IMG/VR virus record: IMGVR_UViG_3300046170_000450
Span: 22,912 to 86,911 of that record
DNA length: 64,000 bases
Source: a virus
Direction: 5' to 3' (one strand)
Position numbers and translations under genes: made by a program. Below are positions 1 to 64,000 of this stretch, one piece after another. Under the pieces are notes generated by a model. It did not search any database. It saw nothing but the letters and a program-made list of their open reading frames with translations, and was not told the origin of the DNA. How positions within the stretch are numbered: the stretch's first letter is position 1; every line of letters starts with the position of its first letter.

Positions 1-81
1 AATCAGCAGAGCAATTTACTGGAATAGGAAAAAGAATGAGTCTAACTGTTGGTATTGGGCTAAGGTATTGGAGAATTAGGC

Positions 82-109
82 TTGACAACTATCGTGTAAA
101 TTATATTAT
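82..109 (+). promoter_or_regulatory. sigma-70-like promoter of the rIIB-like gene
   Basis: TTGACA at 82-87, 16 nt spacer, TATTAT at 104-109. The leader is about 45 nt, in contrast to the leaderless promoters found elsewhere in the window. The 80 bases before it show no certain gene; an open frame there could be the tail of an upstream gene. Confidence 0.6.
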
Positions 110-158
110 ATATATCATAAATTTTAACTAAAACAAAAACCCAAACAAAAGGAAAAAT

Positions 159-1025
159 ATGGAAAAATATCCATTCATCGTTTCAGAAGATACAGCTACC
201 CTTCTCCATGAAGGCAAGCCTTATACTCTGAATAATTCTCACTCTAATTTTAAGCCCTTCAAGAAGGCTTTGATTGCAGGTGATTTTGAAACGGCAATCA
301 ATTATCTAGACATCAAAAAGCAGATCAAAGAGTTTGCCGATGGAGAGTTAAAGGTTGAAAACGGCTCAGTATATTACTACGGCACTCAGCTTCACGGCAA
401 GGTCGTAGACAAGCTAATTGAGCTACTCGAAAGCGGTATGAAGATAGGCAGTCCATTCATTAAGTTCGTAAAGAATTTGTTGGACAATCCTAGCAACAGT
501 TCGGTCGAGGAGTTGTATGACTTCCTATCTTACAAATCACTTCCTATTGATGATGATGGCTATGTGCTAGGCTACAAGGGAGTTGCCCATGATGGTTGGT
601 CAATTAGTGGCAATACTCAAACTATCGTCTTGCAAGGCGAAGTGAATGAGCGTGGTCAAATTATGAATCGCGTTGGTGATACAATCGAAGTTCAGCGTAG
701 AAGCGTTGATGATAACCGCCAAAACAATTGCTCTCATGGCTTGCATATCGGCTCGTTCGATTACGCTAAGTCTTGGGCGGGTGGTGGTCAACTTCTGTTG
801 GTTCGTTTCAACCCTGCTGATGCAGTCAGCGTTCCACAAGATTGTTCCTGTCAGAAACTACGAGTCTGTAAGTATGAAATCATTGAGGAAATCGAAGTCG
901 AAAATGATTCCGAGATTACCGAACCATATTATGGCGTTTATACTGACGGCAATGTAGATGACATTGATAACGATTATGATGAAGATTATGATGATGAGGA
1001 GGAATACGAAAATGAACAGTATTAG
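159..1025 (+). CDS. rIIB-like phage protein
   Basis: The 288-residue product matches the layout of phage rIIB-like proteins. A helical N-terminal half leads to a block reading FLSYKSLPIDDDGYVLGYKG (about residues 124-143). This is followed by a VGDTIEVQRR-type segment, a VDDNR segment and a CSHGLHIGSFDYA segment, all typical of the family. The C-terminal 40 residues are a very acidic Asp/Glu/Tyr tail. In T4, rIIB works with rIIA in lysis timing and exclusion phenotypes, but the biochemical role is unknown. No rIIA partner is visible here. The start has a purine-rich aaaggaa box and lies downstream of a sigma-70-like promoter. The family call is fairly secure; the function is not. Confidence 0.75.
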   Translation: MEKYPFIVSEDTATLLHEGKPYTLNNSHSNFKPFKKALIAGDFETAINYLDIKKQIKEFADGELKVENGSVYYYGTQLHGKVVDKLIELLESGMKIGSPFIKFVKNLLDNPSNSSVEELYDFLSYKSLPIDDDGYVLGYKGVAHDGWSISGNTQTIVLQGEVNERGQIMNRVGDTIEVQRRSVDDNRQNNCSHGLHIGSFDYAKSWAGGGQLLLVRFNPADAVSVPQDCSCQKLRVCKYEIIEEIEVENDSEITEPYYGVYTDGNVDDIDNDYDEDYDDEEEYENEQY

Positions 1026-1080
1026 TGGTATTTATATATTTCTTAATCTTTTTAATTTGGCTATTAGGCTTTCCAAATGA
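1012..1080 (+). CDS. possible 22-residue hydrophobic peptide
   Basis: A short frame of 22 codons overlaps the end of the rIIB-like gene and the first bases of the next gene. An AGGAGG box lies 9 nt before its ATG, and its TGA overlaps the downstream ATG, as in translational coupling. The box also encodes Glu-Glu in the upstream gene, so it may be accidental. Confidence 0.25.
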   Translation: MNSISGIYIFLNLFNLAIRLSK

Positions 1081-1262
1081 GTAAACCAAACCAAATCATC
1101 ATAGAAGTAGATGGTCAAAAAGCCACCTACACCCTACAAGGAGACGAAGCTGAAAAGCTAGAAACGACCTTGGGAGCGTTTGAGGATGTGTTAGCAACAC
1201 ATTTTAAAATTGACCCAATGGTAAACTCCTTAGACATCGTAGATGCAGTAGCACTCGATTAA
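1077..1262 (+). CDS. small hypothetical protein (61 aa)
   Basis: An acidic 61-residue protein of no recognised family. It alternates short beta-prone stretches (IIIEVDG, ATYTLQG) with a helix-prone segment (EAEKLETTLGAFEDVL). The ATG overlaps the TGA of the tiny upstream frame. A strong hairpin follows the stop by about 14 nt and may mark the transcript end or a processing site. Confidence 0.6.
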   Translation: MSKPNQIIIEVDGQKATYTLQGDEAEKLETTLGAFEDVLATHFKIDPMVNSLDIVDAVALD

Positions 1263-1275
1263 GAGTTAAAAGCGT

Positions 1276-1308
1276 GGGGGCAGGTAGCGAAAACATCTAC
1301 CTGTCCCC
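1276..1308 (+). terminator. strong hairpin, possible terminator or processing site
   Basis: A GGGGGCAGGTAG arm pairs with CTACCTGTCCCC around a short loop, with one G-T pair. A run of A rather than T follows on the + strand, so it is not a classical intrinsic terminator for rightward transcription. An RNase III or mRNA-stability role is possible. Confidence 0.45.
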
Positions 1309-1352
1309 AAAAAAACAACTGATATAAAATTATAAAAAATTTAAAAAAACTT

Positions 1353-1577
1353 ATGCAAAACGCAAACTATGTAGTCGTAGAAAAGGGTGATAAAAGCATC
1401 GTAAACTTTTATTCCACAAAACTGCCCCAATCTTTGGCTTGGGCTAAAGAATGTTCCAGACAAATGAAATCAATGAGTGGCAAAGAATATGAAGTCCTAG
1501 TCAAGATAGAAGGTCAACAAGAGCTAATGCAATTAAAAGATTATGAACATACCTTGGGTGGAAAAAGAGATAGCTGA
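1353..1577 (+). CDS. small hypothetical protein (74 aa)
   Basis: No recognised family. A 74-residue mixed alpha/beta protein (NYVVVEKGDKSIVNFYSTKLP, then a helix with WAKECSRQMK). It is preceded by an A/T-rich stretch and no clear Shine-Dalgarno box. Its 3' end overlaps the next small gene by 35 nt. Confidence 0.55.
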   Translation: MQNANYVVVEKGDKSIVNFYSTKLPQSLAWAKECSRQMKSMSGKEYEVLVKIEGQQELMQLKDYEHTLGGKRDS

Positions 1578-1713
1578 GATTAAAAATTGGCTAGAATTAA
1601 ACGAAGGTCAATCCTTCCTGCCTACAATGGATATGGATGACCTTTTGCACAAAAAAGAAGTGGCACACAAAAAAGAGGTGCTTGAAATCTTAACAAGAAT
1701 TAAACATCATTAA
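1543..1713 (+). CDS. small hypothetical protein (56 aa)
   Basis: A 56-residue, Lys/Glu-rich helical protein starting MNIPWVEKEIAEIKNWLE and ending LTRIKHH. The start lies inside the end of the preceding gene in another frame, which suggests coupled translation. No family is recognised. Confidence 0.5.
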   Translation: MNIPWVEKEIAEIKNWLELNEGQSFLPTMDMDDLLHKKEVAHKKEVLEILTRIKHH

Positions 1714-1716
1714 AAA

Positions 1717-1920
1717 ATGTATATCGTAGTTCACACAATGAAGCCAGATGGCAAAGATGAATGTTCGTCATTTGAGTCCGACTGGTCAACCCATGAAACC
1801 CTTGAGGAAGCTCAAAAAGAATATCAATTCTTGTTAGATTGTCCTCAAATTTACACCGCCTCAATTTGTGGCGTTATCGAATCAACTGATTATTCACCTG
1901 CCGAAAACAACAAGATATAA
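1717..1920 (+). CDS. small hypothetical protein (67 aa)
   Basis: Begins MYIVVHTMKPDGKDECSSFE. A beta strand, an acidic middle and a helix (LEEAQKEYQFLLD) give the look of a small alpha/beta fold common in phage accessory regions. It starts 3 nt after the previous stop, so it is probably in the same transcript. Function unknown. Confidence 0.6.
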   Translation: MYIVVHTMKPDGKDECSSFESDWSTHETLEEAQKEYQFLLDCPQIYTASICGVIESTDYSPAENNKI

Positions 1921-1927
1921 AACAATT

Positions 1928-2191
1928 ATGAAAATACAAACCACAGAAGATATGCAAGATATGCTCGCGGAAGATGCAATGCAATTAGACGGATTAGATG
2001 ATGCTATTATTGGTGTCAGCACTCAAGGCTATATTGTTTATAGCTATTGGAAGATCGTTCAGAAGTTTATATCCGATGATGGCATGACTGATGAAGAAGC
2101 TTTGGAATATACCGATTATAATGTTGTTGGGCTAGACGGAAACGGTAATTGGGTAATTATGTATGATAGGGAGGAATGTATCGTTTTTTAG
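1928..2191 (+). CDS. conserved small phage protein (87 aa)
   Basis: I chose the ATG at 1928 because an earlier in-frame start would overlap the upstream gene by over 50 nt. The segments DDAIIGVSTQGYIVYSY and DEEALEYTDYNVVG resemble a widespread small phage family of unknown function with the pattern (A/L)IGV..G..VYSY...M..EEA.E..D.NV. The fold is probably alpha/beta. No catalytic residues are evident. Confidence 0.65.
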   Translation: MKIQTTEDMQDMLAEDAMQLDGLDDAIIGVSTQGYIVYSYWKIVQKFISDDGMTDEEALEYTDYNVVGLDGNGNWVIMYDREECIVF

Positions 2192-2208
2192 TATTGCTTT
2201 CATTTGTA

Positions 2209-2237
2209 TTGACAGATCGAATCAATGCGTATATCAT
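2209..2237 (+). promoter_or_regulatory. sigma-70-like promoter
   Basis: TTGACA, 17 nt spacer, TATCAT. It lies 38 nt before the ATG at 2276. Confidence 0.55.
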
Positions 2238-2275
2238 AATCTTTTCTTATTAAACATATAACCAGTCCTAATCTA

Positions 2276-2821
2276 ATGAATATATTTGCTTTATCAACAG
2301 ATCACGAAGTATCGGCTAAATGGCATAACGACAAACATTGTGTTAAGATGGTCACAGAGGTGATGCAATGTCTATCCTGTGCTGTGATTCGGCACAAGAC
2401 TCCAACTCATCTTTTACCCCTGTCTAAGAAAGGCACACCAGTAAAGGGTGGGTATCATCATCATCCTAGCTCAATTTGGGCAGGTAACACCAAAGGAAAT
2501 TTTGAATGGTTATGTCATCATGGAGTAGCTCTCGCCAAAGAATACACAAGTCGCTATGGCAAGACCCACTTCTGCGAAGCCACTATTACCAAACTATTTT
2601 CTTTGATTGATTATATACCAGACGGAAAGCAAGAAGATTTCGCCATCGCTATCTCAGAAGATTCAGAGTGTCGCAAGGTCGAAGGTTTTAGTGATCTTCA
2701 TCCTTGCCTTCAGTATCGGCTCTATTACAAGCTAGACAAAGCCCACTTAGCAAACTGGAAACAGAACAAGCCTAATTGGTATGACAGGTCAGTAGAAAAA
2801 ATCATCGCCTCTGCAATTTAA
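2276..2821 (+). CDS. phage protein resembling the pyrimidine-dimer DNA glycosylase-like family
   Basis: A 181-residue protein opening MNIFALSTDHEVSAKWHNDKHCVKM. This N-terminus (MNIF.L..D....A....DKH..KM) is shared by a phage family often annotated as pyrimidine-dimer DNA glycosylase or left as unknown. It is rich in His, Cys and Trp (HCVKM, GYHHHPSSIWAG, CHHG), so a metal- or nucleic-acid-binding role is plausible. Its own sigma-70-like promoter precedes it. I cannot identify catalytic residues with confidence, so the glycosylase label is an inherited family guess. Confidence 0.5.
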   Translation: MNIFALSTDHEVSAKWHNDKHCVKMVTEVMQCLSCAVIRHKTPTHLLPLSKKGTPVKGGYHHHPSSIWAGNTKGNFEWLCHHGVALAKEYTSRYGKTHFCEATITKLFSLIDYIPDGKQEDFAIAISEDSECRKVEGFSDLHPCLQYRLYYKLDKAHLANWKQNKPNWYDRSVEKIIASAI

Positions 2822-2837
2822 AAAAATTTAAAAAAAT

Positions 2838-2987
2838 ATGAAACTACAAAAATTAACACTATCAGAGCAAGTCCTAGTAAGGATTTTGGGGCAATTATAT
2901 TCGATTGATTCGACTTCAGCCGAAAAGTTTAAAGATGAAGTAGGCGAAGAAGTTTGGTCTTTCGTGGAGAAGCAAGAAGGAGAGTAA
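2838..2987 (+). CDS. small hypothetical protein (49 aa)
   Basis: A 49-residue acidic helical protein (MKLQKLTLSEQVLVRILGQL to VEKQEGE). The 3' end carries an AAGGAG box that serves the following TTG-started gene. No family recognised. Confidence 0.5.
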   Translation: MKLQKLTLSEQVLVRILGQLYSIDSTSAEKFKDEVGEEVWSFVEKQEGE

Positions 2988-2991
2988 TATA

Positions 2992-3171
2992 TTGGAGACG
3001 TATAGAAAACACGCTATTATACTAATGCAGAAAGCTATCAAAAAAGGAATTTTGGATACAAAAAATGCCGAAGATTTGCTGGAGTTGTTCGACGAAGAAT
3101 CAGCAGAACACAGTCCTTGTTATGCTTATGACATACTTGAGCAAGATTTATCAAACAAAAGTCATGAGTAA
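2992..3171 (+). CDS. small hypothetical protein (59 aa), TTG start
   Basis: The TTG at 2992 is chosen because an AAGGAG box ends 8-9 nt before it; an internal ATG at codon 12 is the alternative. The product is helical and acidic (KGILDTKNAEDLLELFDEES). The stop overlaps the ATG of the next gene. Confidence 0.5.
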   Translation: METYRKHAIILMQKAIKKGILDTKNAEDLLELFDEESAEHSPCYAYDILEQDLSNKSHE

Positions 3172-3364
3172 CTACGTTGAATTGCCAAGCATAAATTGTA
3201 TTTATTTCAAAGAAAGTGAAACTATATATATGCTAGAAGGTCGCAAGCCAATTTTCACAAGCGGAACCAAACTAGAAAATATCGACGATCTTTGGGTAAA
3301 GCAATTAAGCAAAGAAGATAAAAAACTAATTGAGAAAGATTTAAAAAAATTTAAAAAAATTTAA
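3164..3364 (+). CDS. small hypothetical protein (66 aa)
   Basis: The ATG overlaps the stop of the preceding gene, suggesting coupled translation. The 66-residue product has a beta-rich N-terminal half and a lysine-rich C-terminus (KEDKKLIEKDLKKFKKI). No family recognised. Confidence 0.5.
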   Translation: MSNYVELPSINCIYFKESETIYMLEGRKPIFTSGTKLENIDDLWVKQLSKEDKKLIEKDLKKFKKI

Positions 3365-3429
3365 CTATGAATGGAGGACATTTTGATTTATACTTGACTT
3401 GAGGTATAAATGGGTATAAACTTATATAA

Positions 3430-3921
3430 ATGAAAGCAATAGAAGCCAACTTATTAGATTTCCCAAATGGGATCAATATGATTTTTCACCAAGCTAATAC
3501 GGAAAATGTTATGGGCGCAGGTATCGCAAAACAAATTCGTGAGCGTTATCCAGAAGCATATAAGGTAGATAGAGATTATTTCGTGCCAAAAGGCAAGGAC
3601 AGATTGGGGCATTATACCCAAGCACTTGTAAATGGCGACGATACAGACTATAAAATGGTGGCGAATCTTTATGGTCAAATGTTAAATGAGGATAGTATTT
3701 TTGGCATTAGGACTAATTATTTTGCTCTAAGGGATGCTTTGAGAGATTGTTTGGGCAATTATAATGCTTTTTTTTCACATTATGATAAGCCAATTTGCGG
3801 TTTTCCTTATGGCATGGGATGTGGATTAGGAGGTGGAGATTGGAAAATCGTAGAGAGTATTATTAAAGAAGCCTTAAAAGAATTTCACCTAAAAGGATTT
3901 ATTATAAAGTATCAGCCATGA
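3430..3921 (+). CDS. macro-domain protein (ADP-ribose-binding)
   Basis: The 163 residues span one complete macro domain. MKAIEANLLDF forms the first strand. NTENVMGAGIAKQIRERYP contains the asparagine and the Gly-Ala-Gly loop that contact ADP-ribose. GFPYGMGCGLGGGDW is the second glycine-rich phosphate loop. A long C-terminal helix and strand complete the fold. Macro domains bind or hydrolyse ADP-ribose derivatives, including ADP-ribose-1''-phosphate and ADP-ribosyl-protein links. In a phage this could reverse host ADP-ribosylation defence or process NAD-derived metabolites, which is inference. It overlaps the next gene by 4 nt. Confidence 0.8.
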   Translation: MKAIEANLLDFPNGINMIFHQANTENVMGAGIAKQIRERYPEAYKVDRDYFVPKGKDRLGHYTQALVNGDDTDYKMVANLYGQMLNEDSIFGIRTNYFALRDALRDCLGNYNAFFSHYDKPICGFPYGMGCGLGGGDWKIVESIIKEALKEFHLKGFIIKYQP

Positions 3922-4100
3922 GTAAATTTTTAGATGAATCCTGTATTGACCCAGAAGCGACTCTATCCATTCCAGAGAGTGATGAGTCTAATCCATTCCT
4001 ACAAGCCCTTATGAGTGGTATATTGAGCCAAGTAGGACGTTGTGACTACTCTGATATAGACAATCACCCAGAATTAGATAGATTAAACAAAGATTTATAA
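3918..4100 (+). CDS. small acidic hypothetical protein (60 aa)
   Basis: Overlaps the macro-domain gene by ATGA, so the two are probably translationally coupled. It is acidic, rich in Ser, Asp and Glu, with a hydrophobic middle (NPFLQALMSGILSQVG). It could be a partner of the macro-domain protein, but no family is recognised. Confidence 0.5.
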   Translation: MSKFLDESCIDPEATLSIPESDESNPFLQALMSGILSQVGRCDYSDIDNHPELDRLNKDL

Positions 4101-4129
4101 TCGCCATTTGAAATTATAAAAGAAGTATT

Positions 4130-4357
4130 ATGAAATTATTTTTAAAAGTTTTTAAAAGTTTATTTAAAATTGTGCTTTCCCTCACCATCGCTATCGTGAG
4201 TTTCATAGTAGATATACTCCTTTCACTAGAGTGGAAACTAGAGAGACTAAACTCCAAATTATACCCTCCTCCCTCTGTAAGTAACGAAGAATACATGAAG
4301 AAGTTAGTAAAAGAATACAATGAAAGAATAAGTAGAAAAGAAGTAGTTGTAGATTAA
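4130..4357 (+). CDS. small membrane protein (75 aa)
   Basis: A basic N-terminus (MKLFLKVFKSLFK) is followed by about 20 hydrophobic residues (IVLSLTIAIVSFIVDILLSL) that should span the membrane. A charged tail rich in Lys, Glu and Arg follows. Topology suggests a short cytoplasmic N-terminus and a soluble C-terminus. No family assigned. Confidence 0.55.
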   Translation: MKLFLKVFKSLFKIVLSLTIAIVSFIVDILLSLEWKLERLNSKLYPPPSVSNEEYMKKLVKEYNERISRKEVVVD

Positions 4358-4423
4358 AATTATATGGATAGGGAATTGTCCCTCTTAGCTCTCTAAAATA
4401 AAACAAAATCTTATTTGATTAAC

Positions 4424-4651
4424 ATGAAAACAAAAACGCATTATTATCTAGGTATTACATTATCATATATAGTAGGTCTATTACTTACTGTGCCATTCTT
4501 GGTTATATTTGGGTTTATACGGCTCGTAGCCTGCGTTGCGGGCTTGGCGTATGATACGTTTATGTTCACACCAAGAGTTGTAAACAATTTTATATACAGG
4601 TATTATCAGCAACAACTGGAATCTGAAAACCATTCAACAAATCTAAACTAA
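4424..4651 (+). CDS. small membrane protein (75 aa)
   Basis: The ATG at 4424 is preferred over an upstream in-frame TTG. Residues about 8-45 are largely hydrophobic (YLGITLSYIVGLLLTVPFLV, then IRLVACVAGLAY), consistent with one long or two short membrane segments. A polar C-terminus follows. It is adjacent to another small membrane protein. Function unknown. Confidence 0.55.
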   Translation: MKTKTHYYLGITLSYIVGLLLTVPFLVIFGFIRLVACVAGLAYDTFMFTPRVVNNFIYRYYQQQLESENHSTNLN

Positions 4652-5065
4652 TCTGGTGGGAATAGATAAAATCTCAAATAAGCTCTGCCGACGAGTAAAC
4701 ACAAAAAATTTCTACGTTGATTAGTATCAGTAGAATCTGTTGCCGAATTATAACTCGACCAAATATAGTTTGCTGACTAAGCTGTGTGAAAAACAGAATC
4801 GAATTTAAATATTTTTAAATATTCACTTTATACCTTCCCCGATATTTCTTATACAAGAATTACTGCTGGACTCCCGTGAGGGATAAGACTGACTACGGCG
4901 GTGTAGGTGATGAATTAAAATTTATTTAAATTTCCTTATGCTTTACTGTCGAAAAAAGAACAAAAAAATTGGGAAGATTATTGTGCGCCCCTTTTGCACC
5001 TATATATCATATTACACTAAAGACATAAAAATTCCACTGGGAATCGAAAAAATCGCAAATATTGC
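4652..5065. other. about 410 bp without a recognisable gene
   Basis: No frame here looks coding. The stretch is A/T-rich with two more GC-balanced patches (about 4670-4790 and 4865-4915) that have some self-complementarity. A structured or regulatory RNA is possible but nothing specific is recognised. Confidence 0.4.
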
Positions 5066-5094
5066 TTGACAATTATACCAACTTGAAATATACT
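5066..5094 (+). promoter_or_regulatory. sigma-70-like promoter giving a leaderless mRNA
   Basis: TTGACA, 17 nt spacer, TATACT. Only 6 nt separate the -10 box from the ATG at 5101, so transcription should start at or next to the start codon. Confidence 0.7.
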
Positions 5095-5100
5095 ACCGCT

Positions 5101-5286
5101 ATGAAAATTAAGAAAAAAGAACTAATTCAATACATTAAAGGCTGTGCAGAACAATCAGAGAAACAAGCCTATAATTGGAGTGACGATGGTTATTTTGACG
5201 AAGCTTACAAAGCTCAAGTGATTGCTAACTTCTTGAGGGAAGAGCTTGTGCAAGGTATCGAAAATGATTTCGTCAAGGAGAAGTAA
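5101..5286 (+). CDS. small hypothetical protein (61 aa)
   Basis: The ATG at 5101 is chosen because it sits at the expected +1 of the promoter just upstream; an earlier in-frame codon would overlap the promoter. A charged helical protein (MKIKKKELIQYIKGCAEQSE) with no recognised family. Its stop overlaps the next ATG. Confidence 0.6.
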   Translation: MKIKKKELIQYIKGCAEQSEKQAYNWSDDGYFDEAYKAQVIANFLREELVQGIENDFVKEK

Positions 5287-5498
5287 TGAAACTCAGAATC
5301 TTTAGAAACATAAACGGAAGCCATAAGGATAAATTCCCCGATGGCAAAGAGTATCTACTAGATGTAGAGAATGACAACAAGCCCGCCGAATTTGAAAGCA
5401 TGGAAGATATTTTTAAATTATTTAAAGATGAAGGGTATGACATTTCAACTGAACAAGACCTAATCAATAATGGTATCAATGTAGAAGAAGTTAAATAA
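5286..5498 (+). CDS. small hypothetical protein (70 aa)
   Basis: Starts at TAATG with the preceding stop. Mixed beta/alpha product (MKLRIFRNINGSHKDKFPDG) with an acidic second half ending GINVEEVK. A GGAG box lies in the preceding gene's last codons. No family recognised. Confidence 0.55.
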   Translation: MKLRIFRNINGSHKDKFPDGKEYLLDVENDNKPAEFESMEDIFKLFKDEGYDISTEQDLINNGINVEEVK

Positions 5499-5641
5499 TG
5501 CTCGCCAAAAAATTATCTAACCAAATATGCTTCACTCTTGTTTTTGCTTCTTTTGTATGCTTTTGCTTCCAATTAGTATCACACGGAATTTATCTTGCGA
5601 TACTGGCGAACACGCTAAAACACCATTGGTTTAAATTTTAA
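5498..5641 (+). CDS. small membrane protein (47 aa)
   Basis: Overlaps the previous stop by one base (TAATG). Residues about 9-34 are strongly hydrophobic (ICFTLVFASFVCFCFQLV), with a short basic N-terminus and a basic C-terminus. Probably one membrane segment. Function unknown. Confidence 0.5.
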   Translation: MLAKKLSNQICFTLVFASFVCFCFQLVSHGIYLAILANTLKHHWFKF

Positions 5642-5647
5642 AAAAAA

Positions 5648-5713
5648 ATGGAAATATTTTTAATTATAATAATCCTTACCAGCCTTTTAATAAACTGTTT
5701 TACTGAGGTTTAG
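5648..5713 (+). CDS. possible 21-residue membrane peptide
   Basis: A very short frame encoding an almost wholly hydrophobic peptide (IFLIIIILTSLLINCF). No clear Shine-Dalgarno box precedes it. It lies between two membrane-protein genes, which is its main support. Confidence 0.25.
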   Translation: MEIFLIIIILTSLLINCFTEV

Positions 5714-5726
5714 TCGCCAAATATAT

Positions 5727-5966
5727 ATGAAGCCAAATATCGAACTCCACAAACCAAACAAAAAATCTTATACGATTGTCATCTGGGGTGTATTCCTCAT
5801 AATCCTAATCGCACAAATCTTTTGGTTAGGCAAAGAGGTGGGGGAACTCAAGACTACCATAGAAAAGCAAGAAAAATTTAACGAGGTTCAGTCTGATGTT
5901 ATAAGCACAATCCTAGACCATCTATTAAACGAAATCAAAAAAGACGAAGGTTCTAAATTTATTTAA
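5727..5966 (+). CDS. small membrane protein with coiled coil (79 aa)
   Basis: A polar N-terminus of about 15 residues precedes one membrane segment (TIVIWGVFLIILIAQIFWL). A heptad-like coiled coil follows (KEVGELKTTIEKQEKFNEV), then a charged tail. The layout resembles inner-membrane spanins, but a partner outer-membrane lipoprotein is not seen, so no lysis role is claimed. Confidence 0.5.
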   Translation: MKPNIELHKPNKKSYTIVIWGVFLIILIAQIFWLGKEVGELKTTIEKQEKFNEVQSDVISTILDHLLNEIKKDEGSKFI

Positions 5967-5983
5967 ATTATTTTAAATTTTGT

Positions 5984-6011
5984 TTGACATTGTGAAGTAT
6001 TAGTGCATACT
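5984..6011 (+). promoter_or_regulatory. leaderless sigma-70-like promoter
   Basis: TTGACA, 16 nt, CATACT, then 7 nt to the ATG at 6019. Confidence 0.7.
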
Positions 6012-6018
6012 GGTTTAC

Positions 6019-6276
6019 ATGATTAAGAAAACATTAAACAAAGATGGCACACCTCGTAAGACAGGTAGTGGTCGCAAGAAGGGTGCAAAGTCCTTTGTCA
6101 ACATCACCTTAGCCGAACTAGAAAAGTTTTGTGGTTCAGCGACAGGTATTCCAGTTAGTCGTGTATGGCTAGAACAAATGGGTGCGTGTATCCAAGGCAC
6201 TGCTCCTACTCCTGTATCAACTATTGCACCAGAGCCAGAAGCCGAACAAAAAATCTCATTCACTCTACATCAGTAA
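6019..6276 (+). CDS. small basic protein, possibly DNA-binding (85 aa)
   Basis: The N-terminus (NKDGTPRKTGSGRKKGAKSF) is rich in Lys, Arg and Gly and resembles an AT-hook-like arm. A short predicted helix pair follows (NITLAELEKFCGSATGIPVS), and the C-terminal third is Pro/Ala/Glu-rich and probably disordered. It starts at the expected +1 of the upstream promoter. A nucleic-acid-binding role is inferred from composition only. Confidence 0.55.
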   Translation: MIKKTLNKDGTPRKTGSGRKKGAKSFVNITLAELEKFCGSATGIPVSRVWLEQMGACIQGTAPTPVSTIAPEPEAEQKISFTLHQ

Positions 6277-6277
6277 C

Positions 6278-6490
6278 ATGACAAAAGAAAAAGCATATAT
6301 TATAGCCTCATCACATTTTTTGTGCAATGAGTTTCCCAAAGGATTACTAGATAAAGATGAATCTGAAGTAATGGATTTTATCCGAGACAACAAGTGGGAG
6401 CCATTTGAATCGTGGGAACCGCATGGAATTTGGGGTTTGATTGAAGACCTAGCTGAAGATTTTTTAAAAAACTCTGCACAAAAGGATTGA
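6278..6490 (+). CDS. small acidic hypothetical protein (70 aa)
   Basis: The ATG at 6278 follows the previous stop by one base, so it is likely co-transcribed. The acidic 70-residue product contains a Trp-rich stretch (NKWEPFESWEPHGIWGLIED). No family recognised. Confidence 0.5.
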   Translation: MTKEKAYIIASSHFLCNEFPKGLLDKDESEVMDFIRDNKWEPFESWEPHGIWGLIEDLAEDFLKNSAQKD

Positions 6491-6514
6491 CACAACCACA
6501 AAAATCCACATACT
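6487..6514 (+). promoter_or_regulatory. sigma-70-like promoter before the AAA+ gene
   Basis: TTGACA, 16 nt, CATACT, then 9 nt to the ATG at 6524. The mRNA leader would be only 2-3 nt. Confidence 0.7.
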
Positions 6515-6523
6515 GAAAGTCCT

Positions 6524-7456
6524 ATGATTACTAAAACTATGTTCAAAAACCTAATCGGTCAAGACGAGGTAAAGCGTCAGCTTTCCTTTTACGCTAAAGC
6601 ACAAAATTCTACTGGAGTCGCACCATTTCTTATGTTGAGTGGGGCAAAGGGCTTGGGTAAGACAGAATTCGCCAAGGAGTATGCTTCCAACCTCAAGAAC
6701 AAGGATGGCAGTCAACGCCCATTCCTTGAGATCAACTGCTCCACTATTAAGAATGCTAATGCTTTCTTTGAGCAAATCTTCTTGCCTATCGTGATGCATA
6801 ACGAGATTACCATCCTATTGGACGAGGCACACATGCTTCCCAAGGATTTGGTTAATGCCTTCCTTACTGTATTCAACACAGAGAAGAGCAACTTCAAAGA
6901 GTATCATCATGGTGAACAGATTTTTGCTTTTGATTTTGCCCAACAGAATTTTATCTTCGCTACTACTGAGATGGATAAGTTGTTTGCTCCCTTCAAGGAT
7001 CGCCTCACTATTGTGGACTTCAAGCCCTACACAGTTGACGAGCTATCTGAAATTATTGATTTGGTTTGTGGAGAGATCGAGTTTGAAGATGGGCTTCTGC
7101 AAGACATCGCTGAGACTACAAGGGGCAACGCTCGTTCAGCAGTCAAGCGTTCCAAAGAGATCATGCTCTACTGCGAGTCTGTGAATGACAAGGATTATTC
7201 CAAGAAGGATTGGGAGAAGATGTCTCACACCTTGGGCATCAAGCCTCTTGGGTTGTCCAACATTGAGATTGAGATTCTCAGCATCCTCAAGGATCGTGGC
7301 AACTGCTCGCTTCAGATGCTATCAGCCGTCACAGGCATGTCTCGCACAGCCATCCAGAAAGAAGCAGAACTCTATCTGCTCAAGCGAGGTCTGATGAAGA
7401 TCGATGGTCAACGTGAGATAAGTGGAAAGGGTATGAATATACTACAAAAAATTTAG
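6524..7456 (+). CDS. RuvB-like AAA+ ATPase
   Basis: The 310-residue protein has the order of a RuvB-type ATPase. FKNLIGQDEVKRQL forms the N-terminal AAA+ linker. Walker A is GAKGLGKTE (about residues 39-47) and Walker B is ILLDEAHMLP (about 98-107). Sensor residues lie near FIFATTEMDK. A lid domain includes NARSAVKR. The C-terminal winged helix (LSAVTGMSRTAIQKEAELYL) resembles the DNA-binding domain of RuvB. RuvB drives branch migration at Holliday junctions, so a role in phage replication or recombination is likely. No RuvA or resolvase is seen nearby. A terminator follows. Confidence 0.8.
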   Translation: MITKTMFKNLIGQDEVKRQLSFYAKAQNSTGVAPFLMLSGAKGLGKTEFAKEYASNLKNKDGSQRPFLEINCSTIKNANAFFEQIFLPIVMHNEITILLDEAHMLPKDLVNAFLTVFNTEKSNFKEYHHGEQIFAFDFAQQNFIFATTEMDKLFAPFKDRLTIVDFKPYTVDELSEIIDLVCGEIEFEDGLLQDIAETTRGNARSAVKRSKEIMLYCESVNDKDYSKKDWEKMSHTLGIKPLGLSNIEIEILSILKDRGNCSLQMLSAVTGMSRTAIQKEAELYLLKRGLMKIDGQREISGKGMNILQKI

Positions 7457-7479
7457 TATTAGTTATCATAAATGAGAAT

Positions 7480-7508
7480 TCGGTAGGGTGTGAAAGCCCT
7501 GCCGATTT
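7480..7508 (+). terminator. intrinsic terminator
   Basis: Hairpin CGGTAGGG...CCCTGCCG followed by a run of eight T. It lies just downstream of the RuvB-like gene and ends the rightward early block. Confidence 0.8.
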
Positions 7509-7629
7509 TTTTTGCGCCCAAATAAGCTCGACAATCTATACCACATCAAATATAGCTGACAATTCGTATCAAGTCAAATAAAGAGTAATATATATACTAT
7601 ACAAAAAAAAGAATAAGCTGCCAAAATTA

Positions 7630-7708
7630 CATAAGTTGTTGAATATCAAGGGTTTGCGGGATCGCGGGGGCCCCAGCCCCGCAAGTCATTGACTTACAGG
7701 GACTTATG
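7630..7708. repeat. palindromic repeat element, copy 1
   Basis: First of ten 78-80 bp elements. Each has two copies of a short imperfect palindrome (core TTGANTATCAA between AAGTC-like and GACTT-like ends) flanking a GC-rich dyad. The two halves are inverse complements, so one strand can fold into a stem of about 27 bp. This copy lies at the 3' end of the leftmost - strand gene. Confidence 0.85.
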
Positions 7709-7711
7709 GGA

Positions 7712-7930
7712 TCAGTAGTCTGGTTCGTCAGGCAGGTGATCAAAGTAGTTGCAGGGGTCACGAAACCCAACATCTGCATCAGGGTAGGCAGCTTGAGCCT
7801 CCTCAATGGTGTCGAAGTTATCGACGAAGCGTTTGCAGGTTTGACCCGCAAGCACTGAAGACTCAGGGTATTCCCCGAACTCATAGACGGAGAAGCCCCC
7901 GCCTTTCCCATTTTCTATTGTTTTATCCAT
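7712..7930 (-). CDS. small hypothetical protein (72 aa)
   Basis: A 72-residue acidic protein (GGGFSVYEFGEYPESSVLAG, then a CKRFVDNFDTIEEAQAAYPD helix). Its pattern of strands followed by an 'F.TxEEAxAAYPDA' helix is common among small phage and plasmid proteins of unknown function. It has its own leaderless promoter, and a palindromic repeat begins just after its stop. Confidence 0.6.
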   Translation of the reverse strand: MDKTIENGKGGGFSVYEFGEYPESSVLAGQTCKRFVDNFDTIEEAQAAYPDADVGFRDPCNYFDHLPDEPDY

Positions 7931-7937
7931 AACTAAC

Positions 7938-7965
7938 AGTATGGTTATTTTTTTGTGGTTGTCAA
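7938..7965 (-). promoter_or_regulatory. leaderless sigma-70-like promoter
   Basis: On the - strand: TTGACA, 16 nt, CATACT, then 7 nt to the ATG at 7930. An A/T tract (UP-like) lies upstream. Confidence 0.75.
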
Positions 7966-7992
7966 TAGATTTTTTAAAATTTATTTAAATTT

Positions 7993-8070
7993 GTAAGTCG
8001 TTCTATATCAAGGAGTTGCGCGTCGGGGTGGGCCCCAGCCCCGCAAGTGCCTGATAGTCAAGCACTTACG
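7993..8070. repeat. palindromic repeat element, copy 2
   Basis: A diverged copy (left half reads TTCTATATCAA). The GC core GGGGTGGGCCCC is retained. It lies at the 3' end of the gene at 8074-8250. Confidence 0.8.
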
Positions 8071-8073
8071 AAT

Positions 8074-8250
8074 TTAATCGTCGTGGATTAAATGCGGGCG
8101 CGATTTATACCAAGCCCTGATCATTGCAGAAGTCCAATTCTTGGGCTCGCTTTCAAGCCAAGAGCGCGGCTTCTTTTCGTAAAGCTCAATCTCTTTAGCC
8201 ACACGAATTTTTTTCTCTTGTTCCGTTTCTTTTTTAAAGGGTAGTTTCAT
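8074..8250 (-). CDS. small basic protein (58 aa)
   Basis: A 58-residue protein starting MKLPFKKETEQEKKIRVAKE and ending RPHLIHDD. It is helical and strongly charged, with three Trp in the second half (RSWLES, KNWTSAMIRAWY). A palindromic repeat abuts its stop. No family recognised. Confidence 0.5.
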   Translation of the reverse strand: MKLPFKKETEQEKKIRVAKEIELYEKKPRSWLESEPKNWTSAMIRAWYKSRPHLIHDD

Positions 8251-8349
8251 TTTAGTCTAATGGTTTTTTGTGTTTGGTTTTTCGGTTGTATTTCGATCTG
8301 TCAAAAAAAGGGCGGGAGGGCAAAAGCCCTTGCCCCTTGCGAACACTTT

Positions 8350-8559
8350 TCAAGATGTTCCGAAGATTAAGTTTTGGAGGAATTGATTTTGCCATTTGCG
8401 GGAGTCCTGTTCGGGTGTCCTATTTTCAAGGGTCGTATTAAAGCGCGAGAACTCGTCTTGCAAGTCGGCTTCGGTTGTGGGCAATTGCCCAATTTGGTCG
8501 GTTGGATTTTTTTGTTCACAGATTTTTTTGATTAGGTTATATCGTTCAGTATGATTCAT
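8350..8559 (-). CDS. small hypothetical protein (69 aa)
   Basis: Helical, polar protein (MNHTERYNLIKKICEQKNPT ... WQNQFLQNLIFGTS) of no recognised family. It lies between the Gp88-like gene and the 58-residue gene on the same strand. About 100 bp of non-coding sequence separates it from the next gene. Confidence 0.5.
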   Translation of the reverse strand: MNHTERYNLIKKICEQKNPTDQIGQLPTTEADLQDEFSRFNTTLENRTPEQDSRKWQNQFLQNLIFGTS

Positions 8560-8612
8560 GATTGAGGGTTATTATTAGTAGAATTAAGAGGGTTAGAACT
8601 ATTATCATTTTG

Positions 8613-9320
8613 TTAGCCTATAACAAAACCTGTTTCGTCCTTCTTGGCAAGTCCTTTTTGCACAAGTCCTACAATTTTATTTTTACCATCCAAGAAACGC
8701 AAGTCAGTTTCATCGCCGTTAACAACTTTAACAGACTTCCAAGACTTTGGAAACTCATTGCGAAAGACTGCCGCGACATTTCCGCCAAGCTTGAGAACCA
8801 AGTCAACCAAGTTGTCATTGCATTCACTGCGCGAAAAAGTAAGATGGTAGTTGCTTGGCATTTTACCTTTGAGATATTTTTGCATACGAGGAAAAGACTT
8901 GGTATAATCGTAGAATTGAACATCTGGATACATTTCCATAAGCGAAAGCTTTTTTCCGTCCGATTCAACCTTTATGCTTTCCCAAGGCAAGTCACTTGTA
9001 AGATTAAGACGGAAGCAAGGCTTCATATCTTTTTTTGCGGAAAGCTTAACAGCGTTGCCAATCTCTTTAGCAAGTTGCCAAGTAAAAGCATTTTTATCGG
9101 CAAAGAATTTTTGTGTTTTTGCAATGCGAGATTTTTGAACATTCGACATCGCGCCACGTCCAGCGGTGTTAAGACAAGCGGCGGCGCATCCAGCAGAAGC
9201 GTGAGCGCAAACATTTTTGCCAGCTAAGTTAAAAGGCGCAAGGTGCAGACCAAAAGTAGTCCAGCCAAGTTTTTCGCCTTTGATTGTTTTCGAGTTTCCT
9301 GAGTTTAGTAGTTTAGTCAT
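8613..9320 (-). CDS. Gp88-like phage protein
   Basis: The 235-residue product matches the phage 'gene product 88' family. It opens LNSGNSKTIKGEKLGWTTFG, followed by LHLAPFNLAGKNVCAHASAG and CAAACLNTAGRGAMSNV. The family signature is a cysteine-rich motif, here C-(7)-C-(3)-C, followed by an AGRG turn. The cysteines could hold a metal or cluster. Family members occur in actinobacteriophages and other phages; no activity is established to my knowledge. It has its own leaderless promoter. Confidence 0.75.
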   Translation of the reverse strand: MTKLLNSGNSKTIKGEKLGWTTFGLHLAPFNLAGKNVCAHASAGCAAACLNTAGRGAMSNVQKSRIAKTQKFFADKNAFTWQLAKEIGNAVKLSAKKDMKPCFRLNLTSDLPWESIKVESDGKKLSLMEMYPDVQFYDYTKSFPRMQKYLKGKMPSNYHLTFSRSECNDNLVDLVLKLGGNVAAVFRNEFPKSWKSVKVVNGDETDLRFLDGKNKIVGLVQKGLAKKDETGFVIG

Positions 9321-9327
9321 AAAAGGT

Positions 9328-9356
9328 ATTATCTTATTTTTTATTAGTTAAGTCAA
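9328..9356 (-). promoter_or_regulatory. leaderless sigma-70-like promoter
   Basis: TTGACT, 17 nt, GATAAT, then 7 nt to the ATG at 9320, with A/T tracts upstream. Confidence 0.7.
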
Positions 9357-9436
9357 GGGATTTTCTAACAAAATTTAAAAAAACTTTTTTAAAAAAAGAC
9401 TTGACAGCCGAGCGAAGAGCTAGGTAAAAAAAGTTT

Positions 9437-9516
9437 CGTAAGTCGTTGAATACCAAGGACTTACGCGTCGCGGGGGGCCGCGGCCCCGCAAGTCGTTGAT
9501 TATCAAGCACTTATGA
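9437..9516. repeat. palindromic repeat element, copy 3
   Basis: A well-conserved copy with both TTGANTANCAA half-palindromes and a GC core. Here a separate intrinsic terminator lies between the repeat and the upstream gene, so the repeat is not the only 3' signal. Confidence 0.85.
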
Positions 9517-9536
9517 ATGTCAAGTAAAAAAGAAAA

Positions 9537-9561
9537 AGCCCCGCCCTTTCGGGCGAGGCGG
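9537..9561 (-). terminator. intrinsic terminator of the DUF932-like gene
   Basis: On the - strand a GC-rich hairpin (CGCCTCGCCC-GAAA-GGGCGGGGC) is followed by TTTTTC and more T. Confidence 0.75.
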
Positions 9562-9571
9562 TGAGGCTAGG

Positions 9572-10357
9572 CTAGGAAGCGTTTAAAACCAGCTCGCTTT
9601 GCGGAGCTTTCGCCCCTGCGTAGGTGTCGAGGACACTATACAGCGAGTTGGAGCGATTCGCCACGTTGAGCGAGTTGCCGCGCCACACGTTCGTGAAGGC
9701 GTTTTGAAGCGACCAAAGGTCACGCCCCTCGAAATTCTCATGCTCTGGCTTGTGCCATTGTCCGAAGATGTCGGCAATTTGAGTTTTGCCACACGCACCA
9801 GCTTGGAAGCCGCGCAAGATAAGATCATGCGCCGTGCGGTCATCAATCTCGCAAGACTTGTAAGAGTCAATGCGATTGTCGGAAGTAGTCCAAGAATCCA
9901 TCAACTGCCCAATCGCACGAGAAATGATTTGCGGTAAGTCGCGCATGATGTGAGTAGTATGACGGCGACCAAGCACAATCTCATTAGAGAAGATCAGATT
10001 AGAGCAAACGAAAGGTGCGTCACCTGCCGAGATGCCTGCACGGAACGCTTTGTCGTGCGAGTTGCGGAGGCACATGACTGTGCCAACGTCATCCCCATGC
10101 TTGCGACCTACGCCGCTAACTTGGAAAAGACCAAAGTAGCGTTGCCCGTAGCGGTGCAAAGCATGATGCTCTTGCACAATGTCAAGCGAAGGGTTGTTGT
10201 CGATAGCCGAGCGAAACTCAGAAACCAAAGCATCGTGAGCAACTGGAGTCCAGCGATCAGAAGCCTCTGGAGTTTTCACAGCTTTGACTTCATCAAAGTC
10301 GCATTGCTTTGATTCGCAAACATTAAGGTTGAGGAAGTTTTCGTTGATAGTAACCAT
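9572..10357 (-). CDS. DUF932-like protein
   Basis: The 261-residue protein resembles the DUF932 phage/plasmid family. Typical features are a central VGTVMCLRNSHDKAFRAG-like strand-turn-strand, the FVCSNLIFSNE segment, and a long helical C-terminal half. Codon use is more GC-rich than in the neighbouring small genes. The promoter is TTGACA, 17 nt, TAAGAT (10398-10426) with a leader of about 40 nt. DUF932 proteins are common near early or replication genes, but the activity is unknown. Confidence 0.7.
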   Translation of the reverse strand: MVTINENFLNLNVCESKQCDFDEVKAVKTPEASDRWTPVAHDALVSEFRSAIDNNPSLDIVQEHHALHRYGQRYFGLFQVSGVGRKHGDDVGTVMCLRNSHDKAFRAGISAGDAPFVCSNLIFSNEIVLGRRHTTHIMRDLPQIISRAIGQLMDSWTTSDNRIDSYKSCEIDDRTAHDLILRGFQAGACGKTQIADIFGQWHKPEHENFEGRDLWSLQNAFTNVWRGNSLNVANRSNSLYSVLDTYAGAKAPQSELVLNAS

Positions 10358-10397
10358 AGTATTAGTATTTAGTATTATTATTTAATTGTGAGATTAC

Positions 10398-10426
10398 ATC
10401 TTATAAGAAAAGTGGTGTGGTGTCAA
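10398..10426 (-). promoter_or_regulatory. sigma-70-like promoter with a normal leader
   Basis: TTGACA, 17 nt, TAAGAT. The ATG at 10357 is about 40 nt downstream. Confidence 0.6.
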
Positions 10427-10504
10427 GCGTTTATCGAAATAAAAATGAAATATTTTTTGTTTTTAAACTGGCATGGATCTTGAGCCTAGGAGCAGTCAAG
10501 GTTC

Positions 10505-10584
10505 CGTAAGTCGTTGTTTATCAAGGACTTGCGGGCGCGGGGGGGCCGCAGTCCACGCAAGCCGTTGAATATCAACAACTTATG
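10505..10584. repeat. palindromic repeat element, copy 4
   Basis: The right half contains the TGA stop codon of the gene at 10572-10943, so the repeat and the 3' coding end overlap. A TGGCATG-N4-TTGA string lies 30 bp to its left. Confidence 0.85.
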
Positions 10585-10943
10585 AGACTAGCCTTTATCA
10601 TTGTAGGTGTCACTTCCACAGAGCCGACTTTGACGGGATAGCGATTAGGGTTAGCCACATAGAAAAATCTGTGCGATTGGTAAGGGTTATATTTTACCAA
10701 CTCAACGGGAGTTTTCTTTGGCTGCTCAACTCTTTCGCCAATGATGAAAGCATGAACGTTTTTTCTTTTCTGTTCCAAGACTCTTCTACGTCCTGCTTGC
10801 GAGACTTCAAAAGAAGCATTGTTCAAAAAGATTTGCTGAACGTGATCTGTAACACGCCAACCTTTTCCCTCGACCCATGATTGAACCGAAAGGCATTTTT
10901 TGTTGAGGTTGCGATAGACTCTGACTTTGTTTTTGTTTACCAT
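10572..10943 (-). CDS. conserved basic phage protein (123 aa)
   Basis: Opens MVNKNKVRVYRNLNKKCLSV, then has an SQAGRRRVLEQKRKNVHAFI segment and a VKYNPYQSHRFFYV segment. I recognise this 'VRVYRNLHK..SVQ / RKNVHAF..G / YNPY' pattern as a recurring phage hypothetical family of unknown function. It is rich in Arg and Lys. The final codons lie inside a palindromic repeat. The start overlaps the end of the upstream gene. Confidence 0.65.
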   Translation of the reverse strand: MVNKNKVRVYRNLNKKCLSVQSWVEGKGWRVTDHVQQIFLNNASFEVSQAGRRRVLEQKRKNVHAFIIGERVEQPKKTPVELVKYNPYQSHRFFYVANPNRYPVKVGSVEVTPTMIKASLISC

Positions 10944-11116
10944 GCTGTGCTTTGTATTTCTTTTCTGTGTTCTTCGTAGGTTTCGATGTACTCCTGCAAG
11001 TCGCCAAGTGTTTCAAACCTAGCTAGTTTTTCTTCGTCTTCCATGCACTCTACCACAATGTCTCCACCTTCTTCGTAGTGTTCGTAACAGTATTCATTTA
11101 TTTGTTCGATTGTCAT
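10937..11116 (-). CDS. small acidic protein (59 aa)
   Basis: A 59-residue, strongly acidic helical protein (EYCYEHYEEGGDIVVECMED, LGDLQEYIETYEEH). Its start lies 1 nt from the upstream gene's stop and its stop overlaps the ATG of the next gene (ATGGTAA), so these three genes form a tight operon. Family unknown. Confidence 0.55.
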   Translation of the reverse strand: MTIEQINEYCYEHYEEGGDIVVECMEDEEKLARFETLGDLQEYIETYEEHRKEIQSTAW

Positions 11117-11117
11117 A

Positions 11118-11459
11118 TTATAGTTCCTCCCATCCGACTGATTTACACATTAAGGTTGTTGGGTGTCCGTTAGAATCACGGATCTTAACGACATCGCCAA
11201 CGCTTGTCGAGTGAAAAGTTTCCTTGTCCGAGCAGTTTTCCCACAGAGCCAAAAGAATTTTTTCGTGCGCTTTGGTTATAAGCTCAATCGGTGCGTTGGT
11301 TACGTGAAACAAAAGCTCAGCAAGCTTTGACGGAATGTGTGGATAATCGATGTGTTCTGCATTCAGTCGAACAGAGAAAACGCATTTTCGAGCGACTTCC
11401 CATTTCTGAACAAAAGGTTCATCTTCAGAGCGGTGTAGTGATAAGGTTATTGTTTTCAT
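11118..11459 (-). CDS. hypothetical protein (113 aa)
   Basis: A mixed alpha/beta protein (MKTITLSLHRSEDEPFVQKW, a long helix, then TSVGDVVKIRDSNGHPTTLM and KSVGWEEL). It is first in a three-gene operon and has a leaderless promoter. The C-terminal 'GDVVKI.D..G....C.S.GW' pattern suggests a small beta barrel. No established family is identified. Confidence 0.55.
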   Translation of the reverse strand: MKTITLSLHRSEDEPFVQKWEVARKCVFSVRLNAEHIDYPHIPSKLAELLFHVTNAPIELITKAHEKILLALWENCSDKETFHSTSVGDVVKIRDSNGHPTTLMCKSVGWEEL

Positions 11460-11465
11460 ATTAGT

Positions 11466-11494
11466 ATAATGTATTATTTTTTGTGATTAGTCAA
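11466..11494 (-). promoter_or_regulatory. leaderless sigma-70-like promoter
   Basis: TTGACT, 17 nt, CATTAT, then 6 nt to the ATG at 11459. Confidence 0.7.
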
Positions 11495-11497
11495 GCA

Positions 11498-11788
11498 TTA
11501 CTTTGCATAAGACGCATCGTAACCATTTTCTTCTAAGATTTGAATAATTGACGGAGATAGAGCAAAAACTCCATCATAGTCAACCAACTCTTTGCCCTCA
11601 AACCAAAGACCTCCTTCGGCATACCATTCTCCTCCTCCTGTTTTTTCATCGTACATTTCAAACGAGCCATAGTTTTTGTTTGGCTGTACATGCACGGATA
11701 TATTCATCTGCACTCCATTTTCTTCACGGATTGTTCCGAATGAGTTTTCGAGGGCGAGGTCTTCAGTAGTTGTTTTTGTGATGTTCAT
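11498..11788 (-). CDS. hypothetical protein (96 aa)
   Basis: An acidic, beta-rich 96-residue protein (MNISVHVQPNKNYGSFEMYD, GGGEWYAEGGLWFEGKELVD). No family recognised. Its promoter region is nearly identical to that of the neighbouring gene over about 25 bp, which points to local duplication of promoters. Confidence 0.55.
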   Translation of the reverse strand: MNITKTTTEDLALENSFGTIREENGVQMNISVHVQPNKNYGSFEMYDEKTGGGEWYAEGGLWFEGKELVDYDGVFALSPSIIQILEENGYDASYAK

Positions 11789-11794
11789 ATTAGT

Positions 11795-11823
11795 ATAATG
11801 TATTATTTGATTCGGCGAGTCAA
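11795..11823 (-). promoter_or_regulatory. leaderless sigma-70-like promoter
   Basis: TTGACT, 17 nt, CATTAT, then 6 nt to the ATG at 11788. The AT-only stretch at 11830-11858 would act as an UP element. Confidence 0.7.
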
Positions 11824-11859
11824 CCCCTTTTTTAAAATTTATTTAAATTTATTTAAATT

Positions 11860-11938
11860 CGTAAGTTGTTGATTATCAAGCACTTGCGGGTCTGCACTGG
11901 CCCCCGCCGCGCAAGTCGTTGACCACCAAGGACTTACA
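11860..11938. repeat. palindromic repeat element, copy 5
   Basis: The half-palindromes are GATTATCAAG and GACCACCAAG. The centre is GC-rich but less symmetric. It lies downstream of the tRNA-Ser unit rather than of a protein gene. Confidence 0.85.
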
Positions 11939-11963
11939 GAACTCTTAATCCATATAGCGAAAA

Positions 11964-11999
11964 GCCGCCTTACCCCAAACACACAAAGGGTAAGACGGC
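11964..11999 (-). terminator. hairpin after tRNA-Ser, probable terminator
   Basis: On the - strand the arms GCCGTCTTACCC and GGGTAAGGCGGC pair with one mismatch, followed by TTTTC. A sister hairpin of the same design lies on the other side of the tRNA. Confidence 0.6.
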
Positions 12000-12049
12000 A
12001 CACACACGTTGCACACACTACAACAAAAGAATTCAAGCTGGCTTTAAAA

Positions 12050-12140
12050 TGGCAGAGAAGATGGGATTCGAACCCATGGAACCTTTTTGAGGTTCACCTC
12101 TTTAGCAAAGAAGCGCTTTCGACCGCTCAGCCACTTCTCT
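12050..12140 (-). tRNA. tRNA-Ser (GCT)
   Basis: A type II tRNA with AGAGAAG acceptor arm, anticodon loop TTGCTAA (GCT, reading AGC/AGT), long variable arm, GGTTCGAATCC T arm and encoded CCA. It stands alone, 7 kb from the main tRNA cluster. Confidence 0.95.
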
Positions 12141-12150
12141 AGAAATTTAA

Positions 12151-12193
12151 GCCGCCTCGCCCTAACCGCAAGATAGTCACAAGACGAGACGGC
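12151..12193 (-). terminator. hairpin upstream of tRNA-Ser
   Basis: Arms GCCGTCTCGTC and GGCGAGGCGGC pair with two mismatches. Together with the following GGCACACACAC-type sequence it forms a direct repeat of the 11964-12030 flank. It probably ends the transcript of the gene at 12221-12472. Confidence 0.5.
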
Positions 12194-12220
12194 ACACACA
12201 CATGTTACAACAACAAAAGG

Positions 12221-12472
12221 TTAGACAAGTTTAATTTTTTCGATTCTGTGCTTATAGAAAGAACGGATGCCGCTATGCTTCGCGCCAGTGGCGTAAGAGT
12301 AGGTATTGAACATATCGCCCAAGTCTTCAATGAAGTTCATGTCAATGACATAAGAGCCGACAGTTTCATCAGACTTTTTCTTGTAGGTGATTTGAGCCAT
12401 ATTATTCTTAGCGAAAGCGCGACGAACAGCAAGGCGGGTTTTTTGGATTGGATTTAGTTTTAGGTTTTTCAT
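12221..12472 (-). CDS. small WYL-like beta protein (83 aa)
   Basis: After a basic N-terminus (LNPIQKTRLAVRRAFAKN) the sequence reads ITYKKKSDETVGSYVI and ends with a GIRSFYKHRIEKIKLV strand pair. This spacing resembles the WYL domain, in which a conserved R.F...RI segment closes an SH3-like barrel. It is much shorter than full WYL regulators, so ligand binding is only suggested. A GGAGAAAAG box precedes the start. Confidence 0.45.
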   Translation of the reverse strand: MKNLKLNPIQKTRLAVRRAFAKNNMAQITYKKKSDETVGSYVIDMNFIEDLGDMFNTYSYATGAKHSGIRSFYKHRIEKIKLV

Positions 12473-12514
12473 GTTTTCTTTTCTCCGTTTTGGATTTTCG
12501 ATTGTTAAGATTAT

Positions 12515-12542
12515 ATCTTAGCAGATTTTTATGTTATGTCAA
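12515..12542 (-). promoter_or_regulatory. sigma-70-like promoter with a Shine-Dalgarno leader
   Basis: TTGACA, 16 nt, TAAGAT. About 42 nt of leader contains a GGAGAAAAG ribosome site, so this gene is conventionally translated. Confidence 0.6.
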
Positions 12543-12836
12543 TACTTTTTTAGGAAGTTTTGCGATTTTTTCTAACAAGTCATTAGCAGAGTCTACATTA
12601 AGGAAGCCTGCGACATCGTCTGTAATTTCTGGGTGTTTGGCAATGCATCCATTCTCATCCAGCAATGCAAGCTCTAAGCCGTAAGAAGAATCGTGTAGGA
12701 CTACAGAAGCTCCATAGCCATTAGGAAACTCAAAAATCTTTTGCCAACCAAAAAGTTCTTTACGTTCGGTTAATGTCATAGTGTGATGAGAGGTGGATGA
12801 GACTTTGAATATTTGTTGTATGGTGTCTTTGTTCAT
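12534..12836 (-). CDS. hypothetical protein (100 aa)
   Basis: The ATG at 12836 is chosen because it lies 7 nt after a -10 box; a longer frame would run through that promoter. The 100-residue product has a central beta segment (PNGYGASVVLHDSSYGLELA) and helices on both sides. The 3' end encodes the -35 region of the downstream gene. Function unknown. Confidence 0.6.
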   Translation of the reverse strand: MNKDTIQQIFKVSSTSHHTMTLTERKELFGWQKIFEFPNGYGASVVLHDSSYGLELALLDENGCIAKHPEITDDVAGFLNVDSANDLLEKIAKLPKKVLT

Positions 12837-12843
12837 AAGGCGT

Positions 12844-12872
12844 ATAATATTATTATTTGTTTTGGTTGTCAA
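12844..12872 (-). promoter_or_regulatory. leaderless sigma-70-like promoter
   Basis: TTGACA, 17 nt, TATTAT, then 7 nt to the ATG at 12836. Confidence 0.75.
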
Positions 12873-12978
12873 GGTTTTGTTTGAAGTTTCTTCTCCACCT
12901 CGCAAGACCAAGCATTCCTATGCGCTTGAAGGTCTCCCAATTTGGCTTGGGGTCTGACAGTTCTAGCCATATTTTCAT
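12853..12978 (-). CDS. possible 41-residue protein
   Basis: A short frame (MKIWLELSDPKPNWETFKRI, then GMLGLARWRRNFKQ) that reads like a folded basic peptide. A TTGCTA, 16 nt, TATACT promoter-like string lies upstream at about 13002-13030. Its 3' end contains the -35 box of the next gene. The start is uncertain because a longer frame continues upstream. Confidence 0.4.
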   Translation of the reverse strand: MKIWLELSDPKPNWETFKRIGMLGLARWRRNFKQNLDNQNK

Positions 12979-13130
12979 TCTTCGTTTGGGATCTATATTC
13001 ACACCTAATAGTATACCAAACCGAATCGAAATAGCAAGCAAATAAATAGCAAATCGAACACTTTTTTACGGCAAATAGTGTAAAGTATTGATAGTCAAGG
13101 ACTTCGGGAACAAAAAAAACTTACAGGTTC

Positions 13131-13209
13131 TGTAAGTTGCTGACTATCAAAGACTTGCGGGTCGGGGCGGGCCCTGGCCTCGCAAGTCGTTGAGAAACAA
13201 GGACTTACA
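13131..13209. repeat. palindromic repeat element, copy 6, with an extra half unit
   Basis: A full element. An additional diverged half palindrome (TTGATAGTCAAGGACTT) lies 25 bp to its left at about 13088-13105, giving three half units in tandem here. Confidence 0.8.
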
Positions 13210-13399
13210 CAGTCCCAACGTGCTCCCCGTCGCGCTCGATCGCCCAGCCCTCGTAGAGGTCGATATGCCTCACGTCACCACGCCCAACAGTAGGGCAGTA
13301 GATCATGGCGAGTTGCCCGCAAGAATAGGTGAACATCACCTGCACAGTGCGAGCGTGGTTGCGAGTCGGGCGGAGGAGATCGTCTTTTTTGATTATCAT
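13205..13399 (-). CDS. hypothetical protein (64 aa)
   Basis: A 64-residue protein (LRPTRNHARTVQVMFTYSCG, then RHIDLYEGWAIERDGEHVGT) with the look of a short beta-rich domain. No family recognised. It is a single-gene unit with a leaderless promoter in front and a palindromic repeat over its stop. Confidence 0.55.
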   Translation of the reverse strand: MIIKKDDLLRPTRNHARTVQVMFTYSCGQLAMIYCPTVGRGDVRHIDLYEGWAIERDGEHVGTV

Positions 13400-13405
13400 G
13401 ACTAC

Positions 13406-13433
13406 AGTCTAACAAAAAAAATCGTTCTGTCAA
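13406..13433 (-). promoter_or_regulatory. leaderless sigma-70-like promoter
   Basis: TTGACA, 16 nt, TAGACT, then 6 nt to the ATG at 13399. Long A/T tracts lie upstream at 13437-13465. Confidence 0.7.
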
Positions 13434-13470
13434 CTGTTTTTTTAAAAAAAATTAAAAAAAATTTAGATTA

Positions 13471-13549
13471 CATAAGTTATTGATCACCAAGTACTTGCGC
13501 CGCTCACGCCGCCCCCGCCCCGCAAGTCGTTGACTATCAAGGACTTATG
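13471..13549. repeat. palindromic repeat element, copy 7
   Basis: The halves are TTGATCACCAAG and TTGACTATCAAG. The core is GCCCCCGCCCCGC. The right half contains the stop codon of the gene at 13537-13743. Confidence 0.85.
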
Positions 13550-13743
13550 AGTTCCTCTTCTCTCTCTTCGCGGACTAGGTCAAAGACCTCGGCTAGGGTC
13601 TTCACCTCACCCGTTTCGCCGTTGGTGAGGGTTTCCTTGTTGCCACAAGGCTCGCAGAATTCGAGCCAGTCGCTACCGAGAACGAGGGTGTTGGTACCGC
13701 CCATAGGGCGGCGAGTGTCGCAGAAACAGCAATGATCAGCCAT
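13537..13743 (-). CDS. small zinc-finger-like protein (68 aa)
   Basis: Two cysteine pairs, CCFC at residues 5-8 and CEPC at about 30-33, are separated by about 22 residues, consistent with one zinc-binding knuckle pair. A helical, acidic C-terminus follows (LAEVFDLVREEREEE). Such proteins are frequent in phage accessory regions and may bind nucleic acid or host proteins; no target is evident. Its last codons lie in a palindromic repeat. Confidence 0.6.
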   Translation of the reverse strand: MADHCCFCDTRRPMGGTNTLVLGSDWLEFCEPCGNKETLTNGETGEVKTLAEVFDLVREEREEELISP

Positions 13744-13763
13744 AATTTTTTGTGTGGTTAGGG

Positions 13764-13958
13764 TTAGCGGAAGTCAGCGTTGTGCATGAGTTCCTGTTGG
13801 AAAAGTCGCTCTTGGCGTTGAGCCTCGCCACGCTCGCGCTCGGATTGCTCGCGAAGCATTGCAGTTTCAAACTCGGCGAACTCAGCCTCGGACAAGTCAG
13901 CCCAAGGGTCGAAGGAAGCAGGAGTGGCGGAAGGAGTGGATGTATTTTTGATTGTCAT
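13764..13958 (-). CDS. small hypothetical protein (64 aa)
   Basis: A Ser/Thr/Pro-rich N-terminus precedes a long charged helix (EFAEFETAMLREQSERERGE, AQRQERLFQQEL). Probably an extended helical protein. The upstream -10 box (ATTCTT) is weak but the TTGACA box and the spacing follow the leaderless pattern. Confidence 0.5.
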   Translation of the reverse strand: MTIKNTSTPSATPASFDPWADLSEAEFAEFETAMLREQSERERGEAQRQERLFQQELMHNADFR

Positions 13959-13964
13959 AATTAA

Positions 13965-13993
13965 AAGAATAAGAAAAAAGGTTAGGCTGTCAA
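13965..13993 (-). promoter_or_regulatory. probable leaderless promoter with weak -10
   Basis: TTGACA, 17 nt, ATTCTT, then 6 nt to the ATG at 13958. Confidence 0.45.
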
Positions 13994-14012
13994 GGCTTTT
14001 GCGAAAAAAAGA

Positions 14013-14252
14013 TTAGAAATCTGACATTCTTTCTTCGCGTTCCATCGCGTCCCAAGCCTCGTCGTCGAGTTGCTTTTGAGAAGGGACAGGAAGCGGAGCG
14101 ACCTCGTCGAGGCGAGAGACGGGAACCCACTGTTCGCCGCCATCTTCATCCAAGACCCAAGCGAGACCCATCTTGACGTCACCGACAAAGACAGGGATGG
14201 AAAGATCGAGGAGGGCTTCTGTGCCAGATTTGATTTGTGTTGTAGTTATCAT
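14013..14252 (-). CDS. hypothetical protein (79 aa)
   Basis: A beta-rich N-terminal domain (TEALLDLSIPVFVGDVKMGL, then EQWVPVSRLDEV) is followed by an acidic helix (DDEAWDAMEREERMSDF). No family recognised. It is preceded by its own leaderless promoter. Confidence 0.55.
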   Translation of the reverse strand: MITTTQIKSGTEALLDLSIPVFVGDVKMGLAWVLDEDGGEQWVPVSRLDEVAPLPVPSQKQLDDEAWDAMEREERMSDF

Positions 14253-14258
14253 ACGAGT

Positions 14259-14287
14259 ATTGTATCAGAGAAAATCGGAAAAGTCAA
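14259..14287 (-). promoter_or_regulatory. leaderless sigma-70-like promoter
   Basis: TTGACT, 17 nt, TACAAT, then 6 nt to the ATG at 14252. Confidence 0.7.
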
Positions 14288-14377
14288 CCCCTAAACGCAT
14301 CTTTTTTTGCTTTTTTTTAACTTTTTTTTCGTGCGGCAGATTGGCACGGCAATTGACACGAGCGCAGTTCGGGGTTT

Positions 14378-14457
14378 CGTAAGTCGTTGTATATCAAGCA
14401 CTTGCGCGGCGGGGCGGGCCCCCGACCCGTAAGTCGTTGACTATCAGTAACTTACAG
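14378..14457. repeat. palindromic repeat element, copy 8
   Basis: The outer ends and GC core (GCGGGGCGGGCCCCC) are conserved. The TAA stop of the lysozyme-like gene is formed by the edge of the repeat. A TTGGCACG-N4-TTGA string lies 20 bp to its left. Confidence 0.85.
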
Positions 14458-14880
14458 ATGCTTTGAGACCTTTGTCCAATAAATTTCTAGATTTTTTTGC
14501 TTTTGGTCGCTCTTTGGATTTGCAACACGCTTCCAAGCTGATCCGCCCCCGTTCCATATAAAAGCAAGATGTTTTGCGTTTAACTTTTCACCATTGCGTT
14601 TGATATACTTTTCATAGTGACGAAAGATTCCGATTGCGATATTGTGAGAAGTCAAGCGGTTTGACATTTGCTGATGTTTTACATTCGTGCCGTAGATACG
14701 ATTATAGTCGTCCAACATGATTGGTCTGATCTGAAGAGAGCCTAACGCTTTTTCGCTTTCGTTATAAGCAGAAGGATTGCAATTGCTTTCCACTTTTTCT
14801 AAAGCAATAATTAAATCAGTTAATGTTGCACCTTGCGCGATTGATGCGCAGATGGCGAATATTAGTATTAGTTTTTTCAT
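14452..14880 (-). CDS. secreted lysozyme / lytic transglycosylase-like protein
   Basis: Residues 1-18 form a Sec-type signal sequence (MKKLILIFAICASIAQG). The mature part has the SLT/goose-lysozyme signature: LEKVESNCNPSAYN gives the catalytic Glu-Ser pair (E31-S32), and KALGSLQIRP corresponds to the family's G-(x)2-GLMQI-x-P loop. AFIWNGGGSAW near the C-terminus is also typical. It would cleave peptidoglycan glycan strands in the periplasm. The role could be endolysin, in an SAR- or Sec-exported form, or a wall-degrading accessory enzyme. Downstream small membrane proteins are candidate lysis partners. No separate promoter is seen immediately upstream. Confidence 0.75.
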   Translation of the reverse strand: MKKLILIFAICASIAQGATLTDLIIALEKVESNCNPSAYNESEKALGSLQIRPIMLDDYNRIYGTNVKHQQMSNRLTSHNIAIGIFRHYEKYIKRNGEKLNAKHLAFIWNGGGSAWKRVANPKSDQKQKNLEIYWTKVSKHL

Positions 14881-14925
14881 AGTGTTTTTTTAAAAAACTT
14901 TCGATTTCGTTTTGAGGATGTAGGC

Positions 14926-15135
14926 TCATACAAGAAAAGTAACGTTTATCGGTTTTCCTTCTGGGTGCATTTCAGATATCCCCCTATAGTGTAAGGGAAT
15001 GTCTTCTACATAGGTCGATGCCCCGTGGTATTTTGTGCGCACGTAGCACTTAGCGTTTTGCGGCATTTCTTTTAGCTTCGCGATCACCTCCGCAACTGTA
15101 GGTGCGTCCCCGTATTTCCTGTATTTAGTTTCCAT
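14926..15135 (-). CDS. small hypothetical protein (69 aa)
   Basis: A 69-residue protein (GDAPTVAEVIAKLKEMPQNA, KCYVRTKYHGASTYVED) with the helix 'VAEVIAKLKEMPQNA' followed by strands. This pattern is seen in many small phage proteins of unknown function. It overlaps the preceding gene by 11 nt, indicating an operon. Confidence 0.6.
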   Translation of the reverse strand: METKYRKYGDAPTVAEVIAKLKEMPQNAKCYVRTKYHGASTYVEDIPLHYRGISEMHPEGKPINVTFLV

Positions 15136-15421
15136 TATTTAAAACATCGCCTTTGATACTGCCTTTGACACTTCCCCAGATATTGCCCCTAACATCTCTG
15201 TAGATATTGCCGCCGACATAGCCTCCAATAGAGCCTTTTACATTGCCTCTGATACTGCCTTCAATAGTACCCCTAACATCGCTCCATATATTACCTTCTA
15301 CAAAGCCATAAACATAGCCGTGGATATCGCCTTCGACATTCAAAACCCTAAGGTTTCCCTCGGAGTCGCGTTTGAACGAAACGAGTTTTTTGATTTCTTC
15401 TAGTGTTGGTTCTTTTTTCAT
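15125..15421 (-). CDS. tetrapeptide-repeat beta-solenoid protein (98 aa)
   Basis: After a charged helix (residues 1-25), residues about 29-95 are a nearly unbroken run of a four-residue repeat G-x-(V/I)-x (GDIHGYVYGFVEGNIW and so on). This predicts a small beta-solenoid akin to bactofilin or carbonic-anhydrase-like helices. Such folds polymerise or act as rigid spacers. It overlaps both neighbours by a few bases, so it is co-translated with them. No enzyme motif is present. Confidence 0.65.
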   Translation of the reverse strand: MKKEPTLEEIKKLVSFKRDSEGNLRVLNVEGDIHGYVYGFVEGNIWSDVRGTIEGSIRGNVKGSIGGYVGGNIYRDVRGNIWGSVKGSIKGDVLNNGN

Positions 15422-15654
15422 AGTGTTTTTTTAAAAAACTTTCGATTTCGTTTTGAGACACAGAGAACCCCGTCAGAGTATCCAATGTCCGTGGCGTATC
15501 CAGATTTTATAAATTTGCGCTCTAATTCTTGGAGCCGTAAGTGATAGTGGCACTCTTCGTAGTCTGTTGGCACATATATGCGAACGACCATTTCTAGTGG
15601 TTCGTCTGGCGTCATTCCCCACCCGATATGTTTTCTTTGAAATGTTAGCTTCAT
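15418..15654 (-). CDS. hypothetical protein (78 aa)
   Basis: Beta-rich N-terminus (GWGMTPDEPLEMVVRIYVPT), a central charged helix (HYHLRLQELERKFIKSG) and a basic C-terminus. It is first gene of an operon with the tetrapeptide-repeat gene. No family recognised. Confidence 0.55.
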   Translation of the reverse strand: MKLTFQRKHIGWGMTPDEPLEMVVRIYVPTDYEECHYHLRLQELERKFIKSGYATDIGYSDGVLCVSKRNRKFFKKTL

Positions 15655-15671
15655 AGTTTATATTGGTTTGT

Positions 15672-15699
15672 AGTATGGTTATTTTTGTTCGATTGTCAA
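15672..15699 (-). promoter_or_regulatory. sigma-70-like promoter inside the 3' end of the upstream gene
   Basis: TTGACA, 16 nt, CATACT. The -35 box encodes part of the LTIEQK end of the upstream 59-residue protein. The ATG at 15654 is 17 nt away, so the leader is short. Confidence 0.65.
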
Positions 15700-15858
15700 G
15701 CGATTTTGGAAAGTTTTTTCCATTAATTTTTGCTCGGTGCGACCATAGATTGCGCCCCAATTCTTGGCAGGGATCGCAGGGTAGAGTTTGCGTTGAGTGT
15801 TGTAGCTCGCTTGCGTGAGGTGGTCGATTACCGAATCAATTTCTTTATTTGTTATCAT
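15679..15858 (-). CDS. 59-residue protein, paralogue A
   Basis: MITNKEIDSVIDHLTQASYN, then TQRKLYPAI and a C-terminal LTIEQK. A close paralogue lies at 17660-17839, alike at both ends and different in the middle. Both end with codons that also form the -35 box of the next promoter. It looks like a small helical regulator-sized protein, but no family is recognised. Confidence 0.6.
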   Translation of the reverse strand: MITNKEIDSVIDHLTQASYNTQRKLYPAIPAKNWGAIYGRTEQKLMEKTFQNRLTIEQK

Positions 15859-15864
15859 GCTTAC

Positions 15865-15892
15865 AGTATGGGGATAAAAACGAGAAAGTCAA
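15865..15892 (-). promoter_or_regulatory. leaderless sigma-70-like promoter
   Basis: TTGACT, 16 nt, CATACT, then 6 nt to the ATG at 15858. Three A-tracts lie upstream (15893-15920). Confidence 0.75.
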
Positions 15893-15927
15893 CCCTTTTT
15901 TTAATTTTTTTAACTTTTTTTCAGTTG

Positions 15928-16006
15928 CGTAAGTCATTCACTATCAAGCACTTGCGTGGCGCGGGCGGCCCTGGCCCCGCAAGTCGTTGATATTCAAGGA
16001 CTTACA
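15928..16006. repeat. palindromic repeat element, copy 9
   Basis: The two halves are complementary over about 20 of 27 positions. The GC core is GCGGGCGGCCCTGGCCCCGC. The stop codon of the gene at 16002-16139 lies in its right end. Confidence 0.85.
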
Positions 16007-16139
16007 TGATTGCGTTTATCGCAACCCCTGAGACGGTGTCAAACATTTTTTGAAACCAGCCAATTTTGTTTGCGATGAAGTAAGTGCAAGCCGCGATTGT
16101 CAAGCAAATTGCAGTTGTTTTGTCAATTATTATTTTCAT
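16002..16139 (-). CDS. small membrane protein (45 aa)
   Basis: Residues about 8-25 are hydrophobic (TTAICLTIAACTYFIANK), forming one membrane segment with a short basic N-terminus. The rest is amphipathic (IGWFQKMFDTVSGVAINAIM). Size and layout would suit a holin-like or accessory lysis peptide, but this is only a positional guess from the lysozyme-like gene 1.2 kb downstream. Confidence 0.5.
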   Translation of the reverse strand: MKIIIDKTTAICLTIAACTYFIANKIGWFQKMFDTVSGVAINAIM

Positions 16140-16140
16140 T

Positions 16141-16290
16141 TTATTTTATTGCGTTGTCGATTTCCTCAAAGCGATGCCAAGAGCTTTCTTTGATTTGTTG
16201 AGCTTTGTCGTCGAGCTTAAGCCCGACGAACATTGCTAACCCAAGAATTAATCCAAAAAGAACAAGAGCTAAAATTTCCCAAATTTTCAT
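16141..16290 (-). CDS. small membrane protein (49 aa)
   Basis: The ATG at 16290 is preferred over a longer frame. MKIWEILALVLFGLILGLAM is a clear membrane segment, followed by a charged helix (KLDDKAQQIKESSWHRFEEI). It starts 5 nt after the preceding small membrane gene and ends 1 nt before the next, so the three are one transcript. Confidence 0.5.
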   Translation of the reverse strand: MKIWEILALVLFGLILGLAMFVGLKLDDKAQQIKESSWHRFEEIDNAIK

Positions 16291-16295
16291 TTTTT

Positions 16296-16448
16296 TTATT
16301 CTCCGATTGGGTAGCCTTGCTCTATCCAAGCTTGGCGTTGTAAGTCTTCTCTTTCAGTCTCTCGGTCGAGCGACATGATTAGAAAAGCAGTAAGGACTCC
16401 ACACATTACAAGTAGGCAGAGGGCGAGGGTTTTTGTTTCGTTGTCCAT
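16296..16448 (-). CDS. small membrane protein (50 aa)
   Basis: A hydrophobic stretch (LALCLLVMCGVLTAFLIM) is followed by a charged C-terminal helix (LDRETEREDLQRQAWIEQ). It is first of three consecutive mini membrane proteins. Its ATG lies 5 nt after the stop of the 85-residue gene, so it is probably transcribed from that gene's promoter. Confidence 0.5.
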   Translation of the reverse strand: MDNETKTLALCLLVMCGVLTAFLIMSLDRETEREDLQRQAWIEQGYPIGE

Positions 16449-16453
16449 TAGTA

Positions 16454-16711
16454 TTATTTTGATTGGTGGTATTCAGCCATATATTGAACGCTTCTTTCAA
16501 GCTTGTCAAGTATATCTTGAGGGTTAATTCCTTCAGCGATCTTGAGGTTGTTAAGAATCTCTACGTCGCTAGCACGACCGCCGAGTTCACGACCGAAGCC
16601 ATAGCGACCATCTGTAAAAGAACAGCGACCATAAGTGATATCAGTCAAAACCATAGGCTTGTTGTCAACGATGTAAGCCTTACCGAGTGTGAGTGTGTTT
16701 AGTGTTTCCAT
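16454..16711 (-). CDS. hypothetical protein (85 aa)
   Basis: A beta-rich N-terminal half (LTLGKAYIVDNKPMVLTDIT, YGRCSFTDGRYGFGREL) and a helical C-terminus (PQDILDKLERSVQYMAEYHQ). The first half could be a small SH3-like barrel. It has a strong leaderless promoter and heads a transcript with three mini membrane proteins. Confidence 0.55.
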   Translation of the reverse strand: METLNTLTLGKAYIVDNKPMVLTDITYGRCSFTDGRYGFGRELGGRASDVEILNNLKIAEGINPQDILDKLERSVQYMAEYHQSK

Positions 16712-16718
16712 GATTAAC

Positions 16719-16746
16719 AGTATGTTTATTTTTGTGTGATTGTCAA
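16719..16746 (-). promoter_or_regulatory. leaderless sigma-70-like promoter
   Basis: TTGACA, 16 nt, CATACT, then 7 nt to the ATG at 16711. About 50 bp around it match the 3' end and promoter of paralogue A (15672-15720), as if left from a lost third copy. Confidence 0.75.
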
Positions 16747-16774
16747 GCGATTTTGGAAAGTTTTTTGAGAATTA

Positions 16775-16918
16775 TTAAAGATCCAAAAGAAGCGTTTCCC
16801 AAGTATCAAGCTCGGCGGCGTGGAACTCTGCCTTGTCAAGATCATTCTTTTCAAGTGCTTTTTCGTAACGAGCCTTGTGCAGGGCAATTTTCTTTTGTAT
16901 GGATTCTTTTTTAAGCAT
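16775..16918 (-). CDS. small helical protein (47 aa)
   Basis: A 47-residue charged protein, almost wholly helical with heptad-like spacing (KKIALHKARYEKALEKNDLD, KAEFHAAELDTWETLLLDL). A coiled-coil dimer is likely. Function unknown. Single-gene unit with its own promoter. Confidence 0.55.
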   Translation of the reverse strand: MLKKESIQKKIALHKARYEKALEKNDLDKAEFHAAELDTWETLLLDL

Positions 16919-16924
16919 GATTAC

Positions 16925-16952
16925 AGTATGGTTAAAAGTAGTGGAAAGTCAA
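16925..16952 (-). promoter_or_regulatory. leaderless sigma-70-like promoter
   Basis: TTGACT, 16 nt, CATACT, then 6 nt to the ATG at 16918. Confidence 0.75.
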
Positions 16953-17017
16953 GCGGTTTTTTTAAAAAAAGTAAAAAAAAGTTTTTTTAAATTGGCACGG
17001 AGTTTGAACAGCGGTTT

Positions 17018-17096
17018 CGTAAGTGCTTGATTACCAAGGACTTGCGCGGCGCGGGGGGCCGCAGGCTCGCAAGTCGCTGATATTCAACGACTTACG
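17018..17096. repeat. palindromic repeat element, copy 10
   Basis: The rightmost copy. The halves are TTGATTACCAAG and CTGATATTCAAC; the core is GCGCGGGGGGCCGC. It lies just past the stop of the gene at 17104-17286. A TTGGCACG-N4-TTGA string precedes it. Confidence 0.85.
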
Positions 17097-17103
17097 AAGT
17101 TGG

Positions 17104-17286
17104 CTAAGGGTTCTGGTCGACGACTTCGTCGCCGCACCAGATCATCCAATCTTGACAAGGGCGGGCGAACTCGTAAGCCGCATCAAGACCTCGGCGAGAC
17201 TTCGGAAAGTCGCGAACTTGTTCAAGCATTTCGCCTGAGTTAGAAAAATCTGCGGTAGTGACTGTGTATTTTTTATTGTTTATCAT
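17104..17286 (-). CDS. small hypothetical protein (60 aa)
   Basis: A 60-residue protein (TVTTADFSNSGEMLEQVRDF, RGLDAAYEFARPCQDWMIWC, GDEVVDQNP) with the 'A..FARP..D.......V' look of small plasmid/phage alpha-beta proteins. Its own promoter (-10 TATTGT) gives a leaderless transcript. No family assigned. Confidence 0.55.
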   Translation of the reverse strand: MINNKKYTVTTADFSNSGEMLEQVRDFPKSRRGLDAAYEFARPCQDWMIWCGDEVVDQNP

Positions 17287-17293
17287 GTATACT

Positions 17294-17321
17294 ACAATAG
17301 GGATTCAAGCGGTGATGTCAA
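17294..17321 (-). promoter_or_regulatory. leaderless sigma-70-like promoter
   Basis: TTGACA, 16 nt, TATTGT, then 7 nt to the ATG at 17286. Confidence 0.6.
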
Positions 17322-17349
17322 GCTTATCGTAAACTTTTTTTAATTTTTT

Positions 17350-17508
17350 TTAACGATTCTTTAGGCGAACCATCACATCTTTATTTTCTTCAAGGGTCTG
17401 AGCGAAAAGAGCGTCGCAAAACACTCGCCATTCTTCTTCAGTGATGATGCCATCGTTGAGAGCGAACCACATCTTTTGATATTCTGCGCGTGTAATTTTA
17501 TCTTTCAT
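17350..17508 (-). CDS. small hypothetical protein (52 aa)
   Basis: The ATG at 17508 is chosen over a longer frame because the upstream gene ends 2 nt before it. The helical product (ITRAEYQKMWFALNDGIITE, EEWRVFCDALFAQTLEENKD) resembles small 'I(T/S)EEEW..FC...L' phage proteins of unknown function. Confidence 0.55.
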   Translation of the reverse strand: MKDKITRAEYQKMWFALNDGIITEEEWRVFCDALFAQTLEENKDVMVRLKNR

Positions 17509-17510
17509 AA

Positions 17511-17645
17511 TTATTTGCATTCGGATTTTTCGAGACGGACTAAGCCGCGAACTTCTAAGCAAGAAGCGATGAAGTCAGCCCAGTCATAATCCATTTCATC
17601 GAGGGCTGCCCAGTATTGGCGAGAGAAGTGCAGTTGTTCATTCAT
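17511..17645 (-). CDS. small hypothetical protein (44 aa)
   Basis: An acidic, Trp/Tyr-rich 44-residue protein (QYWAALDEMDYDWADFIASC). It heads a two-gene transcript from a leaderless promoter. No family recognised. Confidence 0.5.
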   Translation of the reverse strand: MNEQLHFSRQYWAALDEMDYDWADFIASCLEVRGLVRLEKSECK

Positions 17646-17652
17646 GTTTTAT

Positions 17653-17680
17653 AGTATGGTTATTTTTGTGCGATTGTCAA
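17653..17680 (-). promoter_or_regulatory. leaderless sigma-70-like promoter inside the upstream coding end
   Basis: TTGACA, 16 nt, CATACT, then 7 nt to the ATG at 17645. The -35 box is within the last codons of paralogue B. Confidence 0.75.
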
Positions 17681-17839
17681 CTGTTTTTGAAAATTATTTT
17701 CAAGTTTTTTAGCCACGCCCTCGCCGTAGACTTTGCCCCAGCGACCAGCTTTGATCTCTGGGTAGAGTTTGCGTTGCGTGTTGTAGCTCACTTGCGTGAG
17801 GTGGTCAATGACGTTGTCGATTTCTTTATTGCTTATCAT
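17660..17839 (-). CDS. 59-residue protein, paralogue B
   Basis: MISNKEIDNVIDHLTQVSYN, TQRKLYPEIKAGRWGKVYGE and LTIAQK at the end. It is the same length as paralogue A at 15679-15858 and closely similar in the first 27 and last 15 residues. The duplicated unit includes the downstream promoter. Role unknown. Confidence 0.6.
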   Translation of the reverse strand: MISNKEIDNVIDHLTQVSYNTQRKLYPEIKAGRWGKVYGEGVAKKLENNFQKQLTIAQK

Positions 17840-17846
17840 GTCTTAC

Positions 17847-17874
17847 AGTATGGCTAAAAGTTGGGGCTTGTCAA
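17847..17874 (-). promoter_or_regulatory. leaderless sigma-70-like promoter
   Basis: TTGACA, 16 nt, CATACT, then 7 nt to the ATG at 17839. Confidence 0.75.
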
Positions 17875-17902
17875 GCTTATCGCAAAGTTTTTTTAATTTT
17901 TT

Positions 17903-18133
17903 TTAGTAGCGACCTATGCGAGCTAGAGATTTTTCTTCGCGAAGAAAGCTCTCTTCTTTTTCTTCTTCGCTCTCGATCAACTCGTCTTGTTCCAAGTCGC
18001 CGTATTTGACGAAGAACTCGCGACCGTCATCATCGGAAACAAGCACTTGTGGATAAAAGCCGTATGCGTCAATGACGAAGACAGTTGAGTTGTCAGTTGT
18101 GAGGAGAGCGGATTTGTTTTCTATTATGTTCAT
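17903..18133 (-). CDS. small acidic hypothetical protein (76 aa)
   Basis: A beta-rich first half (ALLTTDNSTVFVIDAYGFYP, QVLVSDDDGREFFVKYGDL) is followed by a highly charged helix (ELIESEEEKEESFLREEKSL). It is the most upstream gene of the - strand accessory block and has its own promoter. No family recognised. Confidence 0.55.
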   Translation of the reverse strand: MNIIENKSALLTTDNSTVFVIDAYGFYPQVLVSDDDGREFFVKYGDLEQDELIESEEEKEESFLREEKSLARIGRY

Positions 18134-18140
18134 GCTTTAT

Positions 18141-18169
18141 AGAATGTAAAATTTCGCACACGATGTCAA
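18141..18169 (-). promoter_or_regulatory. leaderless sigma-70-like promoter
   Basis: TTGACA, 17 nt, CATTCT, then 7 nt to the ATG at 18133. Confidence 0.7.
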
Positions 18170-18337
18170 GCCCTCAGATAAAAAAAACAATTTTTTTTTT
18201 GCGATTACCCTACCCTATTGTTAAACAAATGCGTCCAGAGAAACACAGAACAAGCGGGGGGGAGGGTTTTCTAAAAGTCTCAACACATTTTCACCATAGC
18301 AAATTACTTAAGTGCGAAAAAAACCCAGACCCTATTT

Positions 18338-19465
18338 CTAAAAAGGCATTTTATTTGATTTATAAACGTTATCTCTAAACCAAAGAGGTTGCAAGTTAGT
18401 ATAGTAGTTAGTGCCACCCTTCGAAACAGGAATAATGTGGTCTATTGTCCAATACTGCCATTTATCATCACACGTAGATTTTCCATAGTTATCCCAAGTC
18501 ATACCTTCTTGAAATTGAGATTCAAGATGGCGTTTGAGTTCTTTATTTGTTAAACCTATTTCTTTTTTATAATTATCTTCTGGAGTCTTTATGAAACTTC
18601 TAAGTCTCTTTCTAACGTTTTGGTGTATTTTGTATTCTGGTTTTTGGTTTAGTTGTCGTCTTTTTTCTTTGCCTTGTGGCGAATCCCTCCATTTCTTTGA
18701 TGATTTTAGTCTACGCTTTCTATCAGCGGGGGCTTCATTTTTAAGCTTATTTTTGTTATAAGTGCTTGTACATTCTTGGCATCTATAAGAATAGTAAGTA
18801 ATGCCACTCTTAGTGTATGTTTCAAATTCCGAAAGGGGGAAAATACCACCACAGGTTTTACATATTCCTTTTTGATTTTTTTCATCAGTATATATTAATA
18901 CATGATTTTTTCCATCTGGTATGGCCCAACCCTCTTTTTCTAATTCTTTTAGTTTTGATTCTGGGATTTTTATTTTTGAAGAACTATGTCGAGTATACTT
19001 ACCTTTAGATAGTTTTTCGGCTAAAAAGTTTAACTCTTTTTTGGCGGTAAAGCAAAAATAACCATTACCTTCATAACTTAAAGGGACTTTTATTTTTTTT
19101 AATCCCAACTTAGTGAAAAACAATAATTGCCAAACTTTTTTATCTTCGATACCCTCTTGCCCAAAAAGTCCCAAGCCTCTTAAGTATGAAGCTAATTCTT
19201 TAGTGTTGTAAAAATCATTTCTATCTGCGTTTAAAACAGTTTTAAAATAATTTTTTTGAAAGATTGATGAGTATTTTTCTTTATTCAGAATCTCATAATC
19301 TAAAAATTGTCCCACCTTATTTCTCTTGATGAGTATATCATCAACATCTAAGATATCAGCGCAAATTTCTTCGACGACAATTTTCTCAATTAATTTGGAA
19401 CCTATTTTGATTTCAACAGAGTGAAAATCATCGCATTCAACTAAACTACATTTACAATAACCCAT
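18338..19465 (-). CDS. HNH endonuclease
   Basis: A 375-residue protein with a C-terminal HNH domain. The WTIDHIIPVSKGGTNYYTNL segment gives the DH...H-like beta-beta core, and LQPLWFRDNVYKSNKM supplies the distal Asn and Lys. A zinc knuckle lies upstream (CKTCGG ... CQEC). Residues about 230-330 are very basic and likely bind DNA. The N-terminal 200 residues match nothing I recognise. It is probably a homing-type endonuclease that arrived with the tRNA region, since it sits beside a tRNA gene. About 200 bp upstream of the accessory block (18134-18337) holds no gene. Confidence 0.8.
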   Translation of the reverse strand: MGYCKCSLVECDDFHSVEIKIGSKLIEKIVVEEICADILDVDDILIKRNKVGQFLDYEILNKEKYSSIFQKNYFKTVLNADRNDFYNTKELASYLRGLGLFGQEGIEDKKVWQLLFFTKLGLKKIKVPLSYEGNGYFCFTAKKELNFLAEKLSKGKYTRHSSSKIKIPESKLKELEKEGWAIPDGKNHVLIYTDEKNQKGICKTCGGIFPLSEFETYTKSGITYYSYRCQECTSTYNKNKLKNEAPADRKRRLKSSKKWRDSPQGKEKRRQLNQKPEYKIHQNVRKRLRSFIKTPEDNYKKEIGLTNKELKRHLESQFQEGMTWDNYGKSTCDDKWQYWTIDHIIPVSKGGTNYYTNLQPLWFRDNVYKSNKMPF

Positions 19466-19501
19466 AATATATTTTTATTCATTTCAGTTTATTTTTAAAA
19501 T

Positions 19502-19576
19502 TGGTACTCCGACCAGGATTCGAACCTGGAACGCAAGATTAGAAGTCATGTGTTATATCCCTTTAACTATCGGAGC
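19502..19576 (-). tRNA. tRNA-Arg (TCT)
   Basis: GCTCCGA/TCGGAGT acceptor, loop CTTCTAA, T arm with GGTTCGAATCC, encoded CCA. The anticodon stem has one T-T mismatch. Its 5' end overlaps the stop codon of the next gene by 10 nt. Confidence 0.9.
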
Positions 19577-20091
19577 GTTTGTTTTTTGTGCCAGTTCAAA
19601 AAAGTGTCAATATCCGCTAATTGATTATATTCGATTTCATATCTACTTTGATCATAAGTGAAATTATTGGTTTTGGTCCCAGCTTTCTTTAAGTCAGCTA
19701 TTTTGAAAAACTTTTTTTTGGATATAATGCCGCATATCCAAACAACGCTAAAATCATTCTTGACTCTACTGAAAATATAGTAATCGGTGTCTCTATTTTT
19801 TTGCTCTTCATATAGGGTGGCACTATAATTAGACATTGGTTTGCTATTGCATCCTTGAGCTTTGGAATCTATTGTGTCTGAGTTTTTTAAAACAAAATCA
19901 ACAGAATAACCTTCGGCATAAACTATATCTGCATAAGTATTGCTAATTGCTGCTTCAGCTAGATAACCAGTTATTCTTTGTCTTTGTTTGTTTGATCTGT
20001 GAGTGCCTGTATGTCCGAACATTTCATAGAATTTTTTATTTCTTTGATTTGCTTCATCAAGCATGAATTTTGTGACTTCAACTTCTACCAT
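19567..20091 (-). CDS. possible PD-(D/E)XK nuclease
   Basis: The start at 20091 (MVEVEVTKFM) is preferred over a longer frame that would run into a promoter-like region. The arrangement GYLAEAAISN, then YSVDFVLKNSDTIDSKAQG, then DTDYYIFSRV fits the E...D...(D/E)-x-K core of PD-(D/E)XK nucleases: a helix Glu, a strand Asp, then D-S-K. Such proteins are often HNH-adjacent or restriction-like enzymes. The protein is 174 residues. Its last codons and TAG stop are shared with tRNA-Arg. Confidence 0.5.
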   Translation of the reverse strand: MVEVEVTKFMLDEANQRNKKFYEMFGHTGTHRSNKQRQRITGYLAEAAISNTYADIVYAEGYSVDFVLKNSDTIDSKAQGCNSKPMSNYSATLYEEQKNRDTDYYIFSRVKNDFSVVWICGIISKKKFFKIADLKKAGTKTNNFTYDQSRYEIEYNQLADIDTFLNWHKKQTLR

Positions 20092-20135
20092 GAGTGTGTA
20101 TACTATTAGCCCCAAAATAAAAGTCAAGCTAAAAA

Positions 20136-20210
20136 TGGTGGGCCCTGAGAATTACGATATCTCGACCTAACGATTATGAGTCGTTTGCTCTTCCTCTGAG
20201 CTAAAGGCCC
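20136..20210 (-). tRNA. tRNA with CAT anticodon (Met or Ile2), atypical T arm
   Basis: The GGGCCTT/AGGGCCC acceptor, D arm and anticodon loop CTCATAA are clear and CCA is encoded. The T arm lacks the usual GTTCGAA core (it reads GATATCGTAATTC), so the gene may be degenerate or modified. Confidence 0.7.
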
Positions 20211-20734
20211 TAAAAGTGTGAGGGAGTCGACCGCTACGCAATCCTTATCCTCATTATCAACCCCCGCCGTCGCAGAGGAATTACAAACTCAATCTAAAAC
20301 ACCAATATAAGATTTGATCAGATTCTTATACTTTTTCGCCAAAGTGTGCATCAATGATATAGGAGTCTTTCGACTCTCACGGCACATATGTCCGAATTTC
20401 GTCATTAAGAGGCATGGCAGGTCTACTTTAATAATAGTTAACCCAATAGATGACGTAGAGAAGTTACCTTGTATGACAAATGATCGATCTAACAGCATGC
20501 CGCTCAATCAACGCTTATTCCACAAGCCTCATATCTTAGCACGTTTTACACTACATTTTCGATTGCCCCCGATTGGAACGGTGGATCATTACCCAATACT
20601 TCTTCAAAAGCATTGGAACTATTAAAAAAAACGCCCCAATGGTGATCAACCCATTGCTCCCTGTTGTATTCCGCAGAATTGTTTCAGGTGAGTAACCATC
20701 ACTGCTCGTATGCAGGATAGGATATAGGACAAGA
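20211..20734. other. 520 bp between tRNA genes without a supported gene
   Basis: Short frames exist on both strands but none reads as a protein. Near 20617-20646 a - strand hairpin (CAATGG...CCATTG) followed by GGGGCG and T8 looks like an intrinsic terminator. The rest may be remnants of tRNAs or of another RNA. Confidence 0.4.
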
Positions 20735-20810
20735 TGGCAGGTTCGGCAGGATTTGAACCTGCGAATGACTGGATCAAAACCAGTTGTGTTAGGCCGCTTC
20801 ACCACGAACC
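20735..20810 (-). tRNA. tRNA-Gln (TTG)
   Basis: Loop TTTTGAT in the stem ACTGG/CCAGT, T arm GGTTCAAATCC, encoded CCA. Confidence 0.93.
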
Positions 20811-20817
20811 AATAAAA

Positions 20818-20892
20818 TGGTACACCCTCTGGGACTTGAACCCAGAACCAATTGATTAAAAGTCAACTGCTCTACCATTGAGCTAAAGGTGT
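20818..20892 (-). tRNA. tRNA-Lys (TTT)
   Basis: Acceptor ACACCTT/AGGGTGT, loop TTTTAAT region, T arm GGTTCAAGTCC, encoded CCA. Confidence 0.93.
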
Positions 20893-20899
20893 TTAAAGG

Positions 20900-20982
20900 T
20901 GGTGCATCTGGAGCGAATCGAACGCTCATCTTCTGGGCCAGCGAATGGAAGCCAGACATAATAGCCGTTATACGACAAATGC
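20900..20982 (-). tRNA. tRNA-Gly (TCC) with an enlarged anticodon loop
   Basis: The acceptor (GCATTTG/CAGATGC), the D arm CGTATAACGGCTATTA and the T arm match a glycine tRNA of the TCC type. The gene is 83 nt, about 8 nt longer than expected. The stem TCTGG/CCAGA encloses a 15-nt loop, CTTCCATTCGCTGGC, instead of 7 nt. Confidence 0.8.
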
Positions 20983-20990
20983 AAAAAAAG

Positions 20991-21068
20991 CTGTTCAGGC
21001 TGGATTCGAACCAGCATTGCCGAAGCACGGATTAACAGTCCGCTGTATTACCTATCTACCACTGAACA
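20991..21068 (-). tRNA. tRNA-Asn (GTT)
   Basis: Acceptor TGTTCAG/CTGAACA, loop CTGTTAA in stem GCGGA/TCCGT, T arm GGTTCGAATCC. CCA is not encoded. Confidence 0.9.
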
Positions 21069-21076
21069 ATAAAAAA

Positions 21077-21162
21077 TGGTACAAGCGACAGGATTCGAAC
21101 CTGTAAAACCAATGGTGCCAGATTTACAGTCTGGTGCAGCTAACCGTATCTGCCTCACTTGC
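21077..21162 (-). tRNA. tRNA-Tyr (GTA)
   Basis: Type II with a long variable arm, loop CTGTAAA in stem CCAGA/TCTGG, encoded CCA. Confidence 0.92.
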
Positions 21163-21169
21163 TTAAAAA

Positions 21170-21257
21170 TGGCAGAGAGAGTGGGATTTGAACCCACGGA
21201 TGCTTTCACATCAACAGTTTTCAAGACTGCCGCCTTAAGCCGCTCAGCCATCTCTCT
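21170..21257 (-). tRNA. tRNA-Ser (TGA)
   Basis: Type II, loop CTTGAAA, long variable arm, encoded CCA. It is the second serine tRNA in the window. Confidence 0.93.
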
Positions 21258-21262
21258 AAAAA

Positions 21263-21339
21263 TGGAGGTCACACTCGGATTTGAACCGAGAAAGGCTGAT
21301 TACAAATCAGCTGTTTTGCCAATTAAAACTATGCGACCT
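21263..21339 (-). tRNA. tRNA-Thr (TGT)
   Basis: Acceptor AGGTCGC/TGTGACCT region, loop TTTGTAA in stem CTGAT/ATCAG, encoded CCA. Confidence 0.92.
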
Positions 21340-21342
21340 AAG

Positions 21343-21416
21343 TACCCCTACACGGATTCGAACCGTGGTTGACGCGATGAAAACGCGGTGTCCTAACCAG
21401 ACTAGACGATAGGGGC
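21343..21416 (-). tRNA. tRNA-Glu (TTC)
   Basis: GCCCCTA/TAGGGGT acceptor, glutamate-type D arm TCGTCTAG, loop TTTTCAT, T arm GGTTCGAATCC. CCA is not encoded. Confidence 0.9.
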
Positions 21417-21421
21417 TTAAA

Positions 21422-21493
21422 TGGTTGCAGGGGCAGGAATTGAACCTGCTCACGAAGCTTATGAGACTCCGTTGGCTACCTAACCTCCCTACA
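21422..21493 (-). tRNA. tRNA with CAT anticodon (Met or Ile2)
   Basis: TGTAGGG/CCCTGCA acceptor, loop CTCATAA in stem GGAGT/GCTTC, T arm GGTTCAATTCC, encoded CCA. It is not initiator-like because positions 1 and 72 pair. Confidence 0.88.
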
Positions 21494-21574
21494 TAAAAAT
21501 TTCAAAAAAATAAACTATCAAAGATCAATAACAAACACTATGTATATAAAAAATAAAATGTCAACCCCAAAAAC

Positions 21575-21606
21575 AAAAAACCCCAACTTTTTTACAAGTC
21601 GGGGCT
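21575..21606 (-). terminator. intrinsic terminator after the fibre-protease block
   Basis: On the - strand CCCCGACTTGT...AAGTTGGGG is followed by TTTTTTG. It separates the protein genes from the tRNA cluster. Confidence 0.75.
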
Positions 21607-21710
21607 AAGTTGATTCGGAGAGTTATAAAAAACTACACAACGAAAGCCCCAATACTTGATTGTGGTCCATTATTCGTTTCTGTTGTCTTTATAAGCATCT
21701 GCGTGTTATA

Positions 21711-21716
21711 TTACAC
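21711..21716 (-). promoter_or_regulatory. GTGTAA element upstream of the tRNA cluster
   Basis: TTTAAGTGTAATATA on the - strand, between the protease gene and the tRNAs. A terminator lies between it and the tRNAs, so its product is uncertain. Confidence 0.4.
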
Positions 21717-21750
21717 TTAAAAGCAAAAAATTAAATTAAAATTGGTTTTA

Positions 21751-22998
21751 TTAATAAACTGTGTAAGACGAAAGGTCGCCTTCTGTTACAGTGTAGCCCG
21801 TGGAAATTCCAGCGAGTGCGTCTACCTCCGCAATTGTTGAGTTAAGGGCGGAAGTTAAGTCTCCGTAGAAGGGTCCAGCTTTTGGCGTCGTGAATGTTGA
21901 TACTAGTAGCAACTTGGTGTCATTCACGGCAAAAAGAGGAGACCCAGAATCTCCAGCAATTATGGTTTTGTTGAAAGCTAGTCTGTCTGTTTTTACTGGA
22001 ACTGAAAAAAGAGCTCGATTATATGATCCAGACGAGTCATAAACATAATTAAAATCAAGTAGCACCACTTTGTTTTCTTGGTTTAGGGCAATGATTGGTA
22101 AGGAGTTTGCTGCAGCGGAATTATTTCCTGAGGGTAAATAGGTTGCGTAATTGCTGGGAAAGATTTCACAGGGGGTGATGTCGTTGGGGAGATCTTCGTT
22201 TAACAGAGCAATGTATACATCGGTTGGGTTTGCACCGTTGTCAACGCGCTTTCCTTGGATAACAGTTCTATTGAAAACAGTTCCGTCAGTTCCAACAAAT
22301 CTTACGGTTGTCCCATTTCCGTACCTATAATGATTAGCCAAGACGACGTGTCTTGGAGTGACAAGGGTTCCAGCCTTCTTCGTTCCGCCAGATGAGTTCC
22401 AAGGCGACTCGCAGGTTAAGGCGTCAAGGTGAGACGCATTTAAGATTAACGAACTGTTTCTGGTGTAGTTTTGTGAGGCATGGTTCTCAGTTGAAAATAG
22501 ACTCTGCTGAAGGCTTGTTGATGCGCCCGATAGAGAGGTGTCTATGGTAGTTGTCAAAGCTTCTCTAGCTGTGCCTGAAACGCCGCCCTCAATAACTTCA
22601 GTGGTAATGCCACCCGATACATCTAAGTTAACTATCAACGCCCTAGTTACAGTGTCTGTTCCCTTAGCTGCTACAATAGTTATCGTTGTTGAGGCTGACT
22701 CTTCAACCAAAGAGGATATGACTCCAAATGAATCAACTTCAATTTCAGCAGCGTTACTGCTTGAGTATGAAAAAGAAACATCTGCGGCGCCAAGGGAAGT
22801 GCTGTAATTGAGTAGGGGATACAAGTATGCAATCTCTACCGAGGATGAAGACGTGGAGCTGGTGATAGTTTTGTCATCTTCTGTAATTGAAGACTGGGAC
22901 TGAGAGCCTAAAGCGGAGGCCTCTTTAACCACGTTAATGTCAAACCAGAACTTTAATGGCTTTCCTTCGTTTTCTATAGCCGTGCCTAAGTTTGTCAT
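21751..22998 (-). CDS. trypsin-like serine protease with Ig-like domain, copy B
   Basis: The 415-residue protein has an N-terminal Ig-like (BIG2-type) domain (about residues 40-125, with SSSNAAEIEVDSFGVISSL). A trypsin-like domain follows. The triad is read as His222 (HVVLANH), Asp260 (NPTDVYIALL) and Ser349 (IIAGDSGSPLF). The last 20 residues (ISTGYTVTEGDLSSYTVY) recur at the end of copy A. No signal peptide is visible, so it is probably assembled into the virion as an adhesion-associated protease that could cut host surface proteins or mature the fibres. Its start overlaps the end of the fibre gene by 4 nt. Confidence 0.8.
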   Translation of the reverse strand: MTNLGTAIENEGKPLKFWFDINVVKEASALGSQSQSSITEDDKTITSSTSSSSVEIAYLYPLLNYSTSLGAADVSFSYSSSNAAEIEVDSFGVISSLVEESASTTITIVAAKGTDTVTRALIVNLDVSGGITTEVIEGGVSGTAREALTTTIDTSLSGASTSLQQSLFSTENHASQNYTRNSSLILNASHLDALTCESPWNSSGGTKKAGTLVTPRHVVLANHYRYGNGTTVRFVGTDGTVFNRTVIQGKRVDNGANPTDVYIALLNEDLPNDITPCEIFPSNYATYLPSGNNSAAANSLPIIALNQENKVVLLDFNYVYDSSGSYNRALFSVPVKTDRLAFNKTIIAGDSGSPLFAVNDTKLLLVSTFTTPKAGPFYGDLTSALNSTIAEVDALAGISTGYTVTEGDLSSYTVY

Positions 22999-24077
22999 CC
23001 TTGATTATTTTCAGTTAGAGCCCCGTCTAAACATAATCTAGTTTTTCCTGCGCCTGAAACCGTTTCAAAGGTTGTTGAGGTTCTACAAGAGATCAGAGTT
23101 CCTGTTAGAGTGCCGCTTTTTCCGAAAGAGTCGTCACCGCCTACGCAGTTTGTATACGTGCCACTAGCAGGAGAGTAACCACCAAACGACCAATCGCCCC
23201 CTATGCATCGAGTAAATGTTCCGCTGGATAAGCCCTGTGCTGTATACCAACCGCCAAAGGAGGATGCCCCGCCCTCGCAATTAATAAAAGTTCCGCTGGC
23301 TGTTCCAGACCCACCAAACGAATTTTCAAAGGGAGCCTCGCAGTTTATAAAAGTTCCGCTGGCTGTTCCAGACCCACCAAAGGAATTAGTAGTTGCGCGG
23401 CAATCAATGAAAGTTCCGCTGGCTATTCCACCATTACCGCCAAAAGAATTTGCTCCACCAAAGCACGAACGGAATACCTGTAAAGGCTTGTCACCCACAA
23501 TAGTATTGGATGCCATTTGTAAACCATAGACAAGAATATTATTTGCCGAGAAGGATATGCCAGCTCCATCAATGTAAGTATTTAGCTTAGAAGCATCCCC
23601 AGAAAAATTAGTAGACATTAAATCAACAAATTCGGTATCAATGTCAAGTGTGGACGCTAACGTGTATCTTCCTGAGCCAATTATCAACGTTGCTCTATTG
23701 TTGTTCGCTAAAGCGCTTCCGTTGGGAGTTAGGGCACACGCTTTATTATAGGCTGCAGCCAAAGCTAATCCATTTTCAGCCGCCGTTCCAGTAGCTTTAA
23801 CATACACGGCAGAATTGCTATCGAGGTCTGACCCCAGCGCTTCGTAAGCGGACGCGCTAGTAAAGCGAACTTGTAATTTTCGATCCGTATCTACCATGAC
23901 CTGTCCGACGACGGCGCTAGTAACGGCATCAATCTCCGCTGTCGTTCCCGCTGGTGGAACGATGGCGCCAAACTCTACGGTGTCTGCGCTTCCAAGTCCA
24001 ATTGAAGATCTTAGCTGTGTTTTCTGTTCGTCGGTAGGCGGTGTTCCTACTGGGCTGTTCCCTAAATCAATGCTCAT
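22995..24077 (-). CDS. tail fibre-like protein with SFGG/SGTF repeats, fibre B
   Basis: The first about 35 residues (MSIDLGNSPVGTPPTDEQKT then GLGSAD..EFG) are almost identical to fibre A and probably anchor the protein to the virion. After a pectate-lyase-like start (residues 100-185) come about seven repeats of the type 'SFGG...ASGTF(I/T)NC', suggesting a right-handed beta helix. The repeats are recent enough to share DNA identity. The C-terminus is short. Receptor binding or polysaccharide contact is inferred from layout. It is followed directly by protease B. Confidence 0.75.
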   Translation of the reverse strand: MSIDLGNSPVGTPPTDEQKTQLRSSIGLGSADTVEFGAIVPPAGTTAEIDAVTSAVVGQVMVDTDRKLQVRFTSASAYEALGSDLDSNSAVYVKATGTAAENGLALAAAYNKACALTPNGSALANNNRATLIIGSGRYTLASTLDIDTEFVDLMSTNFSGDASKLNTYIDGAGISFSANNILVYGLQMASNTIVGDKPLQVFRSCFGGANSFGGNGGIASGTFIDCRATTNSFGGSGTASGTFINCEAPFENSFGGSGTASGTFINCEGGASSFGGWYTAQGLSSGTFTRCIGGDWSFGGYSPASGTYTNCVGGDDSFGKSGTLTGTLISCRTSTTFETVSGAGKTRLCLDGALTENNQG

Positions 24078-24115
24078 AATTTTGTTCCTTGTCTGTTGAA
24101 GATTTACAATAAAAG

Positions 24116-24121
24116 TTACAC
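24116..24121 (-). promoter_or_regulatory. GTGTAA late element before fibre B
   Basis: ATTAAGTGTAACTTT on the - strand, 38 nt upstream of the ATG at 24077, which is longer than usual. Confidence 0.5.
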
Positions 24122-24142
24122 TTAATAATTAAAATTTGTTTA

Positions 24143-25474
24143 TCAATAAGTGGGGTAAGCCGAAAGATCACACTCAGTGACGGTGTAACCTGTAGAGATT
24201 CCAGCGAGTGTATCTACATCAGTTATTAGCTGGTTTATGTCTGATATTAAATTAGAAAGATAAGCGCCCGCGCTTGGTGTAGTATTCAAGCCTATGAGCA
24301 CCAATTTAGAACCTAAAACAAAACAGTTTGGAGCACCACTGTCTCCCACAACAATATTTTCGTTTAATGTGTATAGTTTGTCAGTGTTTGAAACTAATCT
24401 TGTAGAAACCCTGTCTGATGTGGTTGAGAATCCTAAAGAGGAGGGAATATAGCTTAAACCGTTCACCATACTTGAAGGGGGCGTAGAACTAAACCAGTGT
24501 TTTTCTAAATTGCTACCAAAGTAAATGCCTTTTGATAAAATGCTTTGCAATCTAGTTAAACCCTTTTGTTCTTGATCGAAAACAGCAATAGCTGTGCTCA
24601 TCCAGTCATATTGACCTGTATAATCTCCAGCATTGCTGGGAATTACTTCCATGCTTTCAATGTTAGAGGGCAAGTCTGAATCGAGTAGACATATTTGAAC
24701 ATCGTAGCAGTAGTTACCAGACTGACCAGCGTATAGGGGGTGGGTTTTAACCTTTTGTATTGTTCTGGTAACGGCTGTTGTTGAGCCGCTAACATTAGCT
24801 ACGAAGTCAATAGTATCCCCTACATACAAAGGATAATGAGCTGTGCATATTATATGACGCTTTGTTATTGCTGTTCCCGCTCTCCTGTTTCCGCCTCTAC
24901 TGTTGTTAGGACTAACAGCCGAAAGACCACTTAATCCAATCCCCCAGAAATCTTCATTTCGAGTAAAAGTATTTGTCGAAGTGTTGACGCTGGAAAATCT
25001 AGGCTTTGCTGTGGATGGGTCACTATTAGAAACCAAAGTTTCTAAACGATTGTTCATGGCTTCTCCTGCTGTTCCTGCTTTATTTGATATATAATCGATG
25101 GATGCTCCAGCAGAAATACTTACCGAAACCTTTGTGCTATTGGAAATAGAATAACTATCAGAAGTCCTTGAAACAGTAACGGTAATTGTTACTTCCCCGT
25201 CAGATACAACCGTTAAAACCCCAGATGCATCTACCGTCGCAATGCCTTCATCGCTCGAAGAAAACGTAGCGGTATAATCATCTTCTTCAATTGGATGCAC
25301 AACTTCCCAGTTTATTGTGTGCGAATCGGCAAGTGTTGCCCCTGTAACTCGTTCAATAGCATGCGAATCTTCTGTAATGTTAACGGTAGAGCCAGTTACC
25401 TGCTCGTTTGAAAATGAAACCCCATTTATAGACGCCCAAAAACTAAAAGGTTGTTTTATAGTCAGCCTACTCAT
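24143..25474 (-). CDS. trypsin-like serine protease with Ig-like domain, copy A
   Basis: The 443-residue protein has an Ig-like domain (residues about 45-125; SSSDEGIATVDASGVLTVVS). A trypsin-like domain follows with predicted triad His213 (ICTAHYPLY), Asp258 (CYDVQICLLD) and Ser379 (VVGDSGAPN). The terminal GISTGYTVTECDLSAYPTY matches copy B. Overall similarity to copy B is clear in architecture but modest in sequence, so the duplication is old or under diversifying selection. It lies 3 nt downstream of fibre A in the same transcript. Confidence 0.8.
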   Translation of the reverse strand: MSRLTIKQPFSFWASINGVSFSNEQVTGSTVNITEDSHAIERVTGATLADSHTINWEVVHPIEEDDYTATFSSSDEGIATVDASGVLTVVSDGEVTITVTVSRTSDSYSISNSTKVSVSISAGASIDYISNKAGTAGEAMNNRLETLVSNSDPSTAKPRFSSVNTSTNTFTRNEDFWGIGLSGLSAVSPNNSRGGNRRAGTAITKRHIICTAHYPLYVGDTIDFVANVSGSTTAVTRTIQKVKTHPLYAGQSGNYCYDVQICLLDSDLPSNIESMEVIPSNAGDYTGQYDWMSTAIAVFDQEQKGLTRLQSILSKGIYFGSNLEKHWFSSTPPSSMVNGLSYIPSSLGFSTTSDRVSTRLVSNTDKLYTLNENIVVGDSGAPNCFVLGSKLVLIGLNTTPSAGAYLSNLISDINQLITDVDTLAGISTGYTVTECDLSAYPTY

Positions 25475-25477
25475 ACA

Positions 25478-26476
25478 TTAGACGAGTTTTGTAACTGTAG
25501 TTTCGGCGATACTTATCAATAGAGGGTCTGCAGAAGAAACTATCTGGCTAGCCGACATATTGAACGTGCCGCTTGAAGAAGGTTTAACAATCAATGTGAT
25601 TGAGTATGAGCCAAGAAGCGGACTAGTGACAGCTACCTGACCACTACTCACGAGCGAAATACTGTCATTCTCGCTTAACTTACCCTTTAGGAATAAAACT
25701 TGATTTTTATTTTTTAGGTCGTCGCATTTAAATTGAATAGTGGATGCATTGTATAGACCAGTGTAACCTACGTTAAACTTTAAGTTTCCTTCAGCAAGGT
25801 CACCAACAAACACATCTAGTTCAATTTTATATTCAGAGCCTCCCAATAGGGGAATACTAACTAACTCATTAGGAGATGTGCTAGACGTTACTATATGTTT
25901 AAACTGAAACGAGTAAGATGCTGAACCCTGTTTTATCAAATGAGTTCTGTTCGGGACAACTACAGAGCTAGTAACCAAACCCGCGTTTACATCATTAGCA
26001 TCATACCAACCCGCAGGACCCTGTTCGCCACTGTGATATAAATAAGTAGTGGATGATGAATCGTTAAACTCTTCATTTTGAAAAATAGTCAACGTAGCTG
26101 TGGGAGAAAAGACATCCGCAGATGCAGCGACTAGTCCAGATTCAAATAATTTACTGTCAGGTAGACTAACCCCTGAACTAGTGGTTAAAGAATCCTCGCT
26201 CACGCTGCTAATTGAACTAATAACGTCGTATGATGAAGACCCTGTAAATCTCACAAACTGACCTCGATCAGAATCGAAATACGTATCTCCCTCGGTGGCG
26301 TCTGTTACGGCGTCAAGCTCGGACGTTGTTAAGTTTGGAAAATTAAATTGTGAAGTAGTTACCTCACCAAACTCTACGATGTCAGCGCTTCCTAAGCCCA
26401 TAGAAGACCTTAGTTGTGTTTTCTGTTCATCGGTAGGTGGAGTTCCTACTGGGTTGTTTCCTAAATCAATACTCAT
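25478..26476 (-). CDS. tail fibre-like protein, fibre A
   Basis: Shares the MSIDLGNNPVGTPPTDEQKT anchor with fibre B. A carbohydrate-binding-module-like middle (WYDANDVNAGLVTSS..., beta-rich with LLGGSEYKIELDVFVGDL) replaces the repeats of fibre B. No enzymatic motif is seen. It is co-transcribed with protease A and with the 131-residue gene upstream. It probably occupies the same virion position as fibre B, giving two alternative or co-assembled fibres. Confidence 0.65.
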   Translation of the reverse strand: MSIDLGNNPVGTPPTDEQKTQLRSSMGLGSADIVEFGEVTTSQFNFPNLTTSELDAVTDATEGDTYFDSDRGQFVRFTGSSSYDVISSISSVSEDSLTTSSGVSLPDSKLFESGLVAASADVFSPTATLTIFQNEEFNDSSSTTYLYHSGEQGPAGWYDANDVNAGLVTSSVVVPNRTHLIKQGSASYSFQFKHIVTSSTSPNELVSIPLLGGSEYKIELDVFVGDLAEGNLKFNVGYTGLYNASTIQFKCDDLKNKNQVLFLKGKLSENDSISLVSSGQVAVTSPLLGSYSITLIVKPSSSGTFNMSASQIVSSADPLLISIAETTVTKLV

Positions 26477-26483
26477 AATGTTA

Positions 26484-26879
26484 TTAGTTATAAATCAAAG
26501 ATTGGTTGTTAAATGTAAGGATCTCCCCGTTGAATATAAGTTCATCGCCTGATTCTAGGATCAATTTAAATCCATCTTCGTCCAAAATGAAGTTGCCATT
26601 TTCAAGCTGTAGACAATCTGTAAAAAAATCAGCAACGTCTTGAGGTCTAAATCCCGCATCTATAGGATGAGCTATTTTATCAGCGAGGCCAAATTTATTT
26701 AATTTTCTGTTTAACTCTTGTATAACATGAGTAAACATATGAAAGTTTTGAGATTCACTTATTGGATACGAAACCAAAAGAGAATCTATCCGACTTGTAA
26801 AAGAGTTTACAGTATCGTCGTCCCAATTAAATGTTTGGTGTATTTCTTTTTCTAGAAGATGGATATTTTCTGCGCTCAT
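26484..26879 (-). CDS. hypothetical protein at the head of the fibre operon (131 aa)
   Basis: An acidic helical N-terminus (ENIHLLEKEIHQTFNWDDDT) and a beta-rich C-terminus of short strands (LENGNFILDEDGFKLILESG, DELIFNGEILTFNNQ). It could be a fibre-assembly or connector protein because it leads the operon. A GTGTAA element lies 13 nt upstream. Confidence 0.55.
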   Translation of the reverse strand: MSAENIHLLEKEIHQTFNWDDDTVNSFTSRIDSLLVSYPISESQNFHMFTHVIQELNRKLNKFGLADKIAHPIDAGFRPQDVADFFTDCLQLENGNFILDEDGFKLILESGDELIFNGEILTFNNQSLIYN

Positions 26880-26892
26880 ATACTATAGTGTA

Positions 26893-26898
26893 TTACAC
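26893..26898 (-). promoter_or_regulatory. GTGTAA late element of the fibre operon
   Basis: GTGTGTAATACACT on the - strand, 13 nt before the ATG at 26879. Confidence 0.6.
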
Positions 26899-26906
26899 AC
26901 AAAAAA

Positions 26907-26943
26907 CCCCATAATCTTGATAACCAAGAAAATGGGGTTTAAA
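26907..26943. terminator. bidirectional hairpin
   Basis: AAACCCCAT...ATGGGGTTT with A/T runs on both sides. It lies upstream of the fibre operon and could block read-through from the divergent region. Confidence 0.65.
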
Positions 26944-27003
26944 ATTCTATGCGACCGAATAGCAAAACACACCACGCGATTAAGCAGATGGAGGTGAATA
27001 GTG

Positions 27004-27009
27004 TTACAC
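27004..27009 (-). promoter_or_regulatory. second GTGTAA element, divergent
   Basis: TTTAAGTGTAACACT on the - strand, 124 nt from the ATG at 26879, before the hairpin. Its target is unclear. Confidence 0.45.
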
Positions 27010-27050
27010 TTAAAAACAAAGAAAAAAGAAAAAAAAAATAAAAATAAAAA

Positions 27051-27056
27051 GTGTAA
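27051..27056 (+). promoter_or_regulatory. GTGTAA late element
   Basis: AAAAAGTGTAAATGA, 8 nt before the ATG at 27065. Confidence 0.7.
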
Positions 27057-27064
27057 ATGAGTTT

Positions 27065-27853
27065 ATGTTTGTAGGTTCGGAAGATACAAAGGTGATTATA
27101 CAAGGTTACGCCATAACTGGCGTAACGGATATATCATTCACTTCCAATATTGAAGAAGATGCGGTCGTGTTACTTGCTGAAAGGGGTATAACTAGAAAGA
27201 TTAATAAAGGGCATACAATACAATGCAAAATTTCAAAACCTTATTTAGGCAGAGATAGATTTCAAGAATTTACAGGAATTACCGATCTTTCTGGCCAATT
27301 TGTATATGGCGCGAATGCCGTGGAATTTAATGAGGCGACTATTTCTTCATATTCTATATCTGTAGATACCAACAGTTCTCCGAAAATATCAATAGATATG
27401 AAAATATTTGGAGATTTCAAACCAACAACAAACATCGCCTCCACGCAGAGCGATTATTCTTTCGAAGAATTGGGCCCAGATTCCGTTTCAATAAATGTTG
27501 AGGGGAGAAATTCAGTTTTAACAGATTTTTCGTATAGTGTGAATTTTGATGTTAAACCCACATATGAAATAGATTCTATAAAATCTTCCAGCGCCAAAAT
27601 TTTATCTCCAATAAAATATAGCACATCCGCCAAAATGTTAATGGACGAACAAGAATTTCAAGATGTTACTGGATTAATTCAATCAGAGACATTTAACAGA
27701 AATATAACATTTGATATACGGGATACAGGGAACTCTGTTTTAAATACTTATAATATCCCAAACGCAAGTATAAGATCCCAGGAAGTTGGTGTTGCGGCTG
27801 GAGATTTGGTTCAGTTTTCAATACAATATCAGGGGCTACAACTAAATGCTTAA
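27065..27853 (+). CDS. putative tail protein, paralogue 1 (262 aa)
   Basis: A beta-rich 262-residue protein. It shares with the next gene the segments VIIQGYAITGVTDISFTSN (I.LQD..LTGI.NISFQS in the paralogue), ITRKINK, DLSGQFVYGANA and IFGDFKPTTN. The fold resembles tail-tube-like proteins, also suggested by the later tail genes, but this is inference. The stop overlaps the start of the next gene. Confidence 0.55.
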   Translation: MFVGSEDTKVIIQGYAITGVTDISFTSNIEEDAVVLLAERGITRKINKGHTIQCKISKPYLGRDRFQEFTGITDLSGQFVYGANAVEFNEATISSYSISVDTNSSPKISIDMKIFGDFKPTTNIASTQSDYSFEELGPDSVSINVEGRNSVLTDFSYSVNFDVKPTYEIDSIKSSSAKILSPIKYSTSAKMLMDEQEFQDVTGLIQSETFNRNITFDIRDTGNSVLNTYNIPNASIRSQEVGVAAGDLVQFSIQYQGLQLNA

Positions 27854-29156
27854 TGGATCAGAAGAGAGCCATATAATACTGCAAGATGTATTGCTAACTG
27901 GCATAGGCAACATATCTTTCCAATCAACCAATCAGGAAGGATTTACAAAGCTACTCGCAAACAGGGGAATAAACAGAAAAATTTACAAGCCGCCGACAAC
28001 GACTTGTAGTTTTTCTAAACCTTATAATGGTAAGGATTATTTGCAATCATTAACTGGAGCTACTAATTTATCTGGGCAATTTATATACGGAAACAATGCA
28101 ATAGATTTTACTGATGCAGTTATTTCTAGTTATGGTTTAGATTTAGATTCCAATGGTTTTGGCGAAATAAGCGTGACACTTCAAATTTTTGGAGACATGA
28201 AACCAACTACCAATTTAAAACTTTTAACAGCCTCCAATGATTTCGAAGCGTTAGATATGACCCCTGCGATTTTTTCTCTTAATCTAGATGATAAAAATTC
28301 TGCTATAAAATCCTTGAATTACGAAGCTGTATTTGATGTAAAACCTACAAGCAATATCGGCAGCATAAATTATTCAAATGTCAATATATTTTCTCCAGTA
28401 GTTCATAAAATAAATGCTAATATCGAAATGCTGGAGCAAGAAATAGAAGATGTCACGGGGTTAATTCAAGAAGACAAATTTAATAAAAAAATAGATATAA
28501 TCTTTTCGCCAAAAGAAAACGAATCAAGCATCAACAGGATTTTTGAAATACAATCCATAATAAAGGATATAGAGTCTAGCGGCATCGCTTTAGATGACTT
28601 AGATTTTTCTATCGGTACTTGCGCACTAAATTCTTTTCAATTTGAAAAAAGCGCACTAACAAATCAAACATTGGACTCTAGAGCTGGAGAAGTTGTTCAA
28701 CTATCTAATGAGTACAGCGCCTATTCAACAATTGAAAAAGTAACTGGCTCTCTACCAACTCCATCGGAATTCAATACCTGTGCGGAACATTTATCCCAAT
28801 TAGAAGAAAATCTTAATACTGCTTTATTTAGATTAAATGGTACTCTTTATGCAAATGAAGTTGATTATGAAGATAGAGAAGCAGGCCAAACTGATTTCAA
28901 TTTATGGCTCCGTGAAATATCAACAAGAGAACCAAAAACTGGAGAAGATTTTGAGCTTAAGGTTTTGGGCGCATATCCCACAAACATAAAAGCTCATATT
29001 GACATATACTATGAAAGCCAAATTGATTTCGAAAATCAAAATACTGGACAAACGGATCAACAACTATTAGGTTTTATTGATATTTATTATGGAAACCAGG
29101 TAGATTTCGAAAACATAAGCACTGGAGAAACAGATCAAGATTTAAATCAATTTTAA
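27846..29156 (+). CDS. putative tail protein, paralogue 2 with extra domain (436 aa)
   Basis: Residues 1-280 parallel paralogue 1 throughout. The extra C-terminal 150 residues hold a helical linker (CAEHLSQLEENLNTALFRLN) and then an NEVDYEDREAGQTDFNLW segment. Two further copies of a related motif (QIDFENQNTGQTDQQLL, QVDFENISTGETDQDLN) end the protein. These short repeats may be attachment tags for other virion parts. The start overlaps paralogue 1 by 8 nt. Confidence 0.55.
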   Translation: MLNGSEESHIILQDVLLTGIGNISFQSTNQEGFTKLLANRGINRKIYKPPTTTCSFSKPYNGKDYLQSLTGATNLSGQFIYGNNAIDFTDAVISSYGLDLDSNGFGEISVTLQIFGDMKPTTNLKLLTASNDFEALDMTPAIFSLNLDDKNSAIKSLNYEAVFDVKPTSNIGSINYSNVNIFSPVVHKINANIEMLEQEIEDVTGLIQEDKFNKKIDIIFSPKENESSINRIFEIQSIIKDIESSGIALDDLDFSIGTCALNSFQFEKSALTNQTLDSRAGEVVQLSNEYSAYSTIEKVTGSLPTPSEFNTCAEHLSQLEENLNTALFRLNGTLYANEVDYEDREAGQTDFNLWLREISTREPKTGEDFELKVLGAYPTNIKAHIDIYYESQIDFENQNTGQTDQQLLGFIDIYYGNQVDFENISTGETDQDLNQF

Positions 29157-29160
29157 AAAA

Positions 29161-29166
29161 GTGTAA
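29161..29166 (+). promoter_or_regulatory. GTGTAA late element
   Basis: AAAAAGTGTAATAAA, 8 nt before the ATG at 29175. Confidence 0.7.
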
Positions 29167-29174
29167 TAAACATT

Positions 29175-30056
29175 ATGGCTGGTGGATTTATATACGAAAA
29201 AACAATAGATAGTTCCTTTCAAGATGGAACGGACAAAAGCTTACTTATTGAACCTAATTACGCTTACCAAGTTCCATTGACATTTGGTAGCGATTGGGAA
29301 GAAATAAAAATAGGTATGTTTGTTAGTTTCGTGCAAACAGGAGCGGGAAACGAAAATAAAGGTATTATAGGTTCTACCACGATTGACGCTGGCGGGACAA
29401 CAAATGATACTTTTACTTATTTAGGATTGATTAAAGAGCAAGATCAAAACTCTTTGCCATTATCTACAAATAATAGCGGCTTTATTGGCACTCAATCTAG
29501 ATATATGTATGTTATCAATAACAGCTCCTATGCCTACAATAAAATGACGCACCCTGATTATGGCGCCCCTACCCAAGGTGATAATAAATTCTTTTCAAGT
29601 TACCAAGGCCAAGAGTTAGAGGCGCGAGAAATAACCGAGAGTCAAGGAAATTTTAATATAGTAGGAACAACAGGAACTTCTTCCCTCAACGCATATCCAC
29701 ATAAAGAAGATTATTTTTGCTCCTATTGGGGTCTTAGCTATAAGGTTTTAAATAAAGGACAGAGCGACCAGCTAATCGGTTTTACAGCTTCACAGTATGA
29801 TATATCTACCACACCTTCAGCAAGAAATGGCATGAATTTTAACAAAATAGAAGATCCAAGTATAGAAAATTTAAAAAATATAATAAACGGTATAGGAGAA
29901 TACGAATATCCCAATTTACATGGTAATACGTCGACAGGGTTTGTTTGGAACAAAGATGCAAGCGCTTTAGCTTTACCAGATTCTTTATTTTTTTACAACG
30001 CATTCCAATCTACAAGACCAAGAATCCATGCTTGGGCGGTGAAAAAGATATCTTAA
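29175..30056 (+). CDS. putative virion protein (293 aa)
   Basis: Beta-rich, Asn/Ser/Gly-rich, with many aromatic residues (YAYQVPLTFGSDWEEIKIGM, QSRYMYVINNSSYAYNKM). No catalytic motif. Composition and position after two tail paralogues suggest a fibre tip or decoration. It has its own late element and no Shine-Dalgarno box. Confidence 0.5.
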   Translation: MAGGFIYEKTIDSSFQDGTDKSLLIEPNYAYQVPLTFGSDWEEIKIGMFVSFVQTGAGNENKGIIGSTTIDAGGTTNDTFTYLGLIKEQDQNSLPLSTNNSGFIGTQSRYMYVINNSSYAYNKMTHPDYGAPTQGDNKFFSSYQGQELEAREITESQGNFNIVGTTGTSSLNAYPHKEDYFCSYWGLSYKVLNKGQSDQLIGFTASQYDISTTPSARNGMNFNKIEDPSIENLKNIINGIGEYEYPNLHGNTSTGFVWNKDASALALPDSLFFYNAFQSTRPRIHAWAVKKIS

Positions 30057-30057
30057 A

Positions 30058-30063
30058 GTGTAA
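30058..30063 (+). promoter_or_regulatory. GTGTAA late element
   Basis: TTAAAGTGTAATAAG, 10 nt before the ATG at 30074. It overlaps the stop of the upstream gene. Confidence 0.7.
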
Positions 30064-30073
30064 TAAGATTTGA

Positions 30074-30766
30074 ATGTCTAACAAACTTGAATTCAAACAA
30101 TTGAATCATAAAATAAGATTCAAAGAGCGTAAATTTAAATTTACTGAAAATCAAATTGATTTTTTAAAAACAGCGCTTCATGCAGATTCGCAATTATTGT
30201 TTTTATCTGGCCCTGCTGGCACCGCAAAGACCTATATGGCTGTATATTCGGCTTTGCAGGCCATGATAGACTCTAACCTTGAAAAAGGTATTCTATACAT
30301 CAGGAGCATAGCTGAGAGCGCACAGAGAAGCATGGGTGCGCTGCCAGGGTCTTTAGAAGAAAAGTTTGCAGTTTTTGCAGGCCCATTTTACGATAAGCTG
30401 GATGAAATGCTTAATACTTCTGACATTAAGATTTTAAGAGAAAAAAATATGTTTGATTGCATACCTGTTAATTATGTGAGGGGCGCGAACTGGGACGATA
30501 CAATTGTAATCATTGATGAGGCTCAGAACTTTTCTTATAGTGAATTAGTGACTGTTTTAACGAGAATAGGAGAAGGTTCAAAAATAATTATATGCGGAGA
30601 CATTATGCAAAGCGATATTAGTAATAGCGGATTTGCTGAAATTTTCAACACGTTTGATAATGAAGACTCTGTAGAAAATGGAGTTATATGCAAACGATTT
30701 AGCACAGAAGACATTAAGAGAAGTAGGATCGTAAAATTTATCGTATCAAAACTTGAGAATAATTAA
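30074..30766 (+). CDS. PhoH-like ATPase
   Basis: The 230-residue protein is a PhoH-family P-loop ATPase. Walker A is GPAGTAKTYMA (about residues 46-53) and Walker B is VIIDEAQNFS (about 143-152). VLTRIGEGSKIIICGDIMQSD gives the sensor region typical of PhoH. Phage PhoH proteins are widespread, especially in marine phages; proposed roles in phosphate stress or RNA metabolism remain unproven. Here it lies directly upstream of the zinc ribbon, sigma-like and terminase genes, so it is transcribed late. Confidence 0.85.
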   Translation: MSNKLEFKQLNHKIRFKERKFKFTENQIDFLKTALHADSQLLFLSGPAGTAKTYMAVYSALQAMIDSNLEKGILYIRSIAESAQRSMGALPGSLEEKFAVFAGPFYDKLDEMLNTSDIKILREKNMFDCIPVNYVRGANWDDTIVIIDEAQNFSYSELVTVLTRIGEGSKIIICGDIMQSDISNSGFAEIFNTFDNEDSVENGVICKRFSTEDIKRSRIVKFIVSKLENN

Positions 30767-30785
30767 AATAAATTTATAATAGTTT

Positions 30786-31100
30786 ATGGCTATTAAATTT
30801 TGTACAGATTGCGGCAAGAAGATTGAATATAAATTCAGTCCGCCCAAGTTTTGTTCTGATTGTGGAAGCTCGCTTGATTCGTCTTGCGCAAGCGAAGATT
30901 CACCAATCAGTAGAAAAGCGAAAAAAATTGAATCTCTAGGTGAAGATGAGACAGATGCAGAATATGTACCTCGTATCACAAGGCTTGAATACGAAATCGA
31001 CAATTTTGGGGCGGACGTTCAGCAAACAATGGGTTCTCTAGCTGGTAAACGCCCTTTGGTTAGAAACAAAAGAACCGTTAGAAACATTAATGATTTATAA
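30786..31100 (+). CDS. zinc-ribbon protein (104 aa)
   Basis: Two CxxC knuckles (FCTDCGKK, residues 5-12, and FCSDCGSS, about 22-29) form an N-terminal zinc ribbon. The rest is charged and probably extended (DETDAEYVPRITRLEYEIDN), ending in a basic segment (KRPLVRNKRTVRNINDL). Such proteins can bind nucleic acid or RNA polymerase. Its last base overlaps the start of the sigma-like gene, so the two may act together. Confidence 0.65.
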   Translation: MAIKFCTDCGKKIEYKFSPPKFCSDCGSSLDSSCASEDSPISRKAKKIESLGEDETDAEYVPRITRLEYEIDNFGADVQQTMGSLAGKRPLVRNKRTVRNINDL

Positions 31101-31771
31101 TGTACAGTTTCGAAGACAAGCTGAAAGAAATAGAAGTAGCTTTAGAACGCAAGAGATCAAAATGGGATTTAGACGCTTTAGCTTATATTGATTACGACGA
31201 CATTAAACAAACTATTATGTGCCACATACATAAAAAGTGGCATTTATGGAATCAATCAAAACCAATCGAACCTTGGTTAAGTAGAGTTGTATCTAATCAA
31301 TTTAAAAACTTACTACGCAATCATTACGGCAATTATGCCAGACCGTGTTTAAGGTGCAAGTATAATCTTGGAGGCGATGGTTGTAGCAAAACAAAAAGCG
31401 GAATACAAGATAATCGTTGTACGGAATATAAAGATTGGGAGCGGAAGAAAAAAGCCGCCTATGATATCAAGCTCGCCGTTACAATAGAGCACCACACCCA
31501 TGAAGTACATGAAAGGAAAGATGAGTTTCTTGATTTAGAGTTGGCGACGTTCAAGCTTTCGAGCGAAATCAAAGAAGAACTTACGCCAAGGCAATTTACA
31601 GCTTTTCAAATGCTCTTCATTCAAAACAAACCCGAAGAAGAGGTCGCAAAATTTTTGGGATTCAAAACAACAGAAAAAAGGAGATCAGCGGGGTACAAGC
31701 AAATCAAGAATTTGAAAAAAATTTTTCAAGACAAAGCCAAACAAATTATCAAAAATAAGGATATTATATGA
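31100..31771 (+). CDS. sigma-factor-like protein, candidate late sigma factor
   Basis: The 223-residue protein resembles a small (ECF-type) sigma factor. DYDDIKQTIMCHIHKKWHLW to LSRVVSNQFKNLLRNHY matches region 2, with the W..R and basic DNA-contact end. A cysteine cluster (CLRCKYNLGGDGC ... C, residues about 80-110) is inserted and may bind zinc. LTPRQFTAFQMLFIQNKPEE to FKTTEKRRSAGYKQIKNLKK matches region 4, a helix-turn-helix. It is a strong candidate for reading the GTGTAA element upstream of structural genes, much as gp55 does for T4 late promoters. It overlaps the zinc-ribbon gene by 1 nt and the next gene by 4 nt. Confidence 0.65.
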   Translation: MYSFEDKLKEIEVALERKRSKWDLDALAYIDYDDIKQTIMCHIHKKWHLWNQSKPIEPWLSRVVSNQFKNLLRNHYGNYARPCLRCKYNLGGDGCSKTKSGIQDNRCTEYKDWERKKKAAYDIKLAVTIEHHTHEVHERKDEFLDLELATFKLSSEIKEELTPRQFTAFQMLFIQNKPEEEVAKFLGFKTTEKRRSAGYKQIKNLKKIFQDKAKQIIKNKDII

Positions 31772-32814
31772 TTGAATTAACAGACCATCAAAAAGAATTT
31801 ATCCTAAATATGTTCGAAGACGATCCGAATATCATCAACATTACGAAAAAGGTATTTGATAATGACGAGCTTGATGGGAGATCAAAAGAAGGGCGCAGTG
31901 TCAGTAAATTTTTGGCTAAAAATGGTCTAAAGGCTAAAACGACAAAACGAGAAAAGATAAAAGAAATACCGCTTTCTCAAGAGCAGTTAGAAAAAATCGA
32001 AGAACTAAAGCAAGACAAATTAAATACTTCAGAAATAGCTGATATTATATTTCAGACTAAAGTAACCAGATTGTCTAAAGAATGGCGCTCTGTAAATGAA
32101 ATAATAAATCAAAGCAAGGAAGAAGAAAAAGATAAGGGGGAGGATTCTGCTGGAAATTATATTGCTCCTCAAGCAGTTTCTAGAATAATTAAAAAAATTA
32201 ACGACTCAACTGGATACGGTTTAGAGGAGGGTAAAATGTCTAGAAACCAGCATACTTGCTGCGATAAGTTAAGGGTAAATTTATCGAATTCGCGATTTGT
32301 GGCTATTGTAAATAACTATATAAACGCAAGAGATAAAGAATTATTTGAGCAAGAATTTATTCGACTGACTTGGGACAAGCCAGACCTTACCCCAGACGAA
32401 CTAAACCTTTACATGAACGTATGCAAAGAAATTATTAATTTAGAACTTATTACCTCTCACCTGCAAAAACTAAACGATATGTTTGAGTCTGCGGACGATC
32501 AAGATGAGATGAGTATTAGATTAGCAGAGATTATCAAAGCCAAAAGTTCAGAGTATCACCAGTGTGAAACTCGTATTGAAAATCTTACAAAAAAACTTCA
32601 GGGGGATCGTGGGGCTCGTTTAGCTAGCAAGCAAAAAGATACAGCTTCATTTCTTTCTATAGTTCAGCTTTTTCAGGAAGAAGAAGAGCGACAAAATATG
32701 GTTAGAATAGCTGAAATGCAAAAGGAAGTAATTAAAGAAGAGGCTCAACGTCTCGAAGGTATGGCCGCATGGAAGGCTCGTGTTCTAGGGATCGGTATTG
32801 AAGATGTCTTATAA
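31768..32814 (+). CDS. probable small terminase or DNA-packaging adaptor
   Basis: A 348-residue helical protein. Residues 1-110 contain two helix-turn-helix-like units (TKKVFDNDELDGRSKEGRSV; SEIADIIFQTKVTRLSKEWR). The middle is a long alpha-helical domain with a Cys/His pair (QHTCCDKL). The C-terminus is coiled-coil rich (ENLTKKLQGDRGARLASKQK). Position just upstream of the nuclease and large terminase is that of a small terminase, but the size is larger than typical. The family is not confirmed. Confidence 0.5.
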   Translation: MIELTDHQKEFILNMFEDDPNIINITKKVFDNDELDGRSKEGRSVSKFLAKNGLKAKTTKREKIKEIPLSQEQLEKIEELKQDKLNTSEIADIIFQTKVTRLSKEWRSVNEIINQSKEEEKDKGEDSAGNYIAPQAVSRIIKKINDSTGYGLEEGKMSRNQHTCCDKLRVNLSNSRFVAIVNNYINARDKELFEQEFIRLTWDKPDLTPDELNLYMNVCKEIINLELITSHLQKLNDMFESADDQDEMSIRLAEIIKAKSSEYHQCETRIENLTKKLQGDRGARLASKQKDTASFLSIVQLFQEEEERQNMVRIAEMQKEVIKEEAQRLEGMAAWKARVLGIGIEDVL

Positions 32815-33721
32815 ATGTAAAGAATGTGAAGCTGAGTTTAACTCAGAAAAAAGCCTTCATGCGCATCTTAAGGCACACAAGATGTATGTAGCTGACTATT
32901 ATATTAAACATTACCCAAGGTTTAATAAGTTAAATGGCAACCCGCTACCCTTTAAGAAAAAAGACGAATACTTTGAAAATGATTTTATCAATAGATCACA
33001 ACTTGTAAAGTGGTGCGAGTCTGCGCCAGATGAAGAAGTCAAGAGCTATATTATTGAGTTAGGTAAAAAAAGAATTGAAAGAAAAAAGTATGAGAATGCA
33101 CCCTTTCATTTAGAGCTTCTCAAACGACAGTTGCCAGATATAGATCTTTATAAAAAACACTTCGGTACATATACCAATGCTTGTGAGGCTATGGGATCGA
33201 AGCCCATATTCTACAAGGGAATGCCAAAGGAATTTATGAATAATGTGGAAGTTGAAGTTCTGATCGACACTAGGGAGCAGCAACCGTTAGAGTTCAATAA
33301 ATCTACAATTTTAAAGTTAGACTTTGGAGATTACACTTTGGGTGGAGATGATTTTACTAATACATTTGTAGATAGAAAAAGCGCTGGCGATTTTTTATCA
33401 ACCTTTGGAGGGCAAGTAGATAGGTTTAGAAGAGAGATGAAAAGATGTGTTGAGCTAGATAGCTATATGTATATTGTTGTGGAGAAGCCCTTAGCAGCAA
33501 TAGAGAAGGAGGCTATGTTCACAAAAGGGAGAAGAGTTTCTAAACTAGGATGGGTTTTCTCTAACTTAATTTCTGTCCAACACGAGTTCGCGGGTCATTG
33601 CCAATTTGTATTTACAGACAGTAGGAGCCATAGTGAAGAAATTATACCTAAACTTTTAAGTCTGGGCAAAAAGCTTTGGGACGTAGACGTGCAATATTTT
33701 TTAGACAAGGAGGAAAGATGA
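32804..33721 (+). CDS. C2H2 zinc-finger / ERCC4-type nuclease
   Basis: The ATG at 32804 is preferred to an upstream in-frame TTG. Residues 2-25 form a C2H2 finger (CKECEAEFNSEKSLHAHLKA, C-x2-C-x12-H-x3-H). A 120-residue linker of Mu-like or phage type follows. From about residue 150 an ERCC4 nuclease domain begins: EVLIDTREQQP gives the GDXnERKX3D-type first acid pair, and FVDRKSAGDFLSTFGGQVDR gives (E/D)RK-x3-D. The family cuts branched or flap DNA. Its place between a terminase-like gene and large terminase suggests trimming of replication structures during packaging, which is inference. Confidence 0.7.
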   Translation: MSYKCKECEAEFNSEKSLHAHLKAHKMYVADYYIKHYPRFNKLNGNPLPFKKKDEYFENDFINRSQLVKWCESAPDEEVKSYIIELGKKRIERKKYENAPFHLELLKRQLPDIDLYKKHFGTYTNACEAMGSKPIFYKGMPKEFMNNVEVEVLIDTREQQPLEFNKSTILKLDFGDYTLGGDDFTNTFVDRKSAGDFLSTFGGQVDRFRREMKRCVELDSYMYIVVEKPLAAIEKEAMFTKGRRVSKLGWVFSNLISVQHEFAGHCQFVFTDSRSHSEEIIPKLLSLGKKLWDVDVQYFLDKEER

Positions 33722-35568
33722 GTTGGGATATAGGAAATCAAAAGCCTTTAAAGAGGGAGCCAGTTAATAATCAAGTTATGGGTCTTGAGGGTTATCTTGA
33801 GGACACTAAAGCGAAAATTTGGTTGTATAAATTTTTAAAGGAAAATGTAACCTTTACTACTGAATTGCTTACTGGCATCGAGCTATTCCCATTTCAGCAC
33901 ATGGCGGTTAAAGCAATGATGGAGAACGATTACTTTTTGGGTATCTGGTCTCGTGGTATGTCTAAGTCTTTCTCTACTGGTATTTTCGCATTGCTAGACG
34001 CAATGATGAACCAAGGTGTACATATTGGAATCATTTCAAAATCGTTTCGTCAATCTAAGATGATCTTTCGTAAAATAGAAGATATATCACAAGACCCTAA
34101 AGCTGAACTGTTTAGACAGTGTATAGGCAAGGTAAGCAAGTCTAATGATGAATGGTCAATGCAAATTGGTAAGAGCCGCATTACTGCCTTGCCGCTTGGT
34201 GACGGAGAAAAGCTTCGTGGTTTTCGTTTCCAGCGTATTATTATTGATGAGCTTCTACTTATGCCAGAAAAAGTTTTGAACGAAGTTATTATGCCGTTCC
34301 TAGCTGTTGTGGAAAACCCCACAGAACGTCAAAAAATTAAAGATGCAGAAGACGCAATGATTGAGGCTGGCAAGATGACAGAAGAGGAAAGAACCGAATG
34401 GCCATCTAATAAAATGATTGGTTTGTCGTCAGCATCATACAAGTTTGAATATCTCTACAAAATGTATCAAGCCTATGAGAACATGATCTTTAATCCTGGA
34501 GCAAAAAATCAAGGCAGAAGATGCATTATGCAGTTTAGTTATGATTGCGCCCCAAAAGCCCTATATGATGAAAACTTAATATCTCAAGCAAGAGGAACAA
34601 TGAGTCAGTCGCAAATCGACCGAGAGTTTAATGCTCAATTTACCGATGACAGTGCTGGCTATTTTAAGATTAGTAAGATGGCTGAATGCACTATTGAGGA
34701 TGGGGAATCCCCTGCCGTAGAAGTGGCTGGCGATCCAGACGCAGGGTATATAATGGCGTTTGACCCCTCTTGGTCTGAGTCAGAAACTTCTGATGATTTT
34801 GCTATACAAGTTATAAAGCTCATGCCAGAAAAAAAGAAAGGTGTCGTTGTCCACAGTTATGCACTTCCTGGGACAAACCTAAAAAAACATATGACTTATT
34901 TTAAATATCTTTTAGATAGTTTTAATATTATTATGATTGTAGGAGACTACAATGGAGGCGTGCAGTTTATAAACTCTTGCAACGAAAGCGATATGTTTAA
35001 AAAAGAAAAGTTAGAAATAGGGGTTTTTGATCCAAAACTAGATAATCCACACGATTATGAAAAAGACTTGAGGGACGCTAGAAGGAATTACAATAAAAGT
35101 AGCAATACCATATGCATATTAAGAAAGCCAGTGTCCAACTGGATTAGAAGCGCAAATGAAATGTTGCAAACAGCTTTTGATAGAAAGAGGTTATATTTTG
35201 CTGCGACCGCTATGGATGATAATTATTCTTTGCAAAAAGCAAAAAAGATTCCGATCAAGGAATTAAAGTTTTCAAAGTATGAAGACGAAAAGAATGTTGG
35301 GGCAAAGATGATTGACTTCATTGAACATCAAAAGGATATGATAGACTTAACGAAAGCTGAATGCGCACTTATACAAGTAACTTCGTCTGCTGGAGGCACT
35401 CAAAGTTTTGATCTTCCCAGCAATTTAAAAAGACAGAAGGGCGTAGATAGACCTAGAAAAGACTCCTATTCCGCTATTGTGCTAGGCAATTGGGGTATGA
35501 ATATTTATTACGATATGATGAATATTCCCGAAGAAGCTAACCATGGATTTACTCCGATGTTTATTTAA
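33718..35568 (+). CDS. large terminase (TerL)
   Basis: The 616-residue start at 33718 has an AAGGAGG box; an in-frame upstream codon overlaps the previous gene. The ATPase domain has Walker A WSRGMSKSFS (about residues 77-86) and Walker B IIIDELLLMPE (about 173-183), with the coupling motif near IGLSSASYK. The RNase-H-like nuclease domain has acids in IMAFDPSWSE, IVGDYNGGVQF and the late ENVGAKMIDF segment. TerL powers DNA packaging and cuts the concatemer. The Walker A is the variant form common in phage terminases. Confidence 0.9.
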   Translation: MSWDIGNQKPLKREPVNNQVMGLEGYLEDTKAKIWLYKFLKENVTFTTELLTGIELFPFQHMAVKAMMENDYFLGIWSRGMSKSFSTGIFALLDAMMNQGVHIGIISKSFRQSKMIFRKIEDISQDPKAELFRQCIGKVSKSNDEWSMQIGKSRITALPLGDGEKLRGFRFQRIIIDELLLMPEKVLNEVIMPFLAVVENPTERQKIKDAEDAMIEAGKMTEEERTEWPSNKMIGLSSASYKFEYLYKMYQAYENMIFNPGAKNQGRRCIMQFSYDCAPKALYDENLISQARGTMSQSQIDREFNAQFTDDSAGYFKISKMAECTIEDGESPAVEVAGDPDAGYIMAFDPSWSESETSDDFAIQVIKLMPEKKKGVVVHSYALPGTNLKKHMTYFKYLLDSFNIIMIVGDYNGGVQFINSCNESDMFKKEKLEIGVFDPKLDNPHDYEKDLRDARRNYNKSSNTICILRKPVSNWIRSANEMLQTAFDRKRLYFAATAMDDNYSLQKAKKIPIKELKFSKYEDEKNVGAKMIDFIEHQKDMIDLTKAECALIQVTSSAGGTQSFDLPSNLKRQKGVDRPRKDSYSAIVLGNWGMNIYYDMMNIPEEANHGFTPMFI

Positions 35569-35594
35569 AAAGTTCGAAAAGTGACTTTTAAAAA

Positions 35595-35600
35595 GTGTAA
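35595..35600 (+). promoter_or_regulatory. GTGTAA late element
   Basis: AAAAAGTGTAACTAA, 17 nt before the ATG at 35618. Confidence 0.65.
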
Positions 35601-35617
35601 CTAACTTTATAATAGCT

Positions 35618-35773
35618 ATGCCGATACCGAAACCAGGAAAAAAGGAAGAACAAAAACAATTCATGTCTCGTTGCTTGGGCGACAAGGTGATGAAAGAAGA
35701 ATTTAAAGACATCAATCAGAGAATTGCGGTATGCATAACATCATTTAAAGAAAAGGACAAAAAAGATGGCTAA
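35618..35773 (+). CDS. small conserved protein upstream of portal (51 aa)
   Basis: MPIPKPGKKEEQKQFMSRCL then KEEFKDINQRIAVC. This 'MP.P..GE....F..RC.....M..EF.D..QR.AVC...' pattern recurs in a small phage protein or as a domain fused to portal or protease proteins. The two Cys may bind metal or pair. It overlaps the portal start by 8 nt, and a late element precedes it. Confidence 0.65.
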   Translation: MPIPKPGKKEEQKQFMSRCLGDKVMKEEFKDINQRIAVCITSFKEKDKKDG

Positions 35774-37712
35774 AAGAAAATATACGAAAAAATCTAATTA
35801 TTGGAACAAATTTCAAAAGGTCTCTAACGAAGCGTCTGCGACCCAACAGGATGTAGAGCCCGCAACAATGGGCGAGGCCTATCACGTTTCTCACGGGTCG
35901 TATAATCGATCTGGTTCTATTAGCAACTTGTCGTCCTCTAGCACATCTACGCGAATTAATAGATCCTCCGTTACGAGTCCACTTAATAAATTTAGTCAAA
36001 TTAGGGGCGGGCTTTTACCTTATGAAATTTCTTCTGACGGAATCAATGTAAGAGAGGCGATTGAGCTTTGCCAAAAAGCTTATGCAAATGTTCCGATCTT
36101 TAGAAATACTATCGACATGATGTCTGAGTTCGCAAACTCGGAATTGTATCTAGAGGGAGGCAACGCAACATCTAGAAACTTTTTTGAAAAACTATTAGAC
36201 AGAATCAAAATTTGGGATTTAAAAGATCAATACTTTAGGGAATACTATAGAAGTGGAAATATTTTCTTGTATCGCATTGATGGTAAATTTAGCTTAGATG
36301 ACTACAAAAAGTTTTCGCAAAATGTGTCCGAAGGGCCTTCTCTAAATAAATTTCCTCTTAAATATGTCGTATTGAACCCCTTTGAAATTGTAGCTAAGCG
36401 CAGCACCGTATTTAACACGAAGGATGGAGCTTATGCAAAAATTCTTTCCGAGTTCGACATGGAAAGATTAGCTAACCCCAAAAATGATTACGATCAAGCA
36501 GTCTTTGATGCGCTAGAACCAGAAGTTCAACAGCAAATCAGGGATGGAGCATACTTTAAAGATGGTTTAAAAATTAACCTAAAGAACGATAAAATTTCTT
36601 ACAGCTTTTATAAAAAGCAAGATTACGAACCATTCGCTATTCCATTTGGCTATCCTGTTCTTGAAGACATTAACGCCAAGATGGAAATGAAGAAAATGGA
36701 CCAAGCGATCATGAGAACCGTTGAAAATGTTATTCTAATGATCACGATGGGTGCCGAACCAGACAAGGGGGGCATTAACCCAAACAATGTAAAAGCGATG
36801 CAAAAACTTTTCCAAAATGAATCTGTCGGTAGGGTTTTAGTTTCTGACTATACCACAAAGGCAGACTTTGTTATCCCAGATATCAACAAGGTTGTTGGGC
36901 CAGGAAAATATGAAGTTATTAATAAAGACATTAAGGAAGGGTTGCAAAATATCATTCTTAATGACGACAAATATAATGGCGCTCAAATTAAAGCTCGTGT
37001 ATTTTTGGACAGGCTCAAAGAAGCTCGTGAAGCTTTTATTCAAGATTTTCTACAACCAGAAATTAGACGCATAGCTAAAGATTTAGGATTCAGATCATAC
37101 CCGACTGTTAAGTTTAAAGATATAGATTTGCGTGATGAAGTTCAACTTATGAGAGTCGCTACAAGGCTTATGGAGTTGGGCGTTATGACTGCAGAACAAG
37201 GTATGGATTTATTTCACACTGGAAGGTTTCCCCTTGCTGAAGAGCTGGAAGGAGCGCAAGAAAAGTTCGTGGAGCAAAGAGAAAAAGGTTACTTTAATCC
37301 AGTAGTTGGAGGAGTTCCGATGATTGAACCCGATGAAGAATCCAACGAGCAAAAAAAGAAGCCAGATGGTGGAATGGCTGGAAGGCCAGAGGGTTCTAAG
37401 GATCAATTCTCAAGAGAAAATATTCAAGGCACGATTTATGAAGTGGAAGCGCTAAGCTCTATCGCAAAAGAAAAAATGTTAGAAAAGCTTGATTCAGAAT
37501 CATTAAGCGAAGATCAAGAAAAAATGCTGAGCAAGCTATGCGAATCTGTTGTTTGTGCTTCAGAAAAAGAAAATTGGCAGGAAACAATTATTTCTTGTGT
37601 AAATGATTTTGCGCAGATTGAAAGACTGGGAACCCTGAACGGTGTTTTTGAAATTTCAGACGCTCATAAATTAGAAGTTTATCCATCAGCAATATTATAT
37701 CACTCAAAATGA
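35766..37712 (+). CDS. portal protein
   Basis: A 648-residue protein in the right place (after large terminase, before the capsid protease-like gene). It has features of portals: a Ser/Thr-rich disordered start, a wing of mixed alpha/beta, a helical clip and stem (IKEGLQNIILNDDKYNGAQI ... ARVFLDRLKEAREAFIQDFL), and an acidic C-terminus with a Met/Lys-rich helix bundle. It forms the dodecameric DNA channel and docking site for terminase. It overlaps the next gene by 4 nt. Confidence 0.75.
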   Translation: MAKRKYTKKSNYWNKFQKVSNEASATQQDVEPATMGEAYHVSHGSYNRSGSISNLSSSSTSTRINRSSVTSPLNKFSQIRGGLLPYEISSDGINVREAIELCQKAYANVPIFRNTIDMMSEFANSELYLEGGNATSRNFFEKLLDRIKIWDLKDQYFREYYRSGNIFLYRIDGKFSLDDYKKFSQNVSEGPSLNKFPLKYVVLNPFEIVAKRSTVFNTKDGAYAKILSEFDMERLANPKNDYDQAVFDALEPEVQQQIRDGAYFKDGLKINLKNDKISYSFYKKQDYEPFAIPFGYPVLEDINAKMEMKKMDQAIMRTVENVILMITMGAEPDKGGINPNNVKAMQKLFQNESVGRVLVSDYTTKADFVIPDINKVVGPGKYEVINKDIKEGLQNIILNDDKYNGAQIKARVFLDRLKEAREAFIQDFLQPEIRRIAKDLGFRSYPTVKFKDIDLRDEVQLMRVATRLMELGVMTAEQGMDLFHTGRFPLAEELEGAQEKFVEQREKGYFNPVVGGVPMIEPDEESNEQKKKPDGGMAGRPEGSKDQFSRENIQGTIYEVEALSSIAKEKMLEKLDSESLSEDQEKMLSKLCESVVCASEKENWQETIISCVNDFAQIERLGTLNGVFEISDAHKLEVYPSAILYHSK

Positions 37713-38178
37713 AAGAAATCAAAAATCCCCTAGAAATGAGCGTAGACCGCTCCAACGGCAATATAGAGATATCTATTGCGAAAAAATACAGCAAAACTGA
37801 AGAAGCTATGTACAAGTCATACATGAATATTTGCTCTATGGATGACAAAGCCTTAGTTGATACTTCTGGTATGGACGAAGAGTCTACGGCCAAAAGTTGT
37901 GGAATGCAATACGATAAAATGAGGGCAATGATGAATGAAGTCGGAGAAGGGGGATTGACTGAAAACCAAAAAAAGCTTCCCTAAACCTTTGCAAAAAGCC
38001 ATTTTAGAAAAAATGAAAAAAGAAGGAAAGGCTTTCCGAATCCGATGAAAAGAATTTCAAGCCTCATATGATGTATGATCCAAAAACTGGCAAAAGCTAC
38101 GAAGCAAAAACCTACAAAGATCATATGGATATGAAAAAAATGGGCTATACCCACGAGGATCCCAAGAAGAATGCATAA
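37709..38178 (+). pseudogene. frameshifted small gene between portal and protease
   Basis: An acidic protein starts MKEIKNPLEMSVDRSNGN and runs to about residue 90, where an A7 run shifts the frame (near 37970). The continuation KPLQKAILEKMKKEGKAF shifts again near 38040. A third segment, ESDEKNFKPHMMYDPKTGK to MGYTHEDPKKNA, ends at 38178. The three pieces make one natural protein of about 155 residues, so two indels are present. Sequencing error in A runs is the likeliest cause; recent decay is possible. Identity unknown, but the layout suggests a small head-assembly protein. Confidence 0.55.
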
Positions 38179-39004
38179 GTACACAGCAAAGTTCGATTTT
38201 GAAATTAAAGCCTGCGAAGAAATTTCAGGCATTAATGTAAGTAAGGCTAATATTGAAAATTTAAGAGAGTTGATACCAACCTCTGTAGATTTAGAAAAGA
38301 ATATTGACTTGATGGGCGTGGCATTTAACGCTGCGGTTGTTAACGAGTTTAATAAGAATGGCGATGGGATTGATACAAAAACAGCAATCGATTCAGTTCA
38401 GCAGTTTATTCATAAACCAACAAATATCGAGCATAACAAGAAAAAAGTTGTTGGTCATATTGTAAATGCTGGCTTTAGCGATTACTCTGATAGCTCTATC
38501 TTGATTAATGTTGATGAAAACGAAAAAGATGCATTTAATATCGCTTTGGGTGCTGTGGTATATAAGACCGTAGACAAAGAATTTTTTGAAATACTAGAGA
38601 AAAGTACCGACCCAAAAAACAAAATGCACAATACGGTTTCTGCGAGTTGGGAAATTGGGTTTAGCGAATATAAAATCGCAGTAGGCAGTAAGAATCTCAA
38701 GGACGCAGAAATTATTTCTGATCCCGATCAAGTAAGGGAAATGAAAGGGATGCTGAGAGCCTTTGGAGGCAAAGGGAAGACCGAAGATGGTCGTCCAGTC
38801 TACCGACTCATCACTGGTCAAGTTTATCCCCTGGGCATAGGATTTACTATGAAGCCAGCTGCAAATGTTAAGGGTGTAATCAGTCAAGAGCACAAGCTCG
38901 ATGAACCCAAAAACAAAAACTCTAATCAAGGGACAAGCCTCACAATTAGAAAAAACGTCAAAGAAAATTTCACAAAAATTAAAAAATACTGTAAACAATA
39001 CTAA
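38171..39004 (+). CDS. probable prohead protease-like protein
   Basis: The 277-residue protein contains FIHKPTNIEHNKKKVVGHIV (about residues 77-96) and downstream MHNTVSASWEIGFSEYKI, as in phage capsid maturation proteases and related proteins of the 'H.PTNIEH....VVGHI' type. The start overlaps the preceding gene. The C-terminus is lysine-rich. It is immediately followed by a scaffold-like gene, the usual head-gene order. Catalytic residues cannot be assigned with certainty, so the role is likely rather than proven. Confidence 0.6.
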   Translation: MHKYTAKFDFEIKACEEISGINVSKANIENLRELIPTSVDLEKNIDLMGVAFNAAVVNEFNKNGDGIDTKTAIDSVQQFIHKPTNIEHNKKKVVGHIVNAGFSDYSDSSILINVDENEKDAFNIALGAVVYKTVDKEFFEILEKSTDPKNKMHNTVSASWEIGFSEYKIAVGSKNLKDAEIISDPDQVREMKGMLRAFGGKGKTEDGRPVYRLITGQVYPLGIGFTMKPAANVKGVISQEHKLDEPKNKNSNQGTSLTIRKNVKENFTKIKKYCKQY

Positions 39005-39008
39005 AATT

Positions 39009-39713
39009 ATGGAACTAGAAACTCTACTATCAGAATTAAAAGACTCTCTTGCGGAAAAGAAATTTTCTGAAGAAGCTGTCGCTGGCATGACTTCGACATT
39101 TGCCGAAGCCATTAAACAAAAAGATGATGAGTACAAAGCTTCTCTTGAAGCTGCGGAACAAGAGAAGGCTGAAATCGCTTCTGCGAGAGAAGAGCTTCAA
39201 GCTTCCGTAGAGGCTATCAAGGAGGAACTTAAAGCTGCTCAAGAGCGCATCGAATCTTTCGAGGCGGAAAAGAAGGCTGAAGAAGCAGTTGCTCGCTTCA
39301 ATGCTCGTATGGAAGAAATTGATTCCATTTACGATCTTGCAGAAAGTGATAGCTCATTTATTGCAGAAAAGATTAAGGGTCTTGATGACACTGAAGAGTC
39401 TTTTGCATCATTTAAGGATGAGCTTACTATTTTCTGGGCATCAAAAAACAAGGAAGCTAAAGCAAAACAAGAAGAAGCTATCGCCGCTCGCGTCGAAGCT
39501 GAAATCGAAAAGCGCCTCAACACAGCAGAAGCATCAGAAGCTACTGAAGCTAAAGAAGAAGCAGTTGCTGAAGAAGTAGACGTTGAAGAAGCTCTTGAAA
39601 ATGCAGAAGCTACCGAAGAAGCTCTTCCTAACAATAATGAAGCCCAAGCTTCAAATAAAACTTTTAAGGATAAGTTCGCTGCTGCGTTTAGCCGTGAAAA
39701 TATTCTTGGATAA
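39009..39713 (+). CDS. scaffold-like protein
   Basis: The ATG at 39009 is chosen because it lies 4 nt past the previous stop. The 234-residue product is nearly all helical and acidic (KQKDDEYKASLEAAEQEKAE, EEELKAAQERIESFEAEKKA), with Ala/Glu-rich repeats and a basic C-terminal end (NKTFKDKFAAAFSRENILG) typical of capsid-binding scaffold tails. It would guide procapsid assembly and then be removed by the protease. Confidence 0.75.
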   Translation: MELETLLSELKDSLAEKKFSEEAVAGMTSTFAEAIKQKDDEYKASLEAAEQEKAEIASAREELQASVEAIKEELKAAQERIESFEAEKKAEEAVARFNARMEEIDSIYDLAESDSSFIAEKIKGLDDTEESFASFKDELTIFWASKNKEAKAKQEEAIAARVEAEIEKRLNTAEASEATEAKEEAVAEEVDVEEALENAEATEEALPNNNEAQASNKTFKDKFAAAFSRENILG

Positions 39714-39743
39714 ATAAAAAACTAAATTTAACTAAAAAAAATT

Positions 39744-40365
39744 ATGGCACTAAGATTACTTCCATTCAGACAGTATGACGAGCAAGACGTTGTTAACGTT
39801 TTTCGCTCTCCAAAACGCCGATGTTCTTGAGTCCACCACTGGTGACGGCAAGGGTTCTAACGGTGTTTTCGTCAAGGTCACTGACGGTAACTTCGACCAA
39901 GATGTTATTACTTACGGTTCTAACAGCTATCTTGGCAAGACAGATTACCCTCACGTCGGTGGCGACATGTATCCTACCAACCCTCTTGAAGTTGCTGCTG
40001 CTGCTTCTGGCGAAATCCCTCTTGGATTGACCCTGAATCAAACAGCGAAGACTGATGAGAATGGTGAGAAACTTCTTTATAACGCAACCAAGAAAGAAGA
40101 GCTTCAGGCTGTTCTTCCTGGCCAAAGCGTACCTGTTGCAACTAAAGGTATCTTTACCTTGAGCGCAAACGCAATCGAAGGTGGCGCAGCTTCTGTGTTC
40201 ACTGTCGGTGACGGCTTTGAAGTTGCTGGTGATGGCACTTTAGGTCCTGCTACTGCGGGTTCTGCTGAGTCTCTCGGTATGGTTCTTGGAACTGGCTCAC
40301 GCTCTTCCCAGGGTGGCCTTACTGACCAGTTCGCTGGTGATTATGTTATCGTCAAACTTGGTTAA
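39744..40365 (+). pseudogene. head decoration protein gene with one frame shift
   Basis: The N-terminus MALRLLPFRQYDEQDVVNVF reads in one frame from 39744 and fails at a T5 run near 39802. A natural continuation, ALQNADVLESTTGDGKGSNG, reads in the +1 frame to 40365. Removing one T restores a decoration-type protein of about 206 residues with beta-rich repeats. A sequencing error in the homopolymer is most likely; programmed +1 slippage is less so. It precedes the major capsid gene, as decoration genes often do. Confidence 0.65.
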
Positions 40366-40385
40366 TACGAAAGGAACTTTATAAT

Positions 40386-41477
40386 ATGAAAATTACTTTG
40401 AAAAATACTCCAGAACAAGTCGAGCTTATCAAGGCTATGGCTTCTCGCAACCGTGACGTTGCTTACGAAGCTCAAACTGCCCTTGCTGAGTTTATCGGAC
40501 CTGTTCTCGCAGAAGTTATCAACAATGCACCTGCGTTGTCTAACCTCTTTACTACTCTTCAGTACAACGCTGATGACAATCCTTCGATTCCGTTGGATCT
40601 GTATTTCGACGTTTCTGATGAAGACTATGTTCAAGTTTATAGCCAAAGCCGTGCTGGTGGTCTTCCTACTTCGGAAGTTCTTCCAACATCTTCGGAGCTC
40701 AAGATCGCTACTTATAGCCTTGATTCCGCTGTGAGCTTTGATCGTCGTTATGCTGCTAAGAGCCGCATGGACGTTGTTGCTAAAACAATGACTCGTGTTG
40801 CACAAGAAATTCTTCTTAAGCAAAACAAGATCTCTGCTAATGTTGTAATGAAAGCTCTTGCTAACGCTGAAACTAACGGCTTCAAGCACGTTCAGTCTTC
40901 TGCTGCTGCTGACCGTTTCGTTCTTGCTGACCTTAACAGCATGATCACTCGCTCGAAGAGAATTGTTACCTCTTTCGTTGGTGGCACTCCTGACGCTCGT
41001 CAGGGTCGTGGTGTAACCGATATCGTTTGCTCTCCTGAAATCGTGGAAGAGCTTCGTGCTATCGCTTACAATCCAATCAACACCAAAGTAGCCCCTGCTG
41101 GCGCTGGTACTGATTCGGTTCGTACTGCTGACGTTATAGCTGAACAAGCTTATAGTGCTGCTGGCGCTCCTGAGTTCTACGGTATCAATGTTATCGAACT
41201 TAACGAGTTTGGTGATGGACAGAAGTTCAACACTACTTTCGACAACAGCTACGCTGGTTCTTTCACTCCTGCTAGTGAGCAGATTGTTGTTGGTATCGAC
41301 CGTAGCCGCGAAGCATTGGTTCGCCCAGTTGCTGTTGACGCTGAAAACGGTGGTGAGTTTAGCCTCATCGCTGATGACCAGTACAGCATTCGCCAAAGCA
41401 AGATCGGATACTTCGGTTCTCTTGAAGAGGGTCGTATCGTTCTTGATGACCGCGCTCTTGTTGGTTGCATCGTTTAA
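40386..41477 (+). CDS. major capsid protein
   Basis: The 363-residue protein follows scaffold and decoration genes and precedes an intrinsic terminator. It contains a long N-terminal helix (NTPEQVELIKAMASRNRDVA), the AYEAQTALAEFIGPVLAEVI segment, a beta-rich P-like domain and a C-terminal AREAL-type strand. Codon use is shifted towards C- and T-ending optimal codons compared with neighbours, as expected for the most abundant virion protein. An HK97-like fold is likely but not proven from sequence alone. Confidence 0.75.
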   Translation: MKITLKNTPEQVELIKAMASRNRDVAYEAQTALAEFIGPVLAEVINNAPALSNLFTTLQYNADDNPSIPLDLYFDVSDEDYVQVYSQSRAGGLPTSEVLPTSSELKIATYSLDSAVSFDRRYAAKSRMDVVAKTMTRVAQEILLKQNKISANVVMKALANAETNGFKHVQSSAAADRFVLADLNSMITRSKRIVTSFVGGTPDARQGRGVTDIVCSPEIVEELRAIAYNPINTKVAPAGAGTDSVRTADVIAEQAYSAAGAPEFYGINVIELNEFGDGQKFNTTFDNSYAGSFTPASEQIVVGIDRSREALVRPVAVDAENGGEFSLIADDQYSIRQSKIGYFGSLEEGRIVLDDRALVGCIV

Positions 41478-41499
41478 TCGAACAAAACACTTAAAACTA

Positions 41500-41527
41500 A
41501 GCCGTCCCGAAAGGGGCGGCTTTTTTT
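41500..41527 (+). terminator. intrinsic terminator after the capsid gene
   Basis: AGCCGTCCC-GAAA-GGGGCGGCT followed by T7. A GTGTAA element begins directly after it. Confidence 0.85.
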
Positions 41528-41533
41528 GTGTAA
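41528..41533 (+). promoter_or_regulatory. GTGTAA late element after the capsid terminator
   Basis: TTTTTGTGTAATATT, immediately after the terminator T-run and 29 nt before the ATG at 41563. Confidence 0.6.
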
Positions 41534-41562
41534 TATTTACGCTTTTGTTTTATCATAAGTGT

Positions 41563-42225
41563 ATGGATAATATATCAAAAAAAATTAATGAAGAGGGAAG
41601 CAAGTGCGAACAATTGCCCGAAGCTATCCCTGTGGACGAAGAAAAAGTAAAAGAGTTCATGAAGAAAGTCCAGGAAACAATTAATGCAGACGAGAGAGAT
41701 ATTGCGACTGCAGTTGAAAACGACGAACCTAATAACGAAGAAATGCAGAAGAGTGTTCAGGCTAACACTTTGGACAGCTTAAACTATGCAGATGGAAAAC
41801 AAAGGGATGAAATTGATGAAATTGAAGCCAAAGAAAAGCTAATGGGTGTAGATGTCATTTCTCCGTTTGGCACAAGTAATCCCAAAGTTTTTAAAAGAAA
41901 GCTAGAGTCCATGGGGCATGTTAGAAAATCAACACTCGCAGAAAAAACAGGAACAAGAGTTTTTGCGGATGAAGAAATGCAGAACGAAGCTCTAATTAGA
42001 GCTTTTCACGAATGGAGGGGAAGCAATTGGGGGTCGACAGGGAGTAAGACTCAAGCCAAAGCGAAGATGCTTGCGTCCGATTCCGTGCAGGACTTTGAGA
42101 ATAAACTCAAAAGAAAAACCCTATCTGAACTTCAAGAAATGGCAATGAAGTTGGGGTTTACTCCAAGTTTCGATAGGATTAGACTAATATCAGCCTTAAG
42201 GCAGGAATATCTTAAGAGGAGTTGA
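41563..42225 (+). CDS. hypothetical protein with SAP-like C-terminus (220 aa)
   Basis: The start at 41563 is chosen over a longer frame that antedates the terminator. An acidic, disordered N-terminal 110 residues leads to a more ordered half. The C-terminus (LKRKTLSELQEMAMKLGFTP ... FDRIRLISALRQEYLKRS) resembles an SAP/HeH two-helix DNA-binding motif, also present in the next gene. A role in head completion or DNA attachment is possible. Confidence 0.5.
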   Translation: MDNISKKINEEGSKCEQLPEAIPVDEEKVKEFMKKVQETINADERDIATAVENDEPNNEEMQKSVQANTLDSLNYADGKQRDEIDEIEAKEKLMGVDVISPFGTSNPKVFKRKLESMGHVRKSTLAEKTGTRVFADEEMQNEALIRAFHEWRGSNWGSTGSKTQAKAKMLASDSVQDFENKLKRKTLSELQEMAMKLGFTPSFDRIRLISALRQEYLKRS

Positions 42226-42232
42226 TTTTTTA

Positions 42233-42238
42233 GTGTAA
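42233..42238 (+). promoter_or_regulatory. GTGTAA late element
   Basis: TTTTAGTGTAATATA, 8 nt before the ATG at 42247. Confidence 0.7.
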
Positions 42239-42246
42239 TATACTAT

Positions 42247-42504
42247 ATGAAAAACGAATCAGAAAATGTTTTAGATGGTCTGACTCTAGCCAATGGGAAA
42301 GAGGAAGTTGAAAAAGCCACCACCCCAAAGAAAAAAAAAGCCAAGAAAGCGGCCAAAAAATCTACTCAAAAAACAAAATATTCCTACGACGAATTGAAGG
42401 GAAAAAAGCCCCATCAGCTTGAGGCAATATGTAAAGAATTAAATATTTTAATAGAGAGATTTAATAAGCTTGAAGTTATTAAAAATATTTTAGATAAAAA
42501 TTAA
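42247..42504 (+). CDS. lysine-rich SAP/HeH-like protein (85 aa)
   Basis: The middle is a run of Lys and Ala (KKKKAKKAAKKSTQKTKYSY) and the end is an SAP/HeH-like helix pair (LKGKKPHQLEAICKELNILI). A DNA-binding role is likely. It is followed 1 nt later by the next gene. Confidence 0.55.
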   Translation: MKNESENVLDGLTLANGKEEVEKATTPKKKKAKKAAKKSTQKTKYSYDELKGKKPHQLEAICKELNILIERFNKLEVIKNILDKN

Positions 42505-42505
42505 T

Positions 42506-42970
42506 ATGGGAAACATCGGAGATTTAGCTAACTCTATTTATATTAATGAATTTGATTCCTCTGGAGTAGCGGTTGAATCTATTTCTGGGTGGATTGAAAA
42601 CAATATTGGCCAACTGAATAATGCAATCTACACTAGTTTTTCTGGGGTTAGCGGCATCGTTGATGGACTAAATCTTGAAGAGCAAAGCATCTTAAGGGAG
42701 ATGTATTTGTATCACTACTACACTAAACAAACAAGAAATACAATTCGTGGCATTGCCAATGACACGAATGGCAACATTCTGAGCGTCAGGGATGGCGACA
42801 ATGCCATTACTTTTGTAAATAAGAACGAAGTGTCCAAGGTCTACAAAAATCTCGCTCAGGACGCAAATGAAAAGCTTATGGACTTAGTGTCTAGATACAA
42901 TAATTACCGAGCCAGCCCAAGACAAGTTGGAGGAATTGAGTCGAGAGCGCAAGCATCTGACACTGATTAA
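42506..42970 (+). CDS. hypothetical head-tail connector-like protein (154 aa)
   Basis: A largely helical protein (GWIENNIGQLNNAIYTSFSG, EEQSILREMYLYHYYTKQTR) with a short beta hairpin. Size and place after the capsid genes suit a head-tail adaptor of the gp6/gp15 type, but no motif proves it. A strong terminator follows. Confidence 0.45.
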   Translation: MGNIGDLANSIYINEFDSSGVAVESISGWIENNIGQLNNAIYTSFSGVSGIVDGLNLEEQSILREMYLYHYYTKQTRNTIRGIANDTNGNILSVRDGDNAITFVNKNEVSKVYKNLAQDANEKLMDLVSRYNNYRASPRQVGGIESRAQASDTD

Positions 42971-42994
42971 TTACCCCCAGAGTATATCTCTGAT

Positions 42995-43033
42995 AGCGTA
43001 ATCATTGCATAGCAGCGGTGGTTGCGCTTTTTT
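42995..43033 (+). terminator. intrinsic terminator of the head operon
   Basis: A ten-base-pair stem (AGCGTAATCA / TGGTTGCGCT) followed by T6. Confidence 0.75.
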
Positions 43034-43046
43034 ATGGGCACAAAAA

Positions 43047-43072
43047 AACCCCGTCGAATTCGACGGGGTTAG
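43047..43072 (-). terminator. intrinsic terminator of the tail-tube gene
   Basis: Perfect palindrome AACCCCGTCGAATTCGACGGGGTT with T7 on the - strand. With the + terminator it forms a convergent pair. Confidence 0.85.
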
Positions 43073-43100
43073 TTTTAAATGTTGAAGGGCTTCTTATCTA

Positions 43101-44525
43101 TTAGCTCAAGCTTACAGAGGCGCTGATTGCATCACTTACACTTGCGTCAGTGGGAGAAAATACAAGAGACGTCGCTTGACCGCTAAGGCCTGTGATACCC
43201 AATGCGCCAGCATTACCTGTGATTGTTCCACCGCCAACTGAAGTTAAGTCAAGGTCTGCGCTGCCAGTATAACTAGTAACAAATGAACGACTTGATTGCC
43301 CGTGGACATATCCAACTGTTTTAGAGTCTCCAGAAGCAATACTTACCCCATTAACAACAACTGTTTCACTTGGTGTGAGACCGCCATCACTAATAACGAC
43401 AGGCTGAAGAGCAAATTTTGCATCAGTATTTTTACCAGAGAAGAAAACGTTATTTTCTAAGTCGTCTGGACCACCTACAGAAACACTAAATGTCATATCT
43501 ACGGTTTTGTTAGGCCCTACGCTAGAACTAAACGATTCAGAGTCAAGCTTTAGATTTGTAAGTTTGTAAATAGCAGATTTATCTCCAGCAGGGTCTTTAA
43601 TTGTAATCTGTGCAGAAGGGATAAAGCTGTCGTCTGCAATAATGTCAGTCAAAGATCTTTCTGCGGTCTCGTTAACGATTGCAGAAACAGACAAAGTTGG
43701 AGTAATTGGAAAGTCTACGGTTCTAGCAAACGGGAATCTAGTGCCAAGTCTTTCAATTGGGCTTCTGCTAAGTGGAATACTCAAAGAAACACTTTGAACG
43801 TGAGCGCCGTCAGTTCCGTCGATCGTTGCGATGGTATCATTGTTGGCGTTAGCCAAATCAAAAATAACGTCTGCTGGTCTCAGCGCTGTAGTTGTCCCTT
43901 CGTCAGTACCAGGGTCTGCTGGTCTAATTTCAATACCATTACCAGCGGTTTGATTAGCGATTGGCGTACCTGAAATTGGATCGATACCAGCGCCAGTAAA
44001 GTTGCCAGAAAATCCATCATTAGTTCCAGTTACATCTGCTGATGCGTTGATATTGGAACCCTCAAAAGAAACTGTGATTGTAGGAAACCCTCCAACAGAA
44101 GCTTCAAGTGAATAATCTGTAACGAATGCATTACCAATCCCGATGGAGCCAAAAGATCCAGTACTAAAATTAGCATCTTTACCCTCTGGACTAGTCATAA
44201 TATAAAGGTTTTGACCGCTAGAAGAAGTAATTTGTCCAGAAACAAAGCCAACATTAAGGTTGGAGTTGGAGAAATTTAAAGCTTCTTCGTTGAATCCATC
44301 CGTGAGATAGTATGAAACATCAGCAGATACTGTTGGTGCTTCAAGGATCAACGAATCGATTCTGGATAATTGTCCGAACTGATTAATGTCAGTTCGCGAA
44401 ACGTTAAATGAATAATTCGCGGATTGAACTCTGCGAAGTTGCATGTGGTCCTGCTTGCTTGTAGAGTTGATTTCTTTACTTGCGAAGAGGGCTTCTGATT
44501 GATAAATGACTCTATTTCTGCTCAT
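43101..44525 (-). CDS. tail-tube-like protein
   Basis: The 474-residue beta-rich protein has two similar halves. Each has a strand-rich core with 'Q(S/L)VSLSIPLSRSPIERLG'-type and 'PTLSVSAIVNETAERSLTDI' segments, as in phage tail-tube proteins that assemble as hexamers. A C-terminal Ig-like extension (VVNGVSIASGDSKTVGYVHG ... VSDAISASVSLS) may decorate the tube. It is the best major tail protein candidate. A CTGTAA variant of the late element (ATTTACAG at 44540-44545) lies 15 nt before the start. It is on the strand opposite to its neighbours. Confidence 0.6.
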   Translation of the reverse strand: MSRNRVIYQSEALFASKEINSTSKQDHMQLRRVQSANYSFNVSRTDINQFGQLSRIDSLILEAPTVSADVSYYLTDGFNEEALNFSNSNLNVGFVSGQITSSSGQNLYIMTSPEGKDANFSTGSFGSIGIGNAFVTDYSLEASVGGFPTITVSFEGSNINASADVTGTNDGFSGNFTGAGIDPISGTPIANQTAGNGIEIRPADPGTDEGTTTALRPADVIFDLANANNDTIATIDGTDGAHVQSVSLSIPLSRSPIERLGTRFPFARTVDFPITPTLSVSAIVNETAERSLTDIIADDSFIPSAQITIKDPAGDKSAIYKLTNLKLDSESFSSSVGPNKTVDMTFSVSVGGPDDLENNVFFSGKNTDAKFALQPVVISDGGLTPSETVVVNGVSIASGDSKTVGYVHGQSSRSFVTSYTGSADLDLTSVGGGTITGNAGALGITGLSGQATSLVFSPTDASVSDAISASVSLS

Positions 44526-44574
44526 AATTTATGTCTATATTTACAGTTAAAAATTTAAAATGTGAAATGTGAAA

Positions 44575-45422
44575 TTAAGAACGAGGAAACCTATTTGCAG
44601 AAACCTCAAAATCTATAAATCCGATTTTTAAATTTCCAGGTATTATTCCTTGTTTTTTTTCTGAAAATTTAGAGACCGTCACATCTTCTATGTAATAAGG
44701 ATTTGCAGTTAAATAAGTATTTGCTAAATTTGTATAATTATATAAACCGTTTTTAATATCACCATATTCGGTTGAGGGGTGTTTAGAAAATGGTATTTTG
44801 GAGATAATCTTTCTGGAGGAATCTGCAAATATAGATAAAGCTCCATCAAGTTGATAAGAATTTTCAGCTAAAACGATAGCTTTAACGATATTTGTTGTTT
44901 TTTCTTCTCCGCCAAAGGCGAAACCTTCATTTCTCATATATTCGCAATTTAAAAATATAGCTGGAGCCATTTGATCGTATGGATTAACTCCAGTTTCTGT
45001 TTTTGCGTATCTGCTATTTAATTCAAATTTGTTTTCTAAAATTAAATCTTCTTCAGTTTCGTTCGTTAAATAAATATTAAAATCTTTTACGGCAAAACTT
45101 CCAGTAATAGTATTGTTTGTTCCAAAATTACCACCTGTTTCAATGATTCTTCCGTTTCAAAATCAAAATAATTCCATCGTTTCTGCCGCTACCCATAAGA
45201 GATGATGGTATTATTGGATTTGTGTCTCCATTTATTGAAGAATCGTTTACCCCATTGCTTATATGGGCTTGAATAAGATTTGTACTCATTCGGGAGTCTG
45301 GTATCATCAGAATAATAAAAAGATCCTGTTTGGTTGGAATAAGCCTCTCCCTTCTGAAGGAGCTCGTGGTCGAACCAAAGCATGAAACTTGTCATGAGTT
45401 CGTGTTGATACTGTGGTTTCAT
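44575..45422 (-). pseudogene. frameshifted virion gene near the tail-tube gene
   Basis: The start MKPQYQHELMTSFMLWFDHE and the C-terminal 131 residues (MAPAIFLNCEYMRNEG to SANRFPRS) read well, but the frame changes near 45250 and near 45155. The intermediate frame reads GVNDSSINGDTNPIIPSSL. Upstream of the C-terminal part the frame continues through SFAVKDFNIYLTNETEEDLI. Together they make one protein of about 280 residues, probably a head-tail connector or tail terminator. At least two indels are needed. Confidence 0.6.
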
Positions 45423-45431
45423 AAAGATATT

Positions 45432-45437
45432 TTACAC
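45432..45437 (-). promoter_or_regulatory. GTGTAA late element
   Basis: ATAAGTGTAAAATAT on the - strand, 9 nt before the ATG at 45422. It overlaps the stop of the upstream gene. Confidence 0.65.
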
Positions 45438-45975
45438 TTATATCTGCAGGTTTGAAAATTCTTTTTCATACCTTTTAATTAAATCAGATATATATTTTAC
45501 ATTTTTGAATTTTGATTTTTTCCTAACTCTTTCTTGGGGACTGGATTCCTAAGCCAGATCTACTGTTGCTGTCTCTTTTCTTAAATAAAATCCAAGTCCA
45601 GATATTCCAGTTTCAATTCCTTTCGCCCAGCTACGGCCAGCTGCCCAAGGCATTGGGGTGCAGCAAAAATATCTTTTGCTGATCGGTATGTTAATTCTAT
45701 AATTTATTCTTTTTGTTGGATGCGTTTAGATAATCAAAGGATCGTTCTGTTCTAGGATCTTAAAATTGGTTCTATTGGATCATCTCTAGAATCAAAACCT
45801 ATAAAGGAAAACAAATTTCCGCTTCCCCCGCCTAAGTGTGCCACTTGATGTTTGTTTGCTTCAATGCCCCCTTTTATTTCTATAGTCACTGGGTGGTTTA
45901 AAAATTCAGCTATCATTTCATTTTTCTTCTTTTGAAAAGCCTCTTGAAAAATTTTCTGATTTCTGGCCGTAACTT
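45438..45975 (-). pseudogene. frameshifted neck/tail-completion-like gene
   Basis: A continuous N-terminal part reads VTARNQKIFQEAFQKKKNEM and IAEFLNHPVTIEIKGGIEAN, then a glycine-rich loop (LGGGSGNLFSFIGFDSRDDP). The frame changes near 45760 to THPTKRINYRINIPISKRYF and AAGRSWAKGIETGISGLGFY, and again near 45550. The end is KNVKYISDLIKRYEKEFSNL. It is probably one protein of about 175 residues with a tail-completion look. The start is uncertain because indels also affect the region just upstream. Confidence 0.5.
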
Positions 45976-45989
45976 GAGGAGGCTAGATT

Positions 45990-46484
45990 TTTGTTTATTT
46001 CTGACTGTCAAATTTAAGGATAGCCATTATTCTTCAATTGGGGAAGATAAAAATGATAATATTGTGGGCCAAAAATACCAGTTGGATTGCCTTTACTGTC
46101 ATGGTGTATTTTCGACCTTCAAATTCGCACCTCTTTGCCTCTTTTAAAATCTCAAACCCATCTTGCATCTACGGTTATTCTAACAGAGCCATCAATTAAA
46201 TTCTATACCTAATTGAGAGTCTATTGTCCTCCCAGCTAAGTTTTGTTCTCTTGATTTATGTATTTGATTCTTGCTTTTATTATGTGGCTAACAACGTTTT
46301 AGTGGTTGAGGTTTCTCCCCCGCTTGTTTTACCATAAATCCCATTGTATTCAGAACTGGCGGCAATTAATATTTTTCTTCCTTCTTCATAAACGGTAATA
46401 TTTCTAGCGAAAGGTTTCGTGAATATCATCAATGATAGCTTTAATTGTGTTTTTCTGAGAATCTGATATGAGAGAAGTCGGCAT
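45990..46484 (-). pseudogene. frameshifted head-tail connector-like gene
   Basis: The start MPTSLISDSQKNTIKAIIDD reads for 25 codons, then the frame changes near 46410 to ARNITVYEEGRKILIAASSE. It changes again near 46300, 46200 and 46145. Later pieces read GSVRITVDA, then FEGRKYTMTVKGNPTGIFGP and QYYHFYLPQLKNNGYP. One protein of about 160 residues is implied, with a connector-like beta-rich end. The 3' boundary is approximate. Its late element overlaps the divergent one for the + strand gene. Confidence 0.55.
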
Positions 46485-46492
46485 GTCTACTT

Positions 46493-46498
46493 TTACAC
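46493..46498 (-). promoter_or_regulatory. GTGTAA late element, divergent pair (left)
   Basis: AAAAAGTGTAAAAGT on the - strand, 8 nt before the ATG at 46484. With the + element it makes an inverted repeat TTTACAC-T6-GTGTAAA. Confidence 0.65.
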
Positions 46499-46504
46499 TT
46501 TTTT

Positions 46505-46510
46505 GTGTAA
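46505..46510 (+). promoter_or_regulatory. GTGTAA late element, divergent pair (right)
   Basis: TTTTTGTGTAAAGTA, 23 nt before the ATG at 46534, which has an ATAAGGA ribosome site. Confidence 0.6.
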
Positions 46511-46533
46511 AGTAATTCAGGTATAAGGATATT

Positions 46534-46824
46534 ATGATTGCAAAGGAATTTTTGTATGATCGTTCGGATCATCATATTAGGTATTTATTCAAGTCTTTTT
46601 TGCAGACCCTGGAGGAGATGCAGAAAGTTCATGAGATAAATTTTGTAAAATTATATGACTCTCTGCCAGAAGAGCATCATAACTTAATTGAAATGGCTGA
46701 TTATTTTGATGAGAAATATTACGAACTGTACAGAAAAAGAATTTTAGATATTGGAAATTCTGTTTTGCGAGATTATAATAGTGAGTTAGAAAATCTAACA
46801 GTAGAATTCAGATTTAAACAATAA
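46534..46824 (+). CDS. small helical protein upstream of the chaperone (96 aa)
   Basis: A 96-residue acidic helical protein (DHHIRYLFKSFLQTLEEMQK, EEHHNLIEMADYFDEKYYEL) whose gene lies 3 nt before the chaperone-like gene. Tail-assembly partner proteins are often small and helical. No family is recognised. Confidence 0.5.
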   Translation: MIAKEFLYDRSDHHIRYLFKSFLQTLEEMQKVHEINFVKLYDSLPEEHHNLIEMADYFDEKYYELYRKRILDIGNSVLRDYNSELENLTVEFRFKQ

Positions 46825-46827
46825 GGC

Positions 46828-48508
46828 ATGGAAAATATTTACGAATTTACATTAAACAAAAAAGTAAAAAAGCAGGTAGAGAAAACAAGAAAAACAAAAG
46901 ACGGCGAAGAGGAAACAGTTCTTTCTAGCCGTACCGTGAATTCTCCTGTTAAATTTATTATCAAAAAACCCACAAGAAGGGTTGCTGACGAAGCTGAACT
47001 TTTTTATTCAATTGAGTTGAGTAAGGCATCAAGATGGGCATCGTCACAAAAGCAATGCTTATTAAAAAGTATGCTGATAATGGAGGAGCTTATCAGAAGA
47101 AGAGTCCAAGCACTTTTAAAGTCTTTGAAAGAGCTTCAATGATTTAGAAAACGAGTACAAGTTAGTGTTAGCTACAAAAAACAAAGCAGAAAAGAAAAGT
47201 CGAAGAATTCGAACATTAAAATATTGTACCTAAGAAGAGAATTGCAAGATCTTGAATCTTCTTTACAATCTGTTTATCAACATACCGCCGATGCAAAAGC
47301 GGAAAAAAACTTTTGCTTTGGTATGCTATTAATCTTATCTAAATCTTCGAAGACGAAGGAGAGGAAGATTTTTTAAGGATGGACTTTGAAGAAAAGTTAG
47401 AAGATTTTATGAAAAATACGAAGCTGACGAAGGTTTTGATCTTGAAGCTGCTCAAAAATTTGCTAAAGTAGTTGGGTATTGGTTTTATAACCAAGACCGC
47501 AAGAGAAAAAATATAGAAAGTTCATCGAAGATGGTGGGCAATGATAAAAATTTAGAAATAGTTTCAGAAATATTGCAAGGAGTTACTGTTGTAGATAGCT
47601 CCTTTGGTTCTTTATATTTTAGACACCTTTCTCAAGTTCAACAAAGAGAGGCTATTTCAGAGTCTAAGATTTTTGAAAAAGAAGCCGCCTCCAAGGGGCT
47701 GTTGTCAAGAGAACAGTCGCTAGAGGAGATAATCCAGCAAGAGATGTGGTCGGAAGAAAACGAGAAACAAATCAAAGATCTGAATACGGAAATAGAAAAT
47801 TTAAAAAAAATAAATTCTCAAGTATTTTTGCCATCAAAGAAAAAAGAAATAGAAAAAAACCTTAAGGAAAAACAAAACATTTTGTTTTCAATGGAGTCGG
47901 AAAAAGAAGAGTTGCTGGGACTGACTGTTGAAAAGTACTCCAACAATAAAATACAAAAAAATATTGTAAGCAAAATCTTGTTTTATGATAGGGAGTTCAA
48001 GAAAAGCGTTTTTGATGACCTGTATGTAAATGAAGCCTTTAAAGAGGTGGAGATATATAAAATGCAAAAAGATTTTTTTGAAAAATTTAACGACACAAAC
48101 ATTTCCACCGCAGTTTTGAGTGATTACTTTTCTATGTATTTACCGTTTTGTGAAGATGTTCTGGGCGTTTTTGGAAAACCGCTTAGAGATTTAACAAGTT
48201 ACCAATTGAAGCTTATTTCGTTTGGTAGATATTTTTTAAATATATTTAAAAACACAACAAAAGAGATCCCCGAAAATATAGCAAAAGATCCAGAACTTTT
48301 AATTAGCTTTTATCAAAACCAAAGGGAGGACTCAAGGAAACAGAGCTCTACTTCGGGCGACGGCGGATCAACCTATTTCGGCGCAACAAAAGAAGATATT
48401 GAAGCAATCAAGAGAGAAGACGAAAATGCGGTTGATTTGTCCGATGAAATAAAGAAAAAGGGAGGATCTCTTAATATGAAGCAAATGATGGAATTGCACG
48501 GACTTTAG
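46828..48508 (+). pseudogene. frameshifted tail-assembly-chaperone-like gene
   Basis: MENIYEFTLNKKVKKQVEKT and an RRVADEAELFYSIELSK segment begin in one frame. After about 47030 the natural continuation (GIKMGIVTKAMLIKKYADNG) is in another frame. Further changes occur near 47130, 47200 and 47300-47410. From about 47410 a continuous frame (YEKYEADEGFDLEAAQKFAK) runs to 48508, including a 325-codon stretch that would start at 47531. The parts suggest one long protein of about 560 residues. The 'G...KAML.KKYAD..G' motif fits tail-assembly chaperones that bind the tape measure. Many indels cluster here, so error is suspected. Confidence 0.6.
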
Positions 48509-48514
48509 GTGTAA
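48509..48514 (+). promoter_or_regulatory. GTGTAA late element before the tape measure
   Basis: TTTAGGTGTAAAGAC, 9 nt before the ATG at 48524. It overlaps the stop of the chaperone-like gene. Confidence 0.7.
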
Positions 48515-48523
48515 AGACCATAT

Positions 48524-51500
48524 ATGGCGGTAACAGTAGGAGTTAATTTAGAACCAAATTCCAAAAAGGTTGAGGCGGCTTTAGCTAGGATTCAAGCCCA
48601 AGCTAAGGGTATTGATTTTGGTGGAGGGGCGAGGTCAATTGAAAAACTATCCAGACCGCTGGGAAAGATAACTGGACAAGCCACAGAGTTTCAAAAATCA
48701 CTTGAAGCTTCTAATGCTCGTGTTTTGGCTTTCGGTGCCTCCGTTGCTGTTATTAATAAGCTTTCCCAGGCCTTTGGTGCGCTTGTTGAAAACACAATTA
48801 GAGTAGAAGCGACTTTTGCTAAAATTAACACCATTCTTGGGGGAACTCAAAAACAATTAGAGCAGTTTGGAAATGGTATTTTTGCTGTAGCGCAAAAAAC
48901 CGCAACATCTTTTGATCAGGTCGCTGAAGGTGCTTTAGAATTAGCACGTCAAGGTTTGAGTGTTGAGGAATCCCTTTCTCGTGTTGAGACTTCTCTAAAA
49001 CTCGTTCGTGTTGCTGGTATTGATTCGCAACAAGCTGTAGCTGGTCTTACCGCCGCAATCAAGGGTTTTGAGGGCGCTGGTTTAACCGTTGCTCAGATCG
49101 CAGACAAACTTGCGGAGGTTGATACCAAGTTTGCTGTATCTACTGAAGACTTAATTAATGGGCTGGAACGTGCATCTGCTTCGGCTCGTGTTGCTGGGGT
49201 TTCTTTTGATGAGCTTTTGGCTGTTGTGACAACCGTTCAGGAAAGAACTCAGCGTGGTGGCGCTGTTATTGGTAATGCTTTTAAGACTATTTTTGCAAGA
49301 CTTGGCAGAACGGATACTTTAGTAGCTCTTGAAGAGCTTGGCATCAGTGTTTTAGATACTGAAGGCAATGTCAGGTCTGCGATACCTCTTTTTACCGAAT
49401 TGGCTTTTAAGTTGGATGAGCTTGGATTAAAAAGCATTCAGGCTGGAGACGTTATACAGAAAGTCGCTGGTGTTCGTCAGCGTGATATTTTAATTAGCTT
49501 GGTTGAAGATTTAACTTCAGGACAAAGTCAATTTGCTAACGCCTTAAATGTTTCGGCTGGAGCGGCTGGATCTCTGGATAGAAAAAATGCCCAATTAAAC
49601 GATACGCTTGAAGCGTTGATTAATAATTTAACGGTTGGCGCACAGAAACTTTCTTCAGTAATCGGAGAACTTGGCTTTGCAGACGCAGCAAAAGATATTT
49701 TAAAAGTTTTCTCTTCAGTGGTTAATGGTATTACTGATTTGCTTCAGGGGGATTCTATAGGTTCTAAATTTGCCCAGGGACTTATCAAGGGAATAGGTGG
49801 CATCTTGACTGGACCAGGTTTGGCTTTAATCAGTGCTATATTTGTCAAACTATTTGTGGACTTGGCAAAGTTCGGGGCAAGTTCATTGAGAAGCTTGCTT
49901 GGTATTAACAAGGCAGCAGAGGCTCAAAAATCGCTACAACAGTCCGTTCTTCAAACACTTTTACAAAACGAAAATATTCAAAGAGAAATTCTTGCTCTTG
50001 AGGGTAACAAAGTTGCACAAGAACAATTACTTTTAAAAATTTATAATCAACAGGCAGCTGCTTTAGCTAGAGTACAAAAGGCTGCCGCAACCGTAACTCC
50101 TGGACTTTTTAAGGGGGGCTTTAGGGGCGGCGAAAGCGGCGTAGGAAGAACTGGCAGAGGCGCTAGTGGTTATGTCGCCGCTGAAGCTCGTGATGTATCT
50201 AGAGGAGTTGGTGGAGCGCCCGCAAGCTCTAAGGTAGTCTCGATTCCAAACTTTGCTTTTGGTGGCGGTAAGCGAGGTACAATGGTTGCCAACACTAGCG
50301 AGTATTTTGTTCCTAATTACGCTGGCGGTGGAGATGCAATATTTAATCGTGACATGGTTCGCTCTGGCGGTCTTCCATCTGGCGCAAGAAAGATAAATGC
50401 AGCTGGTGGTTTTATACCTAATTTTGCAAAAAGAAATATAGGTAACTTCGGATTTCTCGTTCCAGAAAAAGGAGCTAAAAGACCACTAAAAGATTTTGAC
50501 GTTTCTTTGGGCGGAAAGAAAACAACATTAACTGGAGGAACTGTAAGAGGAATTGACCCGTCGCAAGCCAAAACAGTATCTGACCCAATAGAGGGTAGAA
50601 TTAAAAAATCAGTTATAGACTCTAGCACTGCATACGCTAATGAGTTACAGCCACTAGGAAGGTCTGTATCCAGAACAGATATCGAAAACGGATTTGGCAC
50701 AATAGCTGGGGCAAAAGGTGCTCTGCAGTCAGCTATAGGCGCAGCTTTTGAAGTGGGTATTACAAAATCTTTAGATTACAAGGCCGCACAAAGAGAAAAA
50801 GGCGGAGATTTTGATATTAGAGGAGGAGTTAATTTACCAAGAATACAAAAACTTTTTGGAATGCCCTCTTCGATGAGCATAGCTGATCTAAAGGTATCTG
50901 ACTCTGTAGGAAATACTGAAAGCTTTTACTCTAAAGTAATGAAAGAAATAGGAGCTGGGCCTTTTGGTGCGAGAGAGAAAAAAGCTAATGCTAGAAAATT
51001 AGCGGCAGCACAGCTTAGAAAAAAATATCCAGGATTTTACACAACCAAAGGACTATTAAAAACAAGAGGTATATCATCTTCGGATAAAAAAAGAATGCAA
51101 GATCTTGAAGAGAGAACGACAAATAAAATTTTTACTTCTAGGTTCGGAAATGCTTCTTCTGGTTATATTCCAAATTTCGCCATGTCGCCTCTTGACGATG
51201 CTATTGAAAGAGAAAAAGCCGCTGGCCTACCAATTAATCAAATAAGAATTAATCAAAGCGGAAAACTTCGTAGTGCCCAAAACCCAATGGGTCTTGCTGT
51301 TACCAATACTAGAGATGAGCCAACTGGTGCTATACCAAACTTTGCGAAACCTTTGAATGCAAGTAAATCAGGTTCGGGTGGAGAAGGTATGGGTGGCTCA
51401 GGGGGAGGGCTTTTTGCTTTGTTTGCTCTACAAGCAGCGCTAGGTGGATTAACCAACACTGTTGACGATAGCAACAAATCAGCCAAAAACTTTGGGGATG

Positions 51501-54127
51501 GTTTGTCAAGCTTTGTAAATACATTAATTGTTTTACAAGCTACTGGATTAGGACCACAGGGTCTTGGATCACTTAAAGGTGTTGGAAAATTTACAAATGT
51601 GTTAAAAAAATCCTTTGGAGGATTGAAAAGATTCCTTGGGCCCGTAGCTCTTGGACTTGGAGCGCTTGATGGAGTCTTAAAAGCAGGTGGTGCTGGAGGA
51701 ATAGTAGAAACATTTAAAACTTTAAAAGATTCGGCGACGGGCGATGGCCGAAGAAAAGCTGTAGCAGATATTGAAAGCAGTCAAATTAGAGCGCTAGAGC
51801 AAGGAAAGTTTAGTGGCTCTACAGATGAAGGCGTAACTGTGGCTAGGGGTCAGGTGGCAAAGTTTGAGCAGGGGGTCAGAGATGCAAAAATTGGAGTTAG
51901 AGTAAATCCAGAAGGCAGCTCCCTATTTGACCTTGATCGAAAATCTGCGATAAAAGATCTAGCAAGGCAAGAAAAGCTTTTAGAAAGAGCTAGAGAGCAA
52001 CTATCAAAAACAACTACTGATCTAGCGCAAAAAGAAGCAACGCAGGCAGAATTTAGATCTGGTGCAAGAATAACAAAAGAGCAAGCCGATACGCGTACTA
52101 AGGAATTTTTTGCTAGGAGAGGGGGCGATATAGAAGTTACGAAAGGATCAGCAAATTTAGAAGGTCAAAAAAAGCTACTAACAGAAACCAGTTTAATAGA
52201 AAAAGATAGAATTCAATCTCAAATACAATCTAACGATTTAATCGCTGAAATGGCGCTAGCCAGAAATGATAATTTGCAGACCTTGGCTCAAGAACTTATA
52301 GAAAGCGAAAAAGTTGGAGGAATAGAAAAAGAAAAATTAGAATCCGTCTTGGATAGCATTAACTTTAAAACCGATGAAGTGGCGATGTCTGAACAACTAG
52401 CGAAATCATTGGGAGTCGAACAGAGTGTAGCGAGAGGTATTTTAGAAAATGCTAGAGCAAAAAATGCAGTTTTAGAATCGGAGCATACCACAAAAACTAC
52501 CCTATTAAAACAAACTCAAGCGCTTGCGGCGCTTGAAGCCCAAATTGCTGAATCTAGAAGATTAGCTTCGAGAAATTTATCCAATGATCTTGGCCAAGCC
52601 CGCAGCGGAAGAGAACTAGGAACAATAAAAAGAGACGCGGGTATTAGGGGAAATAATTTTGAATTAAAATCTGGAGCAATAGGATCTGGTAGAGAAAGAG
52701 AAATAAAGTTTCTGAACGAACAAATGCGACTTGAAGAAGAACTTACCCAGTTGAAAGGAAGAGCTTCTGATTCAGAGACAACTTTTTTAAGTCTGAAGGC
52801 TCAGGCAGACGCTGGCAACTTGTCGATGCAAGACGAAAAATATCAAAATGCGGTAAATCAGCTTATAATCGATCAGGAGAGGCTTGATAAGCTTACACCT
52901 TTAATAGAGGCAGAAAAGCAATTAGCCCAATTTAGGGGCCAGCAAAGTGGCTTTAGCTTAGGTTTAGAAGAATTAGATTCGACAATATTAAGCTTTGAGG
53001 ATAAGCTTGGTAGAGAAATACCAGGACTATTTGCAGATAATTTAGGTACGGCAATTAAAGACGCTGTTACTGGAGCTGAAGATATAGGCGATGCTCTTTC
53101 AAAGGCTGGAGAAAGTTTCTTAGGCTACATTAGAGATGCATTTTTACAACAAGCAGCAAATCAGGCCACTAGCGCTATATTTGGCGGAATGGGAGGCGGT
53201 GGAGCCCCAGGCACGGGCGGAGGCTTAGTTAGCACTGTTACTGGAGTCGCTGGAGTCGCTGGAGCCGCTGGAGCCGCTGGAGCCGAGGGAGAAAAAAAGG
53301 GAGGGATCGGAGGATTTTTCTCTAATCTCTTCGGCGGAGGCAAAAAAGGCGGTGGCGCTTTAGGTGGCAGCCCAACAAATCCACTATTTGTTCAAGATGT
53401 AGCTAATGCCATAGGTGGAGGAGCTGCTACTGGTGCAGAAAAAGCGTTAGAGAATATAACTGGAAAAGAAGGAACAGAGCAGGAAGGCTTTTTTAGTAAA
53501 ATAAAAAGCGGATTTGGCGATTTATTAGGCGGTTTAAAAGATAAACTTGGTGGAATGTTCAGTGGACTAAAAGACAGTCTCGGCGGTTTGTTTGGTGGTG
53601 GCGCAGGTGGCGGCGGAATATTTAGTAGTCTTCTCGGCGGACTAGGTGGAATAGGAAGCGGGATTGGTGGAATATTTAGCAGTCTTTTGGGTGGTTTCAG
53701 CGGTGGCTTGGGCAGTTTATTCAGCTTCTTTAATACTGGCGGGCCAGTTGGCAGGGGAACAGATACAGTACCAGCAATGTTAACACCTGGAGAATTTGTA
53801 GTAAAGAAATCTGCAGTGGATAAATACGGAACAGGTTTTTTATCTAGTTTAAACAATGGAGTATTACCAATGCGAGGATTCCAAAACGGAGGATCTGTTT
53901 CTCCAGTCGCTGCAGAAGCTGGCGCTTCTGCGATGGGGGGAAACCAAATCAGCAATAACTCCGATTTTACTTTTAACATACAAGACAGTAAAGTCAGTCA
54001 AGAGGGAGGGCAAGGCTCTTCAGAAAACCAAAGGGAATTTGCTTCTAGAATTAGATCAGCAGTCACAACAGTGATACAAGAAGAGTCTCGGAGTGGAGGA
54101 AGTCTAAATTATTTATATAAGTCATAA
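48524..54127 (+). CDS. tape measure protein with an embedded nuclease-like domain
   Basis: The 1867-residue protein has the TP901-type tape measure start (about residues 50-330). A central region of IPNFA motifs follows, with a globular domain between them. A coiled-coil stretch (about 1090-1510), a Gly-rich low-complexity region and the end GRGTDTVPAMLTPGEFVVKK complete it. IPNFA-type motifs occur near residues 573, 596 (VPNYA), 630, 882 and 936. Between about 640 and 880 lies a domain with Glu743, Asp762/764 and Asp788-Leu-Lys790, compatible with a PD-(D/E)XK nuclease core. The tape measure sets tail length and is expelled into the host, so an enzyme here could be delivered; this is inference. 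Confidence 0.85.
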   Translation: MAVTVGVNLEPNSKKVEAALARIQAQAKGIDFGGGARSIEKLSRPLGKITGQATEFQKSLEASNARVLAFGASVAVINKLSQAFGALVENTIRVEATFAKINTILGGTQKQLEQFGNGIFAVAQKTATSFDQVAEGALELARQGLSVEESLSRVETSLKLVRVAGIDSQQAVAGLTAAIKGFEGAGLTVAQIADKLAEVDTKFAVSTEDLINGLERASASARVAGVSFDELLAVVTTVQERTQRGGAVIGNAFKTIFARLGRTDTLVALEELGISVLDTEGNVRSAIPLFTELAFKLDELGLKSIQAGDVIQKVAGVRQRDILISLVEDLTSGQSQFANALNVSAGAAGSLDRKNAQLNDTLEALINNLTVGAQKLSSVIGELGFADAAKDILKVFSSVVNGITDLLQGDSIGSKFAQGLIKGIGGILTGPGLALISAIFVKLFVDLAKFGASSLRSLLGINKAAEAQKSLQQSVLQTLLQNENIQREILALEGNKVAQEQLLLKIYNQQAAALARVQKAAATVTPGLFKGGFRGGESGVGRTGRGASGYVAAEARDVSRGVGGAPASSKVVSIPNFAFGGGKRGTMVANTSEYFVPNYAGGGDAIFNRDMVRSGGLPSGARKINAAGGFIPNFAKRNIGNFGFLVPEKGAKRPLKDFDVSLGGKKTTLTGGTVRGIDPSQAKTVSDPIEGRIKKSVIDSSTAYANELQPLGRSVSRTDIENGFGTIAGAKGALQSAIGAAFEVGITKSLDYKAAQREKGGDFDIRGGVNLPRIQKLFGMPSSMSIADLKVSDSVGNTESFYSKVMKEIGAGPFGAREKKANARKLAAAQLRKKYPGFYTTKGLLKTRGISSSDKKRMQDLEERTTNKIFTSRFGNASSGYIPNFAMSPLDDAIEREKAAGLPINQIRINQSGKLRSAQNPMGLAVTNTRDEPTGAIPNFAKPLNASKSGSGGEGMGGSGGGLFALFALQAALGGLTNTVDDSNKSAKNFGDGLSSFVNTLIVLQATGLGPQGLGSLKGVGKFTNVLKKSFGGLKRFLGPVALGLGALDGVLKAGGAGGIVETFKTLKDSATGDGRRKAVADIESSQIRALEQGKFSGSTDEGVTVARGQVAKFEQGVRDAKIGVRVNPEGSSLFDLDRKSAIKDLARQEKLLERAREQLSKTTTDLAQKEATQAEFRSGARITKEQADTRTKEFFARRGGDIEVTKGSANLEGQKKLLTETSLIEKDRIQSQIQSNDLIAEMALARNDNLQTLAQELIESEKVGGIEKEKLESVLDSINFKTDEVAMSEQLAKSLGVEQSVARGILENARAKNAVLESEHTTKTTLLKQTQALAALEAQIAESRRLASRNLSNDLGQARSGRELGTIKRDAGIRGNNFELKSGAIGSGREREIKFLNEQMRLEEELTQLKGRASDSETTFLSLKAQADAGNLSMQDEKYQNAVNQLIIDQERLDKLTPLIEAEKQLAQFRGQQSGFSLGLEELDSTILSFEDKLGREIPGLFADNLGTAIKDAVTGAEDIGDALSKAGESFLGYIRDAFLQQAANQATSAIFGGMGGGGAPGTGGGLVSTVTGVAGVAGAAGAAGAEGEKKGGIGGFFSNLFGGGKKGGGALGGSPTNPLFVQDVANAIGGGAATGAEKALENITGKEGTEQEGFFSKIKSGFGDLLGGLKDKLGGMFSGLKDSLGGLFGGGAGGGGIFSSLLGGLGGIGSGIGGIFSSLLGGFSGGLGSLFSFFNTGGPVGRGTDTVPAMLTPGEFVVKKSAVDKYGTGFLSSLNNGVLPMRGFQNGGSVSPVAAEAGASAMGGNQISNNSDFTFNIQDSKVSQEGGQGSSENQREFASRIRSAVTTVIQEESRSGGSLNYLYKS

Positions 54128-54129
54128 AA

Positions 54130-55173
54130 ATGAGTGAAGTATTAGCAACTTACGATAGAGACAATAACGTAACAGGAGCTATCGAGGCTAACTCGTTTGT
54201 TCCAGAATATGGATCCACTGTATCTTTTGAAAATAAAAATGTGCATTTTTATACAGCAGACAATCATTACAAAAAATTCTCTAAAGGCTTAAACGGCACA
54301 GAAATAAAATTTGATTTAAAATTCTCAAATAAAACAGAAGAGGAAGCTAAATCTTTTTTGAGTTTCTTGGAGGGTGTTAGTAGGAACAGTTTGGGTTTTT
54401 TTGATTTTAATCAACTTAATATAAATAATGTTGAATTAGCTTTTCCTACTGGAGATGTTTATCAAAGAATAAATGAACTTTATGTCGAAAATTACGACTT
54501 TAGATTTCATGACGGACTTTTTGATATAGATTTGGTTGTTTCTAAAAATGGATATTCTTCTTTTTTGAACTGGGCAACATCTTCGTATTTAAATACTGGA
54601 AATTTTCAAACTGGCTGGTTGCCTTCAAGCAGCTATGAGAAATTTGACGTTATATACTTTCCAGAATACAATACTGTAGGGCATAGTAATTTCGACACAG
54701 CGACTAATAGAATTGAAAAATTTTACTACTGCAATGAAGATCATACATCAAGTGCTTCAAATAGCCCAACTGGAATGTCATCGAAATGGACTAGATCATT
54801 TTTTTACGATTTGGACGATAATGTTTCTATATCTACGGACAAAAAATCTGAAATTATAAAATTAAAAGATTCGTTTTCTTCTTTTGCTAAAACAGACGCT
54901 AATGCTGGTTTAATAAGGGGGCTAACATTAACGCTAAAAAACAGAAGTAATAAAGAAACTAGATCAATAATTCATTTTCTTGAAAAGCACGAAGATTACA
55001 AGCCTTTCGAATTAAACTTGCCTCAACTATATAACCAAAGAAAGTTTTTTGTTTGCAATTCTATGCAACATAAATTTGTTTATAAAGATTGTAACGACAT
55101 TACATTAAATTTAGATGAAGTAGTTAAATTTAAATCCGACGCAATGTTTGATAATTATTATTATGACAACTAA
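54130..55173 (+). CDS. putative distal tail protein (347 aa)
   Basis: The gene starts 2 nt after the tape measure stop. The beta-rich product repeats a short module: GTEIKFDLKFSNKTEEEAKS and GLTLTLKNRSNKETRSIIHF, each followed by a 'FLE..' helix and an F-rich end. Two such halves suggest a tail-tip or distal tail protein. The next gene overlaps it by about 11 nt. Confidence 0.55.
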   Translation: MSEVLATYDRDNNVTGAIEANSFVPEYGSTVSFENKNVHFYTADNHYKKFSKGLNGTEIKFDLKFSNKTEEEAKSFLSFLEGVSRNSLGFFDFNQLNINNVELAFPTGDVYQRINELYVENYDFRFHDGLFDIDLVVSKNGYSSFLNWATSSYLNTGNFQTGWLPSSSYEKFDVIYFPEYNTVGHSNFDTATNRIEKFYYCNEDHTSSASNSPTGMSSKWTRSFFYDLDDNVSISTDKKSEIIKLKDSFSSFAKTDANAGLIRGLTLTLKNRSNKETRSIIHFLEKHEDYKPFELNLPQLYNQRKFFVCNSMQHKFVYKDCNDITLNLDEVVKFKSDAMFDNYYYDN

Positions 55174-56200
55174 TATAAACAGACCAACAATAACATATGA
55201 AAATGTTTGTTTATTGAAGGGTGGAGCTGGATCATTTTTAAGCGGTTCTAATGACGCATCATCCATAAAACTAGTCCCGTTAGTGCAGGATTTTTCATTT
55301 GATTTTAATACAAAAACTGAAGATATATTAACGCTTGGTGATAAATTCTATTCAAAAAGCGTAAATAGATATGACGTCGATGTAAATTTAGATGTTAATA
55401 TTTTTGAGACATTTGAAGATATGTTCTCTGGGTTTTTTAGCGGGAATTCAGTTTTAGAAGACTTAGATCAAGATGCTAGTTTTTATTTCCTAATAGGTAA
55501 AAAAAAATATTACTCAGACTTTTCTGACGCAGACGAAACAATAAATTTTGGTAACGCTTTCCTTGAAAATTTTAGTTTAACACAATCCATTAATCAGTTT
55601 TTGACATCAAAATATACTTATTCTTGTAGTAATATAAATGCTCAAACCATAGTGTCAAACGAGATAAATAACCCAGCTGTTAATTTAACTGGAGATCAAT
55701 CACAAATCATTACAACAACCCTTCCGAATGTTCAAGGCTTACTCAACGCCCAAACAAATCTTCAAGATGATATTTTTCCAGCTTACAAGACCAATTTATC
55801 AATATCTGGAGTTGAATCCGAAAATATATTTTTAATAAAAGCTGACATGATTCAAGATTTTTCCTTATCTATACCATTTGGTAGAAAAAAAATATTTTCA
55901 ATCGGAAAGAAATACCCAATAAAAAGAAAGTTTGTACACACTACGGAGGGGTCATTGTCTGCGTCTTTTATATCTTCAGAATTTAACCTAAGCGGACCGC
56001 AGTCTAATTTGAAAGATTTTCTAGAGGCAAACGATTCTTATGTAGTCGGTTTAAGTTTTGAAAATGGAAATTCAGAGACTCAAGAGTTTCAGATATCTGG
56101 CGCAAGATTATCTTCTAACTCCCAGTCAATTTCTTTGGGTCAAAATCTAAACTCTTCTTTTTCTTTTGATTTTAATATTTTTGATTTTGGGAGGGTTTAA
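55163..56200 (+). CDS. putative tail protein, paralogue 3 (345 aa)
   Basis: The ATG at 55163 is preferred over an earlier codon. It contains LVQDFSFDFNTKTEDILTLG and a later FRRSK-type segment, paralleling the next gene in a series of shared motifs (NLTGDQ, AYKTNLSISGVESENIFLIK, KADMIQDFSLSIPFGRKKI). Such proteins are probably minor tail-tube or tip proteins. Confidence 0.55.
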   Translation: MTTNINRPTITYENVCLLKGGAGSFLSGSNDASSIKLVPLVQDFSFDFNTKTEDILTLGDKFYSKSVNRYDVDVNLDVNIFETFEDMFSGFFSGNSVLEDLDQDASFYFLIGKKKYYSDFSDADETINFGNAFLENFSLTQSINQFLTSKYTYSCSNINAQTIVSNEINNPAVNLTGDQSQIITTTLPNVQGLLNAQTNLQDDIFPAYKTNLSISGVESENIFLIKADMIQDFSLSIPFGRKKIFSIGKKYPIKRKFVHTTEGSLSASFISSEFNLSGPQSNLKDFLEANDSYVVGLSFENGNSETQEFQISGARLSSNSQSISLGQNLNSSFSFDFNIFDFGRV

Positions 56201-57324
56201 TGAGTGCGTCTAGATTTGTAAATAGATACGCGGATGTTTCCTTGTTTTATAGCGAGGATGAGTTTGATCAGCAAGAAATGAATAATGGCAGCGGTATGTT
56301 CTTCTTGCCAGGGGTACAAAGTTTTGATTTTGATTTTGGATCTAATTTAATTAGTAGTAAGGGTTCAGTGGGATCAAAAAAGAAGAATTTTATTTATTCA
56401 AATCAAGCCCCAGATGTCAATGTAAATCTATCTGTCCTTGAAAATTTTGAAACATTATTTAAGGATGTTTTTACTGGAGGCCAACTTCGTGAAGATTTAA
56501 ATCGGGGAAAAAACTTTTATTCTATTGTTGGTAGAGATGAAGAAAGAACTGTTCTTAGTAAATACGAGAGTTCCCTTTCAATAGGAAATTGTTTTCTTGA
56601 TTCTATAAAAATAAATCAAAAGATTGGCGGCATTTTAACCAGCGACTACTCATATGTTGGCAGTAATATAATTGCGCAAGAATATAGTGGGATAGACGGA
56701 AGATATTCATTAAGCAGTGGCAAGGCTCCATCTGTCAATTTAACTGGAGATCAACAACCAGTTGGTAATTTTGTATTTACTGGAGTTTATGACGAATTAA
56801 TAGAATCTAATTTTATGGGAGAATGGACGCCTGGATACAAGACTTATGTTAAAATAAGCGGAATAGGAACGGAGGATTCTTTCTTGATTAAGCCAGATAA
56901 TGTCCAATCTTTTGGTATAAATCTCGATTTTAACAGAAAAAGGATAAATTCCATAGATAAGTATTTTCCGATGGGAAGGGTGGCGACACCTCCATTTTTA
57001 GGAAAAATTTCTTTAAAAAATAAAGTTTCAGATATAGAAACCAATCATTCTTTATTAAATTTTTTAAAAAATTCAGAACAATACTATATTAGCATAAGTG
57101 GAGGAAAAATAAATGGAAAAAACTTCATGGTCAATATTTCTGGGGCAAGTTTGCAGTCCAAAAACCTCAGCAGCTCTATTTCATCAGAATTATCCGAAGA
57201 TGCAAATTTAATTTTTGGCGCGAATAATATAAACATATTAACTGGCACCTCTATTTACCTTTGGAATAAGAACAACGGAACTATTTTTAGCCATAATGAC
57301 TTTATTTGGAACAGTTTCGTGTAA
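56200..57324 (+). CDS. putative tail protein, paralogue 4 (374 aa)
   Basis: Similar in order to paralogue 3: GVQSFDFDFGSNLISSKGSV, FETLFKDVFTGGQLREDLNR, NLTGDQ, PGYKTYVKISGIGTEDSFLI and NVQSFGINLDFNRKRINSID. Tandem duplication explains both genes. The start shares one base with the upstream stop, and the stop contains the late element of the fibre gene. Confidence 0.55.
   Translation: MSASRFVNRYADVSLFYSEDEFDQQEMNNGSGMFFLPGVQSFDFDFGSNLISSKGSVGSKKKNFIYSNQAPDVNVNLSVLENFETLFKDVFTGGQLREDLNRGKNFYSIVGRDEERTVLSKYESSLSIGNCFLDSIKINQKIGGILTSDYSYVGSNIIAQEYSGIDGRYSLSSGKAPSVNLTGDQQPVGNFVFTGVYDELIESNFMGEWTPGYKTYVKISGIGTEDSFLIKPDNVQSFGINLDFNRKRINSIDKYFPMGRVATPPFLGKISLKNKVSDIETNHSLLNFLKNSEQYYISISGGKINGKNFMVNISGASLQSKNLSSSISSELSEDANLIFGANNINILTGTSIYLWNKNNGTIFSHNDFIWNSFV
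57319..57324 (+). promoter_or_regulatory. GTGTAA late element before the giant fibre
   Basis: TTCGTGTAAATAG: the last Val and stop codon of the upstream gene form the element, 8 nt before the ATG at 57333. Confidence 0.65.
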
Positions 57325-57332
57325 ATAGAATT

Positions 57333-60300
57333 ATGGCAGACCTTTACGGAAAAAGAATAGATTCTAGTTATATCTATATACTAAATTCAGACCCAAACAC
57401 TGCAATAGTAACAAATGGAGATGGGTCTAATGTAGATTGGGATGGAAACAAAATAGTATTAAAAACAGGTAATCAAGACATATCTGGAGTTAAAAATTTC
57501 AATTCTATACCAACTTATCAAGGTTTAGAGCTTGTTTATAAAAATAATCCGCTTTCTGGTTTGGGGGAGGGTCAGCTTCAAATGGCCCAAAATTCGCAAG
57601 GTTCTGTTATATTAGCTGGAAACATAAATACTTTAAGTGGGAATTATTCTGTTATATTAGCTGGCAATAATAATTCTCTAAATGGGGACCACTCCGCCAT
57701 TGGTGTCGGCACGTATAATCATTTAATAGGGAATAGCTCGCTTATATCCGCTGGCACTCAGAACTCTCTAAGTGGGAACTTTTCTTTTATTAGTGCTGGC
57801 GATGGAAATAGCCTTACTGGAAATTCATCTACTATAAATGGTGGAGTTGGAAATGATTTGATAGGTAATCAATCCTCTATATCGGCTGGCAGCCAAAACC
57901 AAATTTCTGGCAATAAATCTTTCATAGGAGCTGGACAAAATAATATAGTAAATTCTGATCGATCTGCAATTGCTGGAGGCGATGGCAATCAAGTACATTC
58001 TGATTTCGGCGGGATAATAGCGGGTACAAATAATACAATTACTGGCGAAGGTTCTGTAATTGCTGGTGGTCATATAAATTCTATAGACGGTCAGAAATCT
58101 GCTATTTTAGGCGGAGATAATAATGAAATAAAAACGGGAAATTATTCTACAATAGTTGGAGGCAAGGAAAATATCGTAAAAAATTCAACCCACTCTTCTC
58201 TTCTTGGCGGAGAAAACAACGAAATAAGTGGGTCTTCAAGTTCTCTTGTAGGTGGATCAAACAACAACATTTCTGGGCAAAAAAGTGTTATAGTTGGAGG
58301 AAGTGGGAACAATTTAGTTTCGGATAATGCTGTTCTTGTCGGCGGTAATTCAAATTTAGTAAAAAATTCACCAAGATCAACTTTAGGTGCGGGGCTATCT
58401 AATATAATTTCTGGTTCAAGTGGTAGTTTACTGGGGGCTGGAACCCAAAATCATTTAAATGCGTCGAACAATTCTTTCATAGGTGCTGGGTCTGAAAATA
58501 CATTCTCTAGCTCTCCCAGTTCTTTCATAGGAGCTGGCTCTGGAAATAATGTTTTAAATTCTAACAGTTCGTGGATAGGTGCTGGCGATAATCATTCTTT
58601 GATTAATTCAACTGGATCTTCTATTTTAGCTGGCGAAGAAAATGTTTTATCAGGGTCTAATAATTCTTCAAGTTCTGCTGGGACTGGAAATATAATTATA
58701 AGTTCAAATGAATCTTTACTGGGAGCTGGCAATCAAAATAAACTGAGTGGTTCTGCTAATTCTGCAATTGTAGGGGGCGGGTTTAATAAAATTAGCGGAT
58801 CAAGCGATTCTTCGATTGCCGCTGGAACTGGGAATCTAGTTCAGAACTCCAACCGATCTTCCATTGCCGCTGGCGACGAAAATTACATAAGCGGAAATTC
58901 TTCTTTCATCGGTGGAGGAAGCCGCAACAAGGTTTATGTCGAAAATGCGGCGATATTGGCGGGGCTTCAAAATATTGTGAGCGGAGAGGACTCCATTCTT
59001 GGAGGGGGTTTCTTAAATCAAGCCATCGGAAACAACTCTTCGATACTCGGCGGCAGAAACAATCTGGTCGGAGAAAACACTTCTTCCGCTTCTATTTTAG
59101 GCGGCAGAGATAATGAATTGAGAACTGGAAGCTACTCTTCCTTGCTCGGCGGGATAGAAAATGTAGTATCTGGCTCTTCCTCTTCTCTGCTCGGAGGTAG
59201 CAATAATACCCTTCACGGAGATAAGAGCGTTCTTGTCGGGGGTAGCGGAAATCAGTTAATTGGAGACGGAATCGTTCTAATGGGCGGCGAGTCCAATACC
59301 GCTTCTGGAAAATTCGTCACGCTTTTCGCTGGCGAAAATAATAAGGTGAGCGGCGTGGCTTCCACGGTCGTCGCTGGTAGAGAAAACTCCATAAAACTTT
59401 CGGACGATTCTTCTATCGGAGCGGGAACTGGGAATTTTATGCAAAATTCTCAAAGGTCCCACGTTGGCGCGGGCAAAGATAATACGTTTACAAATTCTCA
59501 AGACTCCTCGGTTGGAGCGGGATCAAATAATACGTTTACAAATTCTCAAGACTCCTCGGTTGGAGCGGGATCAAATAATACGTTTACAAATTCTCAAGAC
59601 TCCTCGGTTGGAGCAGGAATTGGAAATTTACTACAAAACTCTAACCAATCTTCCATTGCCGCTGGCTCGACAAATGTAATAGCGTCATCAACTGGATCTT
59701 TAGTTGGAGTAGGGGATGATAATACTATAACTGGTTCCACTTCTTCTGTTTTGCTCGGAGGGAAAACAAACAAAATACAAAACTCAACTCATTCCTCTTT
59801 AGTAGGAGGTAGATCTAATTATATTATTGGAACTGAGTCTTCCCTTGTAGGTGGCAATAATAATTCAATAAGTGGAGACAGAAGTGTATTAGTTGGGGGT
59901 TCAAATAATAATGTATTTGGTGACGAGACTATTTTAGTTGGCGGGCAAAATAACACCGCATCAGGTCTTTATGCTACCCTTTTTGGTGGGCAAGATAATA
60001 ATTTAACTGGAACTGGTGTAGCAATTCTTGCGGGAAGAAACAATGATGTCAAAGGTTCTTTAGATTCTTGCATTTCTGCTGGCAGAATAAACGTTGTGGA
60101 AGATTCTGAAAGATGTTCTATAGCGGCTGGCCGAGGTAATAATATTATTGACTCTAGTGATTCATTTATTGCTGGTGGAACTGGAAATTCTATTATTGAG
60201 TCAGATAATGGAGTTATTTTAACTCCAGATGGTTCTACGATCGATACAAATACCGACGTGACAATTAGTTTTACAACCGCAGATACTGGAAGGATCGAAG

Positions 60301-62663
60301 AAGTGGGTTTCGGCGCTCAGTTTACTAAGTTTCCATTTCAAGATGCCGACGCAATTAGAGAGTTCGATGTTAGTCCTGCACCTTGGTATACTTGGTCGGC
60401 TGTAGATGGTTTTGACAGAATTTCAGGCTACTGGTTTGAACAAAAAGCATTTGATGCCCCTGTTTATGCATCTATTTTAAATGGAATCGAAAATAAGGTT
60501 CAGTCTGATTTTTCTACTATTTTAAATGGATCTGGGAATGAGTTGGCTGGAGCGAACTCAATAGTAGCGGGCATAAACAATAAAGCTTCTGGGCACAATT
60601 CTTACATATTTGGTGGCACAGGCAATACGATTAATTTGAGTTTTTTAACTGGGTCGTCTTCAGAAAATTTAGATCAAGGATTTCTATATTTTGGCAGAGA
60701 CTATGAAAATTACAACACGATAATTAATGGGGAAAACAACGTCATAGGCTCAAACAAAGCTAGTGAGAGATTCGTTCTTTCCAATAATACAAATCTCGAA
60801 GCTGTACAAAACAAACATTCTCATATATTTGGAGGAGAAGAGAATAGTATAGATGGAATCGGCGGTTTTATATTAAATGGTAAAAGGAATGATATACATG
60901 CGGTGACTCATTCATTGAATGAAGAATTCAATATGCCTAGGACAAGTCGAAATCAACCCATTAATGATCCTTATATTCCAGAATTAGATGGCATATTCGA
61001 AGATGATTTTTTGCAGGATTTTAATGGGACGAGGGAGACTTGGGAAAGTCACTCTTCAATTTTTTCTTCAGTTAGGTGTAGCGTACATGGACAACTTCTA
61101 TCAATAAGCAATTCTGTAAATTCAAGCATAGAAAGCGGATATAGGGGCATTAATACTTCCTCATTTCAAGATGCAGGCAATTATCCAATATTTTGTAATA
61201 TCTCTAACAGTCTCGGCTCTTCGGTTAAAGCAGCACATTATTCTTCAATCTTCAATGGTATCGGAAATGAAATATCACAAAGCGGAACAAGAATTAAAAG
61301 TGCGAACTCAACTATTTTAAACGGAAACAGAAATAAAATATTAACTGAGGTGTCAGAGCTAGATGCAATAGATGTTGCTAACAACACCTACTCTACAATT
61401 TTAAATGGGCGAAATAATACTATTTATGGTAGAAGAAGTACTATTATAAATGGCACAGAAAATACTTTAACGGGTCGATCCAATTTAATTTTTGGAGAGG
61501 GTAATACTATTACAGATCAGGACAATTCTATCACTTACTCGGCACCCGATTTTAGCTTTGTTTTTGGTGAGGATAATCTTGTTAGTGGAGCCGCTTTTAC
61601 TACTCAGCTTTCAAAAGAGGATGGAAATTATGTATTCGGGAAAAGAAACCAACTTTTGAATTGTTCTCGTTCGTTTGTTGTGGGCGGCTATAAGGTTTTT
61701 AATCAAGGAGGTTTTCTTCTTGATGGCGACAACAACAAATTTATTTTATCTTATGATATTTTTTCTTTTAACAATGTCTTATCTTCGGTTTCTGGATCTC
61801 ACGACTCAGCAATAAATAATGTTTATTATTCAGATGTGGCTGGCGCAGTCAGTTCATCGTTATCAAATCTACATGGTTCTGATATTGTTAGCTTATCGAA
61901 TTCTTTCGCAAATAATTTAGTAAATTCTAATGCAAGATCCATATTTTCGTCTAACTTGAACGGCGTTGAATTTTCGCAGTTAAGCGGCTTAAACCGTTGC
62001 ACTATTTCTAATTTACGAAACAGCGACATAACTGACGCAAGTGATTCAAGAATTCAAGGAAATAATATCAATGTAGATAATGATTTAGATTACTCGGATA
62101 TTTTGGGCAACAATATTAATTTAACTGGAAGAGTTCGTGTAGAGAACTCAAGAATAATTGGGCAAGATATTGATTTTGTTAAGCTTGGTGGTACTGCTAC
62201 TTTTGTTGAATTTGGAAATTGTGATGTTTTAGGGTTCAACAATACATTGGCGGCGGTTGGAGGCAGCATTTCAAATTTATTAATCAGAGGTTACAATAAT
62301 AATGTGACGGGCTCTAGCGATGTTTTTGTGTTCGGTGATAGAGTCAATGTAAACAATTCAAGAAACTCTATTTTCTTTGGACAAGACATAGAATCAAGCG
62401 GACAAAGCACTTTCGTTTTTGGGGATAATATAGATTCTCAGCATGTGGCTGGGTCCGTAATAAAGGATAGTAAAACGACCGCAACACAATCCAAGGGAGA
62501 AGACACTCTTTTCTTGGATTTTGACCAAGGAACTTATATGAATGTGCCCTTATGGACTGGAGCAACAACTCCAGGTGTTGGTGGGCAGATCATGTACAGT
62601 GGCGACAATATGTATATTCACAATGGATCAAATTGGAGAGAAATAAACACCTCCGCTGTATAA
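57333..62663 (+). CDS. giant beta-roll tail fibre (1776 aa)
   Basis: The ATG at 57333 is chosen because it lies 8 nt after a GTGTAA element; an in-frame TTG upstream overlaps the previous gene. After an anchor-like N-terminus (about residues 1-85), about 1000 residues are a run of a 16-residue repeat with the pattern S-(I/L)-x-(A/G)-G-x-x-N-x-(I/L/V)-x-x-S. This strongly resembles the YadA-type left-handed beta-roll of trimeric adhesins. A non-repeat insert (about residues 965-1045, with a Trp-rich stretch) interrupts it. The C-terminus (LFLDFDQGTYMNVPLWTGAT, GGQIMYSGDNMYIHNGSNWR) is a typical fibre tip domain. It probably forms the long receptor-binding fibre. Confidence 0.75.
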   Translation: MADLYGKRIDSSYIYILNSDPNTAIVTNGDGSNVDWDGNKIVLKTGNQDISGVKNFNSIPTYQGLELVYKNNPLSGLGEGQLQMAQNSQGSVILAGNINTLSGNYSVILAGNNNSLNGDHSAIGVGTYNHLIGNSSLISAGTQNSLSGNFSFISAGDGNSLTGNSSTINGGVGNDLIGNQSSISAGSQNQISGNKSFIGAGQNNIVNSDRSAIAGGDGNQVHSDFGGIIAGTNNTITGEGSVIAGGHINSIDGQKSAILGGDNNEIKTGNYSTIVGGKENIVKNSTHSSLLGGENNEISGSSSSLVGGSNNNISGQKSVIVGGSGNNLVSDNAVLVGGNSNLVKNSPRSTLGAGLSNIISGSSGSLLGAGTQNHLNASNNSFIGAGSENTFSSSPSSFIGAGSGNNVLNSNSSWIGAGDNHSLINSTGSSILAGEENVLSGSNNSSSSAGTGNIIISSNESLLGAGNQNKLSGSANSAIVGGGFNKISGSSDSSIAAGTGNLVQNSNRSSIAAGDENYISGNSSFIGGGSRNKVYVENAAILAGLQNIVSGEDSILGGGFLNQAIGNNSSILGGRNNLVGENTSSASILGGRDNELRTGSYSSLLGGIENVVSGSSSSLLGGSNNTLHGDKSVLVGGSGNQLIGDGIVLMGGESNTASGKFVTLFAGENNKVSGVASTVVAGRENSIKLSDDSSIGAGTGNFMQNSQRSHVGAGKDNTFTNSQDSSVGAGSNNTFTNSQDSSVGAGSNNTFTNSQDSSVGAGIGNLLQNSNQSSIAAGSTNVIASSTGSLVGVGDDNTITGSTSSVLLGGKTNKIQNSTHSSLVGGRSNYIIGTESSLVGGNNNSISGDRSVLVGGSNNNVFGDETILVGGQNNTASGLYATLFGGQDNNLTGTGVAILAGRNNDVKGSLDSCISAGRINVVEDSERCSIAAGRGNNIIDSSDSFIAGGTGNSIIESDNGVILTPDGSTIDTNTDVTISFTTADTGRIEEVGFGAQFTKFPFQDADAIREFDVSPAPWYTWSAVDGFDRISGYWFEQKAFDAPVYASILNGIENKVQSDFSTILNGSGNELAGANSIVAGINNKASGHNSYIFGGTGNTINLSFLTGSSSENLDQGFLYFGRDYENYNTIINGENNVIGSNKASERFVLSNNTNLEAVQNKHSHIFGGEENSIDGIGGFILNGKRNDIHAVTHSLNEEFNMPRTSRNQPINDPYIPELDGIFEDDFLQDFNGTRETWESHSSIFSSVRCSVHGQLLSISNSVNSSIESGYRGINTSSFQDAGNYPIFCNISNSLGSSVKAAHYSSIFNGIGNEISQSGTRIKSANSTILNGNRNKILTEVSELDAIDVANNTYSTILNGRNNTIYGRRSTIINGTENTLTGRSNLIFGEGNTITDQDNSITYSAPDFSFVFGEDNLVSGAAFTTQLSKEDGNYVFGKRNQLLNCSRSFVVGGYKVFNQGGFLLDGDNNKFILSYDIFSFNNVLSSVSGSHDSAINNVYYSDVAGAVSSSLSNLHGSDIVSLSNSFANNLVNSNARSIFSSNLNGVEFSQLSGLNRCTISNLRNSDITDASDSRIQGNNINVDNDLDYSDILGNNINLTGRVRVENSRIIGQDIDFVKLGGTATFVEFGNCDVLGFNNTLAAVGGSISNLLIRGYNNNVTGSSDVFVFGDRVNVNNSRNSIFFGQDIESSGQSTFVFGDNIDSQHVAGSVIKDSKTTATQSKGEDTLFLDFDQGTYMNVPLWTGATTPGVGGQIMYSGDNMYIHNGSNWREINTSAV

Positions 62664-62677
62664 ATTTTAAGATTCTT

Positions 62678-62815
62678 CTACAGGCTGATTTTCGGGATCT
62701 TTTTTGATTCCAATGCTTTTAAAATTTCTTGAACTTTTTCAAGTTCTCTTATTGGTAGGGACATTAAAATGTTGTAAATATAATTAAAGTCTTTTTCTTC
62801 TAATGTGATTTTCAT
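62678..62815 (-). CDS. small hypothetical protein (45 aa)
   Basis: A 45-residue helical protein (MKITLEEKDFNYIYNILMSL, PIRELEKVQEILKALESKK). A six-base A run near its end makes the C-terminus sensitive to one-base errors. No family recognised. Confidence 0.45.
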   Translation of the reverse strand: MKITLEEKDFNYIYNILMSLPIRELEKVQEILKALESKKIPKISL

Positions 62816-62830
62816 ATTTTTATATTAATA

Positions 62831-63244
62831 TTAAAGATCCACGTTTAAACCTTTTTTTTCTGCTTTTTCTATGGCTTTTTTAAATTTTTCTTTTTGTTGT
62901 TGGGGGTGGAGCTTGCCATTTGTCTTTTTATTGTAATCGTTATAATATTTTTCTTTAATTGGATCGACCCCTCCATTTTTTTGCGCTCTAATTTCTGAAG
63001 CTTCTGCCGATCTATTTTGTAGGTCTCCATATGTGTCATTTTTATTGACAGTTGAAGCAACAAAAGATTTAGAGTCGAAGGCGTCCATCTTCGTGTCAAA
63101 AGATAGCGAGGGATTGACATAAACACGTCTCCAGAGACCTTTCTCTGATCCATCCTCACCGTGGTACTCGTGGGCATCATTCATACCCTGAAGGACCTCT
63201 ACGATCTCTTCTGTTTCTTTATTTTCGTATAAGTATAATGGCAT
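62831..63244 (-). CDS. FmdB-like small phage protein (137 aa)
   Basis: The N-terminus (MPLYLYENKETEEIVEVLQG, MNDAHEYHGEDGSEKGLWRR) follows the FmdB/zinc-ribbon phage pattern, but the usual cysteines are replaced. The C-terminal half is a basic, Lys/Gln-rich tail (HPQQQKEKFKKAIEKAEKKG). Found near tail genes in several phages, with function unknown. Confidence 0.55.
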   Translation of the reverse strand: MPLYLYENKETEEIVEVLQGMNDAHEYHGEDGSEKGLWRRVYVNPSLSFDTKMDAFDSKSFVASTVNKNDTYGDLQNRSAEASEIRAQKNGGVDPIKEKYYNDYNKKTNGKLHPQQQKEKFKKAIEKAEKKGLNVDL

Positions 63245-63254
63245 AACAAATTAT

Positions 63255-63288
63255 AAAAAAGCCCCCGACTTTTTCAATCGGAGGCTTT
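63255..63288. terminator. bidirectional intrinsic terminator
   Basis: AAAAAAGCCCCCGA...TCGGAGGCTTTGT. It ends the Hsp20-like transcript on the - strand. Confidence 0.7.
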
Positions 63289-63293
63289 GTAGT

Positions 63294-63635
63294 TTATTCT
63301 ACTGAAATTTGGACTGTTTTTGAATTTTCAGATTTTGGTAATTTAATCTGCAAGATTCCGTTTTTTAGTTTAGATGAAATCTTAGCGGCATTAATATAAT
63401 CAGTGTCAATTCTAAGACTGACGACATCGATTGGTTTCTCTTTTTCGTTGTTAACAAAAACCTTCAAAATACTCTTACGAACATTTGCGGTAATTTCTTC
63501 TGACCCGAAACCGACAATAACTTTTTCGACGATGTAATGATTTTCTTCGTCTTTGATTTTTATTGGTCCAACATAACCCTTGCCATGTTTATGGAAAGAG
63601 GTATCATTAAAGCCTTCATAAAAGGCGTTTTTCAA
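63294..63635 (-). CDS. Hsp20-like small heat-shock protein
   Basis: The 113-residue protein has the alpha-crystallin fold: DEENHYIVEKVIVGFGSEEI, VNNEKEKPIDVVSLRIDTDY, and the A/C-end KNGILQIKLPKSENSKTVQI with the I/L-x-I/L-type motif. It probably holds unfolded virion proteins during assembly. The start is a TTG with no clear ribosome site, so the N-terminus may begin elsewhere. Confidence 0.7.
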   Translation of the reverse strand: MKNAFYEGFNDTSFHKHGKGYVGPIKIKDEENHYIVEKVIVGFGSEEITANVRKSILKVFVNNEKEKPIDVVSLRIDTDYINAAKISSKLKNGILQIKLPKSENSKTVQISVE

Positions 63636-63692
63636 TTTGATCTATTAGATTTGAATACATAGGCGTTTCTATTTGCAGGCGGTATGCCAAAA

Positions 63693-64000
63693 CTAACCCA
63701 ACTCTTCAATCCCTTTAAGTAAGCGGTCTACAGAGCGACCGTAAGAAAATTCTTCTTTTAGCTTCTCTCCTTCTGTGTTAATTTGTCCCTTTTTTGAGAC
63801 AGCTATATCCATAGCTTGTGCCACAACGTCACTATCCCAAGTGTAAATATTTCCCTGATTAAATGGTGAACCTTCTTGGAAAAACTTTCCGTCATAGCAT
63901 GGCTCAATTCCATTTGAGTCAACAATAATTGAGTTAGAATTATTAGCCCAATCTTTGTGGGCTGTAGCATTGAGAACAATAGACCACTTGCCGAGGCAGC
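63693..64000 (-). CDS. glycosyltransferase-like protein, truncated at the window edge
   Basis: The visible C-terminal 102 residues read GKWSIVLNATAHKDWANNSN, SIIVDSNGIEPCYDGKFF, NQGNIYTWDSDVVAQAMDIA and FSYGRSVDRLLKGIEELG. This is the pattern of a GT4-type glycosyltransferase end (the GKxSxVLNAxAHKDW donor-binding segment, then a helical tail). Phages use such enzymes to modify DNA, lipids or host surface. The rest of the gene lies beyond the window. Confidence 0.6.
   Translation of the reverse strand, partial: CLGKWSIVLNATAHKDWANNSNSIIVDSNGIEPCYDGKFFQEGSPFNQGNIYTWDSDVVAQAMDIAVSKKGQINTEGEKLKEEFSYGRSVDRLLKGIEELG

What the first reader, a model, noticed from the sequence alone, without database searches (positions are those of the whole stretch)
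50440..51184. Nuclease-like domain embedded in the tape measure protein
Between two IPNFA motifs, residues about 640-880 contain Glu743, Asp762/764 and Asp788-Leu-Lys790, a possible PD-(D/E)XK core. The tape measure is ejected with the DNA, so such a domain could act as an injected effector against host DNA or defence elements. Basis: motif spacing seen; delivery is inference.
Basis: inference. Interest (0 to 1): 0.75.

Follow-up and report, generated by a model that had tools for sequence, protein, structure and literature searches.

The report
Swappable nuclease cassette in tape measure
The phage's tail-length ruler protein carries a built-in enzyme module with the catalytic signature of a DNA-cutting enzyme, and related phages swap this module whole, as a cassette with precise borders, which suggests the tail doubles as a carrier of injected enzymes.

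Summary
The tape measure protein (TMP, window 48524-54127, 1867 aa) contains a domain between IPNFA motifs at aa 631 and 882. The proposed catalytic residues are conserved in 145 nonredundant homologues that are mostly 15-35% identical: E743 139/143 (3 D), D764 143/143, D/E788 145/145, K790 144/145. D762 is not conserved. The E-D-(D/E)xK pattern, the secondary structure and a strong I765-L789 coupling fit a PD-(D/E)XK-type active site. However, a confident AlphaFold model (pLDDT 91.5, pTM 0.85) has no Foldseek match in the PDB, so superfamily membership is unproven and the domain belongs to no described family.

Two results go beyond the finding. (1) Phages with 91%-identical TMP cores carry nuclease modules only 25% identical. 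Similarity stops right after one IPNFA motif and resumes a few residues before the next, so the module is exchanged as a cassette. (2) In relatives, other IPNFA-bounded inserts are recognisable enzymes: a CCA tRNA nucleotidyltransferase, GNAT acetyltransferases and a GHKL ATPase.

Best reading: a polymorphic nuclease in a modular cargo region of the TMP, delivered with the DNA. Activity, delivery and target are inferred. No cultured phage in the collection searched has it.

The parts
48524..54127 (+). Tape measure protein gene (1867 aa) that hosts the cassette
   Evidence: PF10145 at aa 122-301 E 1.2e-26; PHROG_4211 E 5e-46
48887..49426 (+). Conserved TMP domain PhageMin_Tail (aa 122-301)
50243..50257 (+). 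IPNFA motif (aa 574-578)
50309..50323 (+). VPNYA variant motif (aa 596-600)
50414..50428 (+). IPNFA motif (aa 631-635), left border of the cassette
   Evidence: in 78 pairs of related TMPs similarity ends at or just after this motif
50429..51154 (+). PD-(D/E)XK-like nuclease module (aa 636-877)
   Evidence: homologue family, AlphaFold model pLDDT 91.5 for aa 633-813, cassette exchange
50738..50752 (+). G739-A-A-F-E743: helix with the first catalytic acid
   Evidence: G 143/143, E 139/143 (+3 D)
50813..50815 (+). D764: second catalytic acid, before a short strand
   Evidence: D 143/143
50885..50893 (+). D788-L-K790: (D/E)xK motif at the end of a strand
   Evidence: D 103/E 42 of 145; K 144/145
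50933..50935 (+). K804: conserved K/Q in the next helix
   Evidence: K 138, Q 6 of 145
51167..51181 (+). IPNFA motif (aa 882-886), right border of the cassette
   Evidence: similarity between swapped TMPs resumes about 5 residues before it
51182..51331 (+). Small conserved module (ERE...NPMGLAVTNTRDEPTG type, aa 887-936), function unknown
   Evidence: comparable short segments lie between the last two motifs of most relatives
51332..51346 (+). Last IPNFA motif (aa 937-941)
47531..48508 (+). 325-aa protein just upstream of the TMP (chaperone position); tested as a cognate partner, not supported

Best explanation
The domain is a metal-dependent nuclease of PD-(D/E)XK type (catalytic E743, D764, D788, K790, with K804 in support). 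It sits in a modular cargo region of the tape measure protein whose slots are bounded by (A)(A/S)xG[FY]IPNFA motifs. The nuclease is the standard occupant of the slot, but its version is exchanged by recombination between related phages while the TMP on both sides stays nearly identical. The TMP is ejected ahead of or with the DNA, so the module most likely reaches the host cytoplasm or inner membrane at the start of infection and cuts a nucleic acid there: host or rival-element DNA, or an RNA or DNA used in defence. The target differs between phages and so drives cassette diversity. Shown: catalytic-site conservation, cassette exchange with borders at the motifs, and other enzymes in equivalent slots of relatives. 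Inferred: nuclease activity, delivery, target, and any role of IPNFA as an anchor or cleavage site.
For: Catalytic pattern near-invariant across 145 divergent homologues, with D/E alternation at exactly the (D/E)xK position (also A1 invariants). AlphaFold: E743 in a long helix, D764 just before a short strand, D788-K790 at the end of a strand, K804 in the next helix. Strongest coupling between non-invariant residues is I765-L789, with A741-I765 and I677-A787 also ranked. Window against L006: TMP core 91%, 65 aa before the motif 94%, 60 aa after 82%, module 25%. In pairs with 90-98.5% identical cores, module identity is below 30% (32 pairs) or above 60% (24), rarely between (5). Borders fall at IPNFA in 78 nonredundant pairs. 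Whole modules gained or lost between close relatives. Other slots hold CCA tRNA nucleotidyltransferase, GNAT and GHKL ATPase domains. PMC13190303: the lambda TMP is labelled by a ManZ fusion and contacts the defence nuclease SNIPE during injection.
Against: Two AlphaFold models have no Foldseek match to any nuclease, or to anything else with confidence. The canonical strand between the E helix and the D strand is not seen. Profile searches of Pfam, PHROGs, PADLOC and PDB sequences find no known nuclease. No catalytic activity, packaging or translocation could be tested. A nuclease ejected with the phage's own DNA would need specificity or control, and no co-varying immunity gene was found. No model coordinates were available, so clustering of the acids was judged from sequence coupling only.
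Confidence: 0.6

Rival explanations
1. The module is a nuclease that acts on the phage's own DNA or during assembly or ejection (for example processing genome ends as they enter, or resolving DNA near the tail) rather than an effector against the host.
For: It is present in most IPNFA TMPs (about 34 of 44 complete ones found by motif alone), as expected of a housekeeping role. No immunity partner was found.
Against: Extreme allele exchange between nearly identical TMPs is unusual for a housekeeping enzyme, and about 10 of 44 complete motif-selected TMPs lack it.
Confidence: 0.15
2. The module is variable mainly to escape host systems that recognise the TMP, as SNIPE does (immune evasion), and its enzymatic activity is secondary.
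For: TMPs are sensed by SNIPE during injection (PMC13190303). Cassette swapping would change a recognised surface.
Against: Catalytic residues are conserved in 95-100% of homologues although the rest diverges to about 20%, which requires selection for catalysis.
Confidence: 0.1
3. The module is a hydrolase or phosphodiesterase acting on something other than polymeric DNA (for example a nucleotide second messenger or tRNA), using a PD-(D/E)XK-like site in a new fold.
For: No fold match to known nucleases despite high model confidence. A tRNA-repair enzyme and GNATs occupy sister slots.
Against: The E-D-(D/E)xK signature is best known from nucleic acid nucleases (established knowledge of the PD-(D/E)XK superfamily).
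Confidence: 0.15

Closest known systems
PD-(D/E)XK nuclease superfamily
   Same: E-D-(D/E)xK catalytic pattern in helix-strand-strand order, followed by a helix with conserved K/Q
   Different: No sequence match to any described family and no Foldseek match in the PDB; a beta-rich N-terminal part is an integral part of the module and the canonical strand after the E helix is not seen
Polyvalent proteins of phages and conjugative elements (PMC5512222)
   Same: Large virion-associated polypeptides; the paper lists ARTs, kinases, GNATs, Pol-beta nucleotidyltransferases and peptidases, overlapping with the modules of relatives
   Different: A search of that paper found no 'tapemeasure', and the index counted no 'tape measure'; here the carrier is the TMP and the slots are bounded by a short repeated motif
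Tme, tape-measure-related effector of the Streptomyces davawensis contractile injection system (PMC11126660)
   Same: TMP-related polypeptide with a demonstrated nuclease domain, delivered by a tail-like machine
   Different: Its nuclease is EndA-like (DRGH and H-N-N motifs) at the C-terminus with a DUF4157 domain; it is not a phage TMP and its module is not embedded between motifs
TMPs with embedded lytic transglycosylase or peptidase domains (e.g. YomI-type; PMC10194240)
   Same: Enzyme domain inside a TMP
   Different: Those act on the cell wall; this one has a nuclease-type catalytic site and is exchanged as a cassette

Membership tests
PD-(D/E)XK nuclease superfamily | Catalytic acid, D and (D/E)xK with conserved K | tested here: met
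   E743 139/143, D764 143/143, D/E788 145/145, K790 144/145 in nonredundant homologues
PD-(D/E)XK nuclease superfamily | Catalytic residues brought together by an acid-bearing helix and two adjacent strands | tested here: inconclusive
PD-(D/E)XK nuclease superfamily | alpha-beta-beta-beta-alpha-beta core fold | tested here: inconclusive
   Foldseek against the PDB found no match at E<=0.001 for either model; no strand predicted between the E helix and D764
PD-(D/E)XK nuclease superfamily | Metal-dependent phosphodiester cleavage | not testable with these tools
   needs biochemistry
Phage tape measure protein | TMP family match and position in the tail module | tested here: met
   PF10145 and 16 PHROG tape measure families; minor tail protein gene (phrog_14) directly downstream
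Polyvalent injected proteins | Two or more unrelated enzymatic domains in one polypeptide | tested here: not met
   In the focal TMP only one enzyme-like module is recognised; relatives do combine modules, e.g. L274 (nuclease + CCA enzyme) and L046 (nuclease + GHKL ATPase)
Polyvalent injected proteins | Packaged in the virion and injected with DNA | not testable with these tools
   inferred from TMP biology only
Tme-type CIS effector | EndA-like nuclease with DRGH motif, DUF4157 | tested here: not met
   no DRGH in the module sequence; no DUF4157 or other Pfam match besides PF10145 above cut-off

The most novel reading that the evidence does not exclude
IPNFA-motif tape measure proteins are a general, uncharacterised cargo platform. 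The motifs mark slots into which phages recombine whole enzyme modules (usually a new nuclease family, also tRNA-repair, acetyltransferase, ATPase, and by eye ART- and kinase-like domains). The tail thus delivers a phage-specific set of early enzymes, with allele-specific targets that diversify in an arms race.
Probability: 0.5. Interest if true: 0.88.

Novelty: new variant of a known kind. Interest (0 to 1): 0.74.

Why it matters
Tape measure proteins are treated as rulers and DNA-channel formers, with cell-wall hydrolases as the usual extra. A nuclease-like domain with conserved catalytic residues, embedded in the TMP of many uncultivated phages and swapped as a cassette with borders at a short motif, would make the tail lumen a programmable protein-delivery compartment. 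It would define a new nuclease family, suggest an early anti-host or anti-rival function, and offer a natural design for loading enzymes into phage tails. It also makes the delivery question testable, because sister phages are close to a natural module-swap experiment.

Tried and rejected
Known family by sequence: Pfam, PHROGs, PADLOC and PDB sequences, with single sequences and with 54- and 132-member alignments, found nothing credible. The best PDB sequence hits are hemopexin-type lectins matching the FE...D stretch (E 0.001-0.016) and are taken as chance because they are all-beta propellers while the model is helical there.

Fold match: two models against the PDB and one against BFVD, none.

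Cognate immunity or chaperone gene: in sister phage G001 the two genes just upstream of the TMP were the most diverged apart from the TMP itself (58-59% against mostly 80-97% for other genes with a match). In the full set, upstream-gene identity follows TMP-core identity (rho 0.75) and not module identity (rho 0.16), and counter-examples exist both ways, so this was rejected.

Cultured phages: no match for the module or for four members of other subfamilies among 50,697 records. Bacterial and archaeal genomes: one short MAG contig only (one subfamily query).

Literature on the IPNFA motif: none found in the open-access library.

Profile comparison with reference alignments of known PD-(D/E)XK families was not done because no reference alignments were at hand.

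Full report
Observation. The TMP gene spans window 48524-54127 (1867 aa). It matches PF10145 and many PHROG tape-measure families. The window belongs to an uncultivated 86.9-kb virus record.

Homologues. No described family, PDB sequence or cultured phage matches aa 629-892. Seven distant relatives in IMG/VR were all inside giant TMPs between IPNFA motifs. A DNA pattern for GFIPNFA found at least 119 stretches of viral contigs. From these, 118 ORFs including the window's own carried the motif, and among their inter-motif segments one family dominates, the focal one. Further subfamily scans and an HMM gave 145 nonredundant domains.

Active site. Across those 145 domains, G739 is 143/143, E743 139/143 with three D, D764 143/143, position 788 D (103) or E (42), K790 144/145, and K804 K (138) or Q (6). 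In the 132-sequence alignment identity to the focal domain is mostly 14-35%. D762 is not conserved, so the site is E743-D764-D788xK790. These counts include the 54 sequences used to build the HMM, which had been chosen partly by the motif, so the model leans towards them; many of the others came from later scans.

Structure. AlphaFold with 54 sequences gave pLDDT 85.6, and with 132 sequences pLDDT 91.5 and pTM 0.85 for aa 633-813. E743 lies in a long helix (aa 728-749), D764 just before a short strand, D788-K790 at the end of a strand (aa 786-789), and K804 in the following helix. Foldseek found no confident match in the PDB (both models) or in BFVD (first model). A mean-field coupling analysis (effective size 99) ranked I765-L789 first, the residue after D764 and the X of DxK, with A741-I765 and I677-A787 further down. 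Pairs of near-invariant columns in that list are artefacts and are not used. The catalytic arrangement is therefore supported, and superfamily membership by fold is open.

Cassette exchange. The TMP of L006 is 91% identical to the focal TMP in the core, 94% over 65 aa before the motif and 82% over 60 aa after it, yet the module is 25% identical. Over pairs with 70-90% identical cores the median module identity is 26%, against 77% for both flanks. At 90-98.5% core identity, modules are below 30% identical in 32 pairs, above 60% in 24 and in between in 5. These pairs are not independent. In 78 nonredundant pairs the last similar residue is at or just after the A of IPNFA (median position 5 counting I as 0) and similarity resumes about 5 residues before the next motif. 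Whole modules are also gained or lost at these borders, for example L145/L148, L222/L223 and L204/L289. This is replacement of a unit, not gradual drift.

Other modules. In motif-selected complete TMPs, about 34 of 44 carry the nuclease (after discarding weak C-terminal hits). Other inter-motif inserts include a CCA tRNA nucleotidyltransferase in L274 (PF01743 E 9e-15, PHROG_2244 E 8e-58, NF008137 E 1e-41), GNAT domains, and a GHKL/Hsp90-like ATPase in L046 whose Pfam E-value (3.7e-5) is just under the curated cut-off. ART-like, kinase-like and HEXXH inserts are seen by eye only. A small conserved module usually sits between the last two motifs.

Mechanism. Established: TMPs are ejected during DNA entry, and the lambda TMP is proximity-labelled by a ManZ fusion and contacted by the SNIPE defence nuclease during injection (PMC13190303). 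A TMP-related effector with a nuclease domain is known from a contractile injection system (Tme, PMC11126660). Polyvalent proteins carry a similar enzyme repertoire into hosts (PMC5512222). Together with cassette diversity these make an injected, target-specific nuclease the most likely role. The role of IPNFA is not known. It could anchor modules in the tail tube, be cleaved, or act mainly as a recombination border through its conserved coding sequence. A cognate partner in the gene next to the TMP was tested and not supported.

Novelty and limits. Nothing in the open-access literature searched describes IPNFA TMPs or this nuclease family; subscription journals and preprints are mostly outside that library. 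All members come from uncultivated virus contigs apart from one short MAG contig. Activity, packaging, translocation and target remain untested.

Noticed in passing
L274:8309-9718: An apparently complete CCA tRNA nucleotidyltransferase, with an HD-like stretch by eye, lies in frame inside a TMP between IPNFA motifs (PHROG_2244 E 8e-58).
   Followed up: partly
L046:5330-7042; L067:1406-1939; L104:9908-10321; L283 TMP aa 1546-1725: GHKL/Hsp90-like ATPase (L046) and GNAT-like inserts (the others, by motif; Pfam reports GNAT in two of the 58 inserts scanned) between IPNFA motifs of TMPs.
   Followed up: partly
L045:7915-8547; L092:511-1263; L122 TMP aa 1139-1339; L010 TMP aa 137-335: Inserts that look by eye like ADP-ribosyltransferases (LYRG...), protein kinases (GSGAEASF) and HEXXH metallopeptidases; no profile match.
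   Followed up: no
window 51182-51331 and most relatives: Small conserved module (ERExAAGxPxxQIRI...NPMGLAVTNTRDEPTG) between the last two IPNFA motifs; no known family, function unknown.
   Followed up: partly
window 37709-39713, 44575-45422, 46828-47531: Genes that are single ORFs in sister phage G001 (514, 282 and 245 aa) are split in the window; likely assembly or sequencing indels, or frameshifts.
   Followed up: no
window 46828-48508: In sister phage G001 the two genes directly upstream of the TMP are only 58-59% identical while most other matched genes are 80-97% identical.
   Followed up: yes
window 57306-62663: A 1785-aa protein made of repeated G-x-x-N-x-[IVL]-x-G/S-type units resembling trimeric adhesin head repeats, probably a tail fibre.
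   Followed up: no
window 20735-21493: Cluster of nine tRNA genes on the minus strand (12 in the window), one with an unusual four-base anticodon call (ccat).
   Followed up: no
window 21751-26476: Four ORFs of 332-443 aa on the minus strand have no match in the 60-kb stretch of sister phage G001 compared here; possible insertion.
   Followed up: no
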